Source: a bacterium D16-76 (GTDB lineage: Bacteria; Bacillota; Clostridia; Oscillospirales; Acutalibacteraceae). From it: a stretch of DNA of 64,000 nucleotides. Shown in pieces: positions 1-64,000 of the stretch. The notes under the pieces are model-generated. The model had not been told where the DNA came from. It was given only the letters and a program-made list of their open reading frames with translations, and did no database searches. The stretch lies in assembly GCA_009917445.1 (NCBI GenBank), contig QZEE01000016.1, positions 1 to 64,000 on the forward strand. The letters run 5' to 3'. Position numbers and translations under genes: made by a program. Each line of letters starts with the position of its first letter. Position 1 is the stretch's first letter.

Positions 1-48
1 CTGGGGCACCAGATCTTCTATTGTTACCATGTGGTATTTCAGCTGCAT
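1..48 (-). CDS. Transposase N-terminus, IS1182-like, runs off the left edge
   Basis: Sixteen codons are visible on the minus strand, starting at an ATG at 46-48 and open to the window edge. The peptide begins MQLKYHMVTIEDLVPQ, which matches my recollection of the opening of IS1182/IS4-type transposases (a VTIEDLVPxDH motif). A GGGGG ribosome site lies 9 bases upstream and an extended -10 (TGGTATAAT) sits at about 74-82 on the same strand. No terminal inverted repeat could be confirmed, and the assignment rests on a short stretch. Confidence 0.5.
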   Translation of the reverse strand, partial: MQLKYHMVTIEDLVPQ

Positions 49-134
49 TTTCTCATCCCCCTGCTTCTATCATTATACCATATTGGGGGTGGCAGGGGAT
101 AGTTTGTCAACACGGCCAAATTGGGGCCAGACAA

Positions 135-155
135 AACGTTTGTAAAACAAACGTT
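135..155. repeat. Perfect 9-bp palindrome with 3-bp centre
   Basis: AACGTTTGT, AAA, ACAAACGTT. It lies between the IS-like start at the left edge and the terminator at 156-196. It could be a regulator site or part of a mobile-element end; nothing in the sequence decides which. Confidence 0.6.
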
Positions 156-196
156 GAAAGCCGTTTCGAGCAGCAGCTTGAAGCGGCTTTTTTGCT
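156..196 (+). terminator. Probable intrinsic terminator upstream of the Maff2-like gene
   Basis: An AAAGCCG arm pairs with a GCGGCTTT arm and runs into a TTTTTT tract at about 189-194. It would insulate the ICE remnant from transcription entering from the left. Confidence 0.55.
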
Positions 197-225
197 GCCC
201 AAATTTTATTTTCAGGAGGTATTTT

Positions 226-582
226 ATGACAAAATCCAAGAAAAAAGGCCGGAAGCTGGTCACAGCCTACTGGTCGCTGGTGGGGGCCGGTGCGGCGGTG
301 CTGGTATCGCTGCAGCAGGTGTACGCTGACACTATCTGGAATCGGTTTTCCACCATCATGAAGGATGTGTACGGGCAGCTGGTGGCTATCAGCACTATCG
401 TCGCGGTGACGGCCGCCGCCATCGCGCTGCTGGTGCGGATGATCTCCCGGAACCAGCGGGCGGTGGATGAGGCCACAAGCTGGCTCAAACGCATTGTAGT
501 GACGTGGATCACTTTGAATTCGTTAGGGTTCATCGTGGCGTATTTACAGCCGCTGATCGCCGGGGGCCAGTACACGGGATGA
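226..582 (+). CDS. Maff2-like/TrbC-like conjugation membrane protein
   Basis: A 118-residue protein with a basic N-terminus (KSKKKGRK), a hydrophobic segment at about residues 13-33 that reads like a signal or anchor, and two later hydrophobic stretches (about 48-66 and 88-108). Small two-helix proteins of this kind (Maff2, VirB2/TrbC-like) sit just before the VirB6/TrbL gene in Clostridia conjugative elements, and a truncated VirB6-like start does follow at 601. I chose ATG 226 because AGGAGGT lies 5 bases before it. Earlier in-frame starts would read through the terminator hairpin. Likely a channel component of a type IV secretion system that can no longer assemble here. Confidence 0.65.
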   Translation: MTKSKKKGRKLVTAYWSLVGAGAAVLVSLQQVYADTIWNRFSTIMKDVYGQLVAISTIVAVTAAAIALLVRMISRNQRAVDEATSWLKRIVVTWITLNSLGFIVAYLQPLIAGGQYTG

Positions 583-600
583 TGAAGGGGGCGAGACCTT

Positions 601-759
601 ATGCTTGATTGGATCTTCGAGGGCATCGTCACCTGGATCAGCAGCATTGTGGCCGAGCTGATGGACACCGTGTCCGGCCTTTTCCTGGACGCCCTGGGCA
701 CGGACATGACGGCCGTGGAGGAGTATTTCCCCTTCGTCAGCAGTGCCTTCACGGTATGA
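601..759 (+). pseudogene. VirB6/TrbL-like channel protein, truncated after 52 codons
   Basis: The frame opens at ATG 601 after GGGGGCGAG and reads MLDWIFEGIVTW, then LMDTVSGLFL and EEYFPFV, before a TGA at 757-759. This is the recognisable start of the large polytopic VirB6/TrbL-type protein of Clostridia ICEs, normally several hundred residues. Everything after residue 52, including all the main membrane spans, is missing. The coding sequence runs directly into the 3D-domain ORF in another frame. The junction (about 740-760) is most simply a deletion that joined two distant ICE genes. Confidence 0.6.
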
Positions 760-1144
760 GGGGACGCTCAGCCTGCGCCGGCCTAAATATGTGGATTTTG
801 ACGCGCCAGCCCCGGGAAGCAATATTTCACAGGGTACGCCCATCAGCACGATCCAGGTGGACGTTACCCACTATTGTGCCTGCTCCCTCTGCTGCGGCAG
901 CAACGCCGATGGCTTTACGGCAAGCGGGAAAAGGGCGGCCCGTGGCATGGTTGCCATGTCCAGCTACTACCCCTTCGGGACACAGATCATGATAAACGGC
1001 ACCATGTACACGGTTGAAGACCGGGGCGGCTCCGGCATTGAGAACGACCGAAGCCGGGTGGATATCTTCATACCCGACCATAATGAAGCGTTAAGGCTGG
1101 GGAGATACAAAACTACCGCACAAATTTACAGGATGGGAAGATGA
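743..1144 (+). CDS. 3D (Asp-Asp-Asp) domain protein, N-terminally truncated
   Basis: Up to 133 residues from a GTG at 743. Residues from about 38 to the end form a 3D domain: a TxxYCxCxxCCG-like opening, FTASGKxA, YPFGTQIMING, VEDRGG and SRVDIFIPDHNEALRLG, with the conserved D of DR and of VDI. 3D domains are double-psi beta barrels of lytic transglycosylase-like enzymes and often form the C-terminus of ICE-encoded wall hydrolases that open peptidoglycan for the conjugation channel. No signal peptide remains, because the 5' part was lost at the junction with the virB6 fragment. It overlaps the next ORF by ATGA. Whether it is still translated is unclear. Confidence 0.6.
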   Translation: MPSRYEGTLSLRRPKYVDFDAPAPGSNISQGTPISTIQVDVTHYCACSLCCGSNADGFTASGKRAARGMVAMSSYYPFGTQIMINGTMYTVEDRGGSGIENDRSRVDIFIPDHNEALRLGRYKTTAQIYRMGR

Positions 1145-1392
1145 CTATGGACGATAAAAACTACAACAATGTATACGCCATCCCGGCAAACTACACGGAT
1201 TCAGGCAAGATACTGGGCGGGATGCTGGAACTGCGCAATGCCTTGGAGGCAGGCATCCTGTTGCTGTTGGTGGGCTACCCGGAGCTGATGTGGATTCCGG
1301 TGGCTGGAACCATCAGGATCGTCATCATGACCCTGACGCTGCTGCCCCTGGGGGTGCTGGCTGTCATGGGCATCGACGGGGATTCGCTGTAG
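1141..1392 (+). CDS. PrgI/VirB3-like ICE membrane protein, probably truncated
   Basis: 83 residues starting at ATG 1141 (or 1147), overlapping the preceding stop by four bases. It has two hydrophobic spans (about residues 38-52 and 54-75), preceded by NNVYAIPANYTDSGKILGG. I associate this opening with the small membrane protein that lies before VirB4 in Clostridia ICEs and normally continues with a basic cytoplasmic tail. Here it ends at GIDGDSL followed by TAG, with more coding-like sequence in another frame afterwards, so a truncation or frameshift is likely. VirB4 itself is absent. Confidence 0.5.
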   Translation: MTMDDKNYNNVYAIPANYTDSGKILGGMLELRNALEAGILLLLVGYPELMWIPVAGTIRIVIMTLTLLPLGVLAVMGIDGDSL

Positions 1393-1399
1393 CGCTACC

Positions 1400-1525
1400 G
1401 GACAGGACGAACGTACAGAAGTGTACGTAGTACCAAAGGAGGAATTCCCCTCTTGGCTGGATGTCGGAAAAGCTATGCCCGATGCGGGCATGGAATTATA
1501 CGAAAAACCACCTCAAAATGGATAA
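1400..1525 (+). pseudogene. Coding-like remnant between ICE genes
   Basis: A 41-codon open stretch without a convincing start reads TEVYVVPKEEFPSWLDVGKA and ends ELYEKPPQNG at a TAA (1523-1525). It looks like the C-terminus of an ICE protein whose 5' part has been deleted. I do not recognise the family. Confidence 0.3.
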
Positions 1526-1688
1526 AAGCCATATGTAAAAACGGCCAATTTTTCATGTGCTGAAATTACACAAGGGAAAAGATGTGGAAAGCAAACGGTT
1601 CCGGCCTTTTTTCGCAAGTTCAGGATGTTTTTCAGTCCGAGAGAGAGGCAGCCAAGTCCGAAAACGATACAATGCAAGGGGTGACGAA

Positions 1689-2840
1689 ATGACTAAGTTC
1701 TGTCCCGGCAGTCATGTGTATGAGCTGGTCACATTGCTGTCATTTGCAGGGGAGTACCCTTTCCATTCTTTAGACATGCTTGGGAGCAAACGGGTCTATA
1801 AGGCGCTCATTGTCAAACTGACCCAGCCAGAGCAGTTCGTGAATACACAGACAGGCGAACAAATGGCTTGTAGGTTGTTTACGGTTACAGGGGGTGGGCA
1901 GTCAAAAACGGTGCGGCTCTATAAAAAAGCGTTACATATTTTAGATTGGGTGCATCCCGGCGCTTATCCGTACTATATGAGTTCTTTTTGGGAACACCGC
2001 CTCCCTGGCGACATGGCGCATATTGACCGTCATCATCGGGTGGCCGAGGCGGCTGCTTTGTGTGGACGGGCTGGCATGGAGGCAAGACCTTTTTATCTGC
2101 CCAAGCTGCAAAATCAGATGATTGCACAAACCATACCGCCAGGGCGCTTCTTCTACCTGGCCAGAGATATGAAGCGGGTAACCACTCAGGAAGTGAACAA
2201 AACTGCTTTCACTCGCCTGGTGGGGGCGGCTTTTTACCCCGGGGGATGCTATGCGGTATACAATACCCGCAGGGCCGCCATGAAATGGAATGGCATGGGT
2301 GAATTAAAAGCGCGGTATCACCTGGCTGATCTGTGTAGAATGAATACAGGGATCCAGGAGATCAGCTCGGCTTTATTTTTGGGATGGTCGGAAGAAATTG
2401 CCCTGCAGTCCTTCTTGGAGAAAAGCAAAGGGCAGAAAGTGAAGCCACGGGCAGATGCGGTCTATCGGCACATCCACTTCATCTCTATGGATAAAAATGG
2501 CGTCCGTCAGCTCCGCCTGCTCACCGCCCCCAACTGGCGGGAACGCCTGCTTGATTTGCTGTTCGACCCGGAGACACGCTCCTATGACCGGGGGATGTTT
2601 GAGTATGACGCCTGTGTGGACAGCACCTATGTCCTTTCTTATCTGGACGGCGATTTGGCCCGGCTTATCCGATTCAAGGAGGGAACGGAGGGCCACGCTG
2701 ACCCTTTGGAGGTGCTGTGCTTTCCCCACCAGGTGGGGTTCCTGCGGGAATACCTGGCGGGCCGGGCAGTCATAAAGACCATTGAGATGGATGCGGTGGA
2801 AGCTGCGTTGGAAATCGAAAGGAGGGGCGCCCTTGCATAA
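1689..2840 (+). CDS. Conserved ICE protein preceding VirD4 (replication-relaxation-like)
   Basis: 383 residues from ATG 1689, chosen because AGGGGTG lies just upstream and the protein then begins MTKFCPGSHVYELVTLLS, the usual opening of this family. An in-frame ATG at 1557 would add 44 atypical residues. The family has a winged-helix-like N-terminal half and a nuclease-fold-like C-terminal half, is found directly upstream of the VirD4/TraG coupling protein in Clostridia ICEs, and is often labelled replication-relaxation or mobilisation protein. Visible blocks include YMSSFWEHRLPGD, GMGELKARYHL and SYDRGMFEYDACVDSTY. Its 3' end overlaps the virD4 start by 8 bases, so the two are translationally coupled. 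It appears intact; its exact function is not established. Confidence 0.65.
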   Translation: MTKFCPGSHVYELVTLLSFAGEYPFHSLDMLGSKRVYKALIVKLTQPEQFVNTQTGEQMACRLFTVTGGGQSKTVRLYKKALHILDWVHPGAYPYYMSSFWEHRLPGDMAHIDRHHRVAEAAALCGRAGMEARPFYLPKLQNQMIAQTIPPGRFFYLARDMKRVTTQEVNKTAFTRLVGAAFYPGGCYAVYNTRRAAMKWNGMGELKARYHLADLCRMNTGIQEISSALFLGWSEEIALQSFLEKSKGQKVKPRADAVYRHIHFISMDKNGVRQLRLLTAPNWRERLLDLLFDPETRSYDRGMFEYDACVDSTYVLSYLDGDLARLIRFKEGTEGHADPLEVLCFPHQVGFLREYLAGRAVIKTIEMDAVEAALEIERRGALA

Positions 2841-4689
2841 ACGGAGAGCGGCCATTATTGGCGCCTGTGTTCTGGGGATGGTGGCCTTGCTGTACCTGGG
2901 CGGCCTGTTCGGGCAGCTTTTAGCTGGCTATCGGGAATGGCTTCGTCAGGACGGGATCAGCGGAAACGCCCGGATGGCGCCTATAAGCTGGAACCCAGCA
3001 GACTGCTTTGCCGGGGTCTTTACCGCCAATGGCCTCCGGGGGATGGGCCTGCTTCTGCTGGCCATTGGCGGTGTGCTGGCCTATTTCAAGTTTCAGAACC
3101 GGCTTGGCAGCAGCGGCAGCGATCCCCGGGGCTTTAGTTTGAGCAAATCCGGCACCTATGGCACGGCCAGTTGGATGACGGAGAAGGAGATGCAGCAGAT
3201 GCTGGAGGTAGCGCCCATCAGCAAAGCAAAAGGCACCATTCTGGGCGAGTACCACGGCAAGGCGGTCTGTATGCCGGTGGACACCCGGCTCAACCGGCAC
3301 ATCGCCATTTTCGGCGCGTCAGGGACGATGAAGTCCCGGGCAGTCATACGAAACGCGCTCTTTCAGTGTATCAAAAGAGGGGAATCCGTGGTCATTACAG
3401 ACCCCAAGGCCGAGCTCTACAGCGATACGGCGGAGCTTTTCAGGAAGTATGGCTACGAGGTGAAAGTGTTCAATCTGGTTGACCCGGCCCACGGCGATTC
3501 CTGGAACTGTATGACTGATTTGAACGGTGACACCCTCATGGCCCAGGTGCTGACGGACGTTATCATCGGCAACACGAGCGCCGGGAAGGGCGACAAATTC
3601 TGGGACAGCGGGGAGGGAAACCTCTTAAAAGCTTTGATTCTGCTCATCGACCAAGACCCCACCCTGGACAAAAGTGGGAAACATCTGCCCGCCATGTACC
3701 AGCTCTTGACCCAGAACAGCGAGCGGCAGCTGACGGCGCTGTTCGAGAAGCTGCCTATGGGGCACCCGGCCCGCGCCCCCTTTAATCTGTTCAGCCAGTC
3801 CAGCGACACGGTGCGCTCCGGCATCATCCTGGGCCTAGGCACCCGGTTGCAGGTGCTGCAGAACCCAGCAGTGGCGAAGATCATCAGCCGGTCGGATATC
3901 AGCCTGACAGCCCCGGCCCAGCGCAAGTGCGCCTACTTCATCATTTTGAGCGACCAGGACGCCACCATGGCGTTCCTGTCCTCGCTATTTTTCTCGTTCC
4001 TGTTCATCCGCCTGACCCGCTTTGCAGACAGCAGCCCCGGCAGGCGGTGCCCGGTGCCGGTCAACCTGATACTGGATGAATTCAACAACTGTGGCAGAAT
4101 TGGCGGCGCGGCAGACGGGTCAGACTTTGCCCGGTCATTGTCAGTGATACGCTCCCGGGATATCCGGGTGATGCTGGCAGTACAGAGCCTGGGGCAGCTG
4201 CAGAATCGGTATCCCAACAATCTCTGGTCGGAAATTATAGGCAACTGCGACATCCAGCTCATGCTGGGCTGCACCGACGACATGACTGCCCAATACTTTT
4301 CCTCCCGCAGCGGCGATATGAGCATCCGGGTGGATTCCACGTCCACCACCCGCCAGACCATGGCGGTGGCCCAACTCATCGCCCAGTACCGTCAGACCGA
4401 GGGCCAAGGCCGGCGCAAGCTGCTTACCCCAGATGAGGTGCTGCGCCTGCCCAATGAGGAGCTGTTGTGCGTTATCCGGGGCTGCAATGTGCTAAAACTC
4501 AAAAAGCTGGACTACACCCTGCACCCCATGGCCGGGGAGTTGAAAAACTGTTCCATTATGGATTACCGGCCTGTGCAGGCGGCAGCGCCTGTGACCCGGC
4601 CACAGCAAGAGCCTGCTCACCCAAATCCAGAGAAAAAGAAGGCAAAGGCGGGGCTTTACAGCTCGACAAAGCCGCCTACAGATTTCTAA
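2833..4689 (+). CDS. VirD4/TraG-family type IV coupling protein
   Basis: 618 residues from a TTG at 2833 with GGAGGGG directly before it; the longer ATG 2782 reading would begin inside the upstream gene with a non-native sequence. Two N-terminal membrane spans (about 5-25 and 65-85) precede a cytoplasmic ATPase. Walker A is FGASGTMKSR at about residue 158, Walker B is LILDEFNNCG at about 413, and conserved blocks VVITDPKAELY and ITDNDRA-opposed RSLSVIRSRDIRVMLAVQSL match TraG/VirD4. The protein forms a hexamer that couples the relaxase-DNA complex to the transfer channel. It is full length, but relaxase, VirB4 and most of VirB6 are missing, so it is probably orphaned. Confidence 0.9.
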   Translation: MHKRRAAIIGACVLGMVALLYLGGLFGQLLAGYREWLRQDGISGNARMAPISWNPADCFAGVFTANGLRGMGLLLLAIGGVLAYFKFQNRLGSSGSDPRGFSLSKSGTYGTASWMTEKEMQQMLEVAPISKAKGTILGEYHGKAVCMPVDTRLNRHIAIFGASGTMKSRAVIRNALFQCIKRGESVVITDPKAELYSDTAELFRKYGYEVKVFNLVDPAHGDSWNCMTDLNGDTLMAQVLTDVIIGNTSAGKGDKFWDSGEGNLLKALILLIDQDPTLDKSGKHLPAMYQLLTQNSERQLTALFEKLPMGHPARAPFNLFSQSSDTVRSGIILGLGTRLQVLQNPAVAKIISRSDISLTAPAQRKCAYFIILSDQDATMAFLSSLFFSFLFIRLTRFADSSPGRRCPVPVNLILDEFNNCGRIGGAADGSDFARSLSVIRSRDIRVMLAVQSLGQLQNRYPNNLWSEIIGNCDIQLMLGCTDDMTAQYFSSRSGDMSIRVDSTSTTRQTMAVAQLIAQYRQTEGQGRRKLLTPDEVLRLPNEELLCVIRGCNVLKLKKLDYTLHPMAGELKNCSIMDYRPVQAAAPVTRPQQEPAHPNPEKKKAKAGLYSSTKPPTDF

Positions 4690-4777
4690 TATTTTCAGAA
4701 ATGTATTGCTATTGTGCGCACATAGAGATATAATAAGTAGTGAAATCTATTGGTACCACAGGAAAGGAGCGTTTCAC

Positions 4778-5083
4778 ATGGCCAAAACAGCAAATCTCTA
4801 TGCCCGCATTGAGCCGGAGGTAAAAGAACAGGCCGAGAGCATTTTGACCGCGTTGGGCATCCCCGTCTCCAACGCCATCAATATGTTCTATAAGCAGATC
4901 ATCTTGCAGCGCGGTATCCCTTTTGAGATGAAGCTGCCACAGACGAAGGTGGTGGATATGAGCGGGCTGACCATGCGGGAGCTTGATGCAGAATTGGACA
5001 AGGGCTATCAGGATGTTCTGGCTGGCAGGACAAAACCAGCAGGGGAAGTGTTTGAGGGAATCCGAAAGGATTATGGGATATGA
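4778..5083 (+). CDS. RelB/DinJ-family antitoxin
   Basis: 101 residues from ATG 4778, with AAAGGAG 8 bases upstream. The N-terminus (AKTANLYARIEPEVKEQAE) is the ribbon-helix-helix DNA-binding fold of RelB/DinJ, followed by the family block LGIPVSNAINMFYKQIILQRGIPFE. The C-terminal 40 residues (MRELDAELDKGYQDVLAG onward) should wrap the toxin. The gene overlaps the toxin start by ATGA, giving coupled synthesis. Antitoxins of this type normally repress their own promoter; the AT-rich 4690-4760 stretch is the likely control region. As an addiction module it may be why this dead element is retained. Confidence 0.88.
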   Translation: MAKTANLYARIEPEVKEQAESILTALGIPVSNAINMFYKQIILQRGIPFEMKLPQTKVVDMSGLTMRELDAELDKGYQDVLAGRTKPAGEVFEGIRKDYGI

Positions 5084-5406
5084 GTATTTATTCCGTCAAA
5101 GTCACGGCCCAGGCTGAGCGGGACTTGCGTGGTGTCTATGAGTATATTGCCTATGAGCTGCAATCACCGCAAAGTGCTGCCGCCCAGCTCTCAAGGCTGG
5201 AAGAAAGTATCCGCGCTCTTGACCAGATGCCGGATCGGTTTCGCCGGTATGACAGAGAGCCATGGCATAGCCGGGGCTGGCGCATTATGCCGGTAGACCA
5301 CTATTGCGTATTCTACGTGCCTGACCACGGCCGAAGGGTTGTGGAAGTTACCCGCGTACTATACGGAGGCAGGGACATAGAGCATACCCTGGCAGGCGAG
5401 GAATAA
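5080..5406 (+). CDS. RelE/ParE-family toxin
   Basis: 108 residues starting within the antitoxin stop (ATGA). The sequence follows the RelE/ParE pattern: KVTAQAERDLRGVYEYIAYEL, then RLEESIRALDQMPDRFRRY, and a C-terminal strand region DHYCVFYVPDHGRRVVEVTRVLYGGRDIE. The GRDI ending is typical of RelE-like mRNA interferases, although ParE-type gyrase poisons share the same fold and cannot be excluded. It lies immediately downstream of its RelB/DinJ partner and is followed by a strong terminator, so the pair forms a self-contained module inside the ICE remnant. Confidence 0.87.
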   Translation: MSIYSVKVTAQAERDLRGVYEYIAYELQSPQSAAAQLSRLEESIRALDQMPDRFRRYDREPWHSRGWRIMPVDHYCVFYVPDHGRRVVEVTRVLYGGRDIEHTLAGEE

Positions 5407-5430
5407 TCGCAGAAGCAACAGAAAGCAGTC

Positions 5431-5457
5431 GGCACCTCTTTGCAGGGTGCCTTTTTG
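5431..5457 (+). terminator. Terminator of the toxin-antitoxin operon
   Basis: GGCACC and GGTGCC arms around TCTTTGCAG are followed by TTTTT. A second long imperfect palindrome (AAGTGCAG...CTGCACTT, about 5466-5515) lies directly behind it. Confidence 0.75.
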
Positions 5458-5576
5458 TACCATAAAAGTGCAGGAGATAAAGCATCTATCAGTGCTTTAC
5501 CCTCTGCACTTATTTTTATGATAAAGTAATTGGCACGGCAAGGTTCTTTCAGGCCATTTTTCAGGAGATATTTTTT

Positions 5577-6635
5577 ATGTTATACGATGAAACTTTATTG
5601 CAGGATAACCAGCCGCCCCAAACCAGGATGGAAATGGAGGGCTCCCCGGCGGAAGGCGGGCTCAGACATGTACTGGAGGGTTCGTTTCCCCAAACCGGCT
5701 CGGATTTGCCCGAAGACGGCGAGGAGATGGGCGATTCCAAAGCCGGTTCTGAGGCTATCTCCCAAACCAGCTCAGAAAGTGGCGATGGATCGGAATTCTC
5801 TTCGGATCCAAGCTTTGAGGAGGCTGAAGGCACCCCTCTCCTCCAGACTGGCTCAAAAATGGCCGAAAATGAGGGAAGCGTGGACCTGAAGGCGCCTGGC
5901 AACGCCGTTTCCTCCCAAACCGGTATAAAAATGGGCCGGAAGGACCGTGGATCCGCATCTCCGGTGTTCTCCCAGAGCCAGTCTGGGAGAACACCGACCC
6001 GGCGCAGGCGGGTTATACGACGCACGCCGGTGCTGGCCATTGGCGACGGCCTCGCTGTGGAAACCGACGCGGACAAGGCCCGCAGCGACCTGCTCGACCT
6101 GGTGGAGTCCCAGAAAACGGGCCGCATCCTTACAGGCACCATCCAGGGGGCGGAGCGCCCCAAGCCCGAAACGTCCTTGGCAGTCCTGTACCACGGTTCT
6201 TTCAAAATTATCATTCCCGCAGAGCAGGCTGTGACTTTGCCAGACGACCGCCGGGGGCGTTCGGTGGCAGAGCTGTACAATTATATGCTTACCAAGCGCC
6301 TGGGCGCGGAGGTGGACTACATCGTGAAGGGCGTGGAGCCGCGAACCGGTCTGGCAGCCGGGAGCCGCCTAGAAGCTAAGGTGAAAAACATGAATATGAA
6401 AGAATACAGTGGACTGTCTTCCGATAAAACAACCAATGTTAAAGAGGCGATACCTATCCACTTGAAGATGACGCTTACCATTAAGGAGGCCGCAGAGTAC
6501 AGCAATATTGGTATCAACAAGATCGATGCATTATTGAAACAGCCAAACTGCCCCTTTGTGCTCTTTGTGGGAAACAAAAAGCTGGTCAAGCGCCGGGCAT
6601 TTGAGGAGTTTATCAGTGCCAAACTGATTATCTGA
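5577..6635 (+). CDS. Chimeric ICE ORF: 24-residue repeats, S1-like region, excisionase tail
   Basis: 352 residues from ATG 5577 after CAGGAGAT. Three parts are visible. Residues about 14-120 hold five acidic units spaced 24, 24, 27 and 24 residues apart, each beginning QT (at 15, 39, 63, 90, 114). Residues about 143-265 (RRRVIRRTPVLAIGDG through DYIVKGVEPRTG) match the N-terminal part of a conserved ICE protein sometimes annotated as S1-like. The last 80 residues are an excisionase helix-turn-helix (LTIKEAAEYSNIGINKI). The middle protein normally continues further, so a deletion seems to have fused it in frame to xis. The joined ORF is open throughout; whether the fusion is made as one protein is unknown. 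Confidence 0.55.
   Translation: MLYDETLLQDNQPPQTRMEMEGSPAEGGLRHVLEGSFPQTGSDLPEDGEEMGDSKAGSEAISQTSSESGDGSEFSSDPSFEEAEGTPLLQTGSKMAENEGSVDLKAPGNAVSSQTGIKMGRKDRGSASPVFSQSQSGRTPTRRRRVIRRTPVLAIGDGLAVETDADKARSDLLDLVESQKTGRILTGTIQGAERPKPETSLAVLYHGSFKIIIPAEQAVTLPDDRRGRSVAELYNYMLTKRLGAEVDYIVKGVEPRTGLAAGSRLEAKVKNMNMKEYSGLSSDKTTNVKEAIPIHLKMTLTIKEAAEYSNIGINKIDALLKQPNCPFVLFVGNKKLVKRRAFEEFISAKLII
5616..5940 (+). repeat. Five-copy 72-bp-period repeat inside the chimeric ORF
   Basis: Copies begin near 5616, 5688, 5761, 5842 and 5914. Each opens with CCCAAACCGG or a close variant and continues with a loose AAAATGGCC block. The spacing is 72, 72, 81 and 72 bases, so the reading frame is always kept. Confidence 0.6.
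5962..5996. repeat. Perfect 15-bp inverted repeat (hairpin) inside the ORF
   Basis: CGGTGTTCTCCCAGA, a 5-base loop GCCAG, then TCTGGGAGAACACCG. It encodes part of SPVFSQSQSGRTPTR and sits at the boundary between the repeat region and the S1-like region. Confidence 0.8.
6390..6635 (+). CDS. Excisionase (Xis), Tn916-like, as internal reading frame
   Basis: An 81-residue product could start at ATG 6390 (or 6396) inside the chimeric ORF in the same frame, with AAGGTG just upstream. It carries the winged-helix excisionase pattern MTLTIKEAAEYSNIGINKI, then a basic wing GNKKLVKRRAFEEFI, as in Tn916-family Xis. Xis bends the element ends and steers integrase toward excision. Its normal partner, the tyrosine integrase, should follow immediately and is reduced to a stub at 6776. 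The original independent start may still be used, or the gene may now exist only as the tail of the fusion. Confidence 0.6.
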   Translation: MNMKEYSGLSSDKTTNVKEAIPIHLKMTLTIKEAAEYSNIGINKIDALLKQPNCPFVLFVGNKKLVKRRAFEEFISAKLII

Positions 6636-6684
6636 ATGCATGGAGGAAAAATCCTCTGGTGCGCACCAAAATTGGCCGAAAACC

Positions 6685-6714
6685 TTGAAATGTGTTCGAG
6701 TCCTATGCTATAAT
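6685..6714 (+). promoter_or_regulatory. Promoter of the lost integrase
   Basis: TTGAAA (6685-6690), an 18-base spacer and an extended -10 TGCTATAAT ending at 6714. It lies between xis and the integrase stub, where Tn916-like elements place the int promoter. Confidence 0.7.
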
Positions 6715-6775
6715 AATATGTCGCGAAGGACTCTTTTTACGCACGTCCAATGTGTTAAGAAAGGAGTTTCAAAAC

Positions 6776-6820
6776 ATCGGTAAAAATCTAAAAGGCAAAG
6801 AATGTGGCCCCTCTTTGAGT
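6776..6820 (+). pseudogene. Integrase stub, about 11 codons, start changed to ATC
   Basis: After AAAGGAG (6760-6766) the frame reads I/M-GKNLKGKECG and then PSLS followed by TGA. GKxLKGKExG is, from memory, the opening of the tyrosine integrase that follows xis in many Clostridia ICEs. Two lesions are visible: the expected ATG is ATC, and the match stops at about 6810, where a terminator hairpin begins. This marks the probable right break of the element. Confidence 0.5.
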
Positions 6821-6840
6821 TGAAAGAGTGGCCGCTTTTT
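6806..6840 (+). terminator. Intrinsic terminator after the integrase stub
   Basis: GGCCCCTCTTT pairs with AAAGAGTGGCC across a 6-base loop and is followed by GCTTTTT. It separates ICE-remnant transcription from the nuclease gene. Confidence 0.8.
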
Positions 6841-6849
6841 ATTCTTGGG

Positions 6850-6878
6850 TTGCAATGCTACCGGTCATATGATATACT
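6850..6878 (+). promoter_or_regulatory. Promoter of the Mrr-like nuclease gene
   Basis: TTGCAA (6850-6855), a 17-base spacer and TATACT (6873-6878). Transcription would begin near 6885, which rules out the upstream in-frame ATG at 6802 as the start. Confidence 0.7.
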
Positions 6879-6918
6879 AAAACAAATTATGAAGCAGATG
6901 GAAGGGGATATGGGTAAT

Positions 6919-8046
6919 ATGATTTGGAGGAAGAAGAGCAACCGAGATGGCTGGATACATATATTTCATATAATTGTGTGCGCGCTTATATATGTTCTGT
7001 TATATATTCTTATTTCTATAGTAGTATCTCATTTTTTCCCCGAAGATGGGGGAAAAACAGCCCCATCCTGGGTTACACCAACAGTAATTTGGGCGCCAGC
7101 CATATTAACCATATTTCTGTGCCGAAAATGGCTTGCAGCGGCACTTTCTGCCTTAAAGGAACGATTGATTGACATGGCTTTTGACAGGCTTAACATAGAT
7201 TCAGACAAGCCTTTCCGTATCCCGCGCACCAAATGGATGCAAAAGCAGGTCTGGGATATGCTCATAGATGATGCGAATTCATATACAGAATTAGCCAGTG
7301 GCGGTACATATATAGCCCATTTTGTGTCGTATTATGACCGTGTAATAGAAGATTTGCAGATGCTGTGCCAGCTGGAAAAGATAAAGGACGATAATTTTTA
7401 TCCACAGAGTGAACTTATGCGTTTGAAAGAAGAATTCCAGCCACGCTTGTGTGATCGGATAATCCAGGAGAAGGAGAGACTGCGCCAGGACATAAAAGGG
7501 CGGTACAAGGACGATCCCGTTAACCGGGAACGGCTAGTCCGGACATTTGAAAGCAATCTGCGAGATTTGTCCGACCGGTATATTCCGCGTACAGCAGTGC
7601 TTGCTGACGATGCTGTCCAGGAATTAAAAAAGGCCGCGGGTATGTATACGGAACTGGCCGGATATGTAGAGGCGGAAAAGCAAGGGATCGCGGCTGTAGA
7701 CCATATGGAAGGGCATGATTTTGAGTATTGGTGTGCCGCTTTGCTGGAAAAGTGCGGCTATACAAACGTAGAAGTAACAAAGGGGAGCGGTGACCAGGGC
7801 GTAGATGTTGTGGGCACGAAAGATGAAATTCGATATGCTGTCCAATGCAAATGCTATTCTTCGAAATTAGGGAACAAGCCTGTACAGGAGGTCTTCGCCG
7901 GGAAGCAGATGTACGGCTGCCAAATTGGGGTGGTCATGACAAACAATACGTTTACACAGGGCGCCGTAGAGCTTGCCGAAACTACAGGCGTGTTATTATG
8001 GGATAGGGAAAAGTTGGAGAGTATGCTTGCGGGCCAAAAAGTTTAA
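6919..8046 (+). CDS. Membrane-anchored Mrr-like restriction endonuclease
   Basis: About 375 residues. Two N-terminal membrane spans (about residues 10-35 and 50-72) are followed by a 180-residue charged, coiled-coil-like region. A C-terminal PD-(D/E)XK domain follows: GHDFEYWCAALLEKCGY, SGDQGVDVV, then AVQCKCYSS, giving the E, D and QxK catalytic set of Mrr/RecB-like nucleases. It should cut DNA, perhaps foreign or modified DNA, close to the membrane. ATG 6919 (or 6910) is chosen because the promoter at 6850-6878 starts transcription near 6885 and GAAGGGG lies at 6901-6907. AT content is higher than in neighbouring genes, which suggests transfer. There is no methylase partner, so this resembles a stand-alone type IV-like defence enzyme. 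Confidence 0.8.
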   Translation: MIWRKKSNRDGWIHIFHIIVCALIYVLLYILISIVVSHFFPEDGGKTAPSWVTPTVIWAPAILTIFLCRKWLAAALSALKERLIDMAFDRLNIDSDKPFRIPRTKWMQKQVWDMLIDDANSYTELASGGTYIAHFVSYYDRVIEDLQMLCQLEKIKDDNFYPQSELMRLKEEFQPRLCDRIIQEKERLRQDIKGRYKDDPVNRERLVRTFESNLRDLSDRYIPRTAVLADDAVQELKKAAGMYTELAGYVEAEKQGIAAVDHMEGHDFEYWCAALLEKCGYTNVEVTKGSGDQGVDVVGTKDEIRYAVQCKCYSSKLGNKPVQEVFAGKQMYGCQIGVVMTNNTFTQGAVELAETTGVLLWDREKLESMLAGQKV

Positions 8047-8097
8047 AACACATACTAAGGAAATAAGCAGTAGGGCCGCAGCTATTTATAATCCACC

Positions 8098-8126
8098 TTG
8101 CAAACCACCCCATCCTATGCTATAAT
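8098..8126 (+). promoter_or_regulatory. ychF promoter
   Basis: TTGCAA (8098-8103), a 17-base spacer and extended -10 TGCTATAAT ending at 8126, 37 bases before the ychF start. Confidence 0.75.
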
Positions 8127-8163
8127 GAAGGCCGAAAATGGAAACAAGGGAGCTGCATAATAG

Positions 8164-9258
8164 ATGAAACTAGGCATCGTCGGCCTGCCCAACGTAGGCA
8201 AAAGTACGCTGTTCAACGCCATCACCGACGCCGGGGCCCAGTCGGCCAATTACCCCTTCTGCACCATCGAGCCCAATGTGGGCGTGGTGTCTGTGCCGGA
8301 CAAGCGCCTGGACAAATTGGCGGAGATGTACGAGCCCGAGAAATTCACCCCCGCCACCATCGAGTTTGTGGACATAGCCGGCCTTGTCAAAGGCGCTTCC
8401 AAGGGCGAGGGCCTGGGCAATAAATTCCTTTCCAATATCCGGGAGGTAGACGCCATCGTCCACGTGGTGCGCTGTTTTGAAAGCGGCGACATCATCCACG
8501 TAGAGGGAAGCGTAGACCCCAAGCGGGACATTGAGACCATTGACCTGGAGCTGGTGCTTTCCGACCTGGAGGTCCTGGACAGGCGCATCGACAAAACCCG
8601 CAAGCTGTTAAAGGCCGACAAAAAATACCAAGCTGAGCTGGACTTTTTCCTCCGCGTCCGCGAAGCCCTGGAAGCAGGCCGTTCGGCCCGCAGCGTAGAG
8701 TGCGACGAGGAGGAGCGCGGGCTTCTGGCCACCGTTTCCCTGCTCACCAACAAGCCCATTATCTTTGCCGCCAATATGAGCGAAGAAGATATTAAAAACG
8801 GCCCCGAGAACAACCCCCATTTCCAAGCCGTGCAGGCCCTGGCCCAAGAGGAGCACGCCGCCGTGCTGCCCATCTGCGCCGAGACCGAAGCCGAGATTTC
8901 CGGCCTTTCCCCCGAGGAAAAGCTGTTGTTCCTAAGCGACATGGGCCTCACCGAATCCGGCTTGGACCGCCTGATCACCGCCTGCTATTCCCTCCTGGGC
9001 CTCATGTCCTACCTTACAGCCGGCAAACCCGAAGTCCGCGCCTGGACCATAGAAAAAGGCACCCGTGCCCCCCAGGCCGCCGGCAAAATCCACACCGATT
9101 TCGAACGCGGCTTCATCCGCGCCGAAGTCGTCTCCTTCGACGACCTCATGGCCTGCGGCTCCATGTCCGCCGCCAAAGAAAAAGGCCTGGTACGCTCCGA
9201 AGGCAAAGAGTACGTCATGCAAGACGGCGACATCGTCCTGTTCCGCTTCAACGTCTAG
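8164..9258 (+). CDS. ychF: Redox-sensitive ribosome-binding ATPase YchF
   Basis: 364 residues, the normal length for YchF/EngD, an Obg-family P-loop NTPase. G1 is GLPNVGKST at about residue 7, G3 is DIAGLVKGASKGEGLG at about 69, and the atypical G4 (NMSEED region near 201) is the NKxE-altered site that gives the family ATP preference. The C-terminal TGS-like end (GFIRAEVVSFDDL, MQDGDIVLFRFNV) is present. The protein binds ribosomes and affects stress responses. It has its own promoter 40 bases upstream and a terminator after it, so it is a single-gene unit. It marks the return to core chromosome after the accessory region. Confidence 0.97.
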   Translation: MKLGIVGLPNVGKSTLFNAITDAGAQSANYPFCTIEPNVGVVSVPDKRLDKLAEMYEPEKFTPATIEFVDIAGLVKGASKGEGLGNKFLSNIREVDAIVHVVRCFESGDIIHVEGSVDPKRDIETIDLELVLSDLEVLDRRIDKTRKLLKADKKYQAELDFFLRVREALEAGRSARSVECDEEERGLLATVSLLTNKPIIFAANMSEEDIKNGPENNPHFQAVQALAQEEHAAVLPICAETEAEISGLSPEEKLLFLSDMGLTESGLDRLITACYSLLGLMSYLTAGKPEVRAWTIEKGTRAPQAAGKIHTDFERGFIRAEVVSFDDLMACGSMSAAKEKGLVRSEGKEYVMQDGDIVLFRFNV

Positions 9259-9352
9259 CCTCCGGCAAGACCTCGGGACGCCGTCCCGAACCCTGCTTAG
9301 GGGCCCAAGGCCCCTAAGAACCCCACGCTTCGCTTCGAAGCTTTCCCCGCAG
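9259..9352. repeat. Intergenic palindromic repeat module
   Basis: Nested GC-rich hairpins (CGGGACGCCGTCCCG and TTAGGGGCCCAAGGCCCCTAA) followed by CACGCTTCGCTTCG, which is the reverse complement of the CGAAGCGAAGCGTG block in the copies near 18740, 30020 and 36540. Confidence 0.65.
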
Positions 9353-9362
9353 CCCAATAAAG

Positions 9363-9400
9363 AAGGCCAGCCGTTCCGGTCTCCCCGGGCGGCTGGCCTT
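9363..9400. terminator. Bidirectional terminator between ychF and the decarboxylase-like gene
   Basis: AAGGCCAGCCG and CGGCTGGCCTT arms with T-rich sequence on both sides; it can serve both converging genes. Confidence 0.8.
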
Positions 9401-9409
9401 TTCTTATTC

Positions 9410-10759
9410 TTATTTTACAACCGTAATCGATTCGATACCATAATAGCGGCAAATCCCCGCCGTCTCCCGGCCGATTCGCTCCCCCGGCACCACCGGCGAC
9501 ACCGCTGGCGGGCAAGCGACCGGCAGCCCCCCGCAGACCCGCCCTACCGCTTGGCCGGCCGGCAGCACCGCCCGCGGCGACAATATGGCCTCCCGTATGG
9601 GCATCACCCGTTCCGGCACACAAAGCCCCGGGGGCCCCATCCCAAGGGCCGGGCGCCGTTGCAGCACCGCCAAAGCCCCCTCAGCCCGCCGCAAATCTTC
9701 CCCCGAGCTTTCTGCCGCCGGCATCAGCACCAGGTAATCCGGGTCGGCATACTCGCACACAACGCCCTCTTTTTCCAAACAAGCCGCCGCCTCCGGCCCC
9801 GTATAGCCAAAAGCCTTTGTTTCCAGGGTGACCTTCAAGGGCTCGTCCCCCGCAAAGCCCCAGCCCCTTGCCCGCAGCCGCCCCTTCATCCCCTCTAGCG
9901 CTTCCGCCAAAGCCCCCAGCCTTTCCGGGTAATCCCCAGCCAAATCGCGGTTTGCCTGGTCTAAAGAGCGCAAAATCAAATAAGAAGGGCTGGTGGACCC
10001 AAACAACGCCATGCCCTCCCGGGCCCCGCTATAAAAAACCGGCCCCGCCCCCCTGCCAATATGCAGGTACGCCCCGCCCGTCAGCACCGGCAGGGTCTTG
10101 TGGGCGCTGTCGCAGCACAAATCAGCCCCCAGGGCCATAGGGTGGCGGTTCTCTTGCAAAAACGCCTGATACGCCCCGTGGGCGTTATCCACCAGCAAAG
10201 GCACGCCCTTTTCATGGGCCGCCAGCGCCAGCGCCTTTATATCCGCGCAATTCCCCAGGTAATCCGGGCTGGTGACATACACCGCCGCCCCGTTAGGCGT
10301 GCGCTCCAAGGCCGCTGAAAGGGCCCCGGGCGAAAGGTCGCAGCGGCATAAGCTGTAGGCGCTGTTTTCCGGATAGAGCCACACCACGTCAAAATCCAGC
10401 AAAGCCGCGGCCGTCAAAAAAGCCTTGTGGGCGTTGCGCCCCGCCAGAATAGCCGGCCGCACCCCCGGTGCCTTTTCCGCAAAAGCCAGCATCGCCAAAT
10501 AGCACATGGCCCGTATGCACTGAGAAGACCCCTCCGTAGAGTAAAGGGTCTGCCCCGCCCCAAAAAGCCGGGCGGCGTTTTTCTCGCTCTCCCGTATAAT
10601 GCCCCCCGGGGCGTACAGGGAATCCGCCCCGCCAATTTCCGTAATGTCCGCCCACTCGCACCCCGTAAGGGCCCGGCCCTTGTGCCCGGGCATATGCATG
10701 CGCACCGGTTCCCGGGCAGCGTAGCGGTCTATAAAATCGCAGATGGGGGTAGAAATCAT
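9410..10759 (-). CDS. Orn/Lys/Arg decarboxylase-family PLP enzyme
   Basis: 449 residues from the ATG at 10757-10759, which overlaps the scfB stop by ATGA. The N-terminus RMHMPGHKGR and EIGGADSLYAPGGII are signatures of the Orn/Lys/Arg decarboxylase group I (SpeA/YaaO-like). The PLP lysine is in DSAHKTLPVLTGGAYLH. It is shorter than arginine decarboxylases and similar to the YaaO/Cad-type proteins of Firmicutes, which lack the wing domain. Substrate (lysine, arginine or another cationic amino acid) cannot be read from sequence. Tight coupling to scfB is unusual: either it shares expression by chance or it has a role linked to the SCIFF peptide. Confidence 0.85.
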   Translation of the reverse strand: MISTPICDFIDRYAAREPVRMHMPGHKGRALTGCEWADITEIGGADSLYAPGGIIRESEKNAARLFGAGQTLYSTEGSSQCIRAMCYLAMLAFAEKAPGVRPAILAGRNAHKAFLTAAALLDFDVVWLYPENSAYSLCRCDLSPGALSAALERTPNGAAVYVTSPDYLGNCADIKALALAAHEKGVPLLVDNAHGAYQAFLQENRHPMALGADLCCDSAHKTLPVLTGGAYLHIGRGAGPVFYSGAREGMALFGSTSPSYLILRSLDQANRDLAGDYPERLGALAEALEGMKGRLRARGWGFAGDEPLKVTLETKAFGYTGPEAAACLEKEGVVCEYADPDYLVLMPAAESSGEDLRRAEGALAVLQRRPALGMGPPGLCVPERVMPIREAILSPRAVLPAGQAVGRVCGGLPVACPPAVSPVVPGERIGRETAGICRYYGIESITVVK

Positions 10760-12135
10760 GGCAGATCCGCCTCTGCCGCTTTCAGCATAATAGCGCACTC
10801 CATGCGCTTTTTAAACAGCTCGCACCCATACCGGTATATGCCGCCAATAGAGCCCGTAGCGTGGTAAGCGTTGGCGGCGCACCCGCCCGCACAGTAGAGC
10901 TTGGCCCAGCAGTCGGCGCAGTCGGGCCGGGCGTAGACGTTGCACCCCCGGAATTCCTCCTGCACCGTGTGATTGGTCACGCCCTCAAACACGCTGCCCA
11001 GCCGGAACTTTTCCTCCCCTACAAACTGGTGGCAGGGGTACAAATCGCCCCAGGGGGTAACGGCCATATATTCCGTGCCCGACCCGCACCCGGAGATGCG
11101 CTTATAAATGCAGGGCCCGCTTTCCAAATCCACCATGTAATGGTAAAAGGTAAAGGGCCGCCCTTCTTTGCGGCGTTCCAGCATTTTCTGGGCCAGCCGC
11201 TCATACTGTTCCATAACAATGGCCTTGTCCTCTTCCGTCAAAGCGGCGGGGTCGCCGGGGGCGCAGACCACCGGCTCCATGCTCAGCTGGTCAAAGCCCA
11301 AATCCAGCATAGCGTCTATGTCCTTCAAAAAGTCGGGGTTCTGGTGGGTAAAGGTGCCCCGCATGTAGTAATCCTTCTCCCCCCGTGCCCGCACCAGCTC
11401 CTGGAACTTCGGCACGACCCGGTCATAGCTGCCCTGCCCCTGGTAGTCCACCCGGTACCGGTCGTGGACTTCCCTGCGGCCATCTAAGCTCAGCACCACA
11501 TTAGACATTTCCCGGTTGGCAAAATCGATCACGTCGCTGTCAATGGACATGCCGTTGGTGGTCAAGGTAAACCGGAAATTCTTCCCCTTTTCCTTTTCAA
11601 TCGTTCGGGCGTAGGCCACCAGGCGTTTCACCACGTCCCAGTTCATCAAAGGCTCGCCGCCGAAAAAATCCACCTCTAAATTATGGCGCCCGCCCGAGTT
11701 TTCTATCAGGAAATCCAGCGCCCGCCTGCCCACCTCAAAGGGCATCAAGGCCCGCTCCCCGTGAAATTTCCCCTGGGAGGCAAAGCAGTAGGCGCAGTTC
11801 AGGTTGCAGGTATGTGCCACATGCAGGCACAGGGCCTTTATGACATTGCCGCCTTTGGCCTTAAAATCCCCGGCCATGGGGGCAAAGGTGTCTGGGGTAA
11901 ACAGCTTGCCGTTTTTTTCTAATTGGCCGATGGCGTCCAGGCAGCTTTCCACTTCCTGGGCGGTAAGCTCGGGCCGGTGGGCGTACTTCCCCAAAATCAA
12001 GGGGACGATCTCTTCCCGGGTCTTCTCCTTATAAACAGCGATGATATCGTAAGCGGCCTCGTCCACTACGTGAATAGAGCCGGAGCAGGTGTCCAGCACA
12101 AGGTTGTACCCGCCCAGTTTATATTGATGTACCAT
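10756..12135 (-). CDS. scfB: Radical SAM SCIFF peptide maturase
   Basis: 459 residues. An N-terminal RiPP-recognition-like region (about 1-90) precedes the radical SAM core with the cluster motif CxxxCxxC in HTCNLNCAYCFASQG at about residue 107. The FFGGEPLMNW block follows. The C-terminal SPASM region is cysteine rich (CGSGTEYM, GDLYPCHQF, CADCWAKLYCAGGCAANAY), giving the auxiliary iron-sulfur clusters. The family (thioether-forming SCIFF maturase) links cysteine sulfur to threonine alpha carbon in the SCIFF precursor. Its precursor scfA lies 83 bases upstream on the same strand, with a hairpin between them. The start at 12135 has AAAGGAACC upstream. Function in the cell of the mature SCIFF peptide is not established. 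Confidence 0.95.
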   Translation of the reverse strand: MVHQYKLGGYNLVLDTCSGSIHVVDEAAYDIIAVYKEKTREEIVPLILGKYAHRPELTAQEVESCLDAIGQLEKNGKLFTPDTFAPMAGDFKAKGGNVIKALCLHVAHTCNLNCAYCFASQGKFHGERALMPFEVGRRALDFLIENSGGRHNLEVDFFGGEPLMNWDVVKRLVAYARTIEKEKGKNFRFTLTTNGMSIDSDVIDFANREMSNVVLSLDGRREVHDRYRVDYQGQGSYDRVVPKFQELVRARGEKDYYMRGTFTHQNPDFLKDIDAMLDLGFDQLSMEPVVCAPGDPAALTEEDKAIVMEQYERLAQKMLERRKEGRPFTFYHYMVDLESGPCIYKRISGCGSGTEYMAVTPWGDLYPCHQFVGEEKFRLGSVFEGVTNHTVQEEFRGCNVYARPDCADCWAKLYCAGGCAANAYHATGSIGGIYRYGCELFKKRMECAIMLKAAEADLP

Positions 12136-12172
12136 AAAAGGTTCCTTTCTGTTTGCATACTCCCATACACAA

Positions 12173-12201
12173 CGAAAAAGTGCCGCCCGTTACGGCGGCA
12201 C
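12173..12201 (-). terminator. Attenuator-type terminator between scfA and scfB
   Basis: On the minus strand GTGCCGCC, loop GTAACG, GGCGGCAC, then TTTTT. Partial termination here would make more peptide transcript than maturase transcript. Confidence 0.8.
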
Positions 12202-12218
12202 AGAAACAAACGGCCGGT

Positions 12219-12368
12219 TTACTTTTCGGCTTTGTTTTCACAGGGCTGGTTTGCAATCCCGCAGCTGGTTTTGCAGGCGGACTGGCAAGAGGTCTGACAT
12301 TCGCCGCAGCCGCCGTTTTTGGCGCTTTCGCACAGGTCGCGGGTGTTGAGTGTTTTAATCATATCCAT
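12219..12368 (-). CDS. scfA: SCIFF RiPP precursor (six cysteines in forty-five residues)
   Basis: 49 residues from ATG 12366-12368 with GGAGGGG upstream. It opens MDMIKTLNTRDLCESAKNGG and then carries the hallmark CGECQTSCQSACKTSCGIAN followed by QPCENKAEK. There are seven cysteines (13, 21, 24, 28, 32, 36, 43); the last six fit the conserved spacing and Cys13 is extra. The peptide is the substrate of ScfB, which installs thioether bonds. SCIFF precursors are nearly universal and highly conserved in Clostridia, unlike most RiPPs. A longer in-frame ORF upstream (to 12656) runs through the repeat and is not real coding sequence. Confidence 0.95.
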   Translation of the reverse strand: MDMIKTLNTRDLCESAKNGGCGECQTSCQSACKTSCGIANQPCENKAEK

Positions 12369-12402
12369 GGTGTCCCCTCCGTTCGGGTAATAGTTTTCCA
12401 TT

Positions 12403-12431
12403 ATTTTAGCATATGGCCGCGTTGTTGTCAA
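12403..12431 (-). promoter_or_regulatory. Strong promoter of scfA
   Basis: On the minus strand TTGACA (12426-12431), a 17-base spacer and TAAAAT (12403-12408), 35 bases before the start codon. Confidence 0.85.
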
Positions 12432-12460
12432 GGGAGGCACAGCGCCAGTACACCCACGTG

Positions 12461-12612
12461 CACAAAAAGGGGTCAAGGGGACCGTGTCCCCTTGTAGGTT
12501 CTTAGGGCGAAGCCCTAAGCGGGGCTGGGGGCAGGGCCCCCAGGTCTTGCCGCAGGCGCGACTTTTGCGCCGGAGGCTCTGCAGGCGTGAGCCGGGAGGC
12601 GAGACAACCACG
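12461..12612. repeat. Intergenic palindromic repeat mosaic
   Basis: Stacked hairpins (AAGGGGACCGTGTCCCCTT, CTTAGGGCGAAGCCCTAAG, GGGGGCAGGGCCCCC, GCGCGACTTTTGCGC). The GGTTCTTAGGGC...GCCCTAAG block is shared with the copies at 30140 and 36640. The gap 12369-13053 otherwise holds only promoters and the inverted repeat below. Confidence 0.7.
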
Positions 12613-12760
12613 AGGTCTTTTTGCCTAATGGGAAAAACAGGGCTCGTTTGGGGCATTGTTGTGTGCTGTGGAAAGGTGGGTGGGATTGTGATTGTCGGCT
12701 AAAAAGTGGGCTGTTTTATTGGGGAAAACTACTAACCGCATAGTTTTGTAAAATGGCAAC

Positions 12761-12835
12761 AAAAGGGTTACAATGTGCAGGTTTTGCGCAAAAATGCGTG
12801 TTTTGTAAACGGTTTGTTATTATTGTAACCTTTTT
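12761..12835. repeat. Widely spaced inverted repeat upstream of the Cys-rich LacI gene
   Basis: AAAAGGGTTACAAT (12761-12774) and ATTGTAACCTTTTT (12822-12835) are inverted copies with one mismatch, 47 bases apart. TTTTGTAAA-like words flank both. It could be a looped regulator site; no gene lies in this stretch. Confidence 0.55.
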
Positions 12836-12997
12836 GTGATTTTTGCGGCTGAATGGGTATGAGGGCGCTCTGTGATGAGAAAGGCGGGTGGGCCTGCAGC
12901 CCGGGGCCGGAAGGGGAATTTGCCAAGATGCACAGAAATAGTGCCCACAAATTTACGGGCAAGGCATAAATTTTTTTGAAATAGTGCCCGTGTGCCC

Positions 12998-13041
12998 TTG
13001 CAATTTGTGGGGAAAAGGGGTATAATTTATAAAGTTTATAA
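12998..13041 (+). promoter_or_regulatory. Promoter and candidate auto-operator of the Cys-rich LacI regulator
   Basis: TTGCAA (12998-13003), 17-base spacer, TATAAT (13021-13026). The perfect palindrome TTATAAAGTTTATAA (13027-13041) overlaps the expected transcription start, where a bound repressor would block initiation. Confidence 0.65.
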
Positions 13042-13065
13042 AAACGGCGCGGGGTGTGCAGGCGT

Positions 13066-14133
13066 ATGAAAGCGAAAGAATTAGCGAAAAAGCTGGGGGT
13101 CTCCCCGGCGACGATCTCACTGGTGCTGAACAATAAGCCGGGTATCAGCGATTCCCTGCGCCACTCGCTGCTGGAGAAAATCCAGGAGCTGGGGTGCGAG
13201 AGCATGTGCTGCGAGGGGTGCCTGCCGTCCAACAAAAAAGAGGAGGAGGCCCCAGGGGCCCCGGCGGCCAGGCAGGCTATTGCGTACCTGATTTACACCA
13301 GCAGCGATGAAGCCGACGACCGCTTTGCCTTTTATCCCGCCGTGCTGGAAGGGGCGGAAATGGAGGCCCGGGAAAACGGCTATAACCTGCTGGTGCTGCA
13401 CATGAGCTGCCAGGGCAACGCGAATTTGCGGCGGCTGCTGCAAAACGGCGACACTATGGGGGCCATCATCCAGATCAGCAATGTGGATGAACACACCCTG
13501 GACGACATCCGGAGCCTGGACATCCCCTGCGTGCTGGTGGATTCTTACCGGCCGGACGTGCGGGTGAGCAGCGTTTCCATCAACAACGAGCAGGGCGTGT
13601 TCAGCGCGGTGCGTTATTTAAAGGAAAAGGGCCACCGGGAGATCGGCTATGTGTACAGCGGCCACGACCACGACAGCCAGCGGGAGCGCCGCCGGTGCTT
13701 CCACCAGGCTTTGCTGGAATATGGGCTGCCGGATGAACGGGGGTACTATTTCCAGGCTGGGGCCCAAGAAGACATTTTTGACCCGGACCGCCTGGAAAAC
13801 CTGCTGAAAGCCGCGCCCAAGCTGCCCACGGCCTTTTTGGCGGAAAATGACCGGCAGGCCTGGCGGACCATCAAGGCCCTGGAGCGCTGCGGCTACCGGG
13901 TGCCGGAGGATATTTCGGTGATAGGCTTTGACAACCGGACGATTTGCACCATGGTGGAGCCCAACATCACCAGCATAAAGAATTACCGCCACCTGATGGG
14001 GCGGGAGTGCGTGACCATGCTGCAAAACCTGCAAAGGCTGCGCAAGCGGGGCTTCCAGAACCCGTGCTTGAAGCTGGAGCTGCCTACGGAGCTGGTGGAG
14101 CGCGACAGCGTCCGGGATTTGACAAAAGGCTGA
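13066..14133 (+). CDS. LacI-family regulator with a cysteine cluster in place of the hinge helix
   Basis: 355 residues from ATG 13066 (a GTG at 13054 would add four). Residues 1-45 are a typical LacI helix-turn-helix (KAKELAKKLGVSPATISLVL). The usual hinge helix (YxPNxxAxxL) is absent. In its place lies GCESMCCEGCLPS with four cysteines, followed by an acidic and alanine-rich linker. Residues from about 70 form the periplasmic-binding-protein-like sensor (GDTMGAIIQIS, PEDISVIGFDN). Loss of the hinge suggests altered DNA contact, and the cysteines could bind metal or sense redox; both are inference. TTTATAA palindromes at its own promoter and at the downstream peptide promoter suggest it controls both. 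Confidence 0.85.
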   Translation: MKAKELAKKLGVSPATISLVLNNKPGISDSLRHSLLEKIQELGCESMCCEGCLPSNKKEEEAPGAPAARQAIAYLIYTSSDEADDRFAFYPAVLEGAEMEARENGYNLLVLHMSCQGNANLRRLLQNGDTMGAIIQISNVDEHTLDDIRSLDIPCVLVDSYRPDVRVSSVSINNEQGVFSAVRYLKEKGHREIGYVYSGHDHDSQRERRRCFHQALLEYGLPDERGYYFQAGAQEDIFDPDRLENLLKAAPKLPTAFLAENDRQAWRTIKALERCGYRVPEDISVIGFDNRTICTMVEPNITSIKNYRHLMGRECVTMLQNLQRLRKRGFQNPCLKLELPTELVERDSVRDLTKG

Positions 14134-14172
14134 AAGCAGGCGCTATTATAATAGTATAAGGAAGAAAGCTCG

Positions 14173-14199
14173 GCCCCCTGGTTTCAGGGGGCGTTTTTT
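14173..14199 (+). terminator. Terminator of the LacI-type gene
   Basis: GCCCCCTG, loop GTTT, CAGGGGGC, then GTTTTTT. The rest of the gap 14134-14501 holds the peptide-operon control region. Confidence 0.85.
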
Positions 14200-14351
14200 A
14201 TGCCTGGGGGAGTTTGCCCCCTATATAATAGGAAGCGCGGGCGGCCGGGGGGGCGGCTTGAAGGGGTTTGGGAGGGGGCAAAGTGGGCTGTTTTTTCGTG
14301 TTAGTGGACTAAATAGATAAAAACAGCAGGATGTAAACGGTGTTTTTGGCG

Positions 14352-14426
14352 TTTATAAACTTTTCTAAATTTTTTCGAAAATACTTTATAAAAACCCTTG
14401 ACATCTTTATAAACTTGGTTTATAAT
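14352..14426 (+). promoter_or_regulatory. Promoter and operator cluster of the three-peptide operon
   Basis: TTGACA (14398-14403), 17-base spacer, TATAAT (14421-14426) is a consensus promoter. Between and over these elements lies the perfect palindrome TTATAAACTTGGTTTATAA (14407-14425). Two further TTTATAAA words lie upstream at 14352-14359 (within GTTTATAAAC) and 14385-14392. Similar palindromes flank the LacI-type gene start, so that regulator is the likely binder. Confidence 0.75.
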
Positions 14427-14501
14427 AAGCACGTAAGCTAAAGAGAACAAGAGAGCGAACCACACAAAACATCAAAAGACAAGAAGAAAGGGGTAGTATT
14501 C

Positions 14502-14690
14502 ATGAGCAAGAAAGTTGAGACCGGTTACACTTCCAAAATGATAAACAAGGCAGCACATGATAAAAGAAAGGCTGCCCGCAGGGCCGTCAACCTGGCTTCC
14601 GACTTTGACCGCCGGGCAAGGGAGATCGCCAACCGCGATGTTTGTTATGTGAATGTGAACGGAATCGCCGCTCCCGTGTGCCGGCTGTGA
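14502..14690 (+). CDS. Small protein A of an unrecognised three-member family
   Basis: 62 residues from ATG 14502 with GAAAGGGG upstream. It is basic, opens MSKKVETGYTSKMINKAAHD, carries KRKAARRAV, and ends DVCYVNVNGIAAPVCRL. There is no signal peptide or membrane span. It is clearly paralogous to protein C (14981): shared ETxYT near the start, an AHxxRKAAR block, and the ending DVxYxNVNGIxAPVCR. The more diverged protein B keeps only the VxYxNxNGxxxP core. It is first gene of an operon under a consensus promoter with a palindromic operator. I know no family for it. The conserved C-terminus with a penultimate cysteine suggests a released or recognised tail. Confidence 0.75.
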   Translation: MSKKVETGYTSKMINKAAHDKRKAARRAVNLASDFDRRAREIANRDVCYVNVNGIAAPVCRL

Positions 14691-14741
14691 GAACGGCACG
14701 AAACCAACAGTTTGACAACAAAGAATGAGAGGTAATTTACT

Positions 14742-14918
14742 ATGAATAAGCTGTTTAGCACCATTAACCAGAACGCCCAGATGTACAAGGAAGAGCGCGA
14801 GCAGAAGAAGCTGAGCCGCCAGGCCACCACCTTTGAGCGCTTTGCCGGCGAGTTTGCCGACACCCATGTGTCCTACCAGAACATCAACGGCTTTATCCTG
14901 CCCATGCAGGTAGCCTAA
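14742..14918 (+). CDS. Small protein B of the three-member family (58 residues)
   Basis: ATG 14742 follows GAGAGG, and the product is 58 residues ending at TAA 14916-14918. It opens MNKLFSTINQNAQMYKEERE, continues QKKLSRQATTFERFAGEF and ends HVSYQNINGFILPMQVA. Relative to A and C the body has diverged and the cysteine is lost, but V-x-Y-x-N-I-N-G-F-x-x-P is kept at the same distance from the end. Codons are those of highly expressed genes in this window (CTG, CGC, GCC, AAG, AAC). It lies 51 bases after A and 62 before C with no terminator between, so all three are one transcript. Function unknown. Confidence 0.72.
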   Translation: MNKLFSTINQNAQMYKEEREQKKLSRQATTFERFAGEFADTHVSYQNINGFILPMQVA

Positions 14919-14980
14919 ACTCTCGATAGCTTACAAAACAGATTACAACTTACTTTTACTGTGTAAAGGGGATAGATATC

Positions 14981-15163
14981 ATGAGAAAAGCTGAAACTGC
15001 CTACACCGCCCGCATCCAGAACGAGAACGCCCACAAGGCCCGCAAGGCCGCCCGGGTGTCCCGCCGCCAGGCCCGCGCCCTGCAGAACTATGCAGTGGCC
15101 GCCGCCAATGCCGATGTGTTCTACCTGAACGTAAACGGCATCAGCGCCCCGGTTTGCCGGTAA
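14981..15163 (+). CDS. Small protein C of the three-member family
   Basis: 60 residues from ATG 14981 with AAAGGGG upstream. It opens MRKAETAYTARIQNENAHKA, has the basic block RKAARVSRRQAR, then an alanine-rich stretch, and ends DVFYLNVNGISAPVCR with the cysteine next to last. It is the closest paralog of A. The strongly biased codon use and operon position downstream of a consensus promoter argue for real, abundant expression. A terminator follows 60 bases later. The predicted form is a short amphipathic helix plus a conserved tail. I do not recognise the family and assign no function. Confidence 0.75.
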   Translation: MRKAETAYTARIQNENAHKARKAARVSRRQARALQNYAVAAANADVFYLNVNGISAPVCR

Positions 15164-15218
15164 ACCCTTACTTTAGCGTACAAGGACTTTCAACAATACA
15201 TCCTCATCAAAAAGCAGA

Positions 15219-15244
15219 AAGGCCACGGCAACCGTGGTTTTTTT
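15219..15244 (+). terminator. Terminator of the three-peptide operon
   Basis: CCACGG, CAA, CCGTGG followed by seven T residues. Confidence 0.85.
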
Positions 15245-15374
15245 GCTTTTTGCCTGTTTGGGGGCGCAAAAGTTTTTGGGGCGGGCCTGTTGCCAAATGG
15301 GGGGCTGGGCCGTCTATATAGAAAGAGGGGAAAGGGGGAGGTGTTGGGTTTTTCCTAAAAAAATCAAAAAACCA

Positions 15375-15403
15375 TTGGACTTTTCTTCATATTATGCTAC
15401 AAT
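15375..15403 (+). promoter_or_regulatory. Promoter of the SH3 lipoprotein-TrkA operon
   Basis: TTGGAC (15375-15380), 17-base spacer, TACAAT (15398-15403) with a TG two bases before it. Confidence 0.7.
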
Positions 15404-15458
15404 AAACATAGCACAGCATACCGGGGTGGTCCCGGATGGCAAAGGAGGAGTGCAACTT

Positions 15459-15974
15459 ATGAAAAAATGGATGTGCCTTTTGCTTGGCATCTGCACCATG
15501 GCGGCTGTATTGGCCGGCTGCGGCGAAGACGATGAAAAAGATAAAACCAGCAGTACGGGCAGCGGTGTGGGGACAAGCTCGGTAGCGCCGGTAGCGGTTT
15601 CGCCGTCGCCAACGCCGGAGCAGACGGCCAAGGCGGTAAAGGTAAAGGCAGACGACGGGCTGAACGTGCGCTCGAAGGCGTCTACCGACTGCGAGGTGTA
15701 CGGCCTGGCCAAGAAGGGCTCGAAGCTGGCCCTGCTGGTGGAGGACCCCAAGGACGGCTGGTACCAGGTGTCTTATAACGGCAAGACCGCCTTTGTTTCC
15801 GCAGACTATGTGGAGGTTGCGGAAGTCACCTTGGACGAATACAACAAGCTGAAAGCCGAGGCCGGGAAGGATTCGGCCAGCACCAGCAGCAAGGACGAGG
15901 AGGGCGAGGCTTCCTCAAAGCCCGGAGACGGGGAGGACCCCCAGTCTGGCGGGGACGATGAGGATGGCGAATAA
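15459..15974 (+). CDS. SH3-domain lipoprotein
   Basis: 171 residues from ATG 15459 with AAAGGAGG upstream. A lipoprotein signal ends in the lipobox VLAGC (Cys at residue 20). A serine/threonine/proline-rich spacer leads to a bacterial SH3 domain at about 63-115 (DDGLNVRSKASTDCEVYGLA, GWYQVSYNGKTAFVSADYV). The last 45 residues are acidic and low complexity. SH3 domains of this type bind peptidoglycan or wall peptides, so the protein probably sits on the outer face of the membrane. It is separated by three bases from the first TrkA gene. A link between wall sensing and potassium control is suggested only by this co-transcription. Confidence 0.85.
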   Translation: MKKWMCLLLGICTMAAVLAGCGEDDEKDKTSSTGSGVGTSSVAPVAVSPSPTPEQTAKAVKVKADDGLNVRSKASTDCEVYGLAKKGSKLALLVEDPKDGWYQVSYNGKTAFVSADYVEVAEVTLDEYNKLKAEAGKDSASTSSKDEEGEASSKPGDGEDPQSGGDDEDGE

Positions 15975-15977
15975 GCA

Positions 15978-16598
15978 ATGAATATTTTGATCGTAGGCGG
16001 CGGGCTGCTGGGGCGGCACATGGCAGAGGCTTTGGACGAGCTGGGCCATGAAGTGGCCATTATAGATGAAAACGAAGACAACCTGGCCCAGCTGCGGGCG
16101 GATTTCCAGGGGGCCACGGCCGTGGGCTTCCCTATGGACATGAACGCCTTGCGGGAGGCCGGCATTGAGGGCTGCGACGCGGTGGCCGTGGTGACAAGCG
16201 ACGACAACCTGAATATTGCCGTGGGGCAGATGGCCAAGGGTGTTTTTGGCGTGCCCCAGGTGGTGGCCCGCATTTCAGACCCGGACCGGGAGAGCGTCTT
16301 CCAGGGGGCGGGCCTGCTTACGGCCTGCCCCACCAACATGGCCGCGGACAAGCTGGTGGCAGCGCTGGTGAGCCCTTATCAGGCCCGGCAGGTCACTTTT
16401 GGGGCGGCGACGGTGTCGCTGCAGGCCCGGCCAGTGGAAAAGAAGATGGCCGGCGGCACCACGGCCCAGTTGGAGCCGGCCCCGGGCGAGGGGCTTTTCG
16501 GGGTCATTAAAAAGGGCGGCGGGTTCCGGCTTTTCCAGCAGGACGCCATACCTCTGGAAGCGGGGGACCTGGTGGTGTACAGCCGCTTGATCGACTAA
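15978..16598 (+). CDS. TrkA/KtrA-family potassium uptake regulator (first copy)
   Basis: 206 residues with an N-terminal Rossmann RCK fold (ILIVGGGLLGRHMAEAL with the GxGxxG-type loop, acidic residue in VAIIDENEDN) and a C-terminal TrkA-C domain from about residue 135. RCK proteins gate KtrB/TrkH channels in response to nucleotides and, in some, cyclic-di-AMP bound at TrkA-C. The gene follows the lipoprotein directly and precedes a second RCK gene by 16 bases. The likely membrane partner, KtrB, is encoded separately at 53100-54491. Having two different RCK genes suggests a hetero-octameric gating ring or two channels. Confidence 0.88.
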   Translation: MNILIVGGGLLGRHMAEALDELGHEVAIIDENEDNLAQLRADFQGATAVGFPMDMNALREAGIEGCDAVAVVTSDDNLNIAVGQMAKGVFGVPQVVARISDPDRESVFQGAGLLTACPTNMAADKLVAALVSPYQARQVTFGAATVSLQARPVEKKMAGGTTAQLEPAPGEGLFGVIKKGGGFRLFQQDAIPLEAGDLVVYSRLID

Positions 16599-16614
16599 AA
16601 GGGGGCAAAGGGAT

Positions 16615-17277
16615 ATGCGGATGGTGATTGTGGGCGGGGGCAAGGCCGGGTGGAACCTGGCCCGGGCCCTGCTGGAACGCAGGCACAGCGTAACCTTGAT
16701 TGAGAAGGACCGGGCCCGGTGCCGGGAGTTGGCCAACGACCTGGATGCCGCCATATACCCGGGGGACGGCACCCATGTTTCGGTGCTGGAAGCTGCGGGG
16801 GCCCAGGGGGCCGACTGCGTTATGGCGGTTACGGGGGTGGACCAGGACAATTTGGTGTGCGCCCAGCTGGCCCAGGCCCATTTTGGGGCCAAGAAAGCCA
16901 TTGCCCGGGTGAACGACCCCCGCAACGCCGACACCTTCCGGGCGCTGGGCATACACGACGTGGTGAGCAGCACGGATATTTTGACGAAGATGATTGAGCA
17001 GGAGGCCGACATGGCCCACATGCACCTGATTGCCAGCTTGAACCAGGGCAAGGGGGAGATCAGCTCTTTGACCCTGGGGCCGGACACAGCTTGGGCCGGG
17101 GTGCGCCTGATGGACATGAAGCTGCCAAAGGGGGCGCTGATCGTCTCGGTGATCCGCCAGGGCGAGCTTACGATACCCAACGGCGCGACCGTGCTGGCCC
17201 CAGGCGACGAACTGGTGGCCGTAAGCGAAGAGCGCAGCCAAAAGGCCCTGCGCAAAGTGCTTTCGGAGACCCGGTAG
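16615..17277 (+). CDS. TrkA/KtrA-family potassium uptake regulator (second copy)
   Basis: 220 residues from ATG 16615 after AAAGGGAT. The Rossmann start is MRMVIVGGGKAGWNLARALL, with SVTLIEKDRARC at the second strand; GDGTHVSVLEAAGAQGADCVMAVTG is the usual RCK nucleotide-binding continuation. TrkA-C follows from about residue 140. It is more canonical than the first copy and resembles the CglK/TrkA proteins of Firmicutes. It is co-transcribed with the upstream RCK gene and the SH3 lipoprotein. It presumably gates KtrB in response to cell energy or turgor signals. Confidence 0.9.
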   Translation: MRMVIVGGGKAGWNLARALLERRHSVTLIEKDRARCRELANDLDAAIYPGDGTHVSVLEAAGAQGADCVMAVTGVDQDNLVCAQLAQAHFGAKKAIARVNDPRNADTFRALGIHDVVSSTDILTKMIEQEADMAHMHLIASLNQGKGEISSLTLGPDTAWAGVRLMDMKLPKGALIVSVIRQGELTIPNGATVLAPGDELVAVSEERSQKALRKVLSETR

Positions 17278-17395
17278 GCCGGGTGGTTGGGCTTTGCCCA
17301 AACCCACCAGGGGACTTTGTCCCCTGGACCCCTACCGCCCTTTAAAAAGGGCGGCCCGAAACTTTGAGTTTTTGCGGGGATGGCTGCAGGAAAGA
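17278..17395. repeat. Intergenic nested hairpins
   Basis: Stacked short palindromes: GTTGGGCTTTGCCCAAAC, GGGGACTTTGTCCCC and CCGCCCTTTAAAAAGGGCGG, of the same general style as the other intergenic repeat modules in the window. Confidence 0.6.
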
Positions 17396-17426
17396 GGGCA
17401 GGACTTTTGTAGGCCTGCCCTTTTTG
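17396..17426 (+). terminator. Terminator before perR
   Basis: GGGCAGG and CCTGCCC arms followed by TTTTT. Confidence 0.75.
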
Positions 17427-17464
17427 GTTTTTGGGGAAAAATCAAAAATAAGAATGATTGCTAC

Positions 17465-17493
17465 TTTACAAATGGAAAATCTTGTGTTATAAT
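17465..17493 (+). promoter_or_regulatory. perR promoter
   Basis: TTTACA (17465-17470), 17-base spacer, TATAAT (17488-17493). Confidence 0.7.
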
Positions 17494-17515
17494 AGCCGGG
17501 AAAGGGCGGGAGATT

Positions 17516-17920
17516 ATGGAGAGAAAGGAACATTTCAGCCGCAAGCGCTTGGCCATTTTGGAGGCTTTGAAGGGGACTACCTGCCATCCTACGGCCGACT
17601 GGGTTTATGGCCAGCTGAAGCCCCAATACCCGGATTTGAGCCTGGGCACGGTGTACCGCAATTTGAAGCGGTTTTGCGAATCGGGCCAGGCTATGAGCGT
17701 TGGGGTGATTGCGGGGTATGAGCGCTTTGACGGCAACCCGGCCCCCCATGCCCATTTGGTGTGCCGCCAGTGCGGCGCGGTGGTGGATGTGTGCGGCCTG
17801 CCTATAAGCATGGAAGAGCTGGGGAAGCTTTCGGCCATGACGGGCTGCCAGGTGGAGAGCGCCAGCATCACCCTGAAAGGTTTGTGCGCGGCTTGTGTAA
17901 AGGATGGGAAAACGGCCTAA
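17516..17920 (+). CDS. perR: PerR-type peroxide-responsive Fur-family repressor
   Basis: 134 residues from ATG 17516 after GGGCGGGAG; the longer in-frame ORF would include the hairpins and promoter. The winged helix covers residues 1-80 (GTVYRNLKRFCESG). Metal ligands fit PerR: His in TCHPTADW, Asp in ERFDGNPAPH, the HAH pair and Asp in VVDVCG form the sensing site, and CRQCG plus CAAC form the structural zinc site. PerR represses oxidative-stress genes until peroxide oxidises a ligand histidine. The next gene is a reverse rubrerythrin, a classic PerR target in Clostridia, which supports the call over Fur or Zur. Confidence 0.85.
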   Translation: MERKEHFSRKRLAILEALKGTTCHPTADWVYGQLKPQYPDLSLGTVYRNLKRFCESGQAMSVGVIAGYERFDGNPAPHAHLVCRQCGAVVDVCGLPISMEELGKLSAMTGCQVESASITLKGLCAACVKDGKTA

Positions 17921-18002
17921 ACTCTTTTTGTGTGCCCGGCTATTTTAGAAGAAAGGCGTTTACGCTTTTTATAAATTTTGTAAAAATAGGAGGAATTTCG
18001 TT

Positions 18003-18545
18003 ATGAAGAAGTTTGTCTGCCAGATCTGCGGTTATGTGCATGAGGGCGATTCGGCCCCCGAGAAGTGCCCGGTATGCGGCGCTGCGGCTGAGAAGTTTAC
18101 CGAGCAGTCCGGTGAAATGACCTGGGCTGCCGAGCATGTAGTCGGCGTTGCTAAGGGCGTGGACGAGGAAGTTTTGCAGGGCCTGCGGGAGAATTTCGCC
18201 GGCGAGTGCACCGAGGTGGGCATGTACCTGGCTATGGCCCGCGTGGCTCATCGCGAGGGCTATCCGGAAATTGGCCTGTACTGGGAGAAGGCCGCTTTTG
18301 AAGAGGCCGAGCACGCCGCCAAGTTCGCCGAGCTGCTGGGCGAGGTCGTTACCGACAGCACCAAGAAGAACCTGCAGATGCGCGTGGACGCCGAGAACGG
18401 CGCTACAGCCGGCAAGATGGCCATTGCTAAGAAGGCTAAAGAGCTGGGTCTGGATGCCATCCACGACACCGTGCATGAGATGGCCCGGGACGAGGCCCGC
18501 CACGGCAAAGCCTTCAAGGGCCTGCTGGAGCGGTACTTTAAGTAA
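18003..18545 (+). CDS. rbr: Reverse rubrerythrin
   Basis: 180 residues from ATG 18003 with ATAGGAGG upstream. A rubredoxin-like domain comes first ([13 protein letters not shown], then EKCPVCGAA, the two CxxCG iron knuckles), followed by a four-helix diiron domain with [10 protein letters not shown]-like, [11 protein letters not shown] and [13 protein letters not shown] motifs supplying the Glu/His ligands. This order is inverted relative to classic rubrerythrin. Reverse rubrerythrins are NADH-linked peroxide and oxygen reductases in Clostridia and are strongly induced when PerR is inactivated. The TTTTTATAAATTTTGTAAAA stretch just upstream is a plausible repressor site. Codon use is highly biased, as for abundant proteins. 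Confidence 0.94.
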
Positions 18546-18559
18546 GATCTGCACCTGAG

Positions 18560-18592
18560 GAGGGTGGGCTGAGAGGCCTGCCCTCTTTTTTG
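18560..18592 (+). terminator. Terminator of the rubrerythrin gene
   Basis: GAGGGTGGGC and GCCTGCCCTC arms, then TTTTTT. Confidence 0.85.
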
Positions 18593-18697
18593 TTTGTGGG
18601 GGCTTTTTGGGTGTTAAAAGGATTCGCGCTTGCGTTGGGTGCATGGGGTAAGTCCCGGTAGCTAACGCAGGCGCGGATTTTTTGTGGGCAAACTTTA

Positions 18698-18805
18698 TGG
18701 CGCGGGCAGGGCCTTGGTGAACCGCCGGCCTTATAACGCGAGAAGCGAAGCGTGGGATTCTTAAGGGCCGGGGGCCCTTAAGCCGCCGGAGGCAGGTGCA
18801 AAAAC
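18698..18805. repeat. Intergenic repeat module (partial copy)
   Basis: Contains ACGCGAGAAGCGAAGCGTGG, identical to the start of the copy at 36537, then a different hairpin (TTAAGGGCCGGGGGCCCTTAA). The gap 18546-19128 otherwise holds a terminator and one promoter. Confidence 0.7.
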
Positions 18806-18899
18806 GTTTTTTCTATATTTTGGGAATAGTTGCAATAAATTGTGCGATAATTTGGGGATTTGTATAGGGATTTTCCTTAAATATTAAAGAAATAGTCAC

Positions 18900-18928
18900 T
18901 TGATTATCGCTGATATGCGTGGTAAACT
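18900..18928 (+). promoter_or_regulatory. Possible promoter of the solute-import operon
   Basis: TTGATT (18900-18905), 17-base spacer, TAAACT (18923-18928). A 200-base leader follows; a very short frame (GTG 19030, 12 codons after AAAGGAGG) lies in it. Confidence 0.45.
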
Positions 18929-19128
18929 AGTGCACATAGAAATAACGTTATAGTCAAGCGGCCATGTGGACGGGTTTGTTCTGCGGGCCCTTGGCGGGAA
19001 GGGTAGGGGCTGGGCCCCGGAAAGGAGGCGTGTTGTTGGGTTTGGCGGCTGCCGCTGGGAAAAAGTAGGGGCGGCTGGGAAAGAATAAGGGAAAGAGCTT
19101 TTACTTTATTGGTATAGGAGGATGGACC

Positions 19129-20769
19129 ATGACACGGAAAATAACGGCGCTGGTGCTGGTGCTGGCGCTGCTGATGGCTTTAGCAGGCTGCGGGCAGAAA
19201 ACACCGGAGAGCTCGGGGACGGAATCGAAGGCGGGTTCGAAAACGGAATCAAAGACAGGGACGGAGGTTAGCTCGCAGGGGACGGAAAGCGAAGAGCCGG
19301 CTTCCTCGCAGGCTTCACAGGGCGGCGTGCTGCGTATGGTGACGGCAGGCAAGGGCTCGGGTATCGGGTTCCCAGCGGGGTTTGTGGGGTATTATGAACG
19401 GATTTATTCGGACCCGGCGCTGGAATCTTTGGCGCGCATTGGGGCGGACAAGTCCAGCGTGGAGCCCTGGCTGGCGGAGGATATCTCGGTAGACGTGGAG
19501 GGCCTGGAAATGACGGTCACGCTGCGGGAGGGCATCTCCTTTAGCGACGGGACCCCCTTTAACGCGGAAGCGGTGGTGAAAAACTGGGGGTACTACGTGG
19601 AGAACGGCTCGAACCGGTTTAAGAACGTGGAAAGCTTTGAGGCCACCGGGGAGTATGAGGTGAAAGCCAAGCTGACCGAATACGACAACAGCACGGTCTT
19701 GAATACCTGCGTGGAGGGCGGGTGGATGATTTCCCCTACCTTCTATGAGGAAAACGGCGACGACGCGGTGTACACGACGCCTGTGGGCACGGGCCCCTTT
19801 GTGTGCGAAAGCAGCAACCTGGACAGCGAGATCATTTATAAGAAAAACGAGAATTACTGGCAGGAGGGCATGCCTTACCTGGACGGTATCGAGATCACCT
19901 TGTGCTCGGACGCCACGACGGCTATGACCATCTTTAAGAGCGGGGACGCGGATATCCTTTTGTTCCCGGATACTACCCAGGCCCAGGAGCTGCTGGACGC
20001 GGGCTACCATATGCTGGGCAGCGCCGACGCGTATTTCCCCTCTACCTCTGGCTTTACCTTTTCCAGCGGTGTGGAGGGCAGCCCCGTAAGCAACCCGGAT
20101 GTGCGCAAGGCCATTTGCTACGCCATTGACTCGGAGGCCATTGTGGAGGCTTTGGGAGGCGAATTGTACCAGTATACCAACCAGCTGGCGGTGCCGGGGT
20201 CGGAAACCTATAACGATGAGGTGGAGGGCTACCCCTATGACCCGGAAAAGGCTAAGGAGCTTTTGAGCGCCGCGGGCTATGGGGACGGGCTGACTATAAA
20301 GGCTACGGGCTCTGGCGCGGGGGCGGAATCGTTCTTTACCTTGGTGCAGGCGTATTTGGCGGAAGTGGGCGTTACCCTGGAGATCGATCTGGTGGACTCG
20401 GCGGTGTACAACGCCAAGCGCATGGTGGCTGGGGACGACAATTATGACGGCTTGATTATTTTGCAGGGGGCGGCGGTAAAGGAACGGTACTTTGACATGT
20501 TTGGGGAAAGCCCCACCCATTATGCCCGCAGCATGGCCCAGTATGAGGATGTGAACGGGCTGATGGATGTGATCAAGTTCTCGACGGATGAGGATGAGGT
20601 ACATGGGGCGCTGATGGACTTCCAGGAGAAGATCATCGACGAATACTGCCTGATAAAGCCCATGTATATTTCCGGTTACCTGATGTTTGCCACGGACAGC
20701 GTGGCGGACAGCGGCTTGATGGAAACCCACAAGGGCTGGTGGACACCTGCTGCGTGCAAGCTGCAATAG
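19129..20769 (+). CDS. Family 5 extracellular solute-binding lipoprotein
   Basis: 546 residues from ATG 19129 after AGGAGGATGG. The lipobox is MALAGC (Cys at about residue 21), followed by a long Ser/Thr/Glu-rich spacer. The fold matches DppA/OppA family 5: ESLARIGADKSSVEPWLAED, TVTLREGISFSDGTPFNAEAV, VGTGPFVCES and NPDVRKAICYAIDSEAIV. It captures substrate outside the cell for the permeases encoded next. Family 5 proteins import peptides, but also nickel, opines and oligosaccharides. The LacI regulator and two esterases at the end of the locus favour a glycan-like or acylated substrate over plain peptides; this is inference. Confidence 0.92.
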   Translation: MTRKITALVLVLALLMALAGCGQKTPESSGTESKAGSKTESKTGTEVSSQGTESEEPASSQASQGGVLRMVTAGKGSGIGFPAGFVGYYERIYSDPALESLARIGADKSSVEPWLAEDISVDVEGLEMTVTLREGISFSDGTPFNAEAVVKNWGYYVENGSNRFKNVESFEATGEYEVKAKLTEYDNSTVLNTCVEGGWMISPTFYEENGDDAVYTTPVGTGPFVCESSNLDSEIIYKKNENYWQEGMPYLDGIEITLCSDATTAMTIFKSGDADILLFPDTTQAQELLDAGYHMLGSADAYFPSTSGFTFSSGVEGSPVSNPDVRKAICYAIDSEAIVEALGGELYQYTNQLAVPGSETYNDEVEGYPYDPEKAKELLSAAGYGDGLTIKATGSGAGAESFFTLVQAYLAEVGVTLEIDLVDSAVYNAKRMVAGDDNYDGLIILQGAAVKERYFDMFGESPTHYARSMAQYEDVNGLMDVIKFSTDEDEVHGALMDFQEKIIDEYCLIKPMYISGYLMFATDSVADSGLMETHKGWWTPAACKLQ

Positions 20770-20875
20770 CCTCCTTAGACAGCGCAAAGGAGGGGGGCAT
20801 GGGTGTGCCCCCTCCCCTTGCGCGGGAGGGGAAGGCCGCGGTTTTCGATACATAACAAAACAGAAAGGTGACGCC

Positions 20876-21820
20876 ATGTATAAGTATATTGGGAAACGCA
20901 TTTTGCAAATGTTTTTGGCCCTTTTCCTGATTTCGGTATTTGTGTTCGCGCTGCTGCAGATGATACCCGGCGACCCGGTGTACGCCATGCTGGGGGATGA
21001 AATCTCTATAGAACGGCACGACCAGGTGTACCGGGAAATGCGGCTGGACAGGCCTTTGCCGGAACAGTACGCGGTGTGGATGAAGGGGTTTATTGGGGGG
21101 GACATGGGCTACTCTTTCAGCTACCGCAAGCCGGTGGCTGAGCTGGTGGCCGCCAGGCTGCCCACTACGATGTACCTGGGGGTGCTGTCGTCTTTGGTGT
21201 CGGTGGCGCTGGGGGTGCTGTTTGGGGCGGTGACAGCGGTGAAGAGGGGGACGTGGGTGGACAATGTGGTGACGGTCATTTCCAACATTGGGCTGGCTAC
21301 GCCGATTTTTTGGCTGGGCATACTGCTGGTGCTGGTGTTTTCGCTGAAGCTGGGGTGGCTGCCCTCTAATGGGTTTACCTTCCCCTGGGAGGATTTTGGG
21401 TTGAGCGTGCAGCAGACCATTATGCCGGTTATCTGCATGTCTATTGGCGGGGTGGCCTCTTACACCAGGCAGACGCGGTCCAGCATGCTGGAGGTTATAC
21501 GCCAGGATTACATCCGCACGGCCCGATCTAAGGGGCTGCCGGAGGGGCGGGTGATTTGGAAGCATGCGCTGAAAAACGCTTTGATCCCTATTTTGACCTT
21601 GATCGCGGTGACCCTGCGCAACACCATTGCCGGGGCGGCGGTGGTGGAGAACGTGTTTAACATAAACGGCATGGGGAGCTTGATGGTGCAGTGCATTACC
21701 AAGCGGGATTTCCAGCTGGTGCAGGCGTGTATTTTGCTGCTGTCGGCGGTGACATGCGTGTGCAATTTGCTGGTGGACATTGCCTATGCTTACGTAGACC
21801 CCCGGATACGGTTGAAATAG
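20876..21820 (+). CDS. ABC importer permease, DppB type
   Basis: 314 residues. It begins with the family opening MYKYIGKRILQMFLALFLIS and has six membrane spans. The cytoplasmic EAA loop is RSSMLEVIRQDYIRTARSKGLPEGRVIWKHALKNALIP, conserved in DppB/OppB (here given as its two halves, RSKGLPEGRV and KHALKNALIP). It pairs with the DppC-like gene that starts ten bases later. RBS AAAGG lies before ATG 20876. The 100-base gap after the binding protein carries a weak hairpin that may lower permease expression relative to the binding protein. Confidence 0.93.
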   Translation: MYKYIGKRILQMFLALFLISVFVFALLQMIPGDPVYAMLGDEISIERHDQVYREMRLDRPLPEQYAVWMKGFIGGDMGYSFSYRKPVAELVAARLPTTMYLGVLSSLVSVALGVLFGAVTAVKRGTWVDNVVTVISNIGLATPIFWLGILLVLVFSLKLGWLPSNGFTFPWEDFGLSVQQTIMPVICMSIGGVASYTRQTRSSMLEVIRQDYIRTARSKGLPEGRVIWKHALKNALIPILTLIAVTLRNTIAGAAVVENVFNINGMGSLMVQCITKRDFQLVQACILLLSAVTCVCNLLVDIAYAYVDPRIRLK

Positions 21821-21830
21821 AGGAGGCAGT

Positions 21831-22676
21831 ATGAAAAAGGCAAAAAGATTTTTGGGCGTCCTGTTTGGCAGGAAGATTGTGCTGGCCGCGGCGGTGGTGG
21901 TGGTGTTCTTCCTCATCTGCGCGGTAGCGTCCCCGCTGATTGCCCCTTGCGAGCCCAATGCCATTGACCTGAAAAGCACCTTGGAGGGCCCTTCGGGGGA
22001 GCATATCTTTGGGACGGACCAGCATGGGCGGGACCTTTTCAGCCGCATTGTGTATGGGTCCCGCATGGCTTTCCTGATCGGCGTGCTGGCGGTACTGGTG
22101 GCGGCGGTAGTGGGGGTGGCCATTGGCCTTGCGGCCGGGTACTTTGGCGGCGCGGTGGACAGCGTGCTGATGCGGCTGATTGAGGCGGAAATGTCTATAC
22201 CGGGCATTATGCTGGCCCTGGCCCTGGTAGCTACCTTTGGCAACAGCGTGGGCATGCTCATTTTCATTTTGGGCTTTTCGGCTATACCGCCCTATGCCCG
22301 GATGATGCGGGCCCAGGTGCTCTCGGTGCGGGAGCTGGACTATGTGGCGGCCAGCCGGATTATTGGCAGCGGGGATTTGCGCACTATGCTGCGGCATGTG
22401 TTCCCCAACTGCCTGTCCCCTATTATTGTGCTGATGTCCCAGAGCATTGGGGGCACGATTTTGGCGGAAGCCTCTTTGAGCTATTTGAGTGCGGGGATTA
22501 TGCCGCCTACGGCCTCTTGGGGGAAGATGGTTAGCGAAGGGTACCAGTATTTGACGACGGCGCCCCTGTTTGCCCTTTTGCCCGGGGTGGCGGTGATTTT
22601 GCTGGTGCTGTCCTTTAACATTTTGGGCGACGGTCTGCGGGACGCCCTGGACCCCCATATGCGGGGGAATTTGTAA
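21831..22676 (+). CDS. ABC importer permease, DppC type
   Basis: 281 residues starting at ATG 21831 after GAGGAGG. An N-terminal helix is followed by the DppC signature region GTDQHGRDLFSRIVYGSRM and five more spans. The EAA loop reads RELDYVAASRIIGSGDLRTM with PNCLSPIIV. It forms the transmembrane heterodimer with the upstream DppB-like protein and docks the fused ATPase encoded nine bases downstream. Confidence 0.93.
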   Translation: MKKAKRFLGVLFGRKIVLAAAVVVVFFLICAVASPLIAPCEPNAIDLKSTLEGPSGEHIFGTDQHGRDLFSRIVYGSRMAFLIGVLAVLVAAVVGVAIGLAAGYFGGAVDSVLMRLIEAEMSIPGIMLALALVATFGNSVGMLIFILGFSAIPPYARMMRAQVLSVRELDYVAASRIIGSGDLRTMLRHVFPNCLSPIIVLMSQSIGGTILAEASLSYLSAGIMPPTASWGKMVSEGYQYLTTAPLFALLPGVAVILLVLSFNILGDGLRDALDPHMRGNL

Positions 22677-22685
22677 GGAGGTGGA

Positions 22686-24713
22686 ATGGATATGGCAGAG
22701 CATTTGTTGCAGGTAGACCATCTCCAGACGGTGTTCCATACCCGGGAGGGCCTGGTGCGGGCGGTGGACGATGTGTCCTTTACCGTGGACGCGGGGGAGA
22801 TTGTCAGCATTGTGGGGGAAAGCGGCAGCGGGAAGTCGGTTTCTATGCTGAGCGTTCTGCAGCTGATCCAGATGCCCCCGGGGGAGATTACAGGGGGGAA
22901 GGCCTTGTTTGAAGGGCGGGACCTGCTGGGATTGAAGCCGGGCGGCGAGGAAATGCGCCGGGTGCGGGGCGGAAAGGTTTCCATGATCTTCCAGGAGCCG
23001 ATGACGTCTTTGAACCCGGTGCTGACGGTGGGGGACCAGATCATGGAATCGGTGATGCTCCACCTGGGGTATGGGAAGAAGGAGGCCAGGGCCAGGGCCT
23101 TGGAGCTTTTGGAGCTGGTGGGCATACCGGACGGGGAAGAGCGGCTGGGGTATTACCCGGTGCAGTTCAGCGGCGGCATGCGCCAGCGGGTGATGATCGC
23201 CATGGCTATGGCCAGCGACCCGAAGATCCTCATTGCGGACGAGGCCACCACGGCTTTGGACGTGACCACCCAGGAACAGATTTTGGATTTGCTGCGGGAC
23301 ATTGTGCGCGGGACGGGGACGGCGCTGATCATTATTACCCACAATTTGAGCGTGGTGGCCCGGTACGCGGACCGCATCTATGTGATGTACGCGGGCAATG
23401 TGGTGGAGCGGGGCACGGCGGGGGAGATGTTTGCGGCCCCGGCCCACCCGTACACCCAGGGGCTTTTGCAGGCTATACCCCGGCTGGACGGGGACAAGAG
23501 CCGGCCCCTGGTCGCCATTGAGGGCATGCCCCTGAACCCGGCCAAGAAGGACGGGCGGTGCCCCTTTTTGCCACGGTGCCGGTACGCCGGGGAGGCCTGC
23601 CGGGAAAAGCCCATGCCCCCTATGGAGGCGTTGGGGCCCACCCATGGGGCCGCCTGCTGGCAGGGGGTCCCCCAGAAGGCGGGGGAGAGGGCTGGGGGCC
23701 AGGGGGCTTTGGCCCAGAAGGAACTGGGGGAAGAGCTGCTGGCGATCCGCCATGTGAAAAAGTTTTACCCGGTGTACAAGGGGGTGCTGCGGAAAAAGGT
23801 GGCGGATGTGAAGGCTTTGGACGATGTGACCTTTTCCTTGCGGGCCGGGGAGACCGTGGGCCTGGTGGGGGAAAGCGGCTGCGGGAAGACTACGCTTGCC
23901 AAGTCCATTTTGTGCCTGCACGAGATTACGGAGGGGGAGATCTGCTTTGAGGGGCGGGACATTACCCGGTTGAAAAAAAGCGCCATACGGCCCTTGCGGC
24001 GGGACATCCAGTTTATTTTCCAGGACCCCTATGGCTCCTTGGACCCGCGGCAGACGGCGGGGAGCTTGGTGGGGGAGGTCTTGAAGGTGAACCGGCTGGT
24101 TTCCTCTAAAGAGGAATACGACAGGCGGGTGGCAGAGCTCTTTGAGGCGGTGGGGGTGGACCCGGCCCTGCGGGACCGGATGCCCCATGAGTTTTCGGGG
24201 GGGCAGAGGCAGAGGCTGGGCATTGCCAGGGCTTTGGCCTCGAACCCGAAGCTGGTTATATGCGACGAGCCGATTTCGGCTTTGGATGTGTCTATACAGG
24301 CACAGATCATCAACCTGCTGATTGACTTGCAGAAAAAGCGGGGGCTTACCTATTTGTTTATTGCCCACGATTTGTCGGTGGTAAGGCATATCAGCGACCG
24401 CATTGTGGTGATGTATCTGGGCAAGGTGGTGGAGGTGTCCCCCTGGCAGGAGCTGTATGAGAAGCCGTTGCACCCCTATACACGGGCGCTGCTGTCGGCT
24501 ATACCCATACCCGACCCGGAGGTGGAAAAGCAGCGGGGGCGGGCGGCGTTTTCGGGGGAGGTGCCCAGCCTTTTGAACCGGCCTTCTGGCTGCGTGTTCC
24601 ACAACCGCTGCCCGTATAAATCGGAGCGGTGCCAGAGGGAGGCCCCCCAGCTGGAGGACCAGGGGGGCGGGCATTTGGCCGCGTGCTTCCACACCCGCCT
24701 GGTGGCCGGATGA
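22686..24713 (+). CDS. Fused double-ATPase subunit of the importer (DppD-DppF type)
   Basis: 675 residues with two complete nucleotide-binding domains. The first has Walker A GESGSGKS near residue 43, signature FSGGMRQR near 160 and Walker B ILIADEATTALD. The second has Walker A GESGCGKT near 394, signature FSGGQRQR near 500 and Walker B LVICDEPISALD. Each ends in an oligopeptide-transporter C-terminal region with cysteines (CPFLPRCRYAGEAC and CVFHNRCPYKSERC) of the type that binds an iron-sulfur cluster in DppD/F. Most systems have separate genes; fused versions such as GsiA and YejF are known. It energises import by the upstream permeases. Confidence 0.92.
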   Translation: MDMAEHLLQVDHLQTVFHTREGLVRAVDDVSFTVDAGEIVSIVGESGSGKSVSMLSVLQLIQMPPGEITGGKALFEGRDLLGLKPGGEEMRRVRGGKVSMIFQEPMTSLNPVLTVGDQIMESVMLHLGYGKKEARARALELLELVGIPDGEERLGYYPVQFSGGMRQRVMIAMAMASDPKILIADEATTALDVTTQEQILDLLRDIVRGTGTALIIITHNLSVVARYADRIYVMYAGNVVERGTAGEMFAAPAHPYTQGLLQAIPRLDGDKSRPLVAIEGMPLNPAKKDGRCPFLPRCRYAGEACREKPMPPMEALGPTHGAACWQGVPQKAGERAGGQGALAQKELGEELLAIRHVKKFYPVYKGVLRKKVADVKALDDVTFSLRAGETVGLVGESGCGKTTLAKSILCLHEITEGEICFEGRDITRLKKSAIRPLRRDIQFIFQDPYGSLDPRQTAGSLVGEVLKVNRLVSSKEEYDRRVAELFEAVGVDPALRDRMPHEFSGGQRQRLGIARALASNPKLVICDEPISALDVSIQAQIINLLIDLQKKRGLTYLFIAHDLSVVRHISDRIVVMYLGKVVEVSPWQELYEKPLHPYTRALLSAIPIPDPEVEKQRGRAAFSGEVPSLLNRPSGCVFHNRCPYKSERCQREAPQLEDQGGGHLAACFHTRLVAG

Positions 24714-24736
24714 GGGCCCGGAAAGGAGGGGGGCGT

Positions 24737-25948
24737 ATGACAAAACGGGCAGGGCCGGCCGGGGCCAGGGAGCCCTTGTGGAACCGGCCGTTTATACTGG
24801 TGCTGGCTATCAGCGTGTTTACCTGCACGGCCTCCCAGATGGTGACGCCCTTGATCTCAAAATTTGCCCTGAGCCTGGGGGCGCCTTTGACCCTGGCGGC
24901 TACGATTTCCAGCTTTATGTCCCTGGCGGCGCTGTTCTGCCGGCCGGTGTCCGGCATCCTTTCGGACCGGATGAACCGGAAGAGGATCATGATTGTCTCG
25001 ACGGCCATTGTGGCCCTGAGCATGGCTTGTTATGCTTTTTCAGAGAACATCGCCATGCTTTTTGGGGCCAGGGTGGTGCATGGCATTGCCTTTTCCTTTA
25101 TGGGGGTGTCCAATATGGCCTTGGGCAGCGATTTTGTGCCCGAGTCCCGCATGGGGGAGGGGCTGGGTTATTTGGGGCTGGGGAACATCCTGGCTTATGC
25201 CATTGGCCCCAGCTTGGGGCTGGAGGTCAGCGCTTCTTATGGCTACCCGGCGGTGTTTACCCTGGCGGCGTTGCTGGCTTTTATCAGCGTGGCGGCGATG
25301 TTCCTGATACCCGATGTGCCAAGGCCTGCCCCGGCAGAAGGGGCGGCAGCGGGGAAGAGGTTTTCTTTAAACGACTTTTTTGCTAAGGATATCACCCTTT
25401 ATGTGGTGGTGCTTATCCTCTTTACCTGCGGCAACGGGCTGATGAATACATACCTGGCTATTTTGGGCGAAGAGAGGGGCATACCGAATGTGGGGCTGTA
25501 TTTTACGGCTTACTCGCTGGCGGTGCTGCTGGTGCGGCCTGTGGCGGGGAAGATCAACGACCGCTTTGGGCTTTCGGCCATTATGATACCGGCTTTTGTG
25601 CTGGGCTGCGGGGGGATGCTGCTGGTGGCAGGGGCCAAGAGCGTTTACCCTATCGTTTTGGCAGGGGTGCTGAAGGCCTTAAGCCAGGGGGCGGCCCAGC
25701 CGGCCATACAGGCGTACAGCATACGCTACCTGGGCAAAGAAAATGCCGGGGTGGCCACCAGCACCTGCTATATCGGCCAGGACCTGGGGAACTCGATAGC
25801 GCCTATTGCGGGCAGCTTTGTGGTATCCAGCTTTAGCTTTGGGGCCCTGTACGCGGGGTATGCGGTGCTGCTGCTGGCGGGGGGCACGGGGTGCTATGCG
25901 CTGCAAAGGCTGCTGGAACGGAAAAAGGCCGGGCGGGTTGGAAAATAA
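24737..25948 (+). CDS. Major facilitator superfamily transporter
   Basis: 403 residues from ATG 24737 after AAAGGAGGGGGG; the longer ORF start lies inside the ATPase gene. Twelve membrane spans are visible in two halves, with the MFS loop RPVSGILSDRMNRKR between helices 2 and 3 and a matching RPVAGKINDRFGLS in the second half. It resembles the YfcJ/YhhS-like drug or sugar efflux group. It lies 23 bases after the importer and before the LacI regulator, so it may export a product or side product of the imported substrate. Substrate is unknown. Confidence 0.88.
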   Translation: MTKRAGPAGAREPLWNRPFILVLAISVFTCTASQMVTPLISKFALSLGAPLTLAATISSFMSLAALFCRPVSGILSDRMNRKRIMIVSTAIVALSMACYAFSENIAMLFGARVVHGIAFSFMGVSNMALGSDFVPESRMGEGLGYLGLGNILAYAIGPSLGLEVSASYGYPAVFTLAALLAFISVAAMFLIPDVPRPAPAEGAAAGKRFSLNDFFAKDITLYVVVLILFTCGNGLMNTYLAILGEERGIPNVGLYFTAYSLAVLLVRPVAGKINDRFGLSAIMIPAFVLGCGGMLLVAGAKSVYPIVLAGVLKALSQGAAQPAIQAYSIRYLGKENAGVATSTCYIGQDLGNSIAPIAGSFVVSSFSFGALYAGYAVLLLAGGTGCYALQRLLERKKAGRVGK

Positions 25949-25951
25949 TGG

Positions 25952-25977
25952 AAATGGCTTCCATTTTCCAGTATAAT
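25952..25977 (+). promoter_or_regulatory. Operator and -10 element of the second LacI-family gene
   Basis: The palindrome AAATGGCTTCCATTT (25952-25966) lies just before TATAAT (25972-25977) and occupies the -35 position, a classic repression geometry. It probably binds the regulator encoded next. Confidence 0.65.
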
Positions 25978-26014
25978 AAGAAAAAAGCAAGAAACGGAAA
26001 GGTGGAAGCAGACC

Positions 26015-27037
26015 ATGGTGAAGCTGACGGACATAGCGGAGAGGGCCCAGGTTTCGGTGGGCACGGTCTCCCATGTGCTGGGGGGGAAAGGGGACCAGAG
26101 GCGGATATCCAAGGCCACCCAGGAACGGGTCTTGCAGATTGCGGCGGAGCTGAATTACCAGCCCAATGTGTTTGCCAAGCGGCTGCGGGACCGCCACTCG
26201 GTGCCGGTGTTTACCTTGTTTTACAAGCCGGGGCTTTCGGCTACCTTTTTGGGGGAGATTGTCCGGGGCATACAGAAGGTGCAGATGGAGACGGCCCACA
26301 GCTTTGAGGTGATGGTACAGCCTTATGTATCTGAGGAATTCCAGTGGGCAAAGAACGCCCTGGGCAGCACCAGCGTCAACGGGGTGATTATGTGCAACAC
26401 GACCATTGAGGAATCCCGGGAGCTGGAAAGCATGAGCCTGCGGGCCCCTATGGTGTTTTTTAACCGCTACTCCTCCAAGTATAGCAGCGTGTATTCGGAT
26501 TTTTCCCTGGTGGGCGGGCAGATTGCCAGGCTGTTTTATGAAAAGGGCTACAAAAATGTGGCCCTGGTGGGCACGGGGCAGAATATCTCGAACCATGTGA
26601 AGCGGGAAAAGGGGTTTATGGCCACCTGCGCCCAGCTGGGGCTTTCGGCCAAGCTGTGGACCGGGGAGGCTATAGGGGACAGCGCGGCCTATGGCTATAG
26701 GCTTACCCGGGAGATCCTGCGGTCGGGCCCGGCGCCGGACGGGATTTTTTACAGCGCCGACGAGTTCGCTATGGGCGGCATAAGGGCCTGCGCGGAAAAG
26801 GGGATAAAGCTGCCCCAGGCTATGGGGATCATTGGGTATGGGTCTTCCCACTTTAACGGGTACCTGACGCCCTCGGTGAGTTCGGTGGGGTTCCCTATCT
26901 CCAACATGATACAGGACTGCGTGAACCTGCTTTTGGACAAATACTACAACAACAGCCCAGAGTGCAAATCCATCCGGTTCCAGGCGGACTTTTCCTTCCG
27001 GGAGAGCTTCCAGCCGGGGCGGGAGGGCGGCAAATAA
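26015..27037 (+). CDS. LacI-family transcriptional regulator of the import/esterase locus
   Basis: 340 residues from ATG 26015 after GGAAAGGTGG. A canonical helix-turn-helix (KLTDIAERAQVSVGTVSHVL) is followed by a proper hinge (YQPNVFAKRLR) and a periplasmic-binding-protein-like sensor (SVNGVIMCNTT, GIFYSADEFAMGG, MGIIGYGSSHFN). It likely represses its own promoter through the palindrome at 25952-25966 and responds to a sugar-like ligand. Position between transporter genes and two esterase genes suggests it controls the whole locus. Confidence 0.92.
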   Translation: MVKLTDIAERAQVSVGTVSHVLGGKGDQRRISKATQERVLQIAAELNYQPNVFAKRLRDRHSVPVFTLFYKPGLSATFLGEIVRGIQKVQMETAHSFEVMVQPYVSEEFQWAKNALGSTSVNGVIMCNTTIEESRELESMSLRAPMVFFNRYSSKYSSVYSDFSLVGGQIARLFYEKGYKNVALVGTGQNISNHVKREKGFMATCAQLGLSAKLWTGEAIGDSAAYGYRLTREILRSGPAPDGIFYSADEFAMGGIRACAEKGIKLPQAMGIIGYGSSHFNGYLTPSVSSVGFPISNMIQDCVNLLLDKYYNNSPECKSIRFQADFSFRESFQPGREGGK

Positions 27038-27078
27038 AAAAAGAAAGGGGCGGTGCGGGCCGGCGGGCGCCGCGCCGC

Positions 27079-27915
27079 ATGGCAAAGAAAATGGCGTATT
27101 TAAAGCTGCATATTTTTTCGAATGTTTTGGAAATGGCCACCCAGGTGGATGTGATCCTACCGGAAAGGTACTTGTACGGCGGGATGCAGGCCCCGGTGCG
27201 CGGGGATGGCAACCACCCGGTCCTGTACCTGCTGCACGGTGGGGGGGACGACAACTCCCGCTGGGTGCGGTTTACCTCTTTAGAGCGGTATGTGACCCAG
27301 TACGGCTTAATGGTGGTATGCCCCAATGGTTTGGTGAGCCGGTATACCAACATGGCTTATGGCTGGCGGTTCCATGATTATATTGCCAAGGAGCTGCCGG
27401 ATATTATCTCTTCCATGTTCCATGTTTCCCAGAAGCGGGAGGATACCTATATTGCGGGGCTATCTATGGGGGGCACCGGGGCGCTGACCATCGGGCTTTC
27501 CCAGCCGGAAAGGTTTGCCTGCATTGGGGTGCTTTCCGCTGGCAACTGGGTGGCGGAAAAAATGTACACCCCGGACCAGATGCCCCCGGAGACCATTGCC
27601 AAGCGGGTGCGGACGAACCTAATCTGCTATGGGGTGGAGGATACCTCGAGGCTGCTGGGGGACCCCCAGTATGACGCCTTTGAAATGGCCAGGCGGGCTG
27701 TGGAAAAGGGCGGGCCGCTGCCCAGGGTGTTCCACAGCATTGGCACGGAGGACCACAAATATGAAAACGTACAGAAGACGCGGCGGTTTTTTGAGTCCCT
27801 GCCGGGGAACCCCTTTGGCTACCAGTATTTTGAGGGCCCGGGCCGGCATGAGTGGAAGGTGTGGGACCACTGGATACAGGAATTTTTGAAGTGGGCGGAC
27901 ATACGGGTCGATTAA
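27079..27915 (+). CDS. EstA/CE1-like esterase (first copy)
   Basis: 278 residues from ATG 27079 (an ATG at 27091 is possible). It is an alpha/beta hydrolase of the tributyrin esterase/CE1 group: PVLYLLHGGGDDNSRWVR gives the oxyanion region, GLSMGGTGALTIGL the nucleophile Ser in GxSxG, and the C-terminal GPGRHEWKVWDHW the catalytic His. No signal peptide, so it acts in the cytoplasm. Related enzymes remove acetyl or feruloyl groups from oligosaccharides, fitting a role after import by the upstream transporter. A paralog follows 16 bases later. Confidence 0.88.
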   Translation: MAKKMAYLKLHIFSNVLEMATQVDVILPERYLYGGMQAPVRGDGNHPVLYLLHGGGDDNSRWVRFTSLERYVTQYGLMVVCPNGLVSRYTNMAYGWRFHDYIAKELPDIISSMFHVSQKREDTYIAGLSMGGTGALTIGLSQPERFACIGVLSAGNWVAEKMYTPDQMPPETIAKRVRTNLICYGVEDTSRLLGDPQYDAFEMARRAVEKGGPLPRVFHSIGTEDHKYENVQKTRRFFESLPGNPFGYQYFEGPGRHEWKVWDHWIQEFLKWADIRVD

Positions 27916-27931
27916 AAAGGAGGGGATGGCT

Positions 27932-28777
27932 TTGGCACTGATCGAGATGAATTTTTGCTCGCGGATTTTGAACATGAACACCCAGATGACTGTGGTGATG
28001 CCGGAAAGGCTGAACGGCGTGGGGGTGCGCCCGGGGTTCTACCGGGAGGACGGGAAGTTCCCGGTGCTGTATTTGCTGCATGGGGGCGGCGGGGACCATA
28101 CGGACTGGATACGGTATTCAGCGGTGGAACGGTACGCGTCGGAGCTGGGGCTGGCCCTGGTGTGCCCGGCGGTGGGGCACAGCGCTTACTGCAATATGGC
28201 TTACGGGCCCCGGTACGCGGATTTCCTGCATGAAGAGGTGTGGGAGCTTACCCATGAGATGTTCCGCTTATCGGACAGGCGGGAGGACACCTTTGTGGCG
28301 GGGCTTTCTATGGGGGGCCATGGGGCCTTTAAATGGGGGCTCTCGCAGCCGGAAAAGTTTGCGGCCATTGGGGCGCTGTCGGCGGGGAACAAAATTGCGG
28401 AAGAGCCCTTGACTGTGGAACAGGTGTCCCAGTTTGGGGTGGATTTCCGGGCTAAGCGCCGGGAGCTGGTGTATGGGAAGCAGGACCTTTCGGGGCTTTT
28501 GGGAGACCCGGAACAGGATTTCTTTGAGATGGCGCGCATCCTCTTGAGGGAGGGAAAGCCCTGCCCGCGGATTTTCCATGCAATCGGCCGGCAGGATCAC
28601 AATTATGATGGGGTGCAGATTACCCGGAAATTCTTTGAGGACATGCCCGGCGACCCCTTTGGCTATGTGTACCAGGAAGGGGAAGGGGTACACAGCTGGG
28701 AGTTTTGGGAGGAATGGATTCAGCGCTTTTTGAATTGGCTGGTGGAAGAAGGGCTGCTGGCGCAGAAGGAGGGGTAG
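27932..28777 (+). CDS. EstA/CE1-like esterase (second copy)
   Basis: 281 residues if started at TTG 27932, which gives the family opening MALIEMNFCSRILNM and a good distance from AAGGAGGGG (27917-27925). The ATG at 27926 is too close to that site. It shares FPVLYLLHGGGGDH, GLSMGGHGAFKWGLSQPEKF and the terminal EGVHSWEFWEEW with the first copy and is about half identical by eye. Two esterases in tandem suggest two acyl positions or two acyl types on one imported compound. A strong terminator follows. Confidence 0.88.
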   Translation: MALIEMNFCSRILNMNTQMTVVMPERLNGVGVRPGFYREDGKFPVLYLLHGGGGDHTDWIRYSAVERYASELGLALVCPAVGHSAYCNMAYGPRYADFLHEEVWELTHEMFRLSDRREDTFVAGLSMGGHGAFKWGLSQPEKFAAIGALSAGNKIAEEPLTVEQVSQFGVDFRAKRRELVYGKQDLSGLLGDPEQDFFEMARILLREGKPCPRIFHAIGRQDHNYDGVQITRKFFEDMPGDPFGYVYQEGEGVHSWEFWEEWIQRFLNWLVEEGLLAQKEG

Positions 28778-28798
28778 GCCGTTTTTTGAGAAAACAGA

Positions 28799-28847
28799 AG
28801 AGCCTTCCGGGCCCGGGGTTGCCGGGGCGCCGAAGGCTCTTTTTTTG
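28799..28847 (+). terminator. Terminator of the esterase operon
   Basis: AGAGCCTTC and GAAGGCTCT arms with an inner GC hairpin, followed by seven T residues. Confidence 0.88.
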
Positions 28848-28898
28848 TAGGTATGGGGTAGGCCTGGCGAATCTTTTACAGGCGCAGGGCCGGCTGCT

Positions 28899-29885
28899 TT
28901 ACAGCAGGGTCTTGCGCAGCTCGCTGCCAGACAGGGGGTGCAGGTAGCTGGGGGCAATGTCCAGGACGGTCTTGCAGCCGGTATGGCCCTCTTTACTTAG
29001 GCGGAAGGCGGCGCGGGCGTAGGCGGTCAGGACGCTGGAAGTGAACTCGGGGTTGGAATCCAGGGTGAGCTTGTACTCGATGATATGGCGGTTTTCGCCC
29101 TGCAGGCCGGTTTTGCCGGTGCGGAACACCATGCCGCCGTGGGGGATGCCTTTATGGTCCCGGTCCAGCTCTTCTTGGGAGATGAAATGCACGGTGGTGT
29201 CGTACTCGTCAAAATAGTTGGGCATGGTCTTGATGGCTGTCTCGATGGCGCTGGTGTCCGCGCCGTCTTTAGCCACCACAAAGCACTGTCGGGTGTGCTT
29301 CTCACGGGTGGTAAGGGTGGGTTCGGCGCCGGAGCGAACCTGGGCAAGCGCCGCCTCTACCGGTATAGTGTACTGGCGGGCGTCGGCTACACCGGGGATG
29401 CGGCGGATGGCATCGGAATGGCCCTGGCTGACGCCCTTGCCCCAGAAGGTGTAATCGCTGCCCTGGGGCAGCACGGCCTGGCCGTAGCAGCGGTTTAAGG
29501 AGAAGAGGCCGGGGTCCCAGCCCACGGAAATGATGGCCAGGCGCCCGCTTTCCTTGGCGGCCTTGTCTACGTTTTCAAAGTGCTGGGGTATCTTGGCGTG
29601 GGTGTCGAAGCTGTCTACCACATTGTACCAGCGGGCCAGGTCTGGGGTCTGGGTAGGCAGGTCGTTGGCGCTGCCGCCGCAGAGGATCATCACATCGATT
29701 TCCCCGGCTTTGGCAGGCGCGTCCTCCATCTTGTAGACAGGCACACCGGTCTGGGTGTGCAGGGAGGCAGGGTCGCGGCGGGTAAACACGCCGACCAGCT
29801 CCATGTCTGGGGTATGGGCCAGGGCGCTTTCTACCCCGCGGCCCAGGTTCCCATAGCCTGCAATGGCGATTCTGATTTTTTCCAT
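28899..29885 (-). CDS. ddh: meso-Diaminopimelate D-dehydrogenase
   Basis: 328 residues on the minus strand from ATG at 29883-29885 with GGAAAAG upstream. The NADP-binding start is IRIAIAGYGNLGRGVESAL, and the family blocks DVMILCGGSANDLPTQTP, VVDSFDTHAKIP and SVGWDPGLFSLNR are all present, as is the substrate loop GKGVSQGHSDAIRRI. It reductively aminates tetrahydrodipicolinate directly to meso-DAP, bypassing the succinyl or acetyl branches, for lysine and peptidoglycan. Single-gene unit facing the esterase operon terminator. Confidence 0.96.
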   Translation of the reverse strand: MEKIRIAIAGYGNLGRGVESALAHTPDMELVGVFTRRDPASLHTQTGVPVYKMEDAPAKAGEIDVMILCGGSANDLPTQTPDLARWYNVVDSFDTHAKIPQHFENVDKAAKESGRLAIISVGWDPGLFSLNRCYGQAVLPQGSDYTFWGKGVSQGHSDAIRRIPGVADARQYTIPVEAALAQVRSGAEPTLTTREKHTRQCFVVAKDGADTSAIETAIKTMPNYFDEYDTTVHFISQEELDRDHKGIPHGGMVFRTGKTGLQGENRHIIEYKLTLDSNPEFTSSVLTAYARAAFRLSKEGHTGCKTVLDIAPSYLHPLSGSELRKTLL

Positions 29886-30019
29886 TTTCTTTTCCCCTTC
29901 CTTATTTTTAAAGAAGGATATCTTTTATATCCCTCTTTTTAACAAAAACTAAAACTAAAACTATGCGCCCCCCAACGCGGGCCCATATCTTAACCGCCAC
30001 CGCCATCCCCCGTGCGCGG

Positions 30020-30166
30020 GAAGCGAAGCGTGGGAGTCCGGAGGGGTCGCTGCGTGCCAGTGGCAAAACGTTTCGCTGCGCGAACCGTTTGCGTCCAGCG
30101 ACCGACCGAGCCGGCAGGCGAGACTGCCCCCTCTGGTGGGTTCTTAGGGCAAAGCCCTAAGGAGGG
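30020..30166. repeat. Interspersed repeat, full copy 1
   Basis: About 147 bases, nearly identical to 36537-36680 over GAAGCGAAGCGTGGGAGTCC, GGGGTCGCTGCGTGCCAGTG, CGTCCAGCGACCGACCGAGC and GGCAGGCGAGACTGCCCCCT, ending in the CTTAGGGC...GCCCTAAG hairpin. It carries an extra 27-base insert (around AACGTTTCGCTGCGCGAACC) not in the other copy. Confidence 0.85.
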
Positions 30167-31024
30167 CTAGCGGATCTCGCTGGAACGCAGGGGGCGGGTA
30201 ACGTAAACCTTGCCTTTGCCGGTAAGAAGCTGGGCGGCGCTGCGGGCGCCGGCCTCGGTGTCAAAGATGCCGTAAACGGCGGAGCCGCTGCCGGTCATGA
30301 CGGCGCCCAGGGCGCCGGCGGACAGCAGGGCTTTCTTAATATCCCGCACCTGCACCAAACGCAGGGTCTCTTCAAAACGGTTTTGCAGGCACTGGGCGAT
30401 TTTGGGCAGGCTGCCTTTTTCGAGGGCGTCTACCAGGCGCTGGGTGCCGTAGCTGTGGGACAAGGGGTATTGGTCTAAAAGGGCATAGGCGCGCAGGGTG
30501 CTCATGCCGGCGGGGGGCTTGCAGATGACGAAAAAGCAGGGGGGAAGCTCTGTTACGGGCTGGATTACTTCACCGATGCCAGTGCAGCGGCAGGTGCCGC
30601 CCTCTAAGCAAAAGGGCACGTCGGCGCCTACGCGGGTGGCCAGCTCCCGCAGGGTCTCTGTGGAAAGGCCGGCGGCGTAAATCTTATTTAAAGCGCGCAG
30701 CACGGCCGCGGCGTCTGTACTGCCGCCGCCCATGCCGGCCCGGCTGGGGATGCGCTTGTTAATGGCAATGCTGAGGCCTTCGTTTTGCAGGCCGGCTTTC
30801 TGGAAAAAATACCGGGCCGCCCGGTAGGCCGTGTTGGCGTTGTCTACGGGGATATAGTCCCGGCTGCATTGGAGCCGGATGCCCGGCAAGCCCCCGGGGG
30901 TGAGCTCGATCTCGTCCCACAGGGCCACGCTCTGCATCACCGTGTCCAGGGTGTGCAGCCCGTCTTCCCGACGGCCGGTGATATCCAGGGTTAAATTCAC
31001 CTTTGCGTATGCTCTTATTTTCAT
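30167..31024 (-). CDS. ispE: 4-(cytidine 5'-diphospho)-2-C-methyl-D-erythritol kinase
   Basis: 285 residues from the ATG at 31022-31024, preceded by AAAGGAG; the longer ORF runs into the DUF362 gene. GHMP kinase fold: KIRAYAKVNLTLDITGRRED at the start, ATP loop PSRAGMGGGSTDAAAVLRAL near residue 95, and GAVMTGSGSAVYGIF near 255. IspE phosphorylates CDP-methylerythritol in the MEP isoprenoid pathway. It is last gene of an operon with an Lrp regulator, aminotransferase and DUF362 protein. Confidence 0.96.
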   Translation of the reverse strand: MKIRAYAKVNLTLDITGRREDGLHTLDTVMQSVALWDEIELTPGGLPGIRLQCSRDYIPVDNANTAYRAARYFFQKAGLQNEGLSIAINKRIPSRAGMGGGSTDAAAVLRALNKIYAAGLSTETLRELATRVGADVPFCLEGGTCRCTGIGEVIQPVTELPPCFFVICKPPAGMSTLRAYALLDQYPLSHSYGTQRLVDALEKGSLPKIAQCLQNRFEETLRLVQVRDIKKALLSAGALGAVMTGSGSAVYGIFDTEAGARSAAQLLTGKGKVYVTRPLRSSEIR

Positions 31025-31047
31025 ATACCAAACTCCTTTTTGGGGCG

Positions 31048-32172
31048 CTACCACCGGAACAGGCCCAGACGCCTGACCCCAACCACGTGCTGGGGGCACA
31101 TTTCGTGGCAGCAAAAGCAACGTATGCAGGCCCCGTAGTCGATCTTAGCCCGGCCGGCTGCCATGGTGATAGCCTGCTTGGGGCAGCTTTCGGCACACTT
31201 GCCGCAGCCTACGCAGCCCTTTTGGATCTGCGGCCAGGGGGTGCTGAGCTTTTTGGCCAGGGGGCGCAGGGGGGCGGGCAGCTTGTCTACAAAATCGGTG
31301 CTGGCGGCTTTGGCTTTTTTAAAATCCCCTAAGCCGGCGGGGGGCTGGCCCAGCACCTCGACCTCTTGGGCCGAGGCGGGCCCAAGCCCACGGCGGGCGC
31401 TTTCGCCCAGCATGGCCAGCGACCCCGGGGGGAAGCCGATGAGCTGGGAGACGCACACATCCAGGGCGTAGGGGCTGGGGGACGCCCCCAGGAGCCCGGC
31501 CTCCCGCCGGGTACCGCCGGTGGGGCCGTCGCCCTCCATGGCCCATATGCCGTCCATGACGGCCAGGTCTGGGGACAGGTACTGGCATATATCCACCAGG
31601 GCTTTGGAAAAATCCTCCTGCTGGGGGAAGCGGCAGTGCACCTCTGGCTTTTGCAGGCCGGGCACCGCGCCGAACATGTTCTTTACCGCCCCGGAGTAGC
31701 CTACCATGCCGTGGGTCTTGAGCTTGGGCAGGTCGATGAGGAAATCCCGCTGGAAAAAGGGCTCGAGGATGGAGACCTGGCGGCAGCGCTGGCCCTGGGG
31801 CAAGGGTACCTGGCGGCTTTTGCAGGCGGTGTACAGCTGGAAGCCGCAGGCCTCGGCCATGTCTGTATAGCCGCAGGTACGGTAGATGGCTTTCATGAGC
31901 GCCGGGGTGTAGGGGCCGCCGGGGCTTTCGGCGATGAGCACATGGGCCCCGGCCCGCTTTACGCAGCGCCCGACTGCGGCGGTAAAGGCCGGGTGGGTGC
32001 AGATGGCGGCGGCAGGCTTGGACGCCTGGATAAGATTGGGCTTTAAGACCACGGCCATGCCGGGCTTCAGGCTGTCGTAGACGCCGAGGGATTCGAAAGC
32101 GCTGTTGATTTGGGGGAAAAGGGTCCCTTCATCGTAGGCTGGGCAGCGGCCCAGCCATACCGCGTCCCTCAC
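31048..32172 (-). CDS. DUF362 iron-sulfur protein with two 4Fe-4S clusters
   Basis: 374 residues. The DUF362 region (about 1-300) includes VVLKPNLIQASKP, DLPKLKTHGMVGYSGAVKNM and DLAVMDGIWAMEGDGPTGG. A C-terminal ferredoxin module has CVGCGKCAESCPKQAI and CIRCFCCHEMCPQHVV, two CxxCxxCxxxC sets. Proteins of this type are common in anaerobes but their reaction is not established. Its ATG overlaps the aminotransferase stop by ATGA, so the two are tightly coupled. Confidence 0.9.
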   Translation of the reverse strand: MRDAVWLGRCPAYDEGTLFPQINSAFESLGVYDSLKPGMAVVLKPNLIQASKPAAAICTHPAFTAAVGRCVKRAGAHVLIAESPGGPYTPALMKAIYRTCGYTDMAEACGFQLYTACKSRQVPLPQGQRCRQVSILEPFFQRDFLIDLPKLKTHGMVGYSGAVKNMFGAVPGLQKPEVHCRFPQQEDFSKALVDICQYLSPDLAVMDGIWAMEGDGPTGGTRREAGLLGASPSPYALDVCVSQLIGFPPGSLAMLGESARRGLGPASAQEVEVLGQPPAGLGDFKKAKAASTDFVDKLPAPLRPLAKKLSTPWPQIQKGCVGCGKCAESCPKQAITMAAGRAKIDYGACIRCFCCHEMCPQHVVGVRRLGLFRW

Positions 32173-33338
32173 AGCTCCTTAAGGAACGCTTCGATGCGTT
32201 CCAGGGCCTCGGTGATATGCTTGACGGAGTAGCAGTAGGAAATGCGCAGGAAGCCTTCGCCGCAGGCGCCGAAGGCGTCGCCGGGCACGACGGCTACGTG
32301 CTTGGAATAGATGAGCTTTTCGCAGAAGTCGCCGCTGGTGAGGCCGGTGCACTTGATGGAGGGGAACACGTAAAAGGCCCCCTCGGGCTCGAAGCATTTG
32401 AGGCCCAGGGTGTTAAGGCCGTCTAAAATCAGGCGGCGGCGCATGTCGTACTGGGCCCGCATGTATTCCATGTCCTCGTCGCCGTTTTTCATGGCTTCGA
32501 TGGCCGCGTACTGGCTGGTGGTGGGGGCGCTCATAATGGCAAACTGGTGCAGCTTTGTCATAAGGCCGATAAGCGGCGCGGGCCCGGCGGCGTAGCCCAG
32601 GCGCCAGCCGGTCATGGAATGGGACTTGGAGAAGCCGTTGACCAAAACCGTGCGGTCACGCATGCCGGGCAGGGAGGAAAAGGACACGTGCTTTTCTTCC
32701 CCATAGGTCAGGGAGGCGTAGATTTCATCGGAAAGCACCAGCAGGTTGTGTTTTTCTACCACCTGGGCAATGGCTTCCAGGTCCCCCCGGCGCATGACGG
32801 CCCCGGTGGGGTTGTTGGGGTAGGGCAGCACCAGCAGCTTTGTTTTGGGGGTGGTTTTTTCCTCGATCTCCTCTGGGGTGAGGCGGAAGCCGTTTTCGGG
32901 CTTGGTCTCGATGATGACCGGTACGCCGCCTGCCATGCGGGCAATGGGCTCGTAGCACACAAAGCTGGGCTGGGGGATCAGGACCTCGTCCCCGGGGCAC
33001 AGGGCGCAGTGCATGCACAGGTCAATGGCTTCGGAGCCGCCTACGGTTACCAGTATGTCCGTTTCGGGGGTATAGTCCACCTGGTAGTGCCGGGAAATAA
33101 AATGGGCAATCTCCTGGCGCAGCAGGGCAAAGCCCCGGTTGGGGGTGTAGCGGGTGCGGCCTTTTTCCAGGCTTTCTATGCCGGCCTCCCGGATATGCCA
33201 GGGGGTGTGGAAGTCCGGCTCGCCTACGGAAAGGGAGATGACGTCTTCCATTTCGTTGGCGATATCAAAGTATTTCCGGATGCCGGAGGGCTTGATCTGC
33301 TTAATGGTTGGGTTTAGGAGGTTTTCCAGCTCAATCAC
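32169..33338 (-). CDS. Class I/II PLP aminotransferase
   Basis: 389 residues from a GTG at 33336-33338, which overlaps the upstream Lrp gene by 8 bases and has GGGAG ten bases before it; the ORF extension upstream is the Lrp reading in another frame. Conserved blocks: VISLSVGEPDFHTPWHI, YPNNPTGAVM, the aspartate in VLSDEIYA, the PLP lysine in VNGFSKSHSMTGWRLGY and the carboxylate-binding arginine in GFLRISYCYS. It belongs to the aspartate/aromatic aminotransferase group Ig (PatA-like). Exact substrate unknown; the coupled Lrp regulator suggests amino-acid-responsive expression. Confidence 0.92.
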   Translation of the reverse strand: MIELENLLNPTIKQIKPSGIRKYFDIANEMEDVISLSVGEPDFHTPWHIREAGIESLEKGRTRYTPNRGFALLRQEIAHFISRHYQVDYTPETDILVTVGGSEAIDLCMHCALCPGDEVLIPQPSFVCYEPIARMAGGVPVIIETKPENGFRLTPEEIEEKTTPKTKLLVLPYPNNPTGAVMRRGDLEAIAQVVEKHNLLVLSDEIYASLTYGEEKHVSFSSLPGMRDRTVLVNGFSKSHSMTGWRLGYAAGPAPLIGLMTKLHQFAIMSAPTTSQYAAIEAMKNGDEDMEYMRAQYDMRRRLILDGLNTLGLKCFEPEGAFYVFPSIKCTGLTSGDFCEKLIYSKHVAVVPGDAFGACGEGFLRISYCYSVKHITEALERIEAFLKEL

Positions 33339-33825
33339 ACAAATTACTCCCTCTCTCGTCGATTTCCTCGTAGTCACGGTTAAAGACCACGCCGCCGTCC
33401 TTATATTTGGTGAGCACAAAGTGGGTGGCCGTGGACAGCACGCCGTCTATGGTGGAAAGGCGCTTGGCCACAAACAGGGCAATGTCCTGCATGGTCTGGC
33501 CGGACACGGTGACCGCCAGGTCGAAGCCGCCGGACATGAGGTAGACGCTTTCTACCTCGGGGAAATTCATGATGCGGCCGGCGATCTCGTCGAAGCCGGT
33601 ATCTTTTTTGGGGGTTACCCGCAGCTCGATAAGGGCGGCGGCTTTCTGCCGTTCGGTGCGCTCCCAATTGATAAGGGCGTGGTAGCCCTTGATAATGCCC
33701 TCTTTCTCGTATTGGGCCACGGCCTGCTTGACTTCCTCGGGCCCGGCCCCTACCATGACCGCCAGTTGGGCGGGGGTAAGCTTGGCGTCGTCCTGTAAAA
33801 GCTCTAACAGCTGTTCCTTTTGCAT
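33331..33825 (-). CDS. Lrp/AsnC-family regulator
   Basis: 164 residues from ATG at 33823-33825, after AAAGGATG. An N-terminal helix-turn-helix (LTPAQLAVMVGAGPEEVKQAV) is followed by the RAM ligand-binding domain (AALIELRVTPKKDTGFDEIA, VYLMSGGFDLAVTVSG). Lrp proteins form octamers that bind amino acids. As first gene of the operon with the aminotransferase it probably governs that operon and itself. Confidence 0.92.
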   Translation of the reverse strand: MQKEQLLELLQDDAKLTPAQLAVMVGAGPEEVKQAVAQYEKEGIIKGYHALINWERTERQKAAALIELRVTPKKDTGFDEIAGRIMNFPEVESVYLMSGGFDLAVTVSGQTMQDIALFVAKRLSTIDGVLSTATHFVLTKYKDGGVVFNRDYEEIDERGSNLCD

Positions 33826-33837
33826 CGTCTGTCCATC

Positions 33838-33915
33838 CTTTCTGCTGGTTAAGGCCGTGGGGCGCCGCCCCACACCCTGCCACCCCTTTTGAAAAAGGGG
33901 TGGACCCTAAAACCT
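33838..33915. repeat. Intergenic hairpin pair
   Basis: GTGGGGCGCCGCCCCAC and CCACCCCTTTTGAAAAAGGG with GTGG following, in the same style as 53030-53100 and 17278-17395. It may also end transcription of the Nudix gene. Confidence 0.6.
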
Positions 33916-33983
33916 CCCGCGCCGCCGTGTGTGGGGCAAGGGGCTTTGCGGCCCGGCTGCCTCGGGTGGCGGGGGTTATTTTG

Positions 33984-34451
33984 TTATTTTTCTGTTTGAT
34001 GGGAGGTGAAATGGAGCACCCGGCCGGGGGCCGGCAAACGCTCCATCAGCTCCTTCGGGTAGACTTTTATCCGGCCGGACGCGGCGTCTTCTACCGGCAC
34101 CCAGAGGAATTCGATTTCACTTTTTTCCGCTGAGGGCCGCGCGCCTTCCCAGGGCCCGGCCTTTAGGCCAACCCAATAGTAAAGGCCGATTTGCTGGCAG
34201 GGGCCGTTCCAGTCCCAGAAGACCTCGCCCACAGCCGCCAGCTCCCCGATGGTGATTTCCAGCCCCAGCTCTTCCCAGAATTCCCGGGACAGGGTCTCGG
34301 CGGAAGTCTCCCCAAAAGCCACATGCCCGCCGGGTAGGGCCAGGCCGTCGTCTCCGTCCGCGCGCTGCACCAGCAGCCGCCCGTCCTTTATGGCAAGGCC
34401 CGCTATACGGTAGGAAAATTTCTGCCCGTCTTTTGTAAATAGTATATCCAT
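33984..34451 (-). CDS. Nudix hydrolase
   Basis: 155 residues from ATG at 34449-34451 with GGGAGGAACG upstream. The full Nudix box is visible: G-x5-E-x7-REUxEE in GHVAFGETSAETLSREFWEE followed by LGLEI. Flanking strands (IAGLAIKDGRLLVQRADGDD, IGLYYWVGLKAGPW) fit an ADP-ribose or nucleotide-sugar type clean-up pyrophosphatase; substrate cannot be read. It lies ten bases after the PHP hydrolase gene and is probably co-transcribed. Confidence 0.92.
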   Translation of the reverse strand: MDILFTKDGQKFSYRIAGLAIKDGRLLVQRADGDDGLALPGGHVAFGETSAETLSREFWEELGLEITIGELAAVGEVFWDWNGPCQQIGLYYWVGLKAGPWEGARPSAEKSEIEFLWVPVEDAASGRIKVYPKELMERLPAPGRVLHFTSHQTEK

Positions 34452-34461
34452 GCGTTCCTCC

Positions 34462-35274
34462 CTATTCCAACGGGAGCATCTGGGGCCGGCGCTGCACGTA
34501 AAGGGCAAAGTGGGTAAAGCCCGCAGCCTTCAGGGTCTCCATGCCCTGGTCGATGCCTTTGGCCAAATCGGCGGTACAGTGGGCGTCTGAGCCCAGGGTG
34601 ACCAGGCGGCCGCCCAGGTCATGGTAGCGCTTGAGCAGGGGGAGGTCGGGCAGGGTGCGGCCGATTTTCTGGCGCAGGCCGGAGGTGTTGACCTCTAGGG
34701 CTTTGCCGCTTTTTATCAGGGCGGTGAGGACCTGGTCGATGGCGTCCTGGTGCTTTTGAAGGTCTACGGGTATGCCGTGCTCGCCCTGGATATAGCGCAG
34801 GGGGTAGGTGAGGTGGCCCAGGGCGTCAAAGCGGCCCCAGGCGATCATTTCCAGGAGCTCTTGCCAGTAGGCGGTGAGAAGGGAGTGGATGTAGCCTTCT
34901 GGTGCGCCGGTATAATCCAGGAAGAAGAAGTCCTCAAAATCCCGTATATTGTGTATGGAGCCGATGACGAAATCGTAGGCCCGGCCCTGCAGGGCCGCGT
35001 CCGCAGCGGCGGTGTCTTGGTTGGGCTGGCCCAGCTCGATGCCCCGGTAAAACCGCAGGCCGTTTTGGGGCGTGAGGCTGCCCATTTGCTCCCAGGCGGT
35101 TTCCACGCGGGCGCGGTAGCGTTCTTCAAACTTCTGGCACTCGCAATGGTCGGTGAGGGTGTAGGCGTACAGGCCCAGGGCCTGGGCGCGGGCGCACATG
35201 GCGGCGGCGCTGTCGTGGCCGTCGGGCGAACAGGCGGAGTGGTTGTGGCAGTCGCAGGCAAAAGCGTGTTGCAT
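34462..35274 (-). CDS. PHP-family phosphatase, histidinol-phosphatase type
   Basis: 270 residues. PHP metal motifs: CDCHNHSACSPDGHD at the N-terminus, LTDHCE near residue 40, GIELGQ near 77, IGSIHNI near 105, and SDAHCTADLAKG near 235. The family (HisK) hydrolyses histidinol phosphate, but no other his genes are nearby, so another phosphoester substrate is possible. First gene of a two-gene operon with the Nudix hydrolase. Confidence 0.88.
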   Translation of the reverse strand: MQHAFACDCHNHSACSPDGHDSAAAMCARAQALGLYAYTLTDHCECQKFEERYRARVETAWEQMGSLTPQNGLRFYRGIELGQPNQDTAAADAALQGRAYDFVIGSIHNIRDFEDFFFLDYTGAPEGYIHSLLTAYWQELLEMIAWGRFDALGHLTYPLRYIQGEHGIPVDLQKHQDAIDQVLTALIKSGKALEVNTSGLRQKIGRTLPDLPLLKRYHDLGGRLVTLGSDAHCTADLAKGIDQGMETLKAAGFTHFALYVQRRPQMLPLE

Positions 35275-35389
35275 GGTTATGTCCCCTTCTTGATACGGCG
35301 GAAAACCGGCCGTGCCGGTTTTTGGGTCGGCATCTTACGTCTAACCGGCATTATACCATATTTTGTACGGGGATACAAGGGCTAGTTGT

Positions 35390-35560
35390 TTTTGGGGAGT
35401 GGGCAAACGCGCATTTTATGCCTCCGGCGGTTTAGGGGCTTTGGTCTCGCCTGCCGGCTCGGCCGGCTCGGGAGGGTTGCCACTGGCAACCCTCGCCCCT
35501 GAAAACCCCACAAACCCTTTTATAAAGAAGGGTAAACGTTCCAAACGGGAATGCTTACCC
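35390..35560. repeat. Interspersed MITE-like repeat, copy at 35390
   Basis: Shares TTTTATGCCTCCGGCGGTTT, AGGGGCTTT and GAAAACCCCACAAACCCTTT with the two copies near 40640-40945. Its centre holds a reversed piece of the 30020/36537 repeat (TCTCGCCTGCCGGCTCGGCC) and the hairpin GGGTTGCCACTGGCAACCC. The remainder of the gap 35275-35736 shows only a weak promoter (TATAAT 35674-35679). Confidence 0.75.
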
Positions 35561-35736
35561 TAAAATTATTTTTCTGGCATGCTATAAAATGGGGCTGGGC
35601 CTGTGCAACCTGGGGTTGCGGCTGGGTGGGAAAAAGCACTCTTTATGGGCTGGAAAACGAGGGGGAGGCGTTGTATAATAAGGGCGCAGCGGGCCGGCTG
35701 GAATGGGGAAGGACAAAAGAAAGGAAGGGATTCTTT

Positions 35737-36426
35737 ATGGGGTTTGGAAAAAACTTGCAATGGCTGCGGAAAATGTATAACGGCATGACCCAGGAGGAAT
35801 TGGCAGAGAAGATGGAGGTGACCCGCCAGACTATTTCCCGGTGGGAGCTGGACGCCGCTTACCCGGAGGTGGCAAAGGCGTTGGAGCTTTGCCGGCTGTT
35901 CTCGTGCTCGATGGACGCGCTGTTCCGGGAGGACATGGGGGCGGAGGGGCCTTACTCCCATATGCGGGTGGAGGATGTGGAGGGTTTCCGGTATGTACGG
36001 TATGGGGTTATCAGCCAGGAGCTGGAAAGCGACGCTATAGAGCATGTGCGCCGGTGGGCGGAGGGCTGCGGGGTGGCGGAGCCGCGGGTTATTGGCTGGG
36101 ATTTCCCGTTTGTGTCCCAGGAGCAAAAGCATGTTTTTCATATGCACGGCTATGCTGCGGCCTGGGTGCTGCCGGAGGGGTTTGTGCCTAAGGGGGTGGG
36201 GGCAGAGGTGGTTACCCAGCCCAAGCACAAGTATGCGGCGCTGACGATTACCCGGCCTTTTGAGGGGCCTTTTGAAACCATACCCAAGGGCTTTCAGGCG
36301 CTGATGGCGTATATGGAGGTGAACCGCTTGGAGCACCAGGAGGAAGGGGTGCTACCTTGCTTTGAAAGGGAGTATGAGTGGGACGGCGTGACGTATATGG
36401 ATATTTATATTGCGGTGAAGGAATAG
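35737..36426 (+). CDS. XRE regulator with GyrI-like effector domain
   Basis: 229 residues from ATG 35737 after AAGGAAGGG. Residues 1-60 are an XRE helix-turn-helix (LRKMYNGMTQEELAEKMEVT, RQTISRWELDAAYPEVAKAL). Residues 75-229 resemble the AraC-effector/GyrI-like fold (EGFRYVRYGVISQ, YAALTITRPFEGPFETIPKG, YEWDGVTYMDIYIAV). Such proteins bind small hydrophobic ligands and regulate drug or stress responses. Neighbours give no clue to target genes. A terminator follows. Confidence 0.8.
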   Translation: MGFGKNLQWLRKMYNGMTQEELAEKMEVTRQTISRWELDAAYPEVAKALELCRLFSCSMDALFREDMGAEGPYSHMRVEDVEGFRYVRYGVISQELESDAIEHVRRWAEGCGVAEPRVIGWDFPFVSQEQKHVFHMHGYAAAWVLPEGFVPKGVGAEVVTQPKHKYAALTITRPFEGPFETIPKGFQALMAYMEVNRLEHQEEGVLPCFEREYEWDGVTYMDIYIAVKE

Positions 36427-36436
36427 AAGTGAAAAG

Positions 36437-36479
36437 AAAAAGCACCCGTCCCTCTTGGCAGGGAAACGGGTGCTTTTTT
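36437..36479 (+). terminator. Terminator of the XRE-GyrI gene
   Basis: AAGCACCCGT and ACGGGTGCTT arms enclosing a smaller CCCT/AGGG stem, then TTTTTT. Confidence 0.88.
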
Positions 36480-36536
36480 GCTATAGGATGCCCCACGGCG
36501 CGGGCAGGGCGTAAAAAGGATGCCAGCCTAAAAACG

Positions 36537-36680
36537 CGAGAAGCGAAGCGTGGGAGTCCAGAGGGGTCGCTGCGTGCCAGTGGCACGCGTCCAGCGACCG
36601 ACCGAGCCGGCAGGCGAGACTGCCCCCTCTGGCGGGTTCTTAGGGCAGAGCCCTAAGCGGGGTTTGGGGCGGGGCCCCAA
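36537..36680. repeat. Interspersed repeat, full copy 2
   Basis: About 144 bases, matching 30020-30166 almost base for base apart from the missing 27-base insert, then ending with GGGGTTTGGGGCGGGGCCCC in place of GGAGGG. It abuts the 3' end of the fused oxidoreductase gene. Confidence 0.85.
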
Positions 36681-39263
36681 TCAGCAGGTGGCGCCGCCTT
36701 TCAAGTGCTTTTGGGCGGAAAGGTTTTCTTGTTTGCGGGCCAGGAGGCCGTCGGAAAGGAGTTGTTCTTGGACGTTTTCGAAGCCCAGGCGGGCGATGGT
36801 GTCGGCGAAGCGCTCGCCGGTGTTGCCTTGCTCGCGGAAGAGGAGGATGGCTTTTTCGATTACGTCCATGACGTCTTCTTTGTTGGTGAAGACTTTGTCC
36901 AGATACCGGCCGTGGGCGAATTTTTTGCCCCAACGTCCGCCGATATAGACACGGTAGCCGGGGACGAAGGCTTCGGCGGCTTTGAAGGGGCACTTGCCTA
37001 CGCAGCGGCCGCAGTGGTTGCAGGCGGTGTCGTCGATGACGGCTTTGCCGTCTTTGACCACGGGGACGTTTATGGGGCAGGCCTGCACTACCTGGCAGAC
37101 CTTGCAGCCGCGGCACTTGTCCAGGTCAATGGCGGGCACCTTTTGGCCGATGACGCCCAGGTCGTTCAGGTCGGGCTTGACGCAGTTGTTGGGGCAGCCG
37201 CCTACGGCGATTTTGAACTTGTGGGGCAGCTTTACACCGGCATAGCCGTGGAAGAAGCGCTCGTGGATTTCTTCGGAAAGCGCGAAGGTGTCGATAAGGC
37301 CGTATTGGCAGGTGGTGCCCTTGCAGGAGACGATGGGGCGTACCTTGGAGCCGGTGCCGCCGGTCTCTAGGCCTGCGGCCTGTAAGTGCTGGCGCAGGGG
37401 CTCGATGTTGTCAAAGGGCACGTGCTGGATCTCGATGGTAAGGCGGGAGGTCATGGCTACCTCGCCGCTGCCGTACTTTTCGGCAGCTTCGGTGATGGCG
37501 CGCATTTCGTCTGCGGTGATTTTGCCGTTGCGGGTGATGACGCGGCCGTTGAAGCAGTCTGGGGTGTTTTTGTCCCAGAGGAAGCCCAGGCCCTTGACCC
37601 GGGTGACTTCCTCCGGCGGCACGGCGGCCCCGGCGGCCTTTACCCGCACATCGTTAAAGAAGGTGGCGCCTTCCAGCACCAGGGTGTTTTGGTAGCCCAG
37701 GGCCTTGAGGCGGTTTTGCAGGAAGTAGGCCCGGCGGCCCCTGGCGCACACCAGCAGCATCTTTTCGTCTTTTGCGATGCCGGGGAGGGGGGCGTTGACG
37801 CTGGGCAGGTCAATATATTTGGCGCCGCGGATGGAGGGCTGCTGGTTGGTGTCGATAATGGTGTAGCCCTCGGCCTTGCCGGCGGCAAATTCGGCGGGGG
37901 TCATGCTTTGCAGGGCGCCGTCCAGCTTGTTTTCCAGCACGTATACCGCCTGCACAAAGGGGTGGATGGCGGTGGAGAAGGGCGGGGCGTAGCTGAGGTC
38001 CAGGTTTTCCAGGTCTGCCAGGGTGGCGCCCATGGACAGGGCCAGCACGCCTAAGTCGCAGACCTTGTCTACGGCGCCGGGGCCCAGAACCTGCACGCCC
38101 AGGAGCTGGCGGGTGGGCTTATCGGCTATGAGCTTGATGATGAAATAGGCGGAGTCGGGGTAATAGTGGGCCTTGTCGTCTGTGACCATGAGGGTGGTTT
38201 CGATGTCGTAGCCGGCGTCTTTGGCGGCTTGCTCGGTCAGGCCGGTTTTGGCCAGGTTGAGGCCGGGGAGCCGACACACGGCGGTGCCCAGCACCCCCGC
38301 GAAGCCGCGGCCCTTGCCGCCCAGGGACAGGGCCAGGGTGCGGCCCTCTAAATTGGCGGAAGAGCCCATGGGGGACCACTGGGGCTTGCCGGTCAAGCGG
38401 TTCTTGACCAGGGCGCAGTCCCCGGCGGCGTAGATGCCGGGGAGGTTGGTGGCCAGGTTTTCATCGACGGCTATGGCGCCCTTTTCCATGGCAAGGCCAG
38501 TGCCCTCTAAGAAAGCGGTGTTGGGCCGGATGCCTATGGAGAAAACAGCCGCGCCGCAGGGCAGGCTGCCGGCTGAGGTGCGCACGGACTCTACGCGGCC
38601 TTCGCCTAAGAGGGCTTCGGCTTTTGTGCCGGTGAGCACCCGCACGCCGGCCTGCTGCAAGTGGCGCTTGACGTAGGCGGCCATTTCCGGGTCCAGCACA
38701 CCGGGCAGCAGTTGGGGGGCGGCCTCGACTACGGTGGGGGAAATGCCTTTTGCCAGCAGGTTTTCCGCCATTTCCAGGCCGATGAAGCCGCCGCCTATTA
38801 TGGCAGCTTTTTTAACCTGGTTCTGCTCTAGGTAGTCCCGCAGGGAGACGGCGTCGCCAGGGGTGCGCACCTGGAACACGCCGGGAAGCCCCGCGCCCTC
38901 TATGGGGGGGACGATGGGGGACGCGCCGGTGGCGATGACCAGGGCGTCGTAGCTGTAGGTTTCGGTTTCGCCGGTGGTGAGGTTTTTGGCTGTTACTTCC
39001 TTTTTATCCGGGTCTACCGATACGGCTTCCCGCAGGGTCTTAACCTGGACACCGGTAAGGGCGGCGAATTTTTCGGGGGTGTTGACAATGAGCTCGGCTT
39101 TGTCCTGGATGGCCCCGCCTACATAGTAGGGCAGGCCGCACCCGGCGTAGGAGATGTCCGGGCTTTTGGAGAGCAGCGTGACTTGGGCCGAACGGTCTTC
39201 CCGCTTGCACTTGGCCGCGGTTTTGGTGCCGGCTGCCACGCCGCCGATGATCAAGATTTTCAT
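36681..39263 (-). CDS. Fused CoA-disulfide reductase, rhodanese and sulfite/nitrite reductase-like protein
   Basis: 860 residues. Residues 1-445 are a flavin disulfide reductase of the CoA-disulfide reductase type (IIGGVAAGTKTAAKCKRED; SYAGCGLPYYVGG with the active cysteine; FAD motif GIYAAGDCALV). Residues 455-545 are a rhodanese domain with active Cys in LLVCARGRRAYFLQNRL. Residues 560-760 contain the sulfite/nitrite reductase pattern CKGTTCQYG and GGCPNNC for a siroheme-linked cluster, followed by two 4Fe-4S motifs (CRGCKVCQVVQACP, CNHCGRCVGKCP). It suggests one polypeptide that moves sulfur from persulfide to reduction. The reaction is inferred, not known. Confidence 0.85.
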   Translation of the reverse strand: MKILIIGGVAAGTKTAAKCKREDRSAQVTLLSKSPDISYAGCGLPYYVGGAIQDKAELIVNTPEKFAALTGVQVKTLREAVSVDPDKKEVTAKNLTTGETETYSYDALVIATGASPIVPPIEGAGLPGVFQVRTPGDAVSLRDYLEQNQVKKAAIIGGGFIGLEMAENLLAKGISPTVVEAAPQLLPGVLDPEMAAYVKRHLQQAGVRVLTGTKAEALLGEGRVESVRTSAGSLPCGAAVFSIGIRPNTAFLEGTGLAMEKGAIAVDENLATNLPGIYAAGDCALVKNRLTGKPQWSPMGSSANLEGRTLALSLGGKGRGFAGVLGTAVCRLPGLNLAKTGLTEQAAKDAGYDIETTLMVTDDKAHYYPDSAYFIIKLIADKPTRQLLGVQVLGPGAVDKVCDLGVLALSMGATLADLENLDLSYAPPFSTAIHPFVQAVYVLENKLDGALQSMTPAEFAAGKAEGYTIIDTNQQPSIRGAKYIDLPSVNAPLPGIAKDEKMLLVCARGRRAYFLQNRLKALGYQNTLVLEGATFFNDVRVKAAGAAVPPEEVTRVKGLGFLWDKNTPDCFNGRVITRNGKITADEMRAITEAAEKYGSGEVAMTSRLTIEIQHVPFDNIEPLRQHLQAAGLETGGTGSKVRPIVSCKGTTCQYGLIDTFALSEEIHERFFHGYAGVKLPHKFKIAVGGCPNNCVKPDLNDLGVIGQKVPAIDLDKCRGCKVCQVVQACPINVPVVKDGKAVIDDTACNHCGRCVGKCPFKAAEAFVPGYRVYIGGRWGKKFAHGRYLDKVFTNKEDVMDVIEKAILLFREQGNTGERFADTIARLGFENVQEQLLSDGLLARKQENLSAQKHLKGGATC

Positions 39264-39412
39264 ATGCCATGTTCCTTTCCAGCCGCAGGCCTGCGGCGCA
39301 TTTTCACACCTATAGTATAGCCGAAATGGGTGGGGAAGTCAATTCAAACATAAATTTCCAGCGGGGGCCGGGGGTTTCTTGGCAAATGTGCGGGATTGCG
39401 GCAGGGAAAGAC

Positions 39413-39445
39413 AAAACCCGCCCCCTGCAAATGGGGCGGGGCGGA
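39413..39445 (-). terminator. Terminator of the ybaK-like gene
   Basis: On the minus strand GCCCCGCCCC and GGGGGCGGG arms followed by TTTTGTCTTT. Confidence 0.75.
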
Positions 39446-39454
39446 TGGGGTGGG

Positions 39455-39922
39455 CTAGATATCTTTGCCGACGTCGATCCAGCCGGCGCTGCGCGCGTAG
39501 GTTTCCAGCTCGTTTAGGGTAAGCTCGATGGCGCTGTTGGGGCTGCCGCAGGCCGGGAAGACGGTTGGGAAGCGCTTGAGGGATTCGTCCAGGTAGACGG
39601 TGACGCCGTCTTTCAGCCCAAAGGGGCACACGCCGCCGACTGGGTGGCCCACCAGGGCTTCGGCCTGGGAGGGGGAGAGCATTTTGGCTTTTGCGCCAAA
39701 TTGGGCTTTGTATTTGGGGTTGTCTACTTTTTTGTCCCCGGCCATGACGATAAGCACGGCCTGGCCTTCTACCAGGAAGGAGAGGGTTTTGGCGATGCGG
39801 CCGGGCTGGCACCCCAGGGCCTGGGCCGCTAAGTCTACGGTGGCGCTGGAGACGGGGAACTCTTGTATGCGGCCTTCCAGCCCCAGGGGGCGGAAATACG
39901 CTTTTACGTTTTCGATGGACAT
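39455..39922 (-). CDS. YbaK/EbsC-family aminoacyl-tRNA deacylase
   Basis: 155 residues. The YbaK fold is indicated by SSATVDLAAQALGCQPGRIAK, LIVMAGDKKVDNPKYKAQFG, GHPVGGVCPFGLKDGVTVYL and PACGSPNSAIELTLNEL. These proteins hydrolyse mischarged tRNA, such as Cys-tRNA(Pro), in trans. It follows the FNT transporter gene by 25 bases on the minus strand and is probably co-transcribed, with no obvious functional link. Confidence 0.92.
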   Translation of the reverse strand: MSIENVKAYFRPLGLEGRIQEFPVSSATVDLAAQALGCQPGRIAKTLSFLVEGQAVLIVMAGDKKVDNPKYKAQFGAKAKMLSPSQAEALVGHPVGGVCPFGLKDGVTVYLDESLKRFPTVFPACGSPNSAIELTLNELETYARSAGWIDVGKDI

Positions 39923-39947
39923 GGGGGCCTCCTTGTGGTTTTAGGGT

Positions 39948-40574
39948 TTAGGGTTCGGCTTTTTCCTTGAGCTTGCGGCACAGGGGGAACAGCACACCGC
40001 CCAGGGCGTTGCCGGCGGTCATGAGCAGGATGTAGCCAATGGCCCGGGGGCCCCAGGCGTTGGCGGCGGTGAAGTAGAACATGTTGGCCACGCAGTGCTC
40101 CATGCCGGAAAACACGAACACGGCTACGCCTAGAAACAGCCCCAGGTATTTGCCCAGCTGGTGGGGGTTTTGGCGGTAGCTTTCTACGGCCAGGTAAATG
40201 AGGATGTTGCAGAAAATGGCCAGGATGAAGATGCTTAAGGGGGAATCCCCCAGCTTTTGGCTGCTTAGGGCCCCGGCTTTTTCTATGGCCGCCTGTAGGC
40301 GGGTAAGCCGCAGGGCCCAGCCCATCAGCAGGGTGCCGGTAAGGTTGCCGGCCCAGATGAGCAGGCAGCTGGCCGCGTAGGCGGGGGGGTTATCGAACAG
40401 GTAGCAGACTTTGCCGGTGAACAGGGCCAGGCCCAGGGTGCACACGGCAAAAAGCCCCACCGAAAACAGCGCGGCCCCTACGGCTTTGTTGTCGCTGCAC
40501 AGGTTGGCAATGCCCCCAATGGAGATGGCCGCCCCGGCCAGCACGGCGTATACAAACGTGACAAGATGCTTCAT
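39948..40574 (-). CDS. Formate/nitrite transporter (FNT) family channel
   Basis: 208 residues from ATG at 40572-40574 with AAAGGGG upstream; the longer start adds nine residues without a ribosome site. Six membrane spans are visible, with the FNT signatures AGAAISIGGIANL near the N-terminus, LFTGKVCYLF, the span WAGNLTGTLLMG and SGMEHCVANMFYF near residue 155. FNT pentamers pass formate, nitrite or hydrosulfide. The neighbouring sulfite-reductase-like gene makes a hydrosulfide-type role worth considering. Confidence 0.9.
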   Translation of the reverse strand: MKHLVTFVYAVLAGAAISIGGIANLCSDNKAVGAALFSVGLFAVCTLGLALFTGKVCYLFDNPPAYAASCLLIWAGNLTGTLLMGWALRLTRLQAAIEKAGALSSQKLGDSPLSIFILAIFCNILIYLAVESYRQNPHQLGKYLGLFLGVAVFVFSGMEHCVANMFYFTAANAWGPRAIGYILLMTAGNALGGVLFPLCRKLKEKAEP

Positions 40575-40639
40575 AAGCGCCCCTTTCCCGAGCTTTTTCA
40601 CCCATTATAGCGCGGGGCGGGGGAAATTGCAAGGCCGCG

Positions 40640-40781
40640 GGGTTTTGGGGGGAGTGTCCAAAGGCGCGTTTTATGCCTCCGGCGGTTTAGGGGCTTTGCC
40701 CCTGAAAACCCCACAAACCCTTTTAAAAAAGGGTTTGATCCCAAAACTTAATTTTACAAACTCTGCGATTTGGACACTCCC
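40640..40781. repeat. MITE-like element with 13-bp terminal inverted repeats
   Basis: GGGAGTGTCCAAA (40650-40662) and TTTGGACACTCCC (40769-40781) are perfect inverted ends around a body containing TTTTATGCCTCCGGCGGTTT and the AAACCCTTTTAAAAAAGGGTTT hairpin (listed here in part). No ORF inside. Confidence 0.75.
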
Positions 40782-40945
40782 GGGTTTTGGGGGGAGTGTC
40801 CAACCACGCGTTTTATGCCTCTGGCGGTTTAGGGGCTTTGGCGGCCAGCCGCTGGGCGCGTGCCACCGGTACGCAGCGACCCCTTTTAAAAGAAGGGTAA
40901 ACATTCCCTGCGGGGATGTTTGATCCTAAAACTGATTTTTTGCGT
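40782..40945. repeat. Adjacent second copy of the MITE-like element
   Basis: Repeats GGGTTTTGGGGGGAGTGTCC at its left end, then TTTTATGCCTCTGGCGGTTT. Its centre carries GCGTGCCACCGGTACGCAGC plus GACCCC, an inverted relative of the GGGGTCGCTGCGTGCC block of the 36537 repeat. No right-hand inverted end was found. The gap 40575-41065 holds nothing else I can identify. Confidence 0.7.
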
Positions 40946-41065
40946 TTGGTGTATGGTTTTTTATTTAACTCCGCGTTTCAGAAACTCCCTGCCGGGGGGC
41001 TGGCTTGGGCAACAAATGGATAGGTTTTTGTAACATCTGCGTATGGCGCGGCGGGGCTGGGTGTG

Positions 41066-41926
41066 CTATAGTATTTTGGAAAGGGCGTCCCGGTCCTGCT
41101 GGGTGCCGGAGCGCTCTTGGGCCCGGTACTGGCTGGGGGACAGGCCCATGCGCTGCTTGAAGGCTTTGTGGAAGGCTTCGGGCTCTTGGTAGCCGCAGGA
41201 GAAGGCTACGGCGGCAATGGGCAGCTGGGTCATGGCCAGGAGCTGGGCGGCCCGGGTCATGCGGAAGGTCTGCAGGTATTTTACCGGGGAAAGGCCGGTG
41301 TGCTTTTTGAACAGTATGCTCAGGTAGCTGCGGTTTACCCCTACGTACCGGGCAATGTCCTCTACCCGCAGGGGGTCGTGGTAATTGTTCTGGATGTAGC
41401 GGATGGCCTGCTCGACGTAGGCGTTTTCGGCACGGGCGGGCATGGCCGGCCGGGCGGCTTGGGCCAGGGCGGAGAAAAACAGCAGCAGCATGGCTTCCCG
41501 CCGGTAGGCGTCTTGGGGGGTGGCGTGGTTGTGCTCTAACATGTCCAGGATGTATTTTTCCGGGCTTTGCTGGGGCTGGCAGGTGAACACCGGCGAATCT
41601 TGGGACAGGCCTACCGAGCGCAGGAGCTCTAGGGCGCGGCTGCCGGAAAAGCCTACCCATACATATGTCCAGGGGCGCTGCATGTGGGCGGTGTATACGG
41701 TCATGTAGTCGGGCTCGATTAAAAAGCCCTGGCCTTTTTCCAGGCGGTAGGTGCTGCCGCCGGCGGAGAAGGAGCCTTCGCCGTCTAAGATATAATGGAT
41801 GAGGTAGAAGCTGCGCACCGCCGGGCCGTATTGGTGGCCGGGCTTTGTCTGGGAACGGCCGAAGTTGTTGACGTAAAGGCCCTGGGCCTCTGCCTGGGGC
41901 AGCTTGAAGTTTAGGGAGTTTTCCAT
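41066..41926 (-). CDS. AraC-family regulator with cupin sensor
   Basis: 286 residues. The N-terminal half is a cupin-like sugar-sensing domain (YLIHYILDGEGSFSAGG, GQGFLIEPDYMTVYTA). The C-terminal 100 residues hold two helix-turn-helix units (LRVEDIARYVGVNRSYLSIL and IAAVAFSCGYQEPEAFHKAF with the FSCGY signature). It is transcribed away from galT across a 192-base gap, so control of galT or carbohydrate use is a reasonable inference. Confidence 0.92.
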   Translation of the reverse strand: MENSLNFKLPQAEAQGLYVNNFGRSQTKPGHQYGPAVRSFYLIHYILDGEGSFSAGGSTYRLEKGQGFLIEPDYMTVYTAHMQRPWTYVWVGFSGSRALELLRSVGLSQDSPVFTCQPQQSPEKYILDMLEHNHATPQDAYRREAMLLLFFSALAQAARPAMPARAENAYVEQAIRYIQNNYHDPLRVEDIARYVGVNRSYLSILFKKHTGLSPVKYLQTFRMTRAAQLLAMTQLPIAAVAFSCGYQEPEAFHKAFKQRMGLSPSQYRAQERSGTQQDRDALSKIL

Positions 41927-42118
41927 AGGGGGCCACCTTTCGCGGATAGTGGTTTTATTATAGCTTACTTTTGCGGAAAAGGGAAGCGGGGGGTTGGTGA
42001 ATCCTCTTGGGTTTTATATGGACGTATTACCTCTGCACACAATAGTAGGGAATACACGGCTATCTTTTCCTATTATTTCTTTCAGGAATAATATCTAGTT
42101 AATAAGGAGTGGTGCACA

Positions 42119-43618
42119 TTGGCAAACAAAAGTGACAACGGGGTTTCGAAGCTGGTGGCTTATGCCCTTGGGCGGGGGCTGGTTGAGCCCTGCGAGCGCA
42201 GCTGGGCGATTAACTCCCTGCTGGACGCCCTGGGGCTGGAGAGCTACACGGAACCCAGCGTACAGGGGGAGGCGCTGGAATTGGCGCCTATTTTGGATGA
42301 GCTGCTGGACGACGCTTATGCCCGGGGGGTGCTGGGGGAGGATTCGGTGGTGTACCGGGATTTGCTGGACACGGAAATTATGGGGCGGTTAACGCCGCGG
42401 CCTGCCCAGGTCATAGGGAAGTTTAGGGCGCTTTATGAGGATAGCCCCCGCAAAGCTACGGACTGGTATTATGCTTTTAGCCAGGACACCAACTACATCC
42501 GCCGGGACCGTATTGCCAAGGACATAGCCTGGAAGGCCCCGACCCCTTATGGGGATTTGGACATTACCATAAACCTTTCGAAGCCGGAAAAGGACCCTAA
42601 GGCGATTGCGGCGGCAAAGGACCTGCCGGTTTCGGCTTACCCAAGGTGCCAGCTGTGCGCGGAAAATGAGGGGTATGGGGGGCGCGTCAATTACCCGGCC
42701 AGGCAGAACCACCGGGTTATACCGATTACCATAAGCGGGTCGCCCTGGTTTTTGCAGTATTCGCCTTATGTGTACTATAATGAGCACTGCATCTGCTTTA
42801 ACGCCCAGCACACACCTATGAAGATAGACCGGGCCTGCTTTGAGAAGCTGTTGGATTTTGTGGGGCAGTTCCCCCATTATTTTGTGGGGTCTAACGCCGA
42901 CCTGCCTATTGTGGGGGGGTCCATCCTGGCCCATGACCACTTCCAGGGCGGGCGGTATACCTTCCCTATGGAGCTGGCCCCGGTTGAGGTGGGTTTCAGC
43001 TTCCCGGGGTTTGAGGACGTAGAGGCGGGGATTGTCAAGTGGCCGTTGTCGGTTATCCGGCTGGCATGCGGGGAGCCGGGGCGGCTGGTGGAGCTGGCCC
43101 ACCGGGTTTTGCAGGCCTGGCGGGGGTATACGGACGAAAGCGCCTGCATCTTTGCGGAAACGGAGGGGGAGCCCCACAACACCATTACCCCCATTGCCCG
43201 GCGCAGGGGGGAGGATTTTGAGCTGGATTTGGTGCTGCGCAACAACCTTACGACCCCGGAACACCCGTTGGGGCTGTACCATCCCCACGGGGAGCTGCAC
43301 CATATTAAGAAGGAGAATATTGGGCTTATTGAGGTTATGGGCCGGGCCATACTGCCGCCCAGGCTGAAGGATGAGCTGGATGCTGTGGCAGAGGGGTTGG
43401 CTGCCGGCGCGGACCTGCGCGCCAGCGCCCTTACGGCGCCACATGCCCAGTGGGCGGAATCTTTCCGCAAGGATTATGTGGTGACAGAGGAAAACGCCTG
43501 GGATATTGTGAAGAAGGAGACCGGCATGGTCTTTGCGAAGGTGCTGGAACATGCGGGGGTCTATGCCCGGAATGAGGAGGGCCGGGAGGCTTTCCTGCGG
43601 TTTTTGCGGTCTGTTTAA
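42119..43618 (+). CDS. galT: UDP-glucose-hexose-1-phosphate uridylyltransferase, class II
   Basis: 499 residues from a TTG at 42119 with AAGGAG 9 bases upstream. It is the long Firmicute class II GalT: RAQVIGKFRALYEDSPRKAT-like opening (RPAQVIGKFRALYED), DTNYIRRDRIAKDIAW, and the catalytic nucleotide-binding blocks SGSPWFLQYSPYVYYNEHCI and GGSILAHDHFQGGRYTFPME with the HxH pair. It exchanges uridylyl between UDP-glucose and galactose-1-phosphate in the Leloir pathway. No galK or galE lies beside it; the divergent AraC gene may control it. Confidence 0.95.
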   Translation: MANKSDNGVSKLVAYALGRGLVEPCERSWAINSLLDALGLESYTEPSVQGEALELAPILDELLDDAYARGVLGEDSVVYRDLLDTEIMGRLTPRPAQVIGKFRALYEDSPRKATDWYYAFSQDTNYIRRDRIAKDIAWKAPTPYGDLDITINLSKPEKDPKAIAAAKDLPVSAYPRCQLCAENEGYGGRVNYPARQNHRVIPITISGSPWFLQYSPYVYYNEHCICFNAQHTPMKIDRACFEKLLDFVGQFPHYFVGSNADLPIVGGSILAHDHFQGGRYTFPMELAPVEVGFSFPGFEDVEAGIVKWPLSVIRLACGEPGRLVELAHRVLQAWRGYTDESACIFAETEGEPHNTITPIARRRGEDFELDLVLRNNLTTPEHPLGLYHPHGELHHIKKENIGLIEVMGRAILPPRLKDELDAVAEGLAAGADLRASALTAPHAQWAESFRKDYVVTEENAWDIVKKETGMVFAKVLEHAGVYARNEEGREAFLRFLRSV

Positions 43619-43705
43619 AGGGCCGTTATTTGCAGTCTGTTTAGGGGCGCTATAAATACAGAGAGCCGCTGGCGTGGGGGCCGGCGGCTTTCTGTTTTTA
43701 TGGGC

Positions 43706-44164
43706 TTATTGCTCCAGGTCCAGCAGGCGGTTGGTTTGGGGCCGGGGGGCCACGGTTACCGTTAGCTCGTTTTGGCTGGAAAGGTTGGAATCGATATCCA
43801 GGGTATAGCGGATGTCCAGGGAGCCGCCCTCGCGGCCCAGGTCAGCGTTAAGGCGGCTGGTGAAGACCCCTACGGTCAAGGAACCAAAGCCTGTGTCGTA
43901 CAGGCACAGGTGCCGGCGGCCTTCCTCTAAGATCAGCCGGGTGGAAGAGCCCTGGCGGATCATGGTCACTTTGCCCGGCTCTATTTTTAAGACGGCGGTG
44001 TGAGCCAGCTTGGGGTCGTCCTCGTCGTACTCTTTATAGGCGATGAACCGGGCCCCCTCCCGCTGGGTATAGGTGCCGGTGGTGCTCAGGGTGACTTCCC
44101 CCCGGTCCTCCGCGGTGTAAAGCTGCCGCCCGGTAATGCTGATGTTGTAATCCTCTTTAAACAT
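43706..44164 (-). CDS. DUF1934 (YwiB-like) protein
   Basis: 152 residues. A lipocalin-like beta barrel family of Firmicutes: ISITGRQLYTAEDRGEVTLS, FIAYKEYDEDDPKLAHTAVL, GSLTVGVFTSRL and DIRYTLDIDSNLSSQNELTV. Function is not established. It lies 50 bases after murI on the minus strand and is probably in the ddl-murI operon. Confidence 0.85.
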   Translation of the reverse strand: MFKEDYNISITGRQLYTAEDRGEVTLSTTGTYTQREGARFIAYKEYDEDDPKLAHTAVLKIEPGKVTMIRQGSSTRLILEEGRRHLCLYDTGFGSLTVGVFTSRLNADLGREGGSLDIRYTLDIDSNLSSQNELTVTVAPRPQTNRLLDLEQ

Positions 44165-44215
44165 ATGCCTGCTCCTTTCCGCGGCTGGGGCCCGTGCAAA
44201 AGCCCGTGCGGGGTG

Positions 44216-45031
44216 TCAAGTATTTTCCATGTCAATCCTTTGGGTGCGGCCCTGTATGCTGTGGCCCAGGAAGAGCTCGGCCACGCTGGTGAAGCTTTCC
44301 GGCTCGTCGGTGACGTAAAAGGCGGCCTGCCGGGGGGAGCCCGGCCCGCAGAGCATGTCTTTTTCCCGCAGCCGGCCGGCCAGGGCCAGGGCGGCTTCTT
44401 TCCCGGGGTCTATAAGGGCGACGCTGCGGCCCATGACGCTGCCGATGGTCGCGCTGATGATGGGGTAATGGGTGCACCCCAGGATGAGGGTGTCTACCCC
44501 GGCTTCCCGGATAGGGCCCAGGTAGCGCTGGGCCACCAGCCGGGTGACTTCCTCTTGGGGGGACACAAAGGCGTTTTCTACCAGGGGCACGAACAGGGGG
44601 CAGGGCTGGGAGTACACCTGGATTTGGTAGTCGAGCTTTAAAAGGGCTTTGCGGTAGGCATCGCTGTGTATGGTGGCGCTGGTGCCGATGACCCCGATCT
44701 TTTTGTTTTGGGTGCGGGCCGCCGCTGCCCGGGCCGCGGGGCCGATGACGTCAAAGTAGGGCACGGGCAGGGCCTGGCCAATGTCGCCGGCGGTGGAGCT
44801 TACGGTGCCGCAGGCGGCCAGCACGGCTTTTACGTCCTGCTTCATGAGGAAGGCCATGTCCTGGGCGGCGTAGCGGCGGATGGTGTCGCGGCCCCGGGTG
44901 CCGTAGGGGACCCGGCCGGTGTCGCCGAAATAGACCACGCTTTCTTGGGGGAGGGCCTGTTCCAGCTCTTTTACAGCGGTAAGGCCCCCCAGGCCGGAAT
45001 CGAACACGCCGATGGGGCGGTTATCCATCAT
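44216..45031 (-). CDS. murI: Glutamate racemase
   Basis: 271 residues from ATG at 45029-45031 after GGGGGTGG (a second ATG follows directly). Family blocks: PIGVFDSGLGGLTAVKEL, VVYFGDTGRVPYGTRG, and the second catalytic cysteine in LILGCTHYPII near residue 185. The first catalytic cysteine is present in AACGTVSS, where most MurI proteins have ACNTAS, so the adjacent Asn is Gly. It supplies D-glutamate for peptidoglycan. It follows ddl by ten bases. Confidence 0.93.
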   Translation of the reverse strand: MMDNRPIGVFDSGLGGLTAVKELEQALPQESVVYFGDTGRVPYGTRGRDTIRRYAAQDMAFLMKQDVKAVLAACGTVSSTAGDIGQALPVPYFDVIGPAARAAAARTQNKKIGVIGTSATIHSDAYRKALLKLDYQIQVYSQPCPLFVPLVENAFVSPQEEVTRLVAQRYLGPIREAGVDTLILGCTHYPIISATIGSVMGRSVALIDPGKEAALALAGRLREKDMLCGPGSPRQAAFYVTDEPESFTSVAELFLGHSIQGRTQRIDMENT

Positions 45032-45041
45032 GCCACCCCCT

Positions 45042-46121
45042 TTAACACCCGGCCTGCTTAAAGGCCAGCTGGATGAGCTTATCCAGCAGCTCCCCATAGG
45101 TGAGGCCCATGGCCATCCACAGCTTGGGGTACATGCTGATGGAGGTGAAGCCCGGCAGGGTGTTCAGCTCGTTTAGGACCACCTTTTGCTCGGGGGTCAC
45201 GAAGAAGTCTACCCGCGCCAGGCCGGAGCAGCCCAGCAGGCGGTAGGCGCGCACGGCGGTTTCGCGGATTTCCTCGGCTGCTTCCTGGGGGATGCGGGCC
45301 GGGATGTACAGCTGGCTGGTGCCGTTGACGTACTTGTCGTCGTAGTCGTAAAAGGCGGCGGAGGCCCCGATCTCGCCTACCAGGGAGGCTTGGGCGTCCT
45401 GCCGGTTGCCCAGCACGGCGCACTCCACCTCTTGGCCGGTTACGCCTTCCTCTACGATGATTTTTACGTCTTCCTGGGCGGCCTTGCGGATGGCTTCGTC
45501 CAGGCCCTGGGGGCCGTCTACCCGGCTGACGCCTACGGAGGACCCGGCATTGGCGGGCTTGACGAAGACGGGGAAGTTGAGGCGGGCGCAGATTCTATTT
45601 TTAATGGTTTCCGGCGCGCAGGCAAAGCGGTCGGAGTAGAACCACAGGTAGTGGGCCTGCTCGATATTGGCGGCGGACAGCAGCGTGTGGGTTACGGCTT
45701 TGTCCATGCAGATGGCGGAGGCCTCTGTATTGCAGCCCACGTACGGGATGCCGGACAGGGCTAAAAGGCCCTGCAGGGTGCCGTCCTCGCCGTTTTTGCC
45801 GTGGAGGGCTGGGAACACGCAGTCAATATGGATGGTGCGCGCCGGCGGGCCCAGCACCACCAGGCCGTGCACCGAGGGGTCGGGGGAGAGGGCGGCGGGG
45901 GCCACGTCGCCTTTTTCCCAGGCGCCGCCGGACAGCTGGGCGGGGTCGCCGGTAAACAGCAGCCAGCGGCCTTCTTTGGTGATGCCCACCATGTGCAGCT
46001 CGTATTTCTCTTTGTCCAGGTTCTCAATAATGGAGCCCGCCGACATTAAGGAGACCTCGTGCTCGGAGGACTGGCCCCCAAACAGGAGGGCCACGCTTAT
46101 TTTTTTGCTGGGTTGGCTCAT
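45042..46121 (-). CDS. ddl: D-alanine-D-alanine ligase
   Basis: 359 residues. The ATP-grasp ligase blocks are clear: VALLFGGQSSEHEVSLMSA, HGKNGEDGTLQGLLALSGIP, VKPANAGSSVGVSRVD, and the C-terminal LARVDFFVTPEQKVVLNELN followed by TLPGFTSISMYPKL. The Tyr/Phe selector region cannot be assigned safely, so D-Ala-D-Lac or D-Ser specificity is not excluded, but no van genes are nearby. First gene of the wall operon ddl-murI-DUF1934. Confidence 0.95.
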   Translation of the reverse strand: MSQPSKKISVALLFGGQSSEHEVSLMSAGSIIENLDKEKYELHMVGITKEGRWLLFTGDPAQLSGGAWEKGDVAPAALSPDPSVHGLVVLGPPARTIHIDCVFPALHGKNGEDGTLQGLLALSGIPYVGCNTEASAICMDKAVTHTLLSAANIEQAHYLWFYSDRFACAPETIKNRICARLNFPVFVKPANAGSSVGVSRVDGPQGLDEAIRKAAQEDVKIIVEEGVTGQEVECAVLGNRQDAQASLVGEIGASAAFYDYDDKYVNGTSQLYIPARIPQEAAEEIRETAVRAYRLLGCSGLARVDFFVTPEQKVVLNELNTLPGFTSISMYPKLWMAMGLTYGELLDKLIQLAFKQAGC

Positions 46122-46315
46122 AACAGCAACATCTCGTTTCTATAAAGAGTTTTTCTCGGGGGGGATGGGGGCCGGGGAAAAATCCCGGCTATTTATTATA
46201 CTATATGTACCTGGATTTCGCAACCACTACTTATGAAGAATAATGGGCTAAAGCGCTGCCGGCGGGCTGGGAGCGGCGGGTTTTATGGAAGGGGAACTTT
46301 TGTTCATTTTGAGGA

Positions 46316-46344
46316 TTGCAATAAGAAAACATTTGTGCTATACT
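46316..46344 (+). promoter_or_regulatory. uvrB promoter
   Basis: TTGCAA (46316-46321), 17-base spacer, TATACT (46339-46344). No clear LexA box was found. Confidence 0.7.
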
Positions 46345-46385
46345 GGTACACGAATGAAAAGCGAACTGTGAAAGGGTAAAAGCAT

Positions 46386-48392
46386 ATGCGCAACGATACC
46401 TTCCAATTGACAGCGCCCTATAAGCCCACCGGCGACCAGCCCGAGGCCATTGACAGACTGGTGAAGGGCATACAGCAGGGGGACAAGGAGCAGACTTTGC
46501 TGGGCGTTACGGGGTCTGGCAAGACCTTTACCATGGCCAACGTGATCGCCCGCCTGAACCGCCCGACCCTGGTGCTGGCCCACAACAAGACTTTGGCCGC
46601 CCAGCTTTGCTCGGAGTTTAGGGAGTTTTTCCCCAACAATGCGGTGGAATATTTTGTGAGCTATTACGACTATTACCAGCCGGAGGCTTATATTGCCCAG
46701 ACGGACACGTATATTGAGAAGGATTCGGCTATTAACGACGAGATCGACAAGCTGCGGCACAGCGCTACCTGCGCCCTTTCGGAGCGGCGGGACGTGATTA
46801 TTGTGGCGTCGGTTTCCTGCATTTACAGCTTGGGCGACCCTATTGACTACCGGACGATGGTGATCTCCCTGCGGCCGGGCAAGGAGATGGAACGGGACGA
46901 CCTTTTGAAGCGGCTGGTGGCCCTGCAGTATGAGCGCAACGACATCAACTTTATCCGCAACAAGTTCCGGGTGCGGGGGGATGTGGTGGAGATCTTTCCG
47001 GCGGAGTCCAGCGACAAGGCGGTGCGGGTGGAGTTTTTTGGCGACGAGATTGAGCGCATACGGGAGTTTAACCCCCTTACCGGCGACGTGCTGGCGGAGC
47101 TGGGGCATATTGCCATTTACCCGGCTTCCCATTACATTGTGCCCCGGGACAAGATGGAAAAGGCCATAGCGGACCTGCATGAAGAGATGGAGAAGCAGGT
47201 GGCGTCCTTTAAGGAGCAGGGCAAGCTGATTGAGGCCCAGCGCATTGAGCAGAGGACGCGGTATGACATGGAGATGCTGATGGAGATCGGCTTCTGCAAG
47301 GGCATTGAGAACTATTCCCGGGTGCTTTCGGGGCGGGAGCCGGGCAGCGCGCCGTTTACTTTGCTGGATTATTTCCCGGAGGATTTCCTGTTGTTTGTGG
47401 ATGAGTCCCATGTGACGCTGCCCCAGGTGCGGGGCATGTTTGCCGGCGACCATGCCCGCAAGGAACAGCTTGTGCAGTATGGCTTCCGGCTGCCTTCGGC
47501 TTTTGACAACCGGCCTTTGAACTTTGACGAGTTTTATGGGCATATTGGCCAGGCGGTGTTTGTCAGCGCTACGCCGGGGGATTTGGAGCTGGAGAAGTCG
47601 GCCCAGGTGGTGGAGCAGGTGATACGGCCCACGGGGCTTTTGGACCCGCTGATTACGGTGAAGCCTACGGACGGGCAGATTGACGATTTGATCAGCGAAA
47701 TCAACCTGCGCACGGAGAAGGGGGAAAGGGTGCTGGTGACGACCCTGACAAAGAAGATGGCCGAGGACCTTACCGGCTTTTTGGAGGGGTATGGTATAAA
47801 GGTGCGGTATATGCACCACGATATCGATACGGTGGAGCGCATGGAGATCATACGGGACCTGCGGCTGGGCGAGTTTGACGTGCTGGTGGGCATTAACCTG
47901 CTGCGGGAGGGCCTGGACATACCGGAGGTGTCTTTGGTGGCCATTTTGGACGCGGACAAGGAAGGGTTTTTGCGCAGCGGGCGCAGCATGATACAGACCA
48001 TTGGCCGGGCGGCCCGCAACGCGGGTGGGCAGGTGATCATGTATGCCGACGAGGTGACGGCCTCGATGGAGTACGCCATTACGGAGACCGAGCGCCGCCG
48101 GGGGATACAGGAACGGTACAACCAGGAGCACGGCATTACGCCCAAGACCATAACCAAGAGCGTGGCGGAGATTTTGGAGATTTCTACCCACAAGGAGGAC
48201 AAAGGGAAAAAGAAGAAGCGCTATACCTTTGCCGAGCGCCAGCAGCTGATTGAACAGTACACCAAGGAGATGAAGGCCGCGGCGAAGCTGCTGGAGTTTG
48301 AGCATGCGGCGTATTTGCGGGACAAGATCAAGGAATTGGAGGGCCAGGGGGCGGGCCACGCGCCGGTGCCCAGAAGGCGCGGCCAGCGCTGA
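46386..48392 (+). CDS. uvrB: Excinuclease ABC subunit B
   Basis: 668 residues, the usual UvrB length. Walker A is [13 protein letters not shown] near residue 39; the damage-probing beta hairpin [20 protein letters not shown] and [14 protein letters not shown] is intact; helicase motifs II (DESHVT), V and VI ([16 protein letters not shown]) and the C-terminal UVR domain ([20 protein letters not shown]) are present. UvrB loads at lesions with UvrA in nucleotide excision repair. It is first gene of a cluster with a nitroreductase and uvrA. Confidence 0.98.
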
Positions 48393-48419
48393 GAGGCCAT
48401 TTGGAAGGAGGTATTAGGT

Positions 48420-48470
48420 ATGTGCGTTGCGTGCGCGGTAGTAAGAGAAGAGAAAGGGCATCCACCGTAG
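48420..48470 (+). CDS. Possible 16-residue leader peptide
   Basis: ATG 48420 follows AAGGAGG by eight bases and encodes MCVACAVVREEKGHPP before TAG. It sits between uvrB and the nitroreductase. The good ribosome site is the only support; it could be a regulatory leader or chance. Confidence 0.3.
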   Translation: MCVACAVVREEKGHPP

Positions 48471-48503
48471 TAACTGAAAAACATCTAAAAGGAGAAATTT
48501 TTT

Positions 48504-49052
48504 ATGAATATCATGGAACGCATTTTAGACCGGAAAAGCTACCGCGGCAAGTATGAAAGCACACCTGTGCCCCGGGAAGACTTGATAAAAATCATGGAAG
48601 CCGGGCTGGCGGCGCCCTCTGGGTGCAACAAGCAGACGGTCAGCTTGATTGCCGTGGACGACCCCGCTGTGCTGGCAAAAGTGAAAGCGGTCATTGACCC
48701 GCCCGCAGGGGACACCGCGCCCGCCATGATCTGCGTTTTGACCCAGAAGATTTTCGCGTACCGAGACCGGTGCTTCCAGGTGCAGGACTATTCGGCGGCG
48801 ATTGAAAATATGCTGCTGGCCATTTGCGAGTTGGGCTATGAAAGCTGCTGGTATGAGGGGCATATTACAGACGGGGATCAAATTGGACGGAAAATGGCGG
48901 ATATTTTGGGTGTGCCGCAGGAATATGATCTGGTTTGCTTCCTGCCGGTCGGCAAGCCTGCCCAGGCCTCGCGGCCTTCGCCCAAGAAAAAGCCTTTTGA
49001 GGAACGGGCCTGGTTTAATGGGTTTAAGATAAAGGAAGGGGAACAGGCATGA
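48504..49052 (+). CDS. Nitroreductase-family flavoprotein
   Basis: 182 residues from ATG 48504 after AAAGGAG. Nitroreductase blocks: [39 protein letters not shown] for FMN binding, [20 protein letters not shown], and a C-terminal [10 protein letters not shown]. It probably reduces quinone or nitro compounds with NAD(P)H. Its stop overlaps the uvrA start by ATGA, so it is translated with uvrA, an uncommon arrangement that suggests coupled expression under chemical stress. Confidence 0.9.
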
Positions 49053-51874
49053 GCCTTGATAAAATCGTAGTACATGGCGCCAGAGAGCACAACTTGAAAA
49101 ACGTGGACGTGGAGATACCCCGGGACAAGCTGGTGGTGCTGACGGGGCTTTCGGGGTCGGGCAAGTCCAGCCTGGCTTTTGACACCATTTACGCCGAGGG
49201 GCAGAGGCGGTATGTGGAGAGCCTTTCCTCTTATGCCCGCATGTTTTTGGGGCAGATGGAAAAGCCCGACGTGGACATGATTGACGGGCTGAGCCCGGCT
49301 ATCTCTATTGACCAGAAGACCACGTCTAAGAACCCGCGGTCTACTGTGGGGACGGTGACGGAGATTTATGACTACCTGCGGCTTTTGTATGCCCGCATCG
49401 GCATACCCCACTGCCCTATATGCGGGCGGGAGATCAAGCAGCAGACCGTGGACCAGATTGTGGACCAGGTGCTGGGCCTGCCGGAAAAGAGCCGGGTGCA
49501 GGTGCTGGCCCCGGTGGTGCGGGGGCGCAAGGGCACCCATCAGAAGGAGTTTGAGGGGGCGCGGAAGTCGGGCTTTGTGCGGGCTCGGGTGGACGGCCTT
49601 TTGTACGACCTGAATGAGCCTATTGAGCTGAACAAGAACCAGAAGCACACCATTGAGGTCGTGGTGGACCGGCTGGTCATTAAGGAGGACGTGCGGTCGC
49701 GGCTGGCGGATTCCATTGAGGTGGCGGCGGGGCTTACGGGCGGCGTGGTCATTGTCAACGTGATAGACGGGGAGGACATTACGTTTTCCCAGAATTATGC
49801 CTGCCCGGAGCACGGGGTCAGTGTGGAGGAGCTTACCCCCCGGATGTTCTCCTTTAACAATCCCTTTGGGGCCTGCAAGAAGTGCACGGGCCTGGGGGTG
49901 TTTATGAAGGTGGACCCCCGGCTTATTATTCCGGATGGGCGGCTTTCCATCAACAAGGGGGGGCTGAAGGCCAGCGGCTGGGCCATGGAGGGCAGCACCA
50001 TTGCCGCCATGTACATGCAGGGCCTTGCCAGCCACTATGGGTTTTCTTTGGACACGCCTATTGAGGAGCTGCCCAAGGATGTGGTGGATGTGCTGCTTTA
50101 TGGAACGAAGGGGGAGAAGATCAAGCTCAAGCGCACGGGCGAGTATGGCAGCGGCACGTATATGGCGCCTTTTGAGGGCGTGATCAACAACCTGGAGCGG
50201 CGGTTTCGGGAGACCTCTTCCAACTGGATCAAGGAGGAGATTGAGGGGTATATGAGCGCCATACCCTGCGACGCCTGCCACGGCCGCAGGCTGTCCCCGG
50301 AAAGCCTGGGGGTGACGGTGGGGGGGCTCAACATCAGCGAGCTTTGCGACAAGTCGGTTACCGAGGCGCTGGAATTTGTGGAGGCTTTGGCCCTGACGGA
50401 GAGGGAGGGCATGATCGCCGCGCCCATTGTCAAGGAGATCAAGTCGCGGCTGGGCTTTTTGCAGAGCGTGGGGCTGGAATATTTGACCCTGTCCCGGTCC
50501 TCCGGCACCCTTTCCGGCGGTGAGAGCCAGCGCATACGGCTGGCTACCCAGATCGGCTCTTCTTTAATGGGCGTGCTGTATATTTTGGACGAGCCTTCTA
50601 TTGGCCTGCACCAGCGGGACAACCACAAGCTGCTGGGGACCTTGAAGCGGCTGCGGGATTTGGGCAACACGGTGATTGTGGTGGAACACGACGAGGACAC
50701 CATGCGCGCTGCCGATTATATTGTGGACGTGGGCCCTGGGGCCGGGGTGCATGGGGGGGATATCATTTACGCGGGGCCGGTAAAGGGCATTGAGAAGTGC
50801 AGGGGGTCCCTGACGGGGCAGTATTTGAGCGGGAAGAAAAAGGTGGAGGTGCCGGAGAAGCGCCGGCCTGGCAGCGGCAACTTCTTGGAGGTGCGGGGCG
50901 CGGCCCAGAACAACCTGCAGAACGTCAATGTGAAGATCCCTTTGGGGGAGCTGGTGTGCGTTACGGGGGTATCGGGGTCGGGGAAGTCCTCGCTGGTAAA
51001 CGAGATTTTGTATAAGAAGCTGGCGGCGGATTTGAACCGCGCCCATACCCGCCCGGGGGCTTACAAGGAGATAAAGGGCCTGGAATTTTTGGATAAGGTG
51101 ATCCAGATTGACCAGTCGCCCATTGGCCGCACGCCCCGGTCGAACCCCGCCACCTATACCGGGCTTTTTAACGATGTGCGCACCCTTTTTGCCAGCACGC
51201 AGGAGGCGAAGATGCGGGGGTTTACGGCTTCCCGTTTCTCCTTTAATGTGAAGGGCGGGCGGTGCGAGGCCTGCCAAGGCGACGGCATTATCTGCATTGA
51301 AATGCACTTTCTGCCGGATGTGTACGTGCCCTGCGAGGTGTGCAAGGGCCACCGCTATAACCGGGAGACCTTGGAGGTCAAGTACAAGGGCAAGAGCATT
51401 TACGACGTGCTGGAAATGACGGTGGAAGAAGGGCTGGATTTTTTCCGGGACATACCCAAGCTGGCCCGGCGGCTGCAGACCTTGAACGACGTGGGGCTGG
51501 GGTATGTGAAGATTGGCCAGCCGGCCACGACCCTTTCCGGCGGAGAGGCCCAGCGGGTAAAGCTGGCTACGGAGCTTTCTAAGCGGCCTACGGGCAGGAC
51601 GATCTATATTTTGGACGAGCCCACGACGGGCCTGCATATTGCGGACGTGCACAGGCTGATTGACGTGCTGCAGCGGCTGGTGGACACGGGCAACACGGTG
51701 CTGGTTATTGAGCACAACCTGGATTTGATCAAGACCGCGGACCATATTATTGACCTGGGCCCGGAAGGGGGCAACCGGGGCGGGCTGATTGTGGCCCAGG
51801 GCACCCCGGAGGAGGTGGCCCAGGTGGAGGGGTCTTATACGGGGCAGTATTTGAGGGGGATGCTGGGGATATGA
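49049..51874 (+). CDS. uvrA: Excinuclease ABC subunit A
   Basis: 941 residues. Two ABC ATPase halves: Walker [13 protein letters not shown] near residue 32 and [12 protein letters not shown] near 635, signatures [17 protein letters not shown] and [17 protein letters not shown], Walker [12 protein letters not shown] and [11 protein letters not shown]. Zinc modules CPICG and CPEHGVSV-type, CDACHG, and CEACQGDG with [10 protein letters not shown] are all present. It recognises lesions and loads UvrB. ATGA overlap with the nitroreductase upstream and with a 51-residue ORF downstream. Confidence 0.98.
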
Positions 51875-52026
51875 GGGCCCTGCGGGGCCTGGATGGAGTG
51901 CCCGAACAGGCGGGAAATTTATCCCTGGAGCAGCTTTTGGCCGGGCTGTACGACCAACTGGACAGAGAGCAGTTTTGCCGTCTGCTTTTGGGGGGCAAAA
52001 ATAAGGCGAAAGTCGGCGCAGCTTGA
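51871..52026 (+). CDS. 51-residue ORF coupled to the uvrA stop
   Basis: It starts at ATG 51871 within the uvrA stop (ATGA) and ends at TGA 52024-52026. Its middle, [20 protein letters not shown], looks like an amphipathic helix pair, followed by [15 protein letters not shown]. No family recognised. The coupling and composition make a real small protein plausible, but a decayed gene fragment is also possible. Confidence 0.4.
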
Positions 52027-52101
52027 CGCCACGCCGACCCTCGCTTAAAATGTTTTCTTACGCCACGCCCCATTTGCCGGGGGGTTATGCTGTTCCCATT
52101 T

Positions 52102-52953
52102 CTATTCCACAAGAAGCTTGTATTCATAGCAGTTTTCTTTGATTTCAAAGCCGATTTTCTGGTAGACCCGGTTGGAGATGGGGTTCTTTTTATCCACGAA
52201 AAGGGTGCAGTATTCCTTGCCCTCCCTAAGCTTTTCCTGGCAGATGGCGGCGACTGTGTTCTGGCAGTAGCCCTTGCCCCGGTACTGGGGGGGCGTGTAT
52301 ACGGCACTGATGGTTTCGCCGTGCTCCAGCGGACGGACAGTCCCGGCCATGGAGACAATGGTTCCGTCGGGCTGTTCCCACAGATATATCTTCCCGGCTT
52401 CCAGGCGGGGGAGCCAGCGCTCTTTGTGGTCGGCGGGCTGGGTGTCTTCGTCGTGGATGTCCTTCATGAAGCCGCATATGCCGGCCAGCACAAAATCCTG
52501 GTCGGAAAGGGTGGCTTGGCGCAGCTGCCCGGGCACAGGCGGAGGCGCTGAGACTTTGCGAAGCACCATGATGTCCATAGCGCCCCACAGCTTAAAGGCG
52601 CCGCCGTATGCCTGCATGAAGGCGTCGGCCAGGTCTTTGCGGGCGGTTATGCCGGAAATATCGATGTTTTCTTCCTGCAGGTACCGGGCCAGCTCTTTTA
52701 CGGCCTGCATAGAAGCTGCCGCCTCTTGGGGCGCGTTCAAGCAGATGTTCCAGGGGGCGGTGTTGCCGAACAGCAGGCACATTTCGCCGTTTTCCTCATA
52801 GCGGCCAAAGAACAGGCCGGGGTGGCAGTTCTCGTCCCGGTGGGCTGCGGCGTTGCCGTAATTCAGCTGTACCAGGGCTTCGTTGGCCAGCAGGAAGTCC
52901 TGGTTTTCGGCCAGGAATTCGGCTGGCTTTGTGTAAAGCTTTTGTTCCATCAT
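52102..52953 (-). CDS. GNAT-family N-acetyltransferase
   Basis: 283 residues with AAGGAGG before the start. The C-terminal half is the GNAT domain: the acetyl-CoA loop in VYTPPQYRGKGYCQNTVAAI (Q/RxxGxG/A type) and the later FVDKKNPISNRVYQKIGFEI. The N-terminal half (about 1-130) is a divergent repeat of the fold, as in two-domain GNATs. Substrate unknown. Single gene facing away from the uvr cluster. Confidence 0.88.
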   Translation of the reverse strand: MMEQKLYTKPAEFLAENQDFLLANEALVQLNYGNAAAHRDENCHPGLFFGRYEENGEMCLLFGNTAPWNICLNAPQEAAASMQAVKELARYLQEENIDISGITARKDLADAFMQAYGGAFKLWGAMDIMVLRKVSAPPPVPGQLRQATLSDQDFVLAGICGFMKDIHDEDTQPADHKERWLPRLEAGKIYLWEQPDGTIVSMAGTVRPLEHGETISAVYTPPQYRGKGYCQNTVAAICQEKLREGKEYCTLFVDKKNPISNRVYQKIGFEIKENCYEYKLLVE

Positions 52954-53029
52954 GGTATCCTCCTTTGTGAAAATTTAAGGACTATTATAGCACAAGGAGG
53001 GTGGGGATGTCAAATCGGCGCGAAACGGG

Positions 53030-53099
53030 AAAGTTTCGTCCACCTTTTCAAAGGTGGTGGGGGTGGAGGGGGCAAAGCCCCTCCCCGCCGGAGGCCACG
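53030..53099. repeat. Intergenic hairpin pair after ktrB
   Basis: CCACCTTTTCAAAGGTGG and GAGGGGGCAAAGCCCCTC palindromes next to the ktrB stop; similar in style to 33838-33915. They may act as a terminator on the minus strand. Confidence 0.6.
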
Positions 53100-54491
53100 T
53101 CAACCAATGAGCATGCGGCCTTCTGGCAAAATGGAGCCGTTGGGCTTTTTGGCCCGCATAAGGATGGAGAGCCCGAAGGACAGGGGGCCCACCCGGCCCA
53201 GGAACATGGTGGCGCAAAGAATCAGGCGGGAGATGGGTTCTAGGCGGGGGGTGACGCTGGCGCTTAGGCCAGCGGTGCCAAAGGCGGAGGCAGACTCGTA
53301 CAAGACATCAATAAAAGGGATGGAGGGGTTTAAGGCCCCGATGATCCCCGCATCGATAAGGGTGATGGCGGCGCCCAGGGCTACTACGGTCATGGCCTTG
53401 AACACCACGGAGGTGGGGAAACGGCGGCCTAACATGGTGGATTCCTCTTTTCCCCGGATGGTGCACAGCAGGGTGGCGGCTAGGACGGCGATAGTCGTAA
53501 CCTTTACGCCGCCGGCGGTAGAGCCAGGGCAGCCGCCGATGAACATTAGCCCTACAGAGGCGGCTTTGGTGACGTCCTGCATGCCGTGGATATTGATCGA
53601 TGCAAACCCCGCTGTGCGGGTGTTGACCGACTGGAAAAGGGAGGCCACCAGCTTTTCAAAAATGTTCAGGTCTTCCATGGTGTTGGCGTATTCGCACACA
53701 AAAAAGATGAGCGTGCCCGCCCCCAGCAGGATAAGGGTGCCCCGCAGGCAGACCTGGGTGTGGAAGTTCAGGCGTTCCCGGTCTTTACGGCGCAGGGTGG
53801 GGGAGAGCTTGCAGCGGTAAAGGTTCTGCACCACTACAAAGCCCAGGCCCCCTATGGCAATAAGCAGGCTGATGGTCAAGCTTACCAGGGGGTCCCCGGC
53901 AAAGGCGGTTAGGCTGGAATTGCCGGGGATGAAGCCTAAGATGTCAAAGCCGGCGTTGCAATAGGCGGATACCGCTACAAACACGGCGGGCCAGATGCCT
54001 TTTGTACCATAGGCGGGCACAAAGCGGAGCATCAAAAGCCCGGCGCCTAAGGCTTCGCACAGGAAGGTGAAGCCCAGCATGAGCTTTAAAAGGGGGACGA
54101 TCTCCCCGGTATCCCCGCCGGAGGCTTCCCGGGCCAGGGCCAGCTCCCGTATGCCCAGCCGGCGGTGCACCAGCAGGGAAAAACCAATGGCAAAGGTGGA
54201 GAGCCCCAGGCCGCCGATTTGGATAAGCACCAGGATGACGGCTTGGCCGAAGGTGCTCCAATGGGCGGTGGTGTCGACTACCGAAAGGCCCGTGACGCAG
54301 GTGGCGGAGGTGGCCGTGAAAAGGGCGTCCAGCGGGTGGGTAAAGGCGCCTTTAGAAGAGGAAGGGGGCAATATAAGTACAAGCGTACCCAGTAAAATGA
54401 CCAGGACAAAGCTGCCCACGATCAGGCGGATGGGAGGCGCGGTTTTCCGCTGACCCCGGCCTTTTTTTGTTTTTCCGGCAGACTTAAGCAT
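53100..54491 (-). CDS. ktrB: KtrB/TrkH-family potassium channel subunit
   Basis: 463 residues from ATG at 54489-54491. Four pore repeats are visible, with selectivity-filter-like sequences ATSATCVTGLSVVDT, VSAYCNAGFDILGF, SVNTRTAGFASIN and ASAFGTAGLSAS, each with the conserved glycine, and the gating loop region FIGGCPGSTAGGVKVTT. It is the membrane partner for the RCK proteins at 15978 and 16615. It lies 29 bases behind queT on the minus strand and so probably shares the preQ1-regulated transcript. Confidence 0.94.
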   Translation of the reverse strand: MLKSAGKTKKGRGQRKTAPPIRLIVGSFVLVILLGTLVLILPPSSSKGAFTHPLDALFTATSATCVTGLSVVDTTAHWSTFGQAVILVLIQIGGLGLSTFAIGFSLLVHRRLGIRELALAREASGGDTGEIVPLLKLMLGFTFLCEALGAGLLMLRFVPAYGTKGIWPAVFVAVSAYCNAGFDILGFIPGNSSLTAFAGDPLVSLTISLLIAIGGLGFVVVQNLYRCKLSPTLRRKDRERLNFHTQVCLRGTLILLGAGTLIFFVCEYANTMEDLNIFEKLVASLFQSVNTRTAGFASINIHGMQDVTKAASVGLMFIGGCPGSTAGGVKVTTIAVLAATLLCTIRGKEESTMLGRRFPTSVVFKAMTVVALGAAITLIDAGIIGALNPSIPFIDVLYESASAFGTAGLSASVTPRLEPISRLILCATMFLGRVGPLSFGLSILMRAKKPNGSILPEGRMLIG

Positions 54492-54520
54492 GAGCCATGC
54501 CACCTTCCTAAAAATGATGA

Positions 54521-55057
54521 TTAGCCCAGCATCCGTTGGGCCAGGGGGGTCTTTTGCAGGGCCAGCATGAGGGGGTAGCCCAGGACAGTGCACACCACCA
54601 GCTGACCTAGGCCTACGGAAAGGGCCCCGGCGGCAAAGGCGGGCAGGGAGAAATTCGACCAGGCAAAGGCCCCGGCTTCGGAGAGGCAGGAGACCTCGAA
54701 GCCTACAATCAGGGCGTTAAAGGCGATGGGGGGCAGGGGGGCGAGCACGGGCAGGCCCTTTACCCGCAAGCCGGACAGGGCCCGGGTAGAGAGGGCTGCC
54801 AGCAGGGTAGCGGCGGTGCCGAAGACCCAGTCTACTATGCCCAGGGGGCTTGCCAGGTTGGATAAAAAACAGCCCAGCGCCAGGCCCGGCACGGCTGCGG
54901 GGGTAAAGGCAGGCAGCACGGTGAGGGCCTCGGAAAAGCGGAACTGTACGGGGCCGTAGGCCAGGTTGAGGCTGGCGGCACAGTAGGTGAGCACCGCGTA
55001 CAGGGCGCAGATCATGGCGGACTGGGCGAGGAAACGTGTTTTGGCAGAGCTTTTCAT
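54521..55057 (-). CDS. queT: QueT-type queuosine-precursor transporter (ECF S component)
   Basis: 178 residues with about six spans. Opening AMICALYAVLTYCAASLNLAYGPVQFRFSEAL (shown in part: LAYGPVQFRFSEAL) matches QueT, as do GCFLSNLASPLGIVDWVFGT and EVSCLSEAGAFAWSNF. QueT binds preQ1 and works with a shared energy-coupling module encoded elsewhere. The preQ1-I riboswitch directly upstream strongly supports the assignment. It is first gene of an operon with ktrB. Confidence 0.94.
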   Translation of the reverse strand: MKSSAKTRFLAQSAMICALYAVLTYCAASLNLAYGPVQFRFSEALTVLPAFTPAAVPGLALGCFLSNLASPLGIVDWVFGTAATLLAALSTRALSGLRVKGLPVLAPLPPIAFNALIVGFEVSCLSEAGAFAWSNFSLPAFAAGALSVGLGQLVVCTVLGYPLMLALQKTPLAQRMLG

Positions 55058-55112
55058 AGTTTTCTTCTTCCTTTCTTTGTGGAGGGCTGTGCCCCGAAGA
55101 AGTGGGCGCGCC

Positions 55113-55150
55113 CCCTAGTTTTGTTTTAGGTCAGGATCTCCCGACTGACC
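55113..55150 (-). ncRNA. PreQ1-I riboswitch
   Basis: On the minus strand the stem GGTCAG/CTGACC encloses the ten-base loop TCGGGAGATC, followed by the A-rich tail TAAAACAAAACTAGGGG. Stem size, the UCG...AxC loop of ten bases and the AAAACAAAAC tail match the H-type pseudoknot of known class I preQ1 riboswitches, closely like the Thermoanaerobacter example as I recall it. It lies 56 bases before queT, with GC hairpins in between that could serve as the expression platform. Confidence 0.85.
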
Positions 55151-55178
55151 CGGCCCCGGAAAACAGGGCCGCATGGGT

Positions 55179-55207
55179 AGGATACTCTATTTTTGGAAAA
55201 AAATCAA
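55179..55207 (-). promoter_or_regulatory. Promoter of the queT-ktrB operon
   Basis: On the minus strand TTGATT (55202-55207), 17-base spacer, TATCCT (55179-55184), ending about 28 bases before the riboswitch stem. Confidence 0.6.
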
Positions 55208-55288
55208 GAGGATTGGCATTTTTTGTTTCCTGTTTTGGGCTGGTGGCGGTGAAAACCACGGTTGAGGGGGGTCTGTTTCCGATATAAA

Positions 55289-55322
55289 ACCGGGCCGTCC
55301 CCGCTGGTGAGGACGGCCCGGT
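55289..55322 (-). terminator. Terminator of the XRE membrane-protein gene
   Basis: ACCGGGCCGTCC and GGACGGCCCGGT arms (12 bp) with TTTTATAT following on the minus strand. Confidence 0.88.
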
Positions 55323-55352
55323 AAAGGGAAATATAGGATCTGGGCAGGCGGT

Positions 55353-55862
55353 TTATGCTTTTTTCCGCGTTAGGAAGACCCCGATCATGGCCCCGATCAG
55401 GAGGAGTGGGGAGGAACGGATGAACAGCCATTCAAATATGCGGAAGGCTGTCCCGGTTATGGCCCGCTCGGGGTCGTGGTAATCCCAGGCCAGGTAGGGG
55501 CTGTTTAATTGGAGCAGGACGATGAAAACCGTTACCAAGAGTACGCACAGGGAAATAAGCAGCCAATGGAGGGCTTTCCTTCTGGTATCTTTCTTTTTGG
55601 CCAGCTGCAGGTTTAAGACGGCCAGCTTTTCGGAAAGCTCTTGCAGGCTGTCTGTGGGCGTCTCTGGAATGGTTTCCCCGAGCAGAATGCTTACAGGTGT
55701 TTCCAGTGCTTCCGACAGGGAAACCAGCAGGTCTGAATCAGGGACGGATAGGCCTTGCTCCCACTTGGAGATGGTCTGCCGCACCACGTGCATTTGGGCG
55801 GCAAGCTCTTCTTGTGAAAGCCCCTTTGATTTTCGGATGGCTTTTATATTTTCGCTTAACAT
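55353..55862 (-). CDS. XRE regulator with C-terminal membrane spans
   Basis: 169 residues with AAGGAAGGAG upstream. Residues 1-65 are an XRE helix-turn-helix (LSENIKAIRKSKGLSQEELA, RQTISKWEQGLSVPDSDLLV). A coiled-coil-like linker (SLQELSEKLAVLNLQLAKKK) leads to two spans (about 97-117 and 145-165). It is a membrane-tethered regulator of a type common in Clostridia; signal and targets are unknown. Single gene with its own terminator. Confidence 0.85.
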   Translation of the reverse strand: MLSENIKAIRKSKGLSQEELAAQMHVVRQTISKWEQGLSVPDSDLLVSLSEALETPVSILLGETIPETPTDSLQELSEKLAVLNLQLAKKKDTRRKALHWLLISLCVLLVTVFIVLLQLNSPYLAWDYHDPERAITGTAFRIFEWLFIRSSPLLLIGAMIGVFLTRKKA

Positions 55863-56034
55863 AAGGGATGGGCTCCTTCCTTTTTTGGCGTTTTGTTGTT
55901 GCCACTATTATAGGATGAACAGCCCGTTGCGGCAAGCAACACAGAGTAACATGGGGGATATGCCCGTGTTGATTATAGCATATGGGCGCTGCGGGTTCAA
56001 TTTTTTCTTGGGAGGGATTTTTTTCCTCCCCTAT

Positions 56035-56063
56035 TTGACGAGCGGCCCAAGATTTGCTATAAT
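56035..56063 (+). promoter_or_regulatory. dnaJ promoter
   Basis: TTGACG (56035-56040), 17-base spacer, extended -10 TGCTATAAT ending at 56063. No CIRCE element (TTAGCACTC type) is visible. Confidence 0.75.
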
Positions 56064-56102
56064 AACGGGTAAGCGAGATTACAAATAGAAAGGGAGAGCA
56101 GC

Positions 56103-57251
56103 TTGGCGGACAAAAGGGATTTTTATGAGGTGCTGGGCGTGCAGAAGGGCGCGTCGGACGATGAAATCAAAAAGGCTTACCGGAAGCTGGCAAAGCAGTA
56201 CCATCCCGACCTGAACCCTGGGGATGCCCAGGCAGAGACGAAATTTAAGGAAGTAAACGAGGCTTACGAGGTGCTGTCCGACAGCGGCAAACGGGCCCGC
56301 TACGACCAGTTCGGCCATGCGGGGGTAGACCCCAACTTTGGCGGCGGGGCAGGGGGCAACCCTTTCCAGGGGGGGGGCTTCGACTTTACCGATATTTTCG
56401 ACAGCTTTTTCGGGGGCTTTGGGGGCTCTTCCCGTCGGCAGAACCCCAATGCCCCCCGGCGGGGCAGCGATGTGCAGGCTACGGTGGCGGTCTCTTTTGA
56501 AGAGGCGGCTAAGGGCGCGAAGAAGACGGTGGAGTACCAGCAGGTGGAGGCCTGCGCCGACTGCGGGGGCAGCGGCGCGGCGCAGGGCACCAGCCCAAAG
56601 ACCTGCCCAAACTGCAATGGCTCTGGCCAGGTGCGCATTAACCAGCGCACGCCTTTTGGGGTGGTGCAGTCGGCCCAGACCTGCGACAAGTGCCGGGGCA
56701 CGGGGAAGATCATAGAGACGCCCTGCAAGACCTGCGACGGCAAAGGGCGGGTGCGCCGGAAGAAGTCGGTAGAGGTGAGCATACCTGCGGGCATAGACGA
56801 CGAGCAGATTTTAAATGTAAGCGGCCGGGGCAACGCCGGTATGAACGGCGGGCCCAGCGGCGATTTGCATGTGTATGTTTCTGTGCGGCCCCATCCTATC
56901 TTCCAGCGGCGGGGGGGCGATGTGTGGTGCGAGATGCCCGTCACCTTTACCCAGGCCGCCCTGGGGGCGGACGTGGAGGTGCCTACTTTGGATGGCAAGG
57001 TCAGCTACCACATCCACGAGGGCACACAGCCCGGGGACGTTTTCCGCTTGAAGGGCCGGGGGATACCCAGCCTGCATGGGCGGTCCCGGGGGGACCAGTA
57101 TGTGCAGGTGACCGTGGAGGTGCCTAAGAATTTGAACAAGCGCCAGAAGGAGCTTTTGGCCGAGCTGGACAACGCCTCGGACGACAAGAATTATCAGAAA
57201 CGCAAGAGTTTTTTCTCGAAGCTCAAGGACCTGTTTGACGATGGGGTATGA
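56103..57251 (+). CDS. dnaJ: Chaperone DnaJ
   Basis: 382 residues from a TTG at 56103 with AAAGGGAGAG upstream. J domain [20 protein letters not shown] with the HPD motif in YHPDLNPGD; a Gly/Phe-rich linker; then four zinc motifs [24 protein letters not shown] and CKTCDGKG; and the C-terminal client-binding domains. It stimulates DnaK ATPase. Unlike most Firmicutes there is no hrcA, grpE or dnaK next to it in the window, so it is a separate unit. Confidence 0.97.
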
Positions 57252-57422
57252 GCCGAAGCCGCCTGGGTACGCCCGGGCGGTTTTTTTGTGCCGGGGAAGG
57301 GGGGCTTGCCCTTTTCCTACTTTAATAAAGGGAAGTGCGGGGGTCTTGCAATCGCGGGAGGGGCATGGTATAATAGTTGCAGATAAAACTATTTCCCGCC
57401 TGGGTCGGGAAAGGAAAGCGGA

Positions 57423-58820
57423 GTGAGCGAGTTGCATTTTGTAAATGCCCAACGGGTATGCAAGGGGATGGAGGTGGGGGATCTTCCCCCAGAACGGCAG
57501 ATTATAAAGGATGTGCTGCATGTGGCCTGGCCTTCGGTGCTGGAGTCCTTTTTTGTGGGCTTGGCCGGCATGGTGGACTCTATTATGGTGGGGACCTTGG
57601 GGTCCTACGCCATAGCGGCGGTAGGGCTGACGACCCAGCCGAAATTTATTGGGTTGGCGCTGTTTTTGTCGCTGAACGTGGCGGTGTCGGCCATTGTAGC
57701 CAGGCGCCGGGGCGAAAACGACCGGGAAAACGCGAACCGGGTGGTGCGCATGCTGCTGCTGGGCACGGTGCTGCTGTCGGCGCTAATCGGCGTGGTGTTT
57801 GTGGCCTTTGCCGACCCTATTATCCGCATGGTAGGCTCACAGCCCGACACCCATGCTTATGCGGTGGAATACCTGCAGATCATCATGGGCGGGCAGGTGT
57901 TTTCTACGGTCTCGCTGGTGCTGAACGCCGCCCAGCGGGGTGCGGGCAATACCCGTATTGCCATGGTCACAAACCTGATCTCCAATGCTGTCAACGTGGT
58001 GTTTAATTATCTGCTTATTGGCGGCAACTTCGGTTTCCCGGCCCTGGGGGTGCGGGGGGCGGCTATTGCCACGGTACTGGGCACGGTATGTGCTTGCGTG
58101 CTGAGCATTCGGTCGGTTTTACATAAGGACGGCTTTGTGTACCTGGGCGCGGTAAAGGGGTGGGTTGCTGACAAGCTCAGCATTAAGTCCCTGTTGAATG
58201 TGGGTTCCAGCGCTTTTGTGGAGCAGATCTGCCTGCGCGTTGGCTTTTTGTTGTTCTCTATGACGGTGGCGAACCTGGGCACCACAGAGTTTGCCTCCCA
58301 CCAGATCGGCATGAACATGATGCACATGTCTTTCACTTTTGGCGACGGCCTGTCTGTGGCGTCGGTGACGCTGATTGGCCAAAGCCTGGGCCGCAAGCGG
58401 CCGGACATGGCAAAGATATATGGCAGCGTGGCCCAGAAGATCGGCCTGCTGTGCGCGCTGTTTGTGGCTGTTATCTATTTCTTCTTTGGCAAGGGCTTCT
58501 TTGGGCTGTTTACCGAGGAGCAGGTGATTTTGGATTACGGCGTGATTATTATGCGGATTTTAAGTGTTATGCTGTTTTTCCAGATTTTGCAGGTGGTGCA
58601 GTTCGGCTGCCTGCGGGGTGCCGGCGACACCCGCTTTACCGCTATGGTCTCTTTGATCAGCGTGACCTGTATCCGTCCGGGCATTAGCTGGCTGTTGTGC
58701 TACCCCTTGGGTATGGGGCTTATTGGCGCTTGGCTGGGTACCTTCTGCGACCAGGCGGTGCGCTTTGCTATGAGCTTTGTGCGGTTCCGCAAGGGGCATT
58801 GGACAAAGCTGAAGCTGTAG
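57423..58820 (+). CDS. MATE-family efflux transporter
   Basis: 465 residues from a GTG at 57423 after GGAAAGGAAAG. Twelve spans in two halves, with MATE signatures VAWPSVLESFFVGLAGMVDS near the start, RGAGNTRIAMVTNLISNAVN, and RGAGDTRFTAMVSLISVTCI in the second half. It exports cationic drugs or metabolites using sodium or protons. Single gene, followed by a perfect 15-bp hairpin. Confidence 0.93.
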   Translation: MSELHFVNAQRVCKGMEVGDLPPERQIIKDVLHVAWPSVLESFFVGLAGMVDSIMVGTLGSYAIAAVGLTTQPKFIGLALFLSLNVAVSAIVARRRGENDRENANRVVRMLLLGTVLLSALIGVVFVAFADPIIRMVGSQPDTHAYAVEYLQIIMGGQVFSTVSLVLNAAQRGAGNTRIAMVTNLISNAVNVVFNYLLIGGNFGFPALGVRGAAIATVLGTVCACVLSIRSVLHKDGFVYLGAVKGWVADKLSIKSLLNVGSSAFVEQICLRVGFLLFSMTVANLGTTEFASHQIGMNMMHMSFTFGDGLSVASVTLIGQSLGRKRPDMAKIYGSVAQKIGLLCALFVAVIYFFFGKGFFGLFTEEQVILDYGVIIMRILSVMLFFQILQVVQFGCLRGAGDTRFTAMVSLISVTCIRPGISWLLCYPLGMGLIGAWLGTFCDQAVRFAMSFVRFRKGHWTKLKL

Positions 58821-58877
58821 GGGCTGATGGAGCCGTTAAAAAAACCTTTTTGCGGGTTTTGTATTGTATACGATTAA

Positions 58878-58918
58878 CAAAGCAAGGCGGGGGTGCGCGG
58901 CGTCCCCGCCTTGCTTTG
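58878..58918. terminator. Perfect 15-bp hairpin after the MATE gene
   Basis: CAAAGCAAGGCGGGG and CCCCGCCTTGCTTTG around an 11-base loop. There is no strong T tract, so it may act as a weak terminator or mRNA stabiliser. Confidence 0.65.
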
Positions 58919-58963
58919 TGGGGGGATAATCTCCCAACCTTTGGTTGAATTCCCTCAATCTTC

Positions 58964-59006
58964 TCTCCATTGCACTCAACCGGTGCTTGTGGTAGAATAG
59001 CCACAA
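58964..59006 (+). promoter_or_regulatory. Promoter and palindrome of the XRE-ABC operon
   Basis: TTGCAC, a 17-base spacer and TAGAAT form the promoter. The -10 lies inside the palindrome TTGTGG-TAGAATAG-CCACAA (about 58987-59006), a likely auto-operator. Confidence 0.6.
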
Positions 59007-59026
59007 CAAATGAAGGAGGCGGTACT

Positions 59027-59932
59027 ATGGAGTTGGGCCAGAACATTGCGCGGCTGCGGAAAGAACGGAATTTGACACAGGAACAGCTTGGCCAGGCCCT
59101 GGGCATATCGGGCCAGGCGGTGAGCAAGTGGGAAAAGGGCGGCGCGCCGGACCCGGAGCTGCTGCCCAGCATTGCAGACCAGCTGGGGGTGAGCATTGAC
59201 GCGTTATATGGGCGGCCCAGCGAGCCGCTGGACAATATGGCGGCGGCCCTGGCCCGTTGGCTGCGGGCGATGCCGGGAGAACAGCGCATGGGGGAATTGT
59301 TCCGGCTGCTGTGCAAGACCACCCAGGTGCCTTATGATATAGATGACAACGAAATAATGGACCATTTTGTGGATAAGATCCTGGACCTTCCGGTGGACAG
59401 CTGCTATTGCAACGATTTTCTCACCCACACGGACGAACTTATCTGGATGCACAGCATCCTTTACACCTCTTGCGGGCTGCAGCTGTCTGTGCCTGCTGAG
59501 GATTGCCCTTTCTATCTGCTTATGCCGGAGCCCCCCGGAGGGTACGGGAAAAACCTGCCGGATAACCACCGGAGCCGCCGCCTGTTTTCGGCGCTGGCGA
59601 TGCCGGGGGCGCTGGAAATCCTGGAGTATTTTTACCGGCAGGAGGAACAGTTTTACTTCCCCTCTGTCCTCTCGAAAAGGGCAGGGGTGTCGCTGGAACA
59701 CACACGCGCCGCTTTAGCCGCTATGGCCCAGTGCAATCTAGTCCGCGAAAGCCGCCTGGAAACCGAGCATGGGTCTGAGAATGTGTACCGCGTCCACAAT
59801 AACGGGGCTATCGTACCTTTCCTCCTGCTGGGGAAGTGGCTGACCGAAAAGGAGGACATCTGGGTGGCTGCTTGGTATAACCGGAAACGGCCGATTCTGC
59901 AAAAAGAGGAAGGGGGCGAGGGGCGTGGATAA
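59027..59932 (+). CDS. XRE regulator with a large C-terminal domain, coupled to an ABC exporter
   Basis: 301 residues from ATG 59027 after GAAGGAGG. Residues 1-62 are an XRE helix-turn-helix (LRKERNLTQEQLGQALGISG, QAVSKWEKGGAPDPELLPSI). The remainder contains a second winged-helix-like region (EILEYFYRQEEQFYFPSVLS, AALAAMAQCNLVRESRLE). It overlaps the ABC transporter gene by 8 bases. A local regulator of that transporter, acting through the palindrome over its -10, is the likely role. Confidence 0.82.
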   Translation: MELGQNIARLRKERNLTQEQLGQALGISGQAVSKWEKGGAPDPELLPSIADQLGVSIDALYGRPSEPLDNMAAALARWLRAMPGEQRMGELFRLLCKTTQVPYDIDDNEIMDHFVDKILDLPVDSCYCNDFLTHTDELIWMHSILYTSCGLQLSVPAEDCPFYLLMPEPPGGYGKNLPDNHRSRRLFSALAMPGALEILEYFYRQEEQFYFPSVLSKRAGVSLEHTRAALAAMAQCNLVRESRLETEHGSENVYRVHNNGAIVPFLLLGKWLTEKEDIWVAAWYNRKRPILQKEEGGEGRG

Positions 59933-61622
59933 TCGGTTTGTAAAGCCTTTTTATGAAAATAACCGGGTCAATTTTGCCCTGGCGGTGCTGCTGAGCACGG
60001 TAATGGCGGCCATGAATATTTTTATCTCTTGGACGTTAGGCGAGGTGGTAGACGCGGTGTCCCAGATGGACGGCCGCGCGCTGGGGAAGGTGGCCTTTGC
60101 CATGGGGGCAGGCACCCCTTGCTTTTTGCTTATTGACCTGCTTGCCCAATGGACTAAGGCCCGGTTTATCCACAAGGGCCTGCGCCAATATAAGGAACAG
60201 GCGTTTTCGGCTATCTCCCAGAAATCCATCCAGGCTTTCAGCAGGGAGAATACAGGCACTTATCTTTCGGCCTTTACAAACGACGCCGCCTCGATTGAGG
60301 AAAATTACCTGGGCCGTTCGGTGACCCTGCTGTTTTATGGCTTGGAATTTGTGTTGACGTTGGCGGTTATGCTGGCCTACAGCCCTGTGTTGACCTTGGC
60401 GGTTGTTGTGCTGTGCCTGCTGCCGGTGGTAGTGTCTGTAACTATGGGCGGGGGGTTAGCGAAACGGGAACGGAAGGTCTCGGATTTGAACGAGAAGTTT
60501 ACGGCCAGGCTTAAAGATTTGTTGGGGGGCTATGCGGTCATTAAGAGCTTTCAGGCCGAGGGCCAGGCCCGCCGCCTTTTTAACGAAGAAAACCGGGCCG
60601 TAGAGACTGCCAAGGAGAAGCGGCGGCGGTATGCGGGTATCTTGTCGGTTGTGTCCAATGCTTCGGGGTTTGTGATGCAGTTTGGCATTTTTCTTATTGG
60701 TGCGGTGCTTGCCATGCGGGGGCACATCACCATAGGCACGGTGCTTGTTTTTGTAAACCTGTGCAACAGCTTGATCAGCCCCATCCAAGTGATACCGGAG
60801 CATTGGGCCAGCCGCAGGGCGGCCAAAGGGCTGGCGGAAAAGCTGGGGGCGTTGGCCCGGGAAAACGTGGAAGAGGACGGAAAGGAAGCCCTGCTTTCGC
60901 TGCAAAAGGAAATCCGGTTTCAGGGCCTTAGCTTTGGGTACGGGCTGGACAAGGATGTTTTGCGGGATATAGATGCCGTGTTTGAAAAAGGGAAAAGTTA
61001 CGCGGTCGTGGGGGCGTCCGGGTCGGGGAAGACCACCTTGCTTAACCTGCTGATGGGGGCCCATCGGGACTACAAAGGCGCGCTGGCCATAGACGGGCAC
61101 GAGCTGCGGGGGTTGTCCGCGGGCAGCTTGTATGACCATATCAGCCTGATAAGCCAGGATGTGTTTATTTTTGACGATACGATACGGGCAAACATCACCA
61201 TGTTTGCGGCCTTCCCACGGGAAGCGGTGGACAGGGCTATCCGGCTGGCGGGGCTGGATGCTGTCATACAGGAGCGGGGCGAGAGCTACCGCTGCGGGGA
61301 GAACGGTGTAAACCTGTCCGGCGGCGAGCGGCAGCGCATTTCCATTGCCCGCAGCCTTTTGAAAGGGGCGGATGTGCTGCTGGTAGACGAAGCGACCTCG
61401 GCGCTGGACAACGAGACAGCCCAGTATATTTCCAGTGCGATTCTGGATTTGCAGGGGCTGACGCGTATTGTAGTCACCCACCGGCTGGACGCGGCGATGC
61501 TGGGGCGGTACGATAAGATACTTATGCTGAAGAATGGGAAGCTCTGCGAGCAGGGACGGTTTGAACAGCTTATGGAGGAGAAGGGGCAGTTTTACGCCCT
61601 GTTTACGGTGACAAATGCTTGA
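59925..61622 (+). CDS. ABC exporter with fused membrane and ATPase domains
   Basis: 565 residues from a GTG at 59925, inside the 3' end of the regulator gene, with GAAGGGGGCGAGG upstream. Six spans (about 1-310) are followed by an ATPase domain with Walker A GASGSGKTTLLNL near 365, signature LSGGERQRISIARSL near 467, Walker B VLLVDEATSALD and the H-loop VTHRLD. It is a type IV half-transporter that works as a dimer; the single gene suggests a homodimer. Substrate unknown. Confidence 0.9.
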   Translation: MDNRFVKPFYENNRVNFALAVLLSTVMAAMNIFISWTLGEVVDAVSQMDGRALGKVAFAMGAGTPCFLLIDLLAQWTKARFIHKGLRQYKEQAFSAISQKSIQAFSRENTGTYLSAFTNDAASIEENYLGRSVTLLFYGLEFVLTLAVMLAYSPVLTLAVVVLCLLPVVVSVTMGGGLAKRERKVSDLNEKFTARLKDLLGGYAVIKSFQAEGQARRLFNEENRAVETAKEKRRRYAGILSVVSNASGFVMQFGIFLIGAVLAMRGHITIGTVLVFVNLCNSLISPIQVIPEHWASRRAAKGLAEKLGALARENVEEDGKEALLSLQKEIRFQGLSFGYGLDKDVLRDIDAVFEKGKSYAVVGASGSGKTTLLNLLMGAHRDYKGALAIDGHELRGLSAGSLYDHISLISQDVFIFDDTIRANITMFAAFPREAVDRAIRLAGLDAVIQERGESYRCGENGVNLSGGERQRISIARSLLKGADVLLVDEATSALDNETAQYISSAILDLQGLTRIVVTHRLDAAMLGRYDKILMLKNGKLCEQGRFEQLMEEKGQFYALFTVTNA

Positions 61623-61663
61623 TGGCCTGTTGGGCAGGGGAGGGCCCCCAATGTTTTGTACAA

Positions 61664-61695
61664 AAAAGCCAGCGCCTAAAACGGTGCTGGCTTTT
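61664..61695. terminator. Bidirectional terminator between the ABC exporter and HPr-like gene
   Basis: AAAAAGCCAGC and GCTGGCTTTT arms around GCCTAAAACGGT, with A and T tracts on either side. Confidence 0.85.
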
Positions 61696-61741
61696 CCCTA
61701 TGTAATTTATCTTGGTTTGCCTCGTGTGGCCTTGGGCTTCC

Positions 61742-62005
61742 TTACTCCCCTAATTCCACTTCCAGCAGCTGGACGGCATATGCCAATGCTTCCGCCTCAT
61801 CGGGGCCGCTGCACTCCAACTCAAGCTGGGCCTGGGCCGGGATGCTGGCGGCCATCAGGTTCATCATGCTTTTGCCGTCGGCGCGGAAGCCGGCATAGGT
61901 GAGCCGGATACTGCTGGAAAAACGGCCCATTTCCTGGGAAAAGGTGCCGGCGGGACGCATATGGAAATTGGACGAGCTGTTCCATGTAACTGCCTTTTTA
62001 ACCAT
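61742..62005 (-). CDS. HPr-family phosphocarrier-like protein
   Basis: 87 residues. The active-site histidine is kept in NFHMRPAGTFSQEMGRF, where most HPr proteins have HARPA. The regulatory serine region is kept as GKSMMNLMAASIPAQAQLEL. The C-terminal half ECSGPDEAEALAYAVQLLE is typical HPr/Crh. It could be the general PTS phosphocarrier, or a Crh-like regulatory paralog; no other PTS gene is in the window. Confidence 0.85.
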   Translation of the reverse strand: MVKKAVTWNSSSNFHMRPAGTFSQEMGRFSSSIRLTYAGFRADGKSMMNLMAASIPAQAQLELECSGPDEAEALAYAVQLLEVELGE

Positions 62006-62053
62006 GTGCCCATCTCCTTATGAACGCGTGGGGCGCGCTTGCCCCATGCAGGG

Positions 62054-63811
62054 TTACAGTGTTTTACAGCCTTCCCCTTCTGCCGGGTCGGCAAAGATCG
62101 TTTTGTAGTTGGTGTAGGTTACCATGCCGGGGCGGGCCCCCTGCGGCTTGTTTACATGGCGTACCTGGGTGTAATCCACCGGCACCTGGGCCGATGCCCT
62201 TGCCCGGCTGTGCCGTGCCGCCAGGGCCGCCGCCTGCCCCATAGCCGCCTGGGTGGGGGTGCGGCCCTCTGCCACCAGCACCGTGTGGGAACCGGGTATA
62301 TTTTTGACATGGAACCACCAATCGTTATTATTGGCGGTGCGCATAGTAAGCTGGTCGTTTTGGCGGTTGTTGCGGCCTACCAGCACGGTGAAGCCGTCGG
62401 CCACCTCAAAGCGCAGGGGGGCGCTGGGCGAGGCCTTTTGGGCCTTTTTGCCCCGCTGGGCCCGCAGGTAGCCCTGCTCGGTCAGCTCCCCGCGGATTTC
62501 AATCAAGTCCCGCTCGGTTTCGGCCCGGGCCAGGGCGTCCAGCACAGAATCTAAATATTCCAGCTCCCTTTCCGCCAGGGCGATCTGCTCCCGCAATTTC
62601 TCCTCGGCGGTCTTGGCTTTGCGGTATTCTTTATAGTATTTCTGGGCGTTTTGCGAGGGCGTTAGTGCCGGGTCCAGCTTGATATGCGTTAAGGGCTGGC
62701 CCTCCTGGTAGTAGTCCGGCAGGTCTGCCGACTGGGCCCCTTTAGGCAGGTTATACAGGTTGGCGCTGATTAAATCCCCGGCCACCCGCAGGGCGTCCCG
62801 TTGGGCGCACTGGTCCAGTTCCCCCCGCTGGGCCCCCATTTTCCGGGTAAGCCGCTCCGCATGGTTGGAGAGCATCCGCAGCAAATCCTGTTCCCGCACC
62901 CGCATGCGCTCTTGCTGGTCTTTTTCCCGGTAGAAGCCGTCCAGCAGCTGGGAGAAGGTCCCGGCGGTCTTTACGACTGCGGAGGTGCCGTACTGGTGGA
63001 TGTCCACAAAGGAAAAATCCAGCGGCTTTTTTGCTGTATCAATGGCCATAAAAGGGGTGCCGGTAAGCCCTGTCACCGTTTCTTTTAGCTGCTGCAGGAA
63101 GAATTGCAGGCGGAAGGCCTGTTCTTCTGTAAGGGTATGGGCAGTTAGCTCCCGCCCGCGCCCTGCCTGGTAGGCCACCTCCCGGCAGACAATAGGCGAC
63201 ACCCCCTGCAATACGGCCAGGATCGCTTTTGAGAGCTCCATGTCACGGGGCAGGGCCCCCATGGCCTGCACGGCTTCCTGGGCCGTATGGGTAAGCAGGC
63301 ACAGCTTGTCCTGGGGCGGGGGCAGGTGGTAGGTAAGCCCCGGCAGCACCAGGCGCTGGGAGGACATTTCCGCGTCCACCCGTTTTAAGGCGTCGATGAT
63401 CTTGCCGTCTTCCCCGGTAAGGATGATGTTGCTGTATTTCCCCATGATCTCCATGGTCAGCGTCAACGTTACATGGTCTCCCAGCTCGTTGACGGCGTCA
63501 AAATCAAAATGCAGGAGCCGTTCCAGCTCAGGCTGGCGTATGGCGGCGACCTTTGCCCCCTGCAATTTTTTCCGCAAAAGCATGCACAGCATGGGCGGCT
63601 GCTTGGGGTTTTCCAGGGCCACCTCTGTCAAATGCACCCGGGCGCTGTTGGCCCTGGCGGAGAAGAGCACCCGGCAAGCACCCTCCCGGCTGCGGAAAGC
63701 CATTACCAGCTCTTCCCGGTTGGGCTGGTGGATTTTGTCTACCCGCGCCCCGATCAGCGCCCCTTCCAGCTCTTTTTGTATGTGCCGCAGAAACGCGCCG
63801 TCTAATGCCAT
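62054..63811 (-). CDS. rqcH: Ribosome quality control factor RqcH (NFACT family)
   Basis: 585 residues from ATG at 63809-63811 with GGAGG eight bases upstream. NFACT-N opens MALDGAFLRHIQKELEGALI with KIHQPNREELVMAF and NSARVHLT. Coiled-coil segments (about 290-440) follow, and the NFACT-R end has FTVLVGRNNRQNDQLTMRTA, NDWWFHVKNIPGSHTVL and AAALAARHSRARASAQVPVD. RqcH recruits tRNA-Ala to stalled 50S subunits to add alanine tails. Older annotation calls it fibronectin-binding protein. Confidence 0.95.
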   Translation of the reverse strand: MALDGAFLRHIQKELEGALIGARVDKIHQPNREELVMAFRSREGACRVLFSARANSARVHLTEVALENPKQPPMLCMLLRKKLQGAKVAAIRQPELERLLHFDFDAVNELGDHVTLTLTMEIMGKYSNIILTGEDGKIIDALKRVDAEMSSQRLVLPGLTYHLPPPQDKLCLLTHTAQEAVQAMGALPRDMELSKAILAVLQGVSPIVCREVAYQAGRGRELTAHTLTEEQAFRLQFFLQQLKETVTGLTGTPFMAIDTAKKPLDFSFVDIHQYGTSAVVKTAGTFSQLLDGFYREKDQQERMRVREQDLLRMLSNHAERLTRKMGAQRGELDQCAQRDALRVAGDLISANLYNLPKGAQSADLPDYYQEGQPLTHIKLDPALTPSQNAQKYYKEYRKAKTAEEKLREQIALAERELEYLDSVLDALARAETERDLIEIRGELTEQGYLRAQRGKKAQKASPSAPLRFEVADGFTVLVGRNNRQNDQLTMRTANNNDWWFHVKNIPGSHTVLVAEGRTPTQAAMGQAAALAARHSRARASAQVPVDYTQVRHVNKPQGARPGMVTYTNYKTIFADPAEGEGCKTL

Positions 63812-63837
63812 TGGCGCCACCTCCTTTTGATTGGGCT

Positions 63838-63890
63838 GCCGCCCAAACCTGCCTTAAGGGACTTTTTTGGAAAAAAGTCCCTTAAGAATC
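63838..63890. repeat. Intergenic hairpin upstream of rqcH
   Basis: AAGGGACTTTTTT and AAAAAAGTCCCTT form a perfect 13-bp stem around GG. It lies between rqcH and a minus-strand reading frame that enters from the right edge, and could terminate that upstream gene. Confidence 0.7.
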
Positions 63891-63901
63891 TTCAAAAAAC
63901 T

Positions 63902-64000
63902 TTACTTTATAATCCATTGGTGTGCGGCGGTTGTTTTTGACAGCAGGAACGCCGCGCCTGGCAGCCTTTTTCGCAGGTAGGCCGCTAGGAATTCTGCAAA
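63902..64000 (-). CDS. Possible C-terminus of a gene entering from the right edge
   Basis: 32 codons are open to the window edge and end with ATTATAAAG then TAA (63902-63904). The peptide reads FAEFLAAYLRKRLPGAAFLL and then SKTTAAHQWIIK. Composition looks coding, but the stretch is too short to identify. Confidence 0.4.
   Translation of the reverse strand, partial: FAEFLAAYLRKRLPGAAFLLSKTTAAHQWIIK

Follow-up and report, generated by a model that had tools for sequence, protein, structure and literature searches.

What does a bacterial operon contribute to its cell when its only genes encode three tiny paralogous proteins? The window analyzed here, a stretch of 64,000 nucleotides from the Acutalibacteraceae bacterium D16-76, carries such an operon behind the gene for a LacI-family regulator. 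The three proteins, described at the outset as fitting no named family, indeed match no Pfam, NCBIfam or PHROG model above cut-off, and their best weak matches in these collections lie at E 0.013-0.2. The reading preferred here, held at a probability of about 0.5, is that the operon is a LacI-gated regulatory transcript, probably with a dual function, combining the tiny proteins with a base-pairing RNA.

The operon is real and its signals are strong. Three ORFs of 62, 58 and 60 residues lie on the plus strand (Table 1), each with its own purine-rich ribosome site (AAAGGGG, GAGAGG and AAAGGGG, respectively) 8-9 nt 5' of the ATG, between a consensus promoter that scores 12/12 and a terminator stem of 21 bp, much as the original prediction had described them. 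Folding of positions 15161-15255 gives the terminator hairpin with a z of -5.5; a consensus terminator scan listed nothing on the plus strand after the third ORF. The proposed paralogy also holds. The alignment of P0001 with P0003 has E = 1e-11. P0002 reaches no better than 0.06 as a single sequence; against the family profile, whose rows include P0002, it scores E = 2.7e-23. Six comparisons with orthologues in the related loci L021, L022 and L023 give dN/dS values of about 0.43, 0.12, 0.25, 0.27, 0.19 and 0.21, and by this measure the three window ORFs are under purifying selection. The P0001/P0003 alignment and dN/dS of about 0.12-0.43 thus place the ORFs beyond chance. A basic body had been ascribed to all three proteins; residue counts bear this out for two of them, while the middle protein is about neutral.

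Table 1. Features of the tiny-protein operon and its regulator gene in the window
Feature	Position	Strand	Basis
LacI-family regulator gene, ATG start (ORF list: GTG 13054)	13066..14133	+	Pfam LacI, Peripla_BP_3
Two TTTATAAA boxes in the promoter of the LacI gene (putative autoregulation)	13026..13042	.	shuffle test and relatives
Three TTTATAAA boxes at 14352, 14385 and 14406, the last inside the -35/-10 spacer	14352..14413	.	shuffle test
Consensus promoter TTGACA-17-TATAAT, also TTGACANNTTTATAAANNNNNTTTATAAT	14398..14426	+	promoter and pattern scans
Tiny protein 1 (P0001), 62 aa, type A	14502..14690	+	ORF, dN/dS
Tiny protein 2 (P0002), 58 aa, type B	14742..14918	+	ORF, dN/dS, AlphaFold model
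Tiny protein 3 (P0003), 60 aa, type A	14981..15163	+	ORF, dN/dS, AlphaFold model
Conserved 3' UTR element AACAATACATCCTCAT, candidate base-pairing site	15192..15207	+	alignment, fold, genome search
Intrinsic terminator, 21-bp stem	15208..15252	+	folding

All three window proteins end in a common tail, Y-x-N-[VI]-N-G-x-x-x-P, which was at first thought to be kept while the body diverges. Across 21 sequences the tail is more alike overall (mean pairwise identity 43% vs 32% for the body), but types B and C depart from this pattern, with 23% identity in the tail and 25% in the body. An N-terminal box is likewise conserved in the P0001/P0003 type, and column 8 of type A is a threonine in 11 of 11 sequences. 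In an alignment of 20 members the best kept columns are 51 (Y/F), 53 (N), 54 (V/I), 56 (G), 60 (P) and 41 (A). Two alignments, A9 and A10, were used, both leaving out the partial protein of L024; A10 takes in the diverged fifth ORF of L025 and A9 does not.

AlphaFold predicts a single long helix followed by a C-terminal beta-hairpin for P0003 (mean pLDDT 78.6, pTM 0.40) and the same arrangement for P0002 (mean pLDDT 69.5, pTM 0.33), both pTM values marking modest confidence. In the P0003 model the helix runs from residue 2 onward, and the Asn-Gly of the tail sits at the turn of the hairpin in both models. A fold search of the PDB returned 36 matches, none below E 6, and no solved fold matches. 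The tail was originally proposed to be a released element, a signal or a modification site. This proposal is not supported: the predicted hairpin is continuous with the helix, and no protease, exporter or modifying gene was noticed traveling with the arrays when the ORFs of ten loci were read by eye. A stand-alone tail signal is no longer the first choice, because the tail falls within a predicted helix-hairpin unit and further positions are conserved.

The regulator gene lies directly upstream of the operon, and TTTATAAA boxes are common to its promoter and that of the operon, in line with the expected synteny with a Cys-containing LacI gene. Its product contains a LacI helix-turn-helix (PF00356, 29.9 bits, cut-off 27) and a periplasmic-binding-like domain (PF13377, 123.3 bits, cut-off 26.5). 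It falls under the curated cut-offs of all 19 listed NCBIfam families (CcpA, CytR, RbsR, PurR and others); its best scores there are with the CytR and RbsR models, yet far below the named cut-offs, and its nearest solved structures are CcpA chains. Residues EGCL align to ARGL of CcpA, so that the CcpA-like hinge motif ARxL is missing, as it is from the linkers of the LacI proteins of L021, L022, L023, L026, L035 and L037. The missing hinge is a variant trait and not a defining domain. LacI-family operators are known to carry a central CG, and the absent hinge motif would go with an operator that does without it. The window protein therefore has the same domains as the CcpA, CytR, PurR and RbsR group, whereas the TTTATAAA boxes of its system have no central CG and, unlike those regulators, it apparently has one or two target operons.

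Several observations concern the genes around the regulator. On the minus strand at 10756-12656, upstream of LacI and in divergent orientation, lie the genes for a six-cysteine SCIFF peptide and for the radical-SAM enzyme that acts as its maturase. The maturase is also found in L022 and was not seen in the other nine of the ten loci read by eye, and a SCIFF linkage was accordingly rejected. Genes that look ThiT-like by eye, or TPP riboswitch sequences, lie a few kb from LacI in several genera (L037 at 7794-7897, L016-L018, L025 and L026); in the window itself, none was noticed beside LacI. These neighbors are a possible hint at the LacI ligand or at its ancestry. The ilv or leu genes noticed by eye near the arrays of genomes G221 and G125 were set aside as too few cases.

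The boxes suggest a tie between the regulator and the operon. Three TTTATAAA boxes within 14301-14440 are reached in 0 of 2000 shuffles, and two within 12990-13065 in 1 of 2000; the window holds seven in all, five of which lie in the LacI and operon promoters. Among 25 LacI loci, a set that takes in five more distant ones (L038-L041 and L070), the 100 bp upstream of LacI contain at least two boxes in 16, one in four and none in five, one of these five being cut by a contig end. The exact composite promoter TTGACA-NN-TTTATAAA-N5-TTTATAAT occurs in 6 of 398 genomes of the family, at seven places, two of them in G221. All six genomes are among the eight that encode this LacI at E up to 1e-75 (Fisher p 5e-12); the promoter and LacI searches each drew 398 family genomes, and the handles shown coincide. 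Since 77 of the 398 genomes match when two mismatches are allowed, exact matches alone were used. G095 and G334 encode the LacI and have no promoter within two mismatches. Three exact promoters stand away from LacI (one each in G125 and G217, and the second of the two in G221), and all three are followed by tiny paralogues. In a class-wide draw, the exact promoter is found in 1 of 391 genomes, which is D16-76 itself. L025 carries a second, degenerate TTTATAAA promoter at 7120-7178, in the stretch that separates LacI from the true array promoter, and this is perhaps the relic of an older array.

A LacI gene, a box-bearing promoter and one to five tiny genes recur together among relatives. The synteny count covers 19 of 80 loci, those whose LacI is at least about 40% identical (L021-L037, L066 and L084), leaving out 61 more distant ones. 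Tiny genes lie directly 3' of LacI in 10 of the 19: three each in L021 and L022, five each in L023 and L025, two each in L027 and L034, one each in L026, L036 and L037, and one in L024 before the contig ends. Two further loci (L035 and L084) have a non-coding RNA in place of the tiny genes, and the remaining seven (L028-L033 and L066), going by their listed ORFs, have neither beside LacI. For L031 (G217) and L066 (G125), the promoter and a tiny array are located elsewhere in the genome.

The proteins of these arrays are not uniformly alike. A scan of all 80 loci with the first profile gives E below 0.01 in seven (L021-L026 and L037), with L027 at 0.17. The tiny proteins of L034 and L036 are another family, against which the A10 profile gives nothing. 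Those of G125 and G217 have the core RRQxxxYERFxQExA and another tail, and A10 finds in them a 20-column core at a probability of 33% and E 4.5e-4; the first ORF after the G217 promoter, whose start is uncertain, was left out of alignment A14. Homology of all payloads was consequently set aside, since the null result for L034 and L036 and the weak 20-column core do not establish common descent. An order-wide profile search gave matches at E up to 0.5 in 80 of 394 genomes; the best outside this genome (6e-4) lies inside a 733-aa frame, and four matches in shorter frames, when read, had neither the tail nor a TTTATAAA box. The two paralogues of L027 share their last 23 residues and differ in their bodies. 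At 7805-8794, L025 encodes five tiny paralogues, four of which have an identical last 12 residues (a NVNGYVMSVRLPY-type tail) on different bodies, and this combination points to 3' ends that arose by recent duplication or by gene conversion.

The 3' end of the transcript offers the candidate for an RNA function. The 16-nt element AACAATACATCCTCAT is identical in all five aligned loci (the window, L021, L022, L023 and L026), which belong to two genera, and it is kept in L026 although the tiny protein there is 32% identical to P0003 and the LacI 55% identical. In the window it abuts the terminator and is unpaired in both the minimum-energy and the centroid fold; in L026, four of its 16 bases are paired in the minimum-energy fold and none in the centroid. 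It occurs once in this genome. L025, L027, L034, L036 and L037 lack the element at their 3' ends, and other 3' motifs, noted by eye, are common to G125 and G217 in one case and to L037 and L162 in another. A genome search for complementary sites returned 13, not counting the element's own, where a reversed control gave 18, and for this reason no RNA target is proposed.

In some relatives, the LacI-linked unit encodes an RNA instead. Six loci carry an RNA of about 110 nt with no tiny ORF seen (L035 from Eisenbergiella tayi, L084 from a Lachnospiraceae bacterium, L205, L206, L207 and L212), kept from a search with matches in 39 of 51 genomes, the others being, among those read, mostly short and in the AT-rich promoter part. 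Their TTGACA promoters contain TTTATAAA, with TTCATAAA in its place in the spacer of L084 and L212, and a LacI helix-turn-helix is encoded upstream in five of the six. In all six, the promoter is followed by a small 5' hairpin, a long hairpin, a run of seven to nine cytosines and a terminator-like hairpin; L035 and L084 were folded. Measured on a structure drawn from one of the six sequences, 6 of 16 pairs are changed on both sides in the six-locus alignment and 93.8% of cells pair. The observed value is reached by 0 of 500 shuffles for four of five covariation measures; the fifth, the number of pair types, is not above the shuffles (378 of 500). C-run regulatory RNAs are known in Firmicutes and likewise present an unpaired C run before the terminator, but the Lachnospiraceae-type RNA differs from them in being LacI-linked and in matching no Rfam family. 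Taken together, the comparisons demonstrate LacI-linked, promoter-defined operons with selected tiny proteins, a 3' UTR element of one lineage and a structured non-coding counterpart.

Could the LacI-controlled proteins be the whole output, with the 3' UTR element serving termination, stability or processing? In favor of such a protein-only regulon are the selection on the ORFs, the maintenance of paralogues in one to five copies, a number of complementary sites not above control and the restriction of the element to some arrays. It is nevertheless somewhat unlikely, as 16 of 16 bases are kept between the Acutalibacter-like loci and L026 in a sequence that the terminator stem does not need, and the output of a related unit of LacI and promoter is an RNA that has no tiny ORF. 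Far less probably, the proteins are peptides that the cell secretes or modifies, such as leaderless bacteriocins, signals or RiPP-like precursors, with a tail to be released or recognized. Small size, several paralogues, two basic members and the nearby SCIFF RiPP genes would suit peptides of this kind, but the helices are hydrophilic, there is no family match, no exporter, protease, immunity or modifying gene was noticed by eye in ten loci, and SCIFF was unseen in nine of the ten.

A function related to phages is suggested by another contig of the same genome, C72, of which the region at about 15100-26900 (L133) is phage-like, with an integrase-like ORF (by eye), an RVT_1 reverse transcriptase, an Amidase_2 endolysin and fibre-like ORFs; the region may hold a diversity-generating retroelement. 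Just upstream of the Amidase_2 gene lies P0005, a protein of 58 aa that matches the family profile at E = 2e-5 (hhalign 95.5%, E = 1.6e-8, 31 columns) and is, by these profile comparisons, a probable member of the family. The tiny proteins might then act on a process that phages also target, by interfering with it or by protecting from it, and the prophage would carry a member for its own use. This is improbable, because P0005 is a single case and the arrays are LacI-controlled chromosomal units. Searches of viral contigs, one with P0005 included, found no relative, and the five viral contigs with the promoter pattern contained no family member by eye. Phage records gave two matches to P0005, at E 0.2 and 9, neither of them convincing. 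Among 150 family genomes P0005 has matches in 24 at E up to 0.5, the best outside this genome (0.012) being to a long frame.

Under the preferred reading, that of a LacI-gated and probably dual-function transcript, the dedicated regulator would sense a small molecule as its ligand and probably bind the TTTATAAA boxes of two promoters, its own and that of a single target, as the promoter architecture suggests. With a box between -35 and -10, LacI would repress by blocking RNA polymerase until the ligand releases it. The transcript would then yield a burst of tiny cytosolic proteins, predicted to consist of a long helix and a C-terminal beta-hairpin, that may attach to an enzyme or a transporter and tune it, using the hairpin as their docking face, while the transcript's 3' end, with the conserved element before the terminator, would pair with mRNAs. 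In the Lachnospiraceae-type relatives, the LacI-linked promoter would make an RNA without a visible tiny ORF. This reading draws on the co-occurrence of promoter and LacI, the tiny paralogues behind promoters away from LacI, the synteny, the selection on the ORFs, the helix-hairpin models, the identical 3' element, the compensatory pairs of the RNA and the published precedent of VcdRP. Against it weigh the seven loci with neither payload beside LacI, the genomes G095 and G334, the loci that lack the 16-nt element, the paired bases of the element in L026, the counts of complementary sites and the modest confidence of the structure models.

Known dual-function RNAs provide models for such a locus. 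SgrS/SgrT of E. coli and SR1/SR1P of Bacillus subtilis each combine an RNA function with a small protein on a sugar-linked transcript, with one small ORF in contrast to the tandem family of three in the window. The locus would work like these or like VcdRP, with a separate origin. In Vibrio cholerae, CRP represses vcdRP, which encodes a 29-aa protein that binds the enzyme GltA; the RNA pairs through a conserved 3' stretch containing four cytosines (PMC8672173). VcdRP resembles the window operon in its metabolic regulator upstream and in joining a small protein and a conserved 3' stretch on a single transcript. It differs in having one 29-aa protein as opposed to three of about 60 aa and in its regulator; the likeness proposed is one of mode of action, and the window operon would pair and bind in a similar way. 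By analogy, VcdRP is the closest working model.

In a literature search of incomplete coverage, no listed title deals with this system. The promoter signature, readable across genomes, leads in gut Clostridia to a regulator with essentially one output, to a tiny-protein family that has no name and to a structured RNA that is missing from Rfam. A broader reading is put forward tentatively, as falling short of an even chance: that one LacI clade controls one switchable transcript whose output was exchanged in evolution, between a pure structured C-run RNA in the Lachnospiraceae type and, in Acutalibacteraceae, a dual-function mRNA with rapidly diversifying helix-hairpin proteins and a lineage-specific 3' pairing element, one member having been captured by a temperate phage. 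If true, it would constitute a natural series from small RNA to small-protein regulator, with a single promoter in charge throughout. Few dual-function RNAs are known, most of them from well-studied species. With natural examples of both states, the present set allows one to ask how coding parts are acquired or lost by regulatory RNAs.
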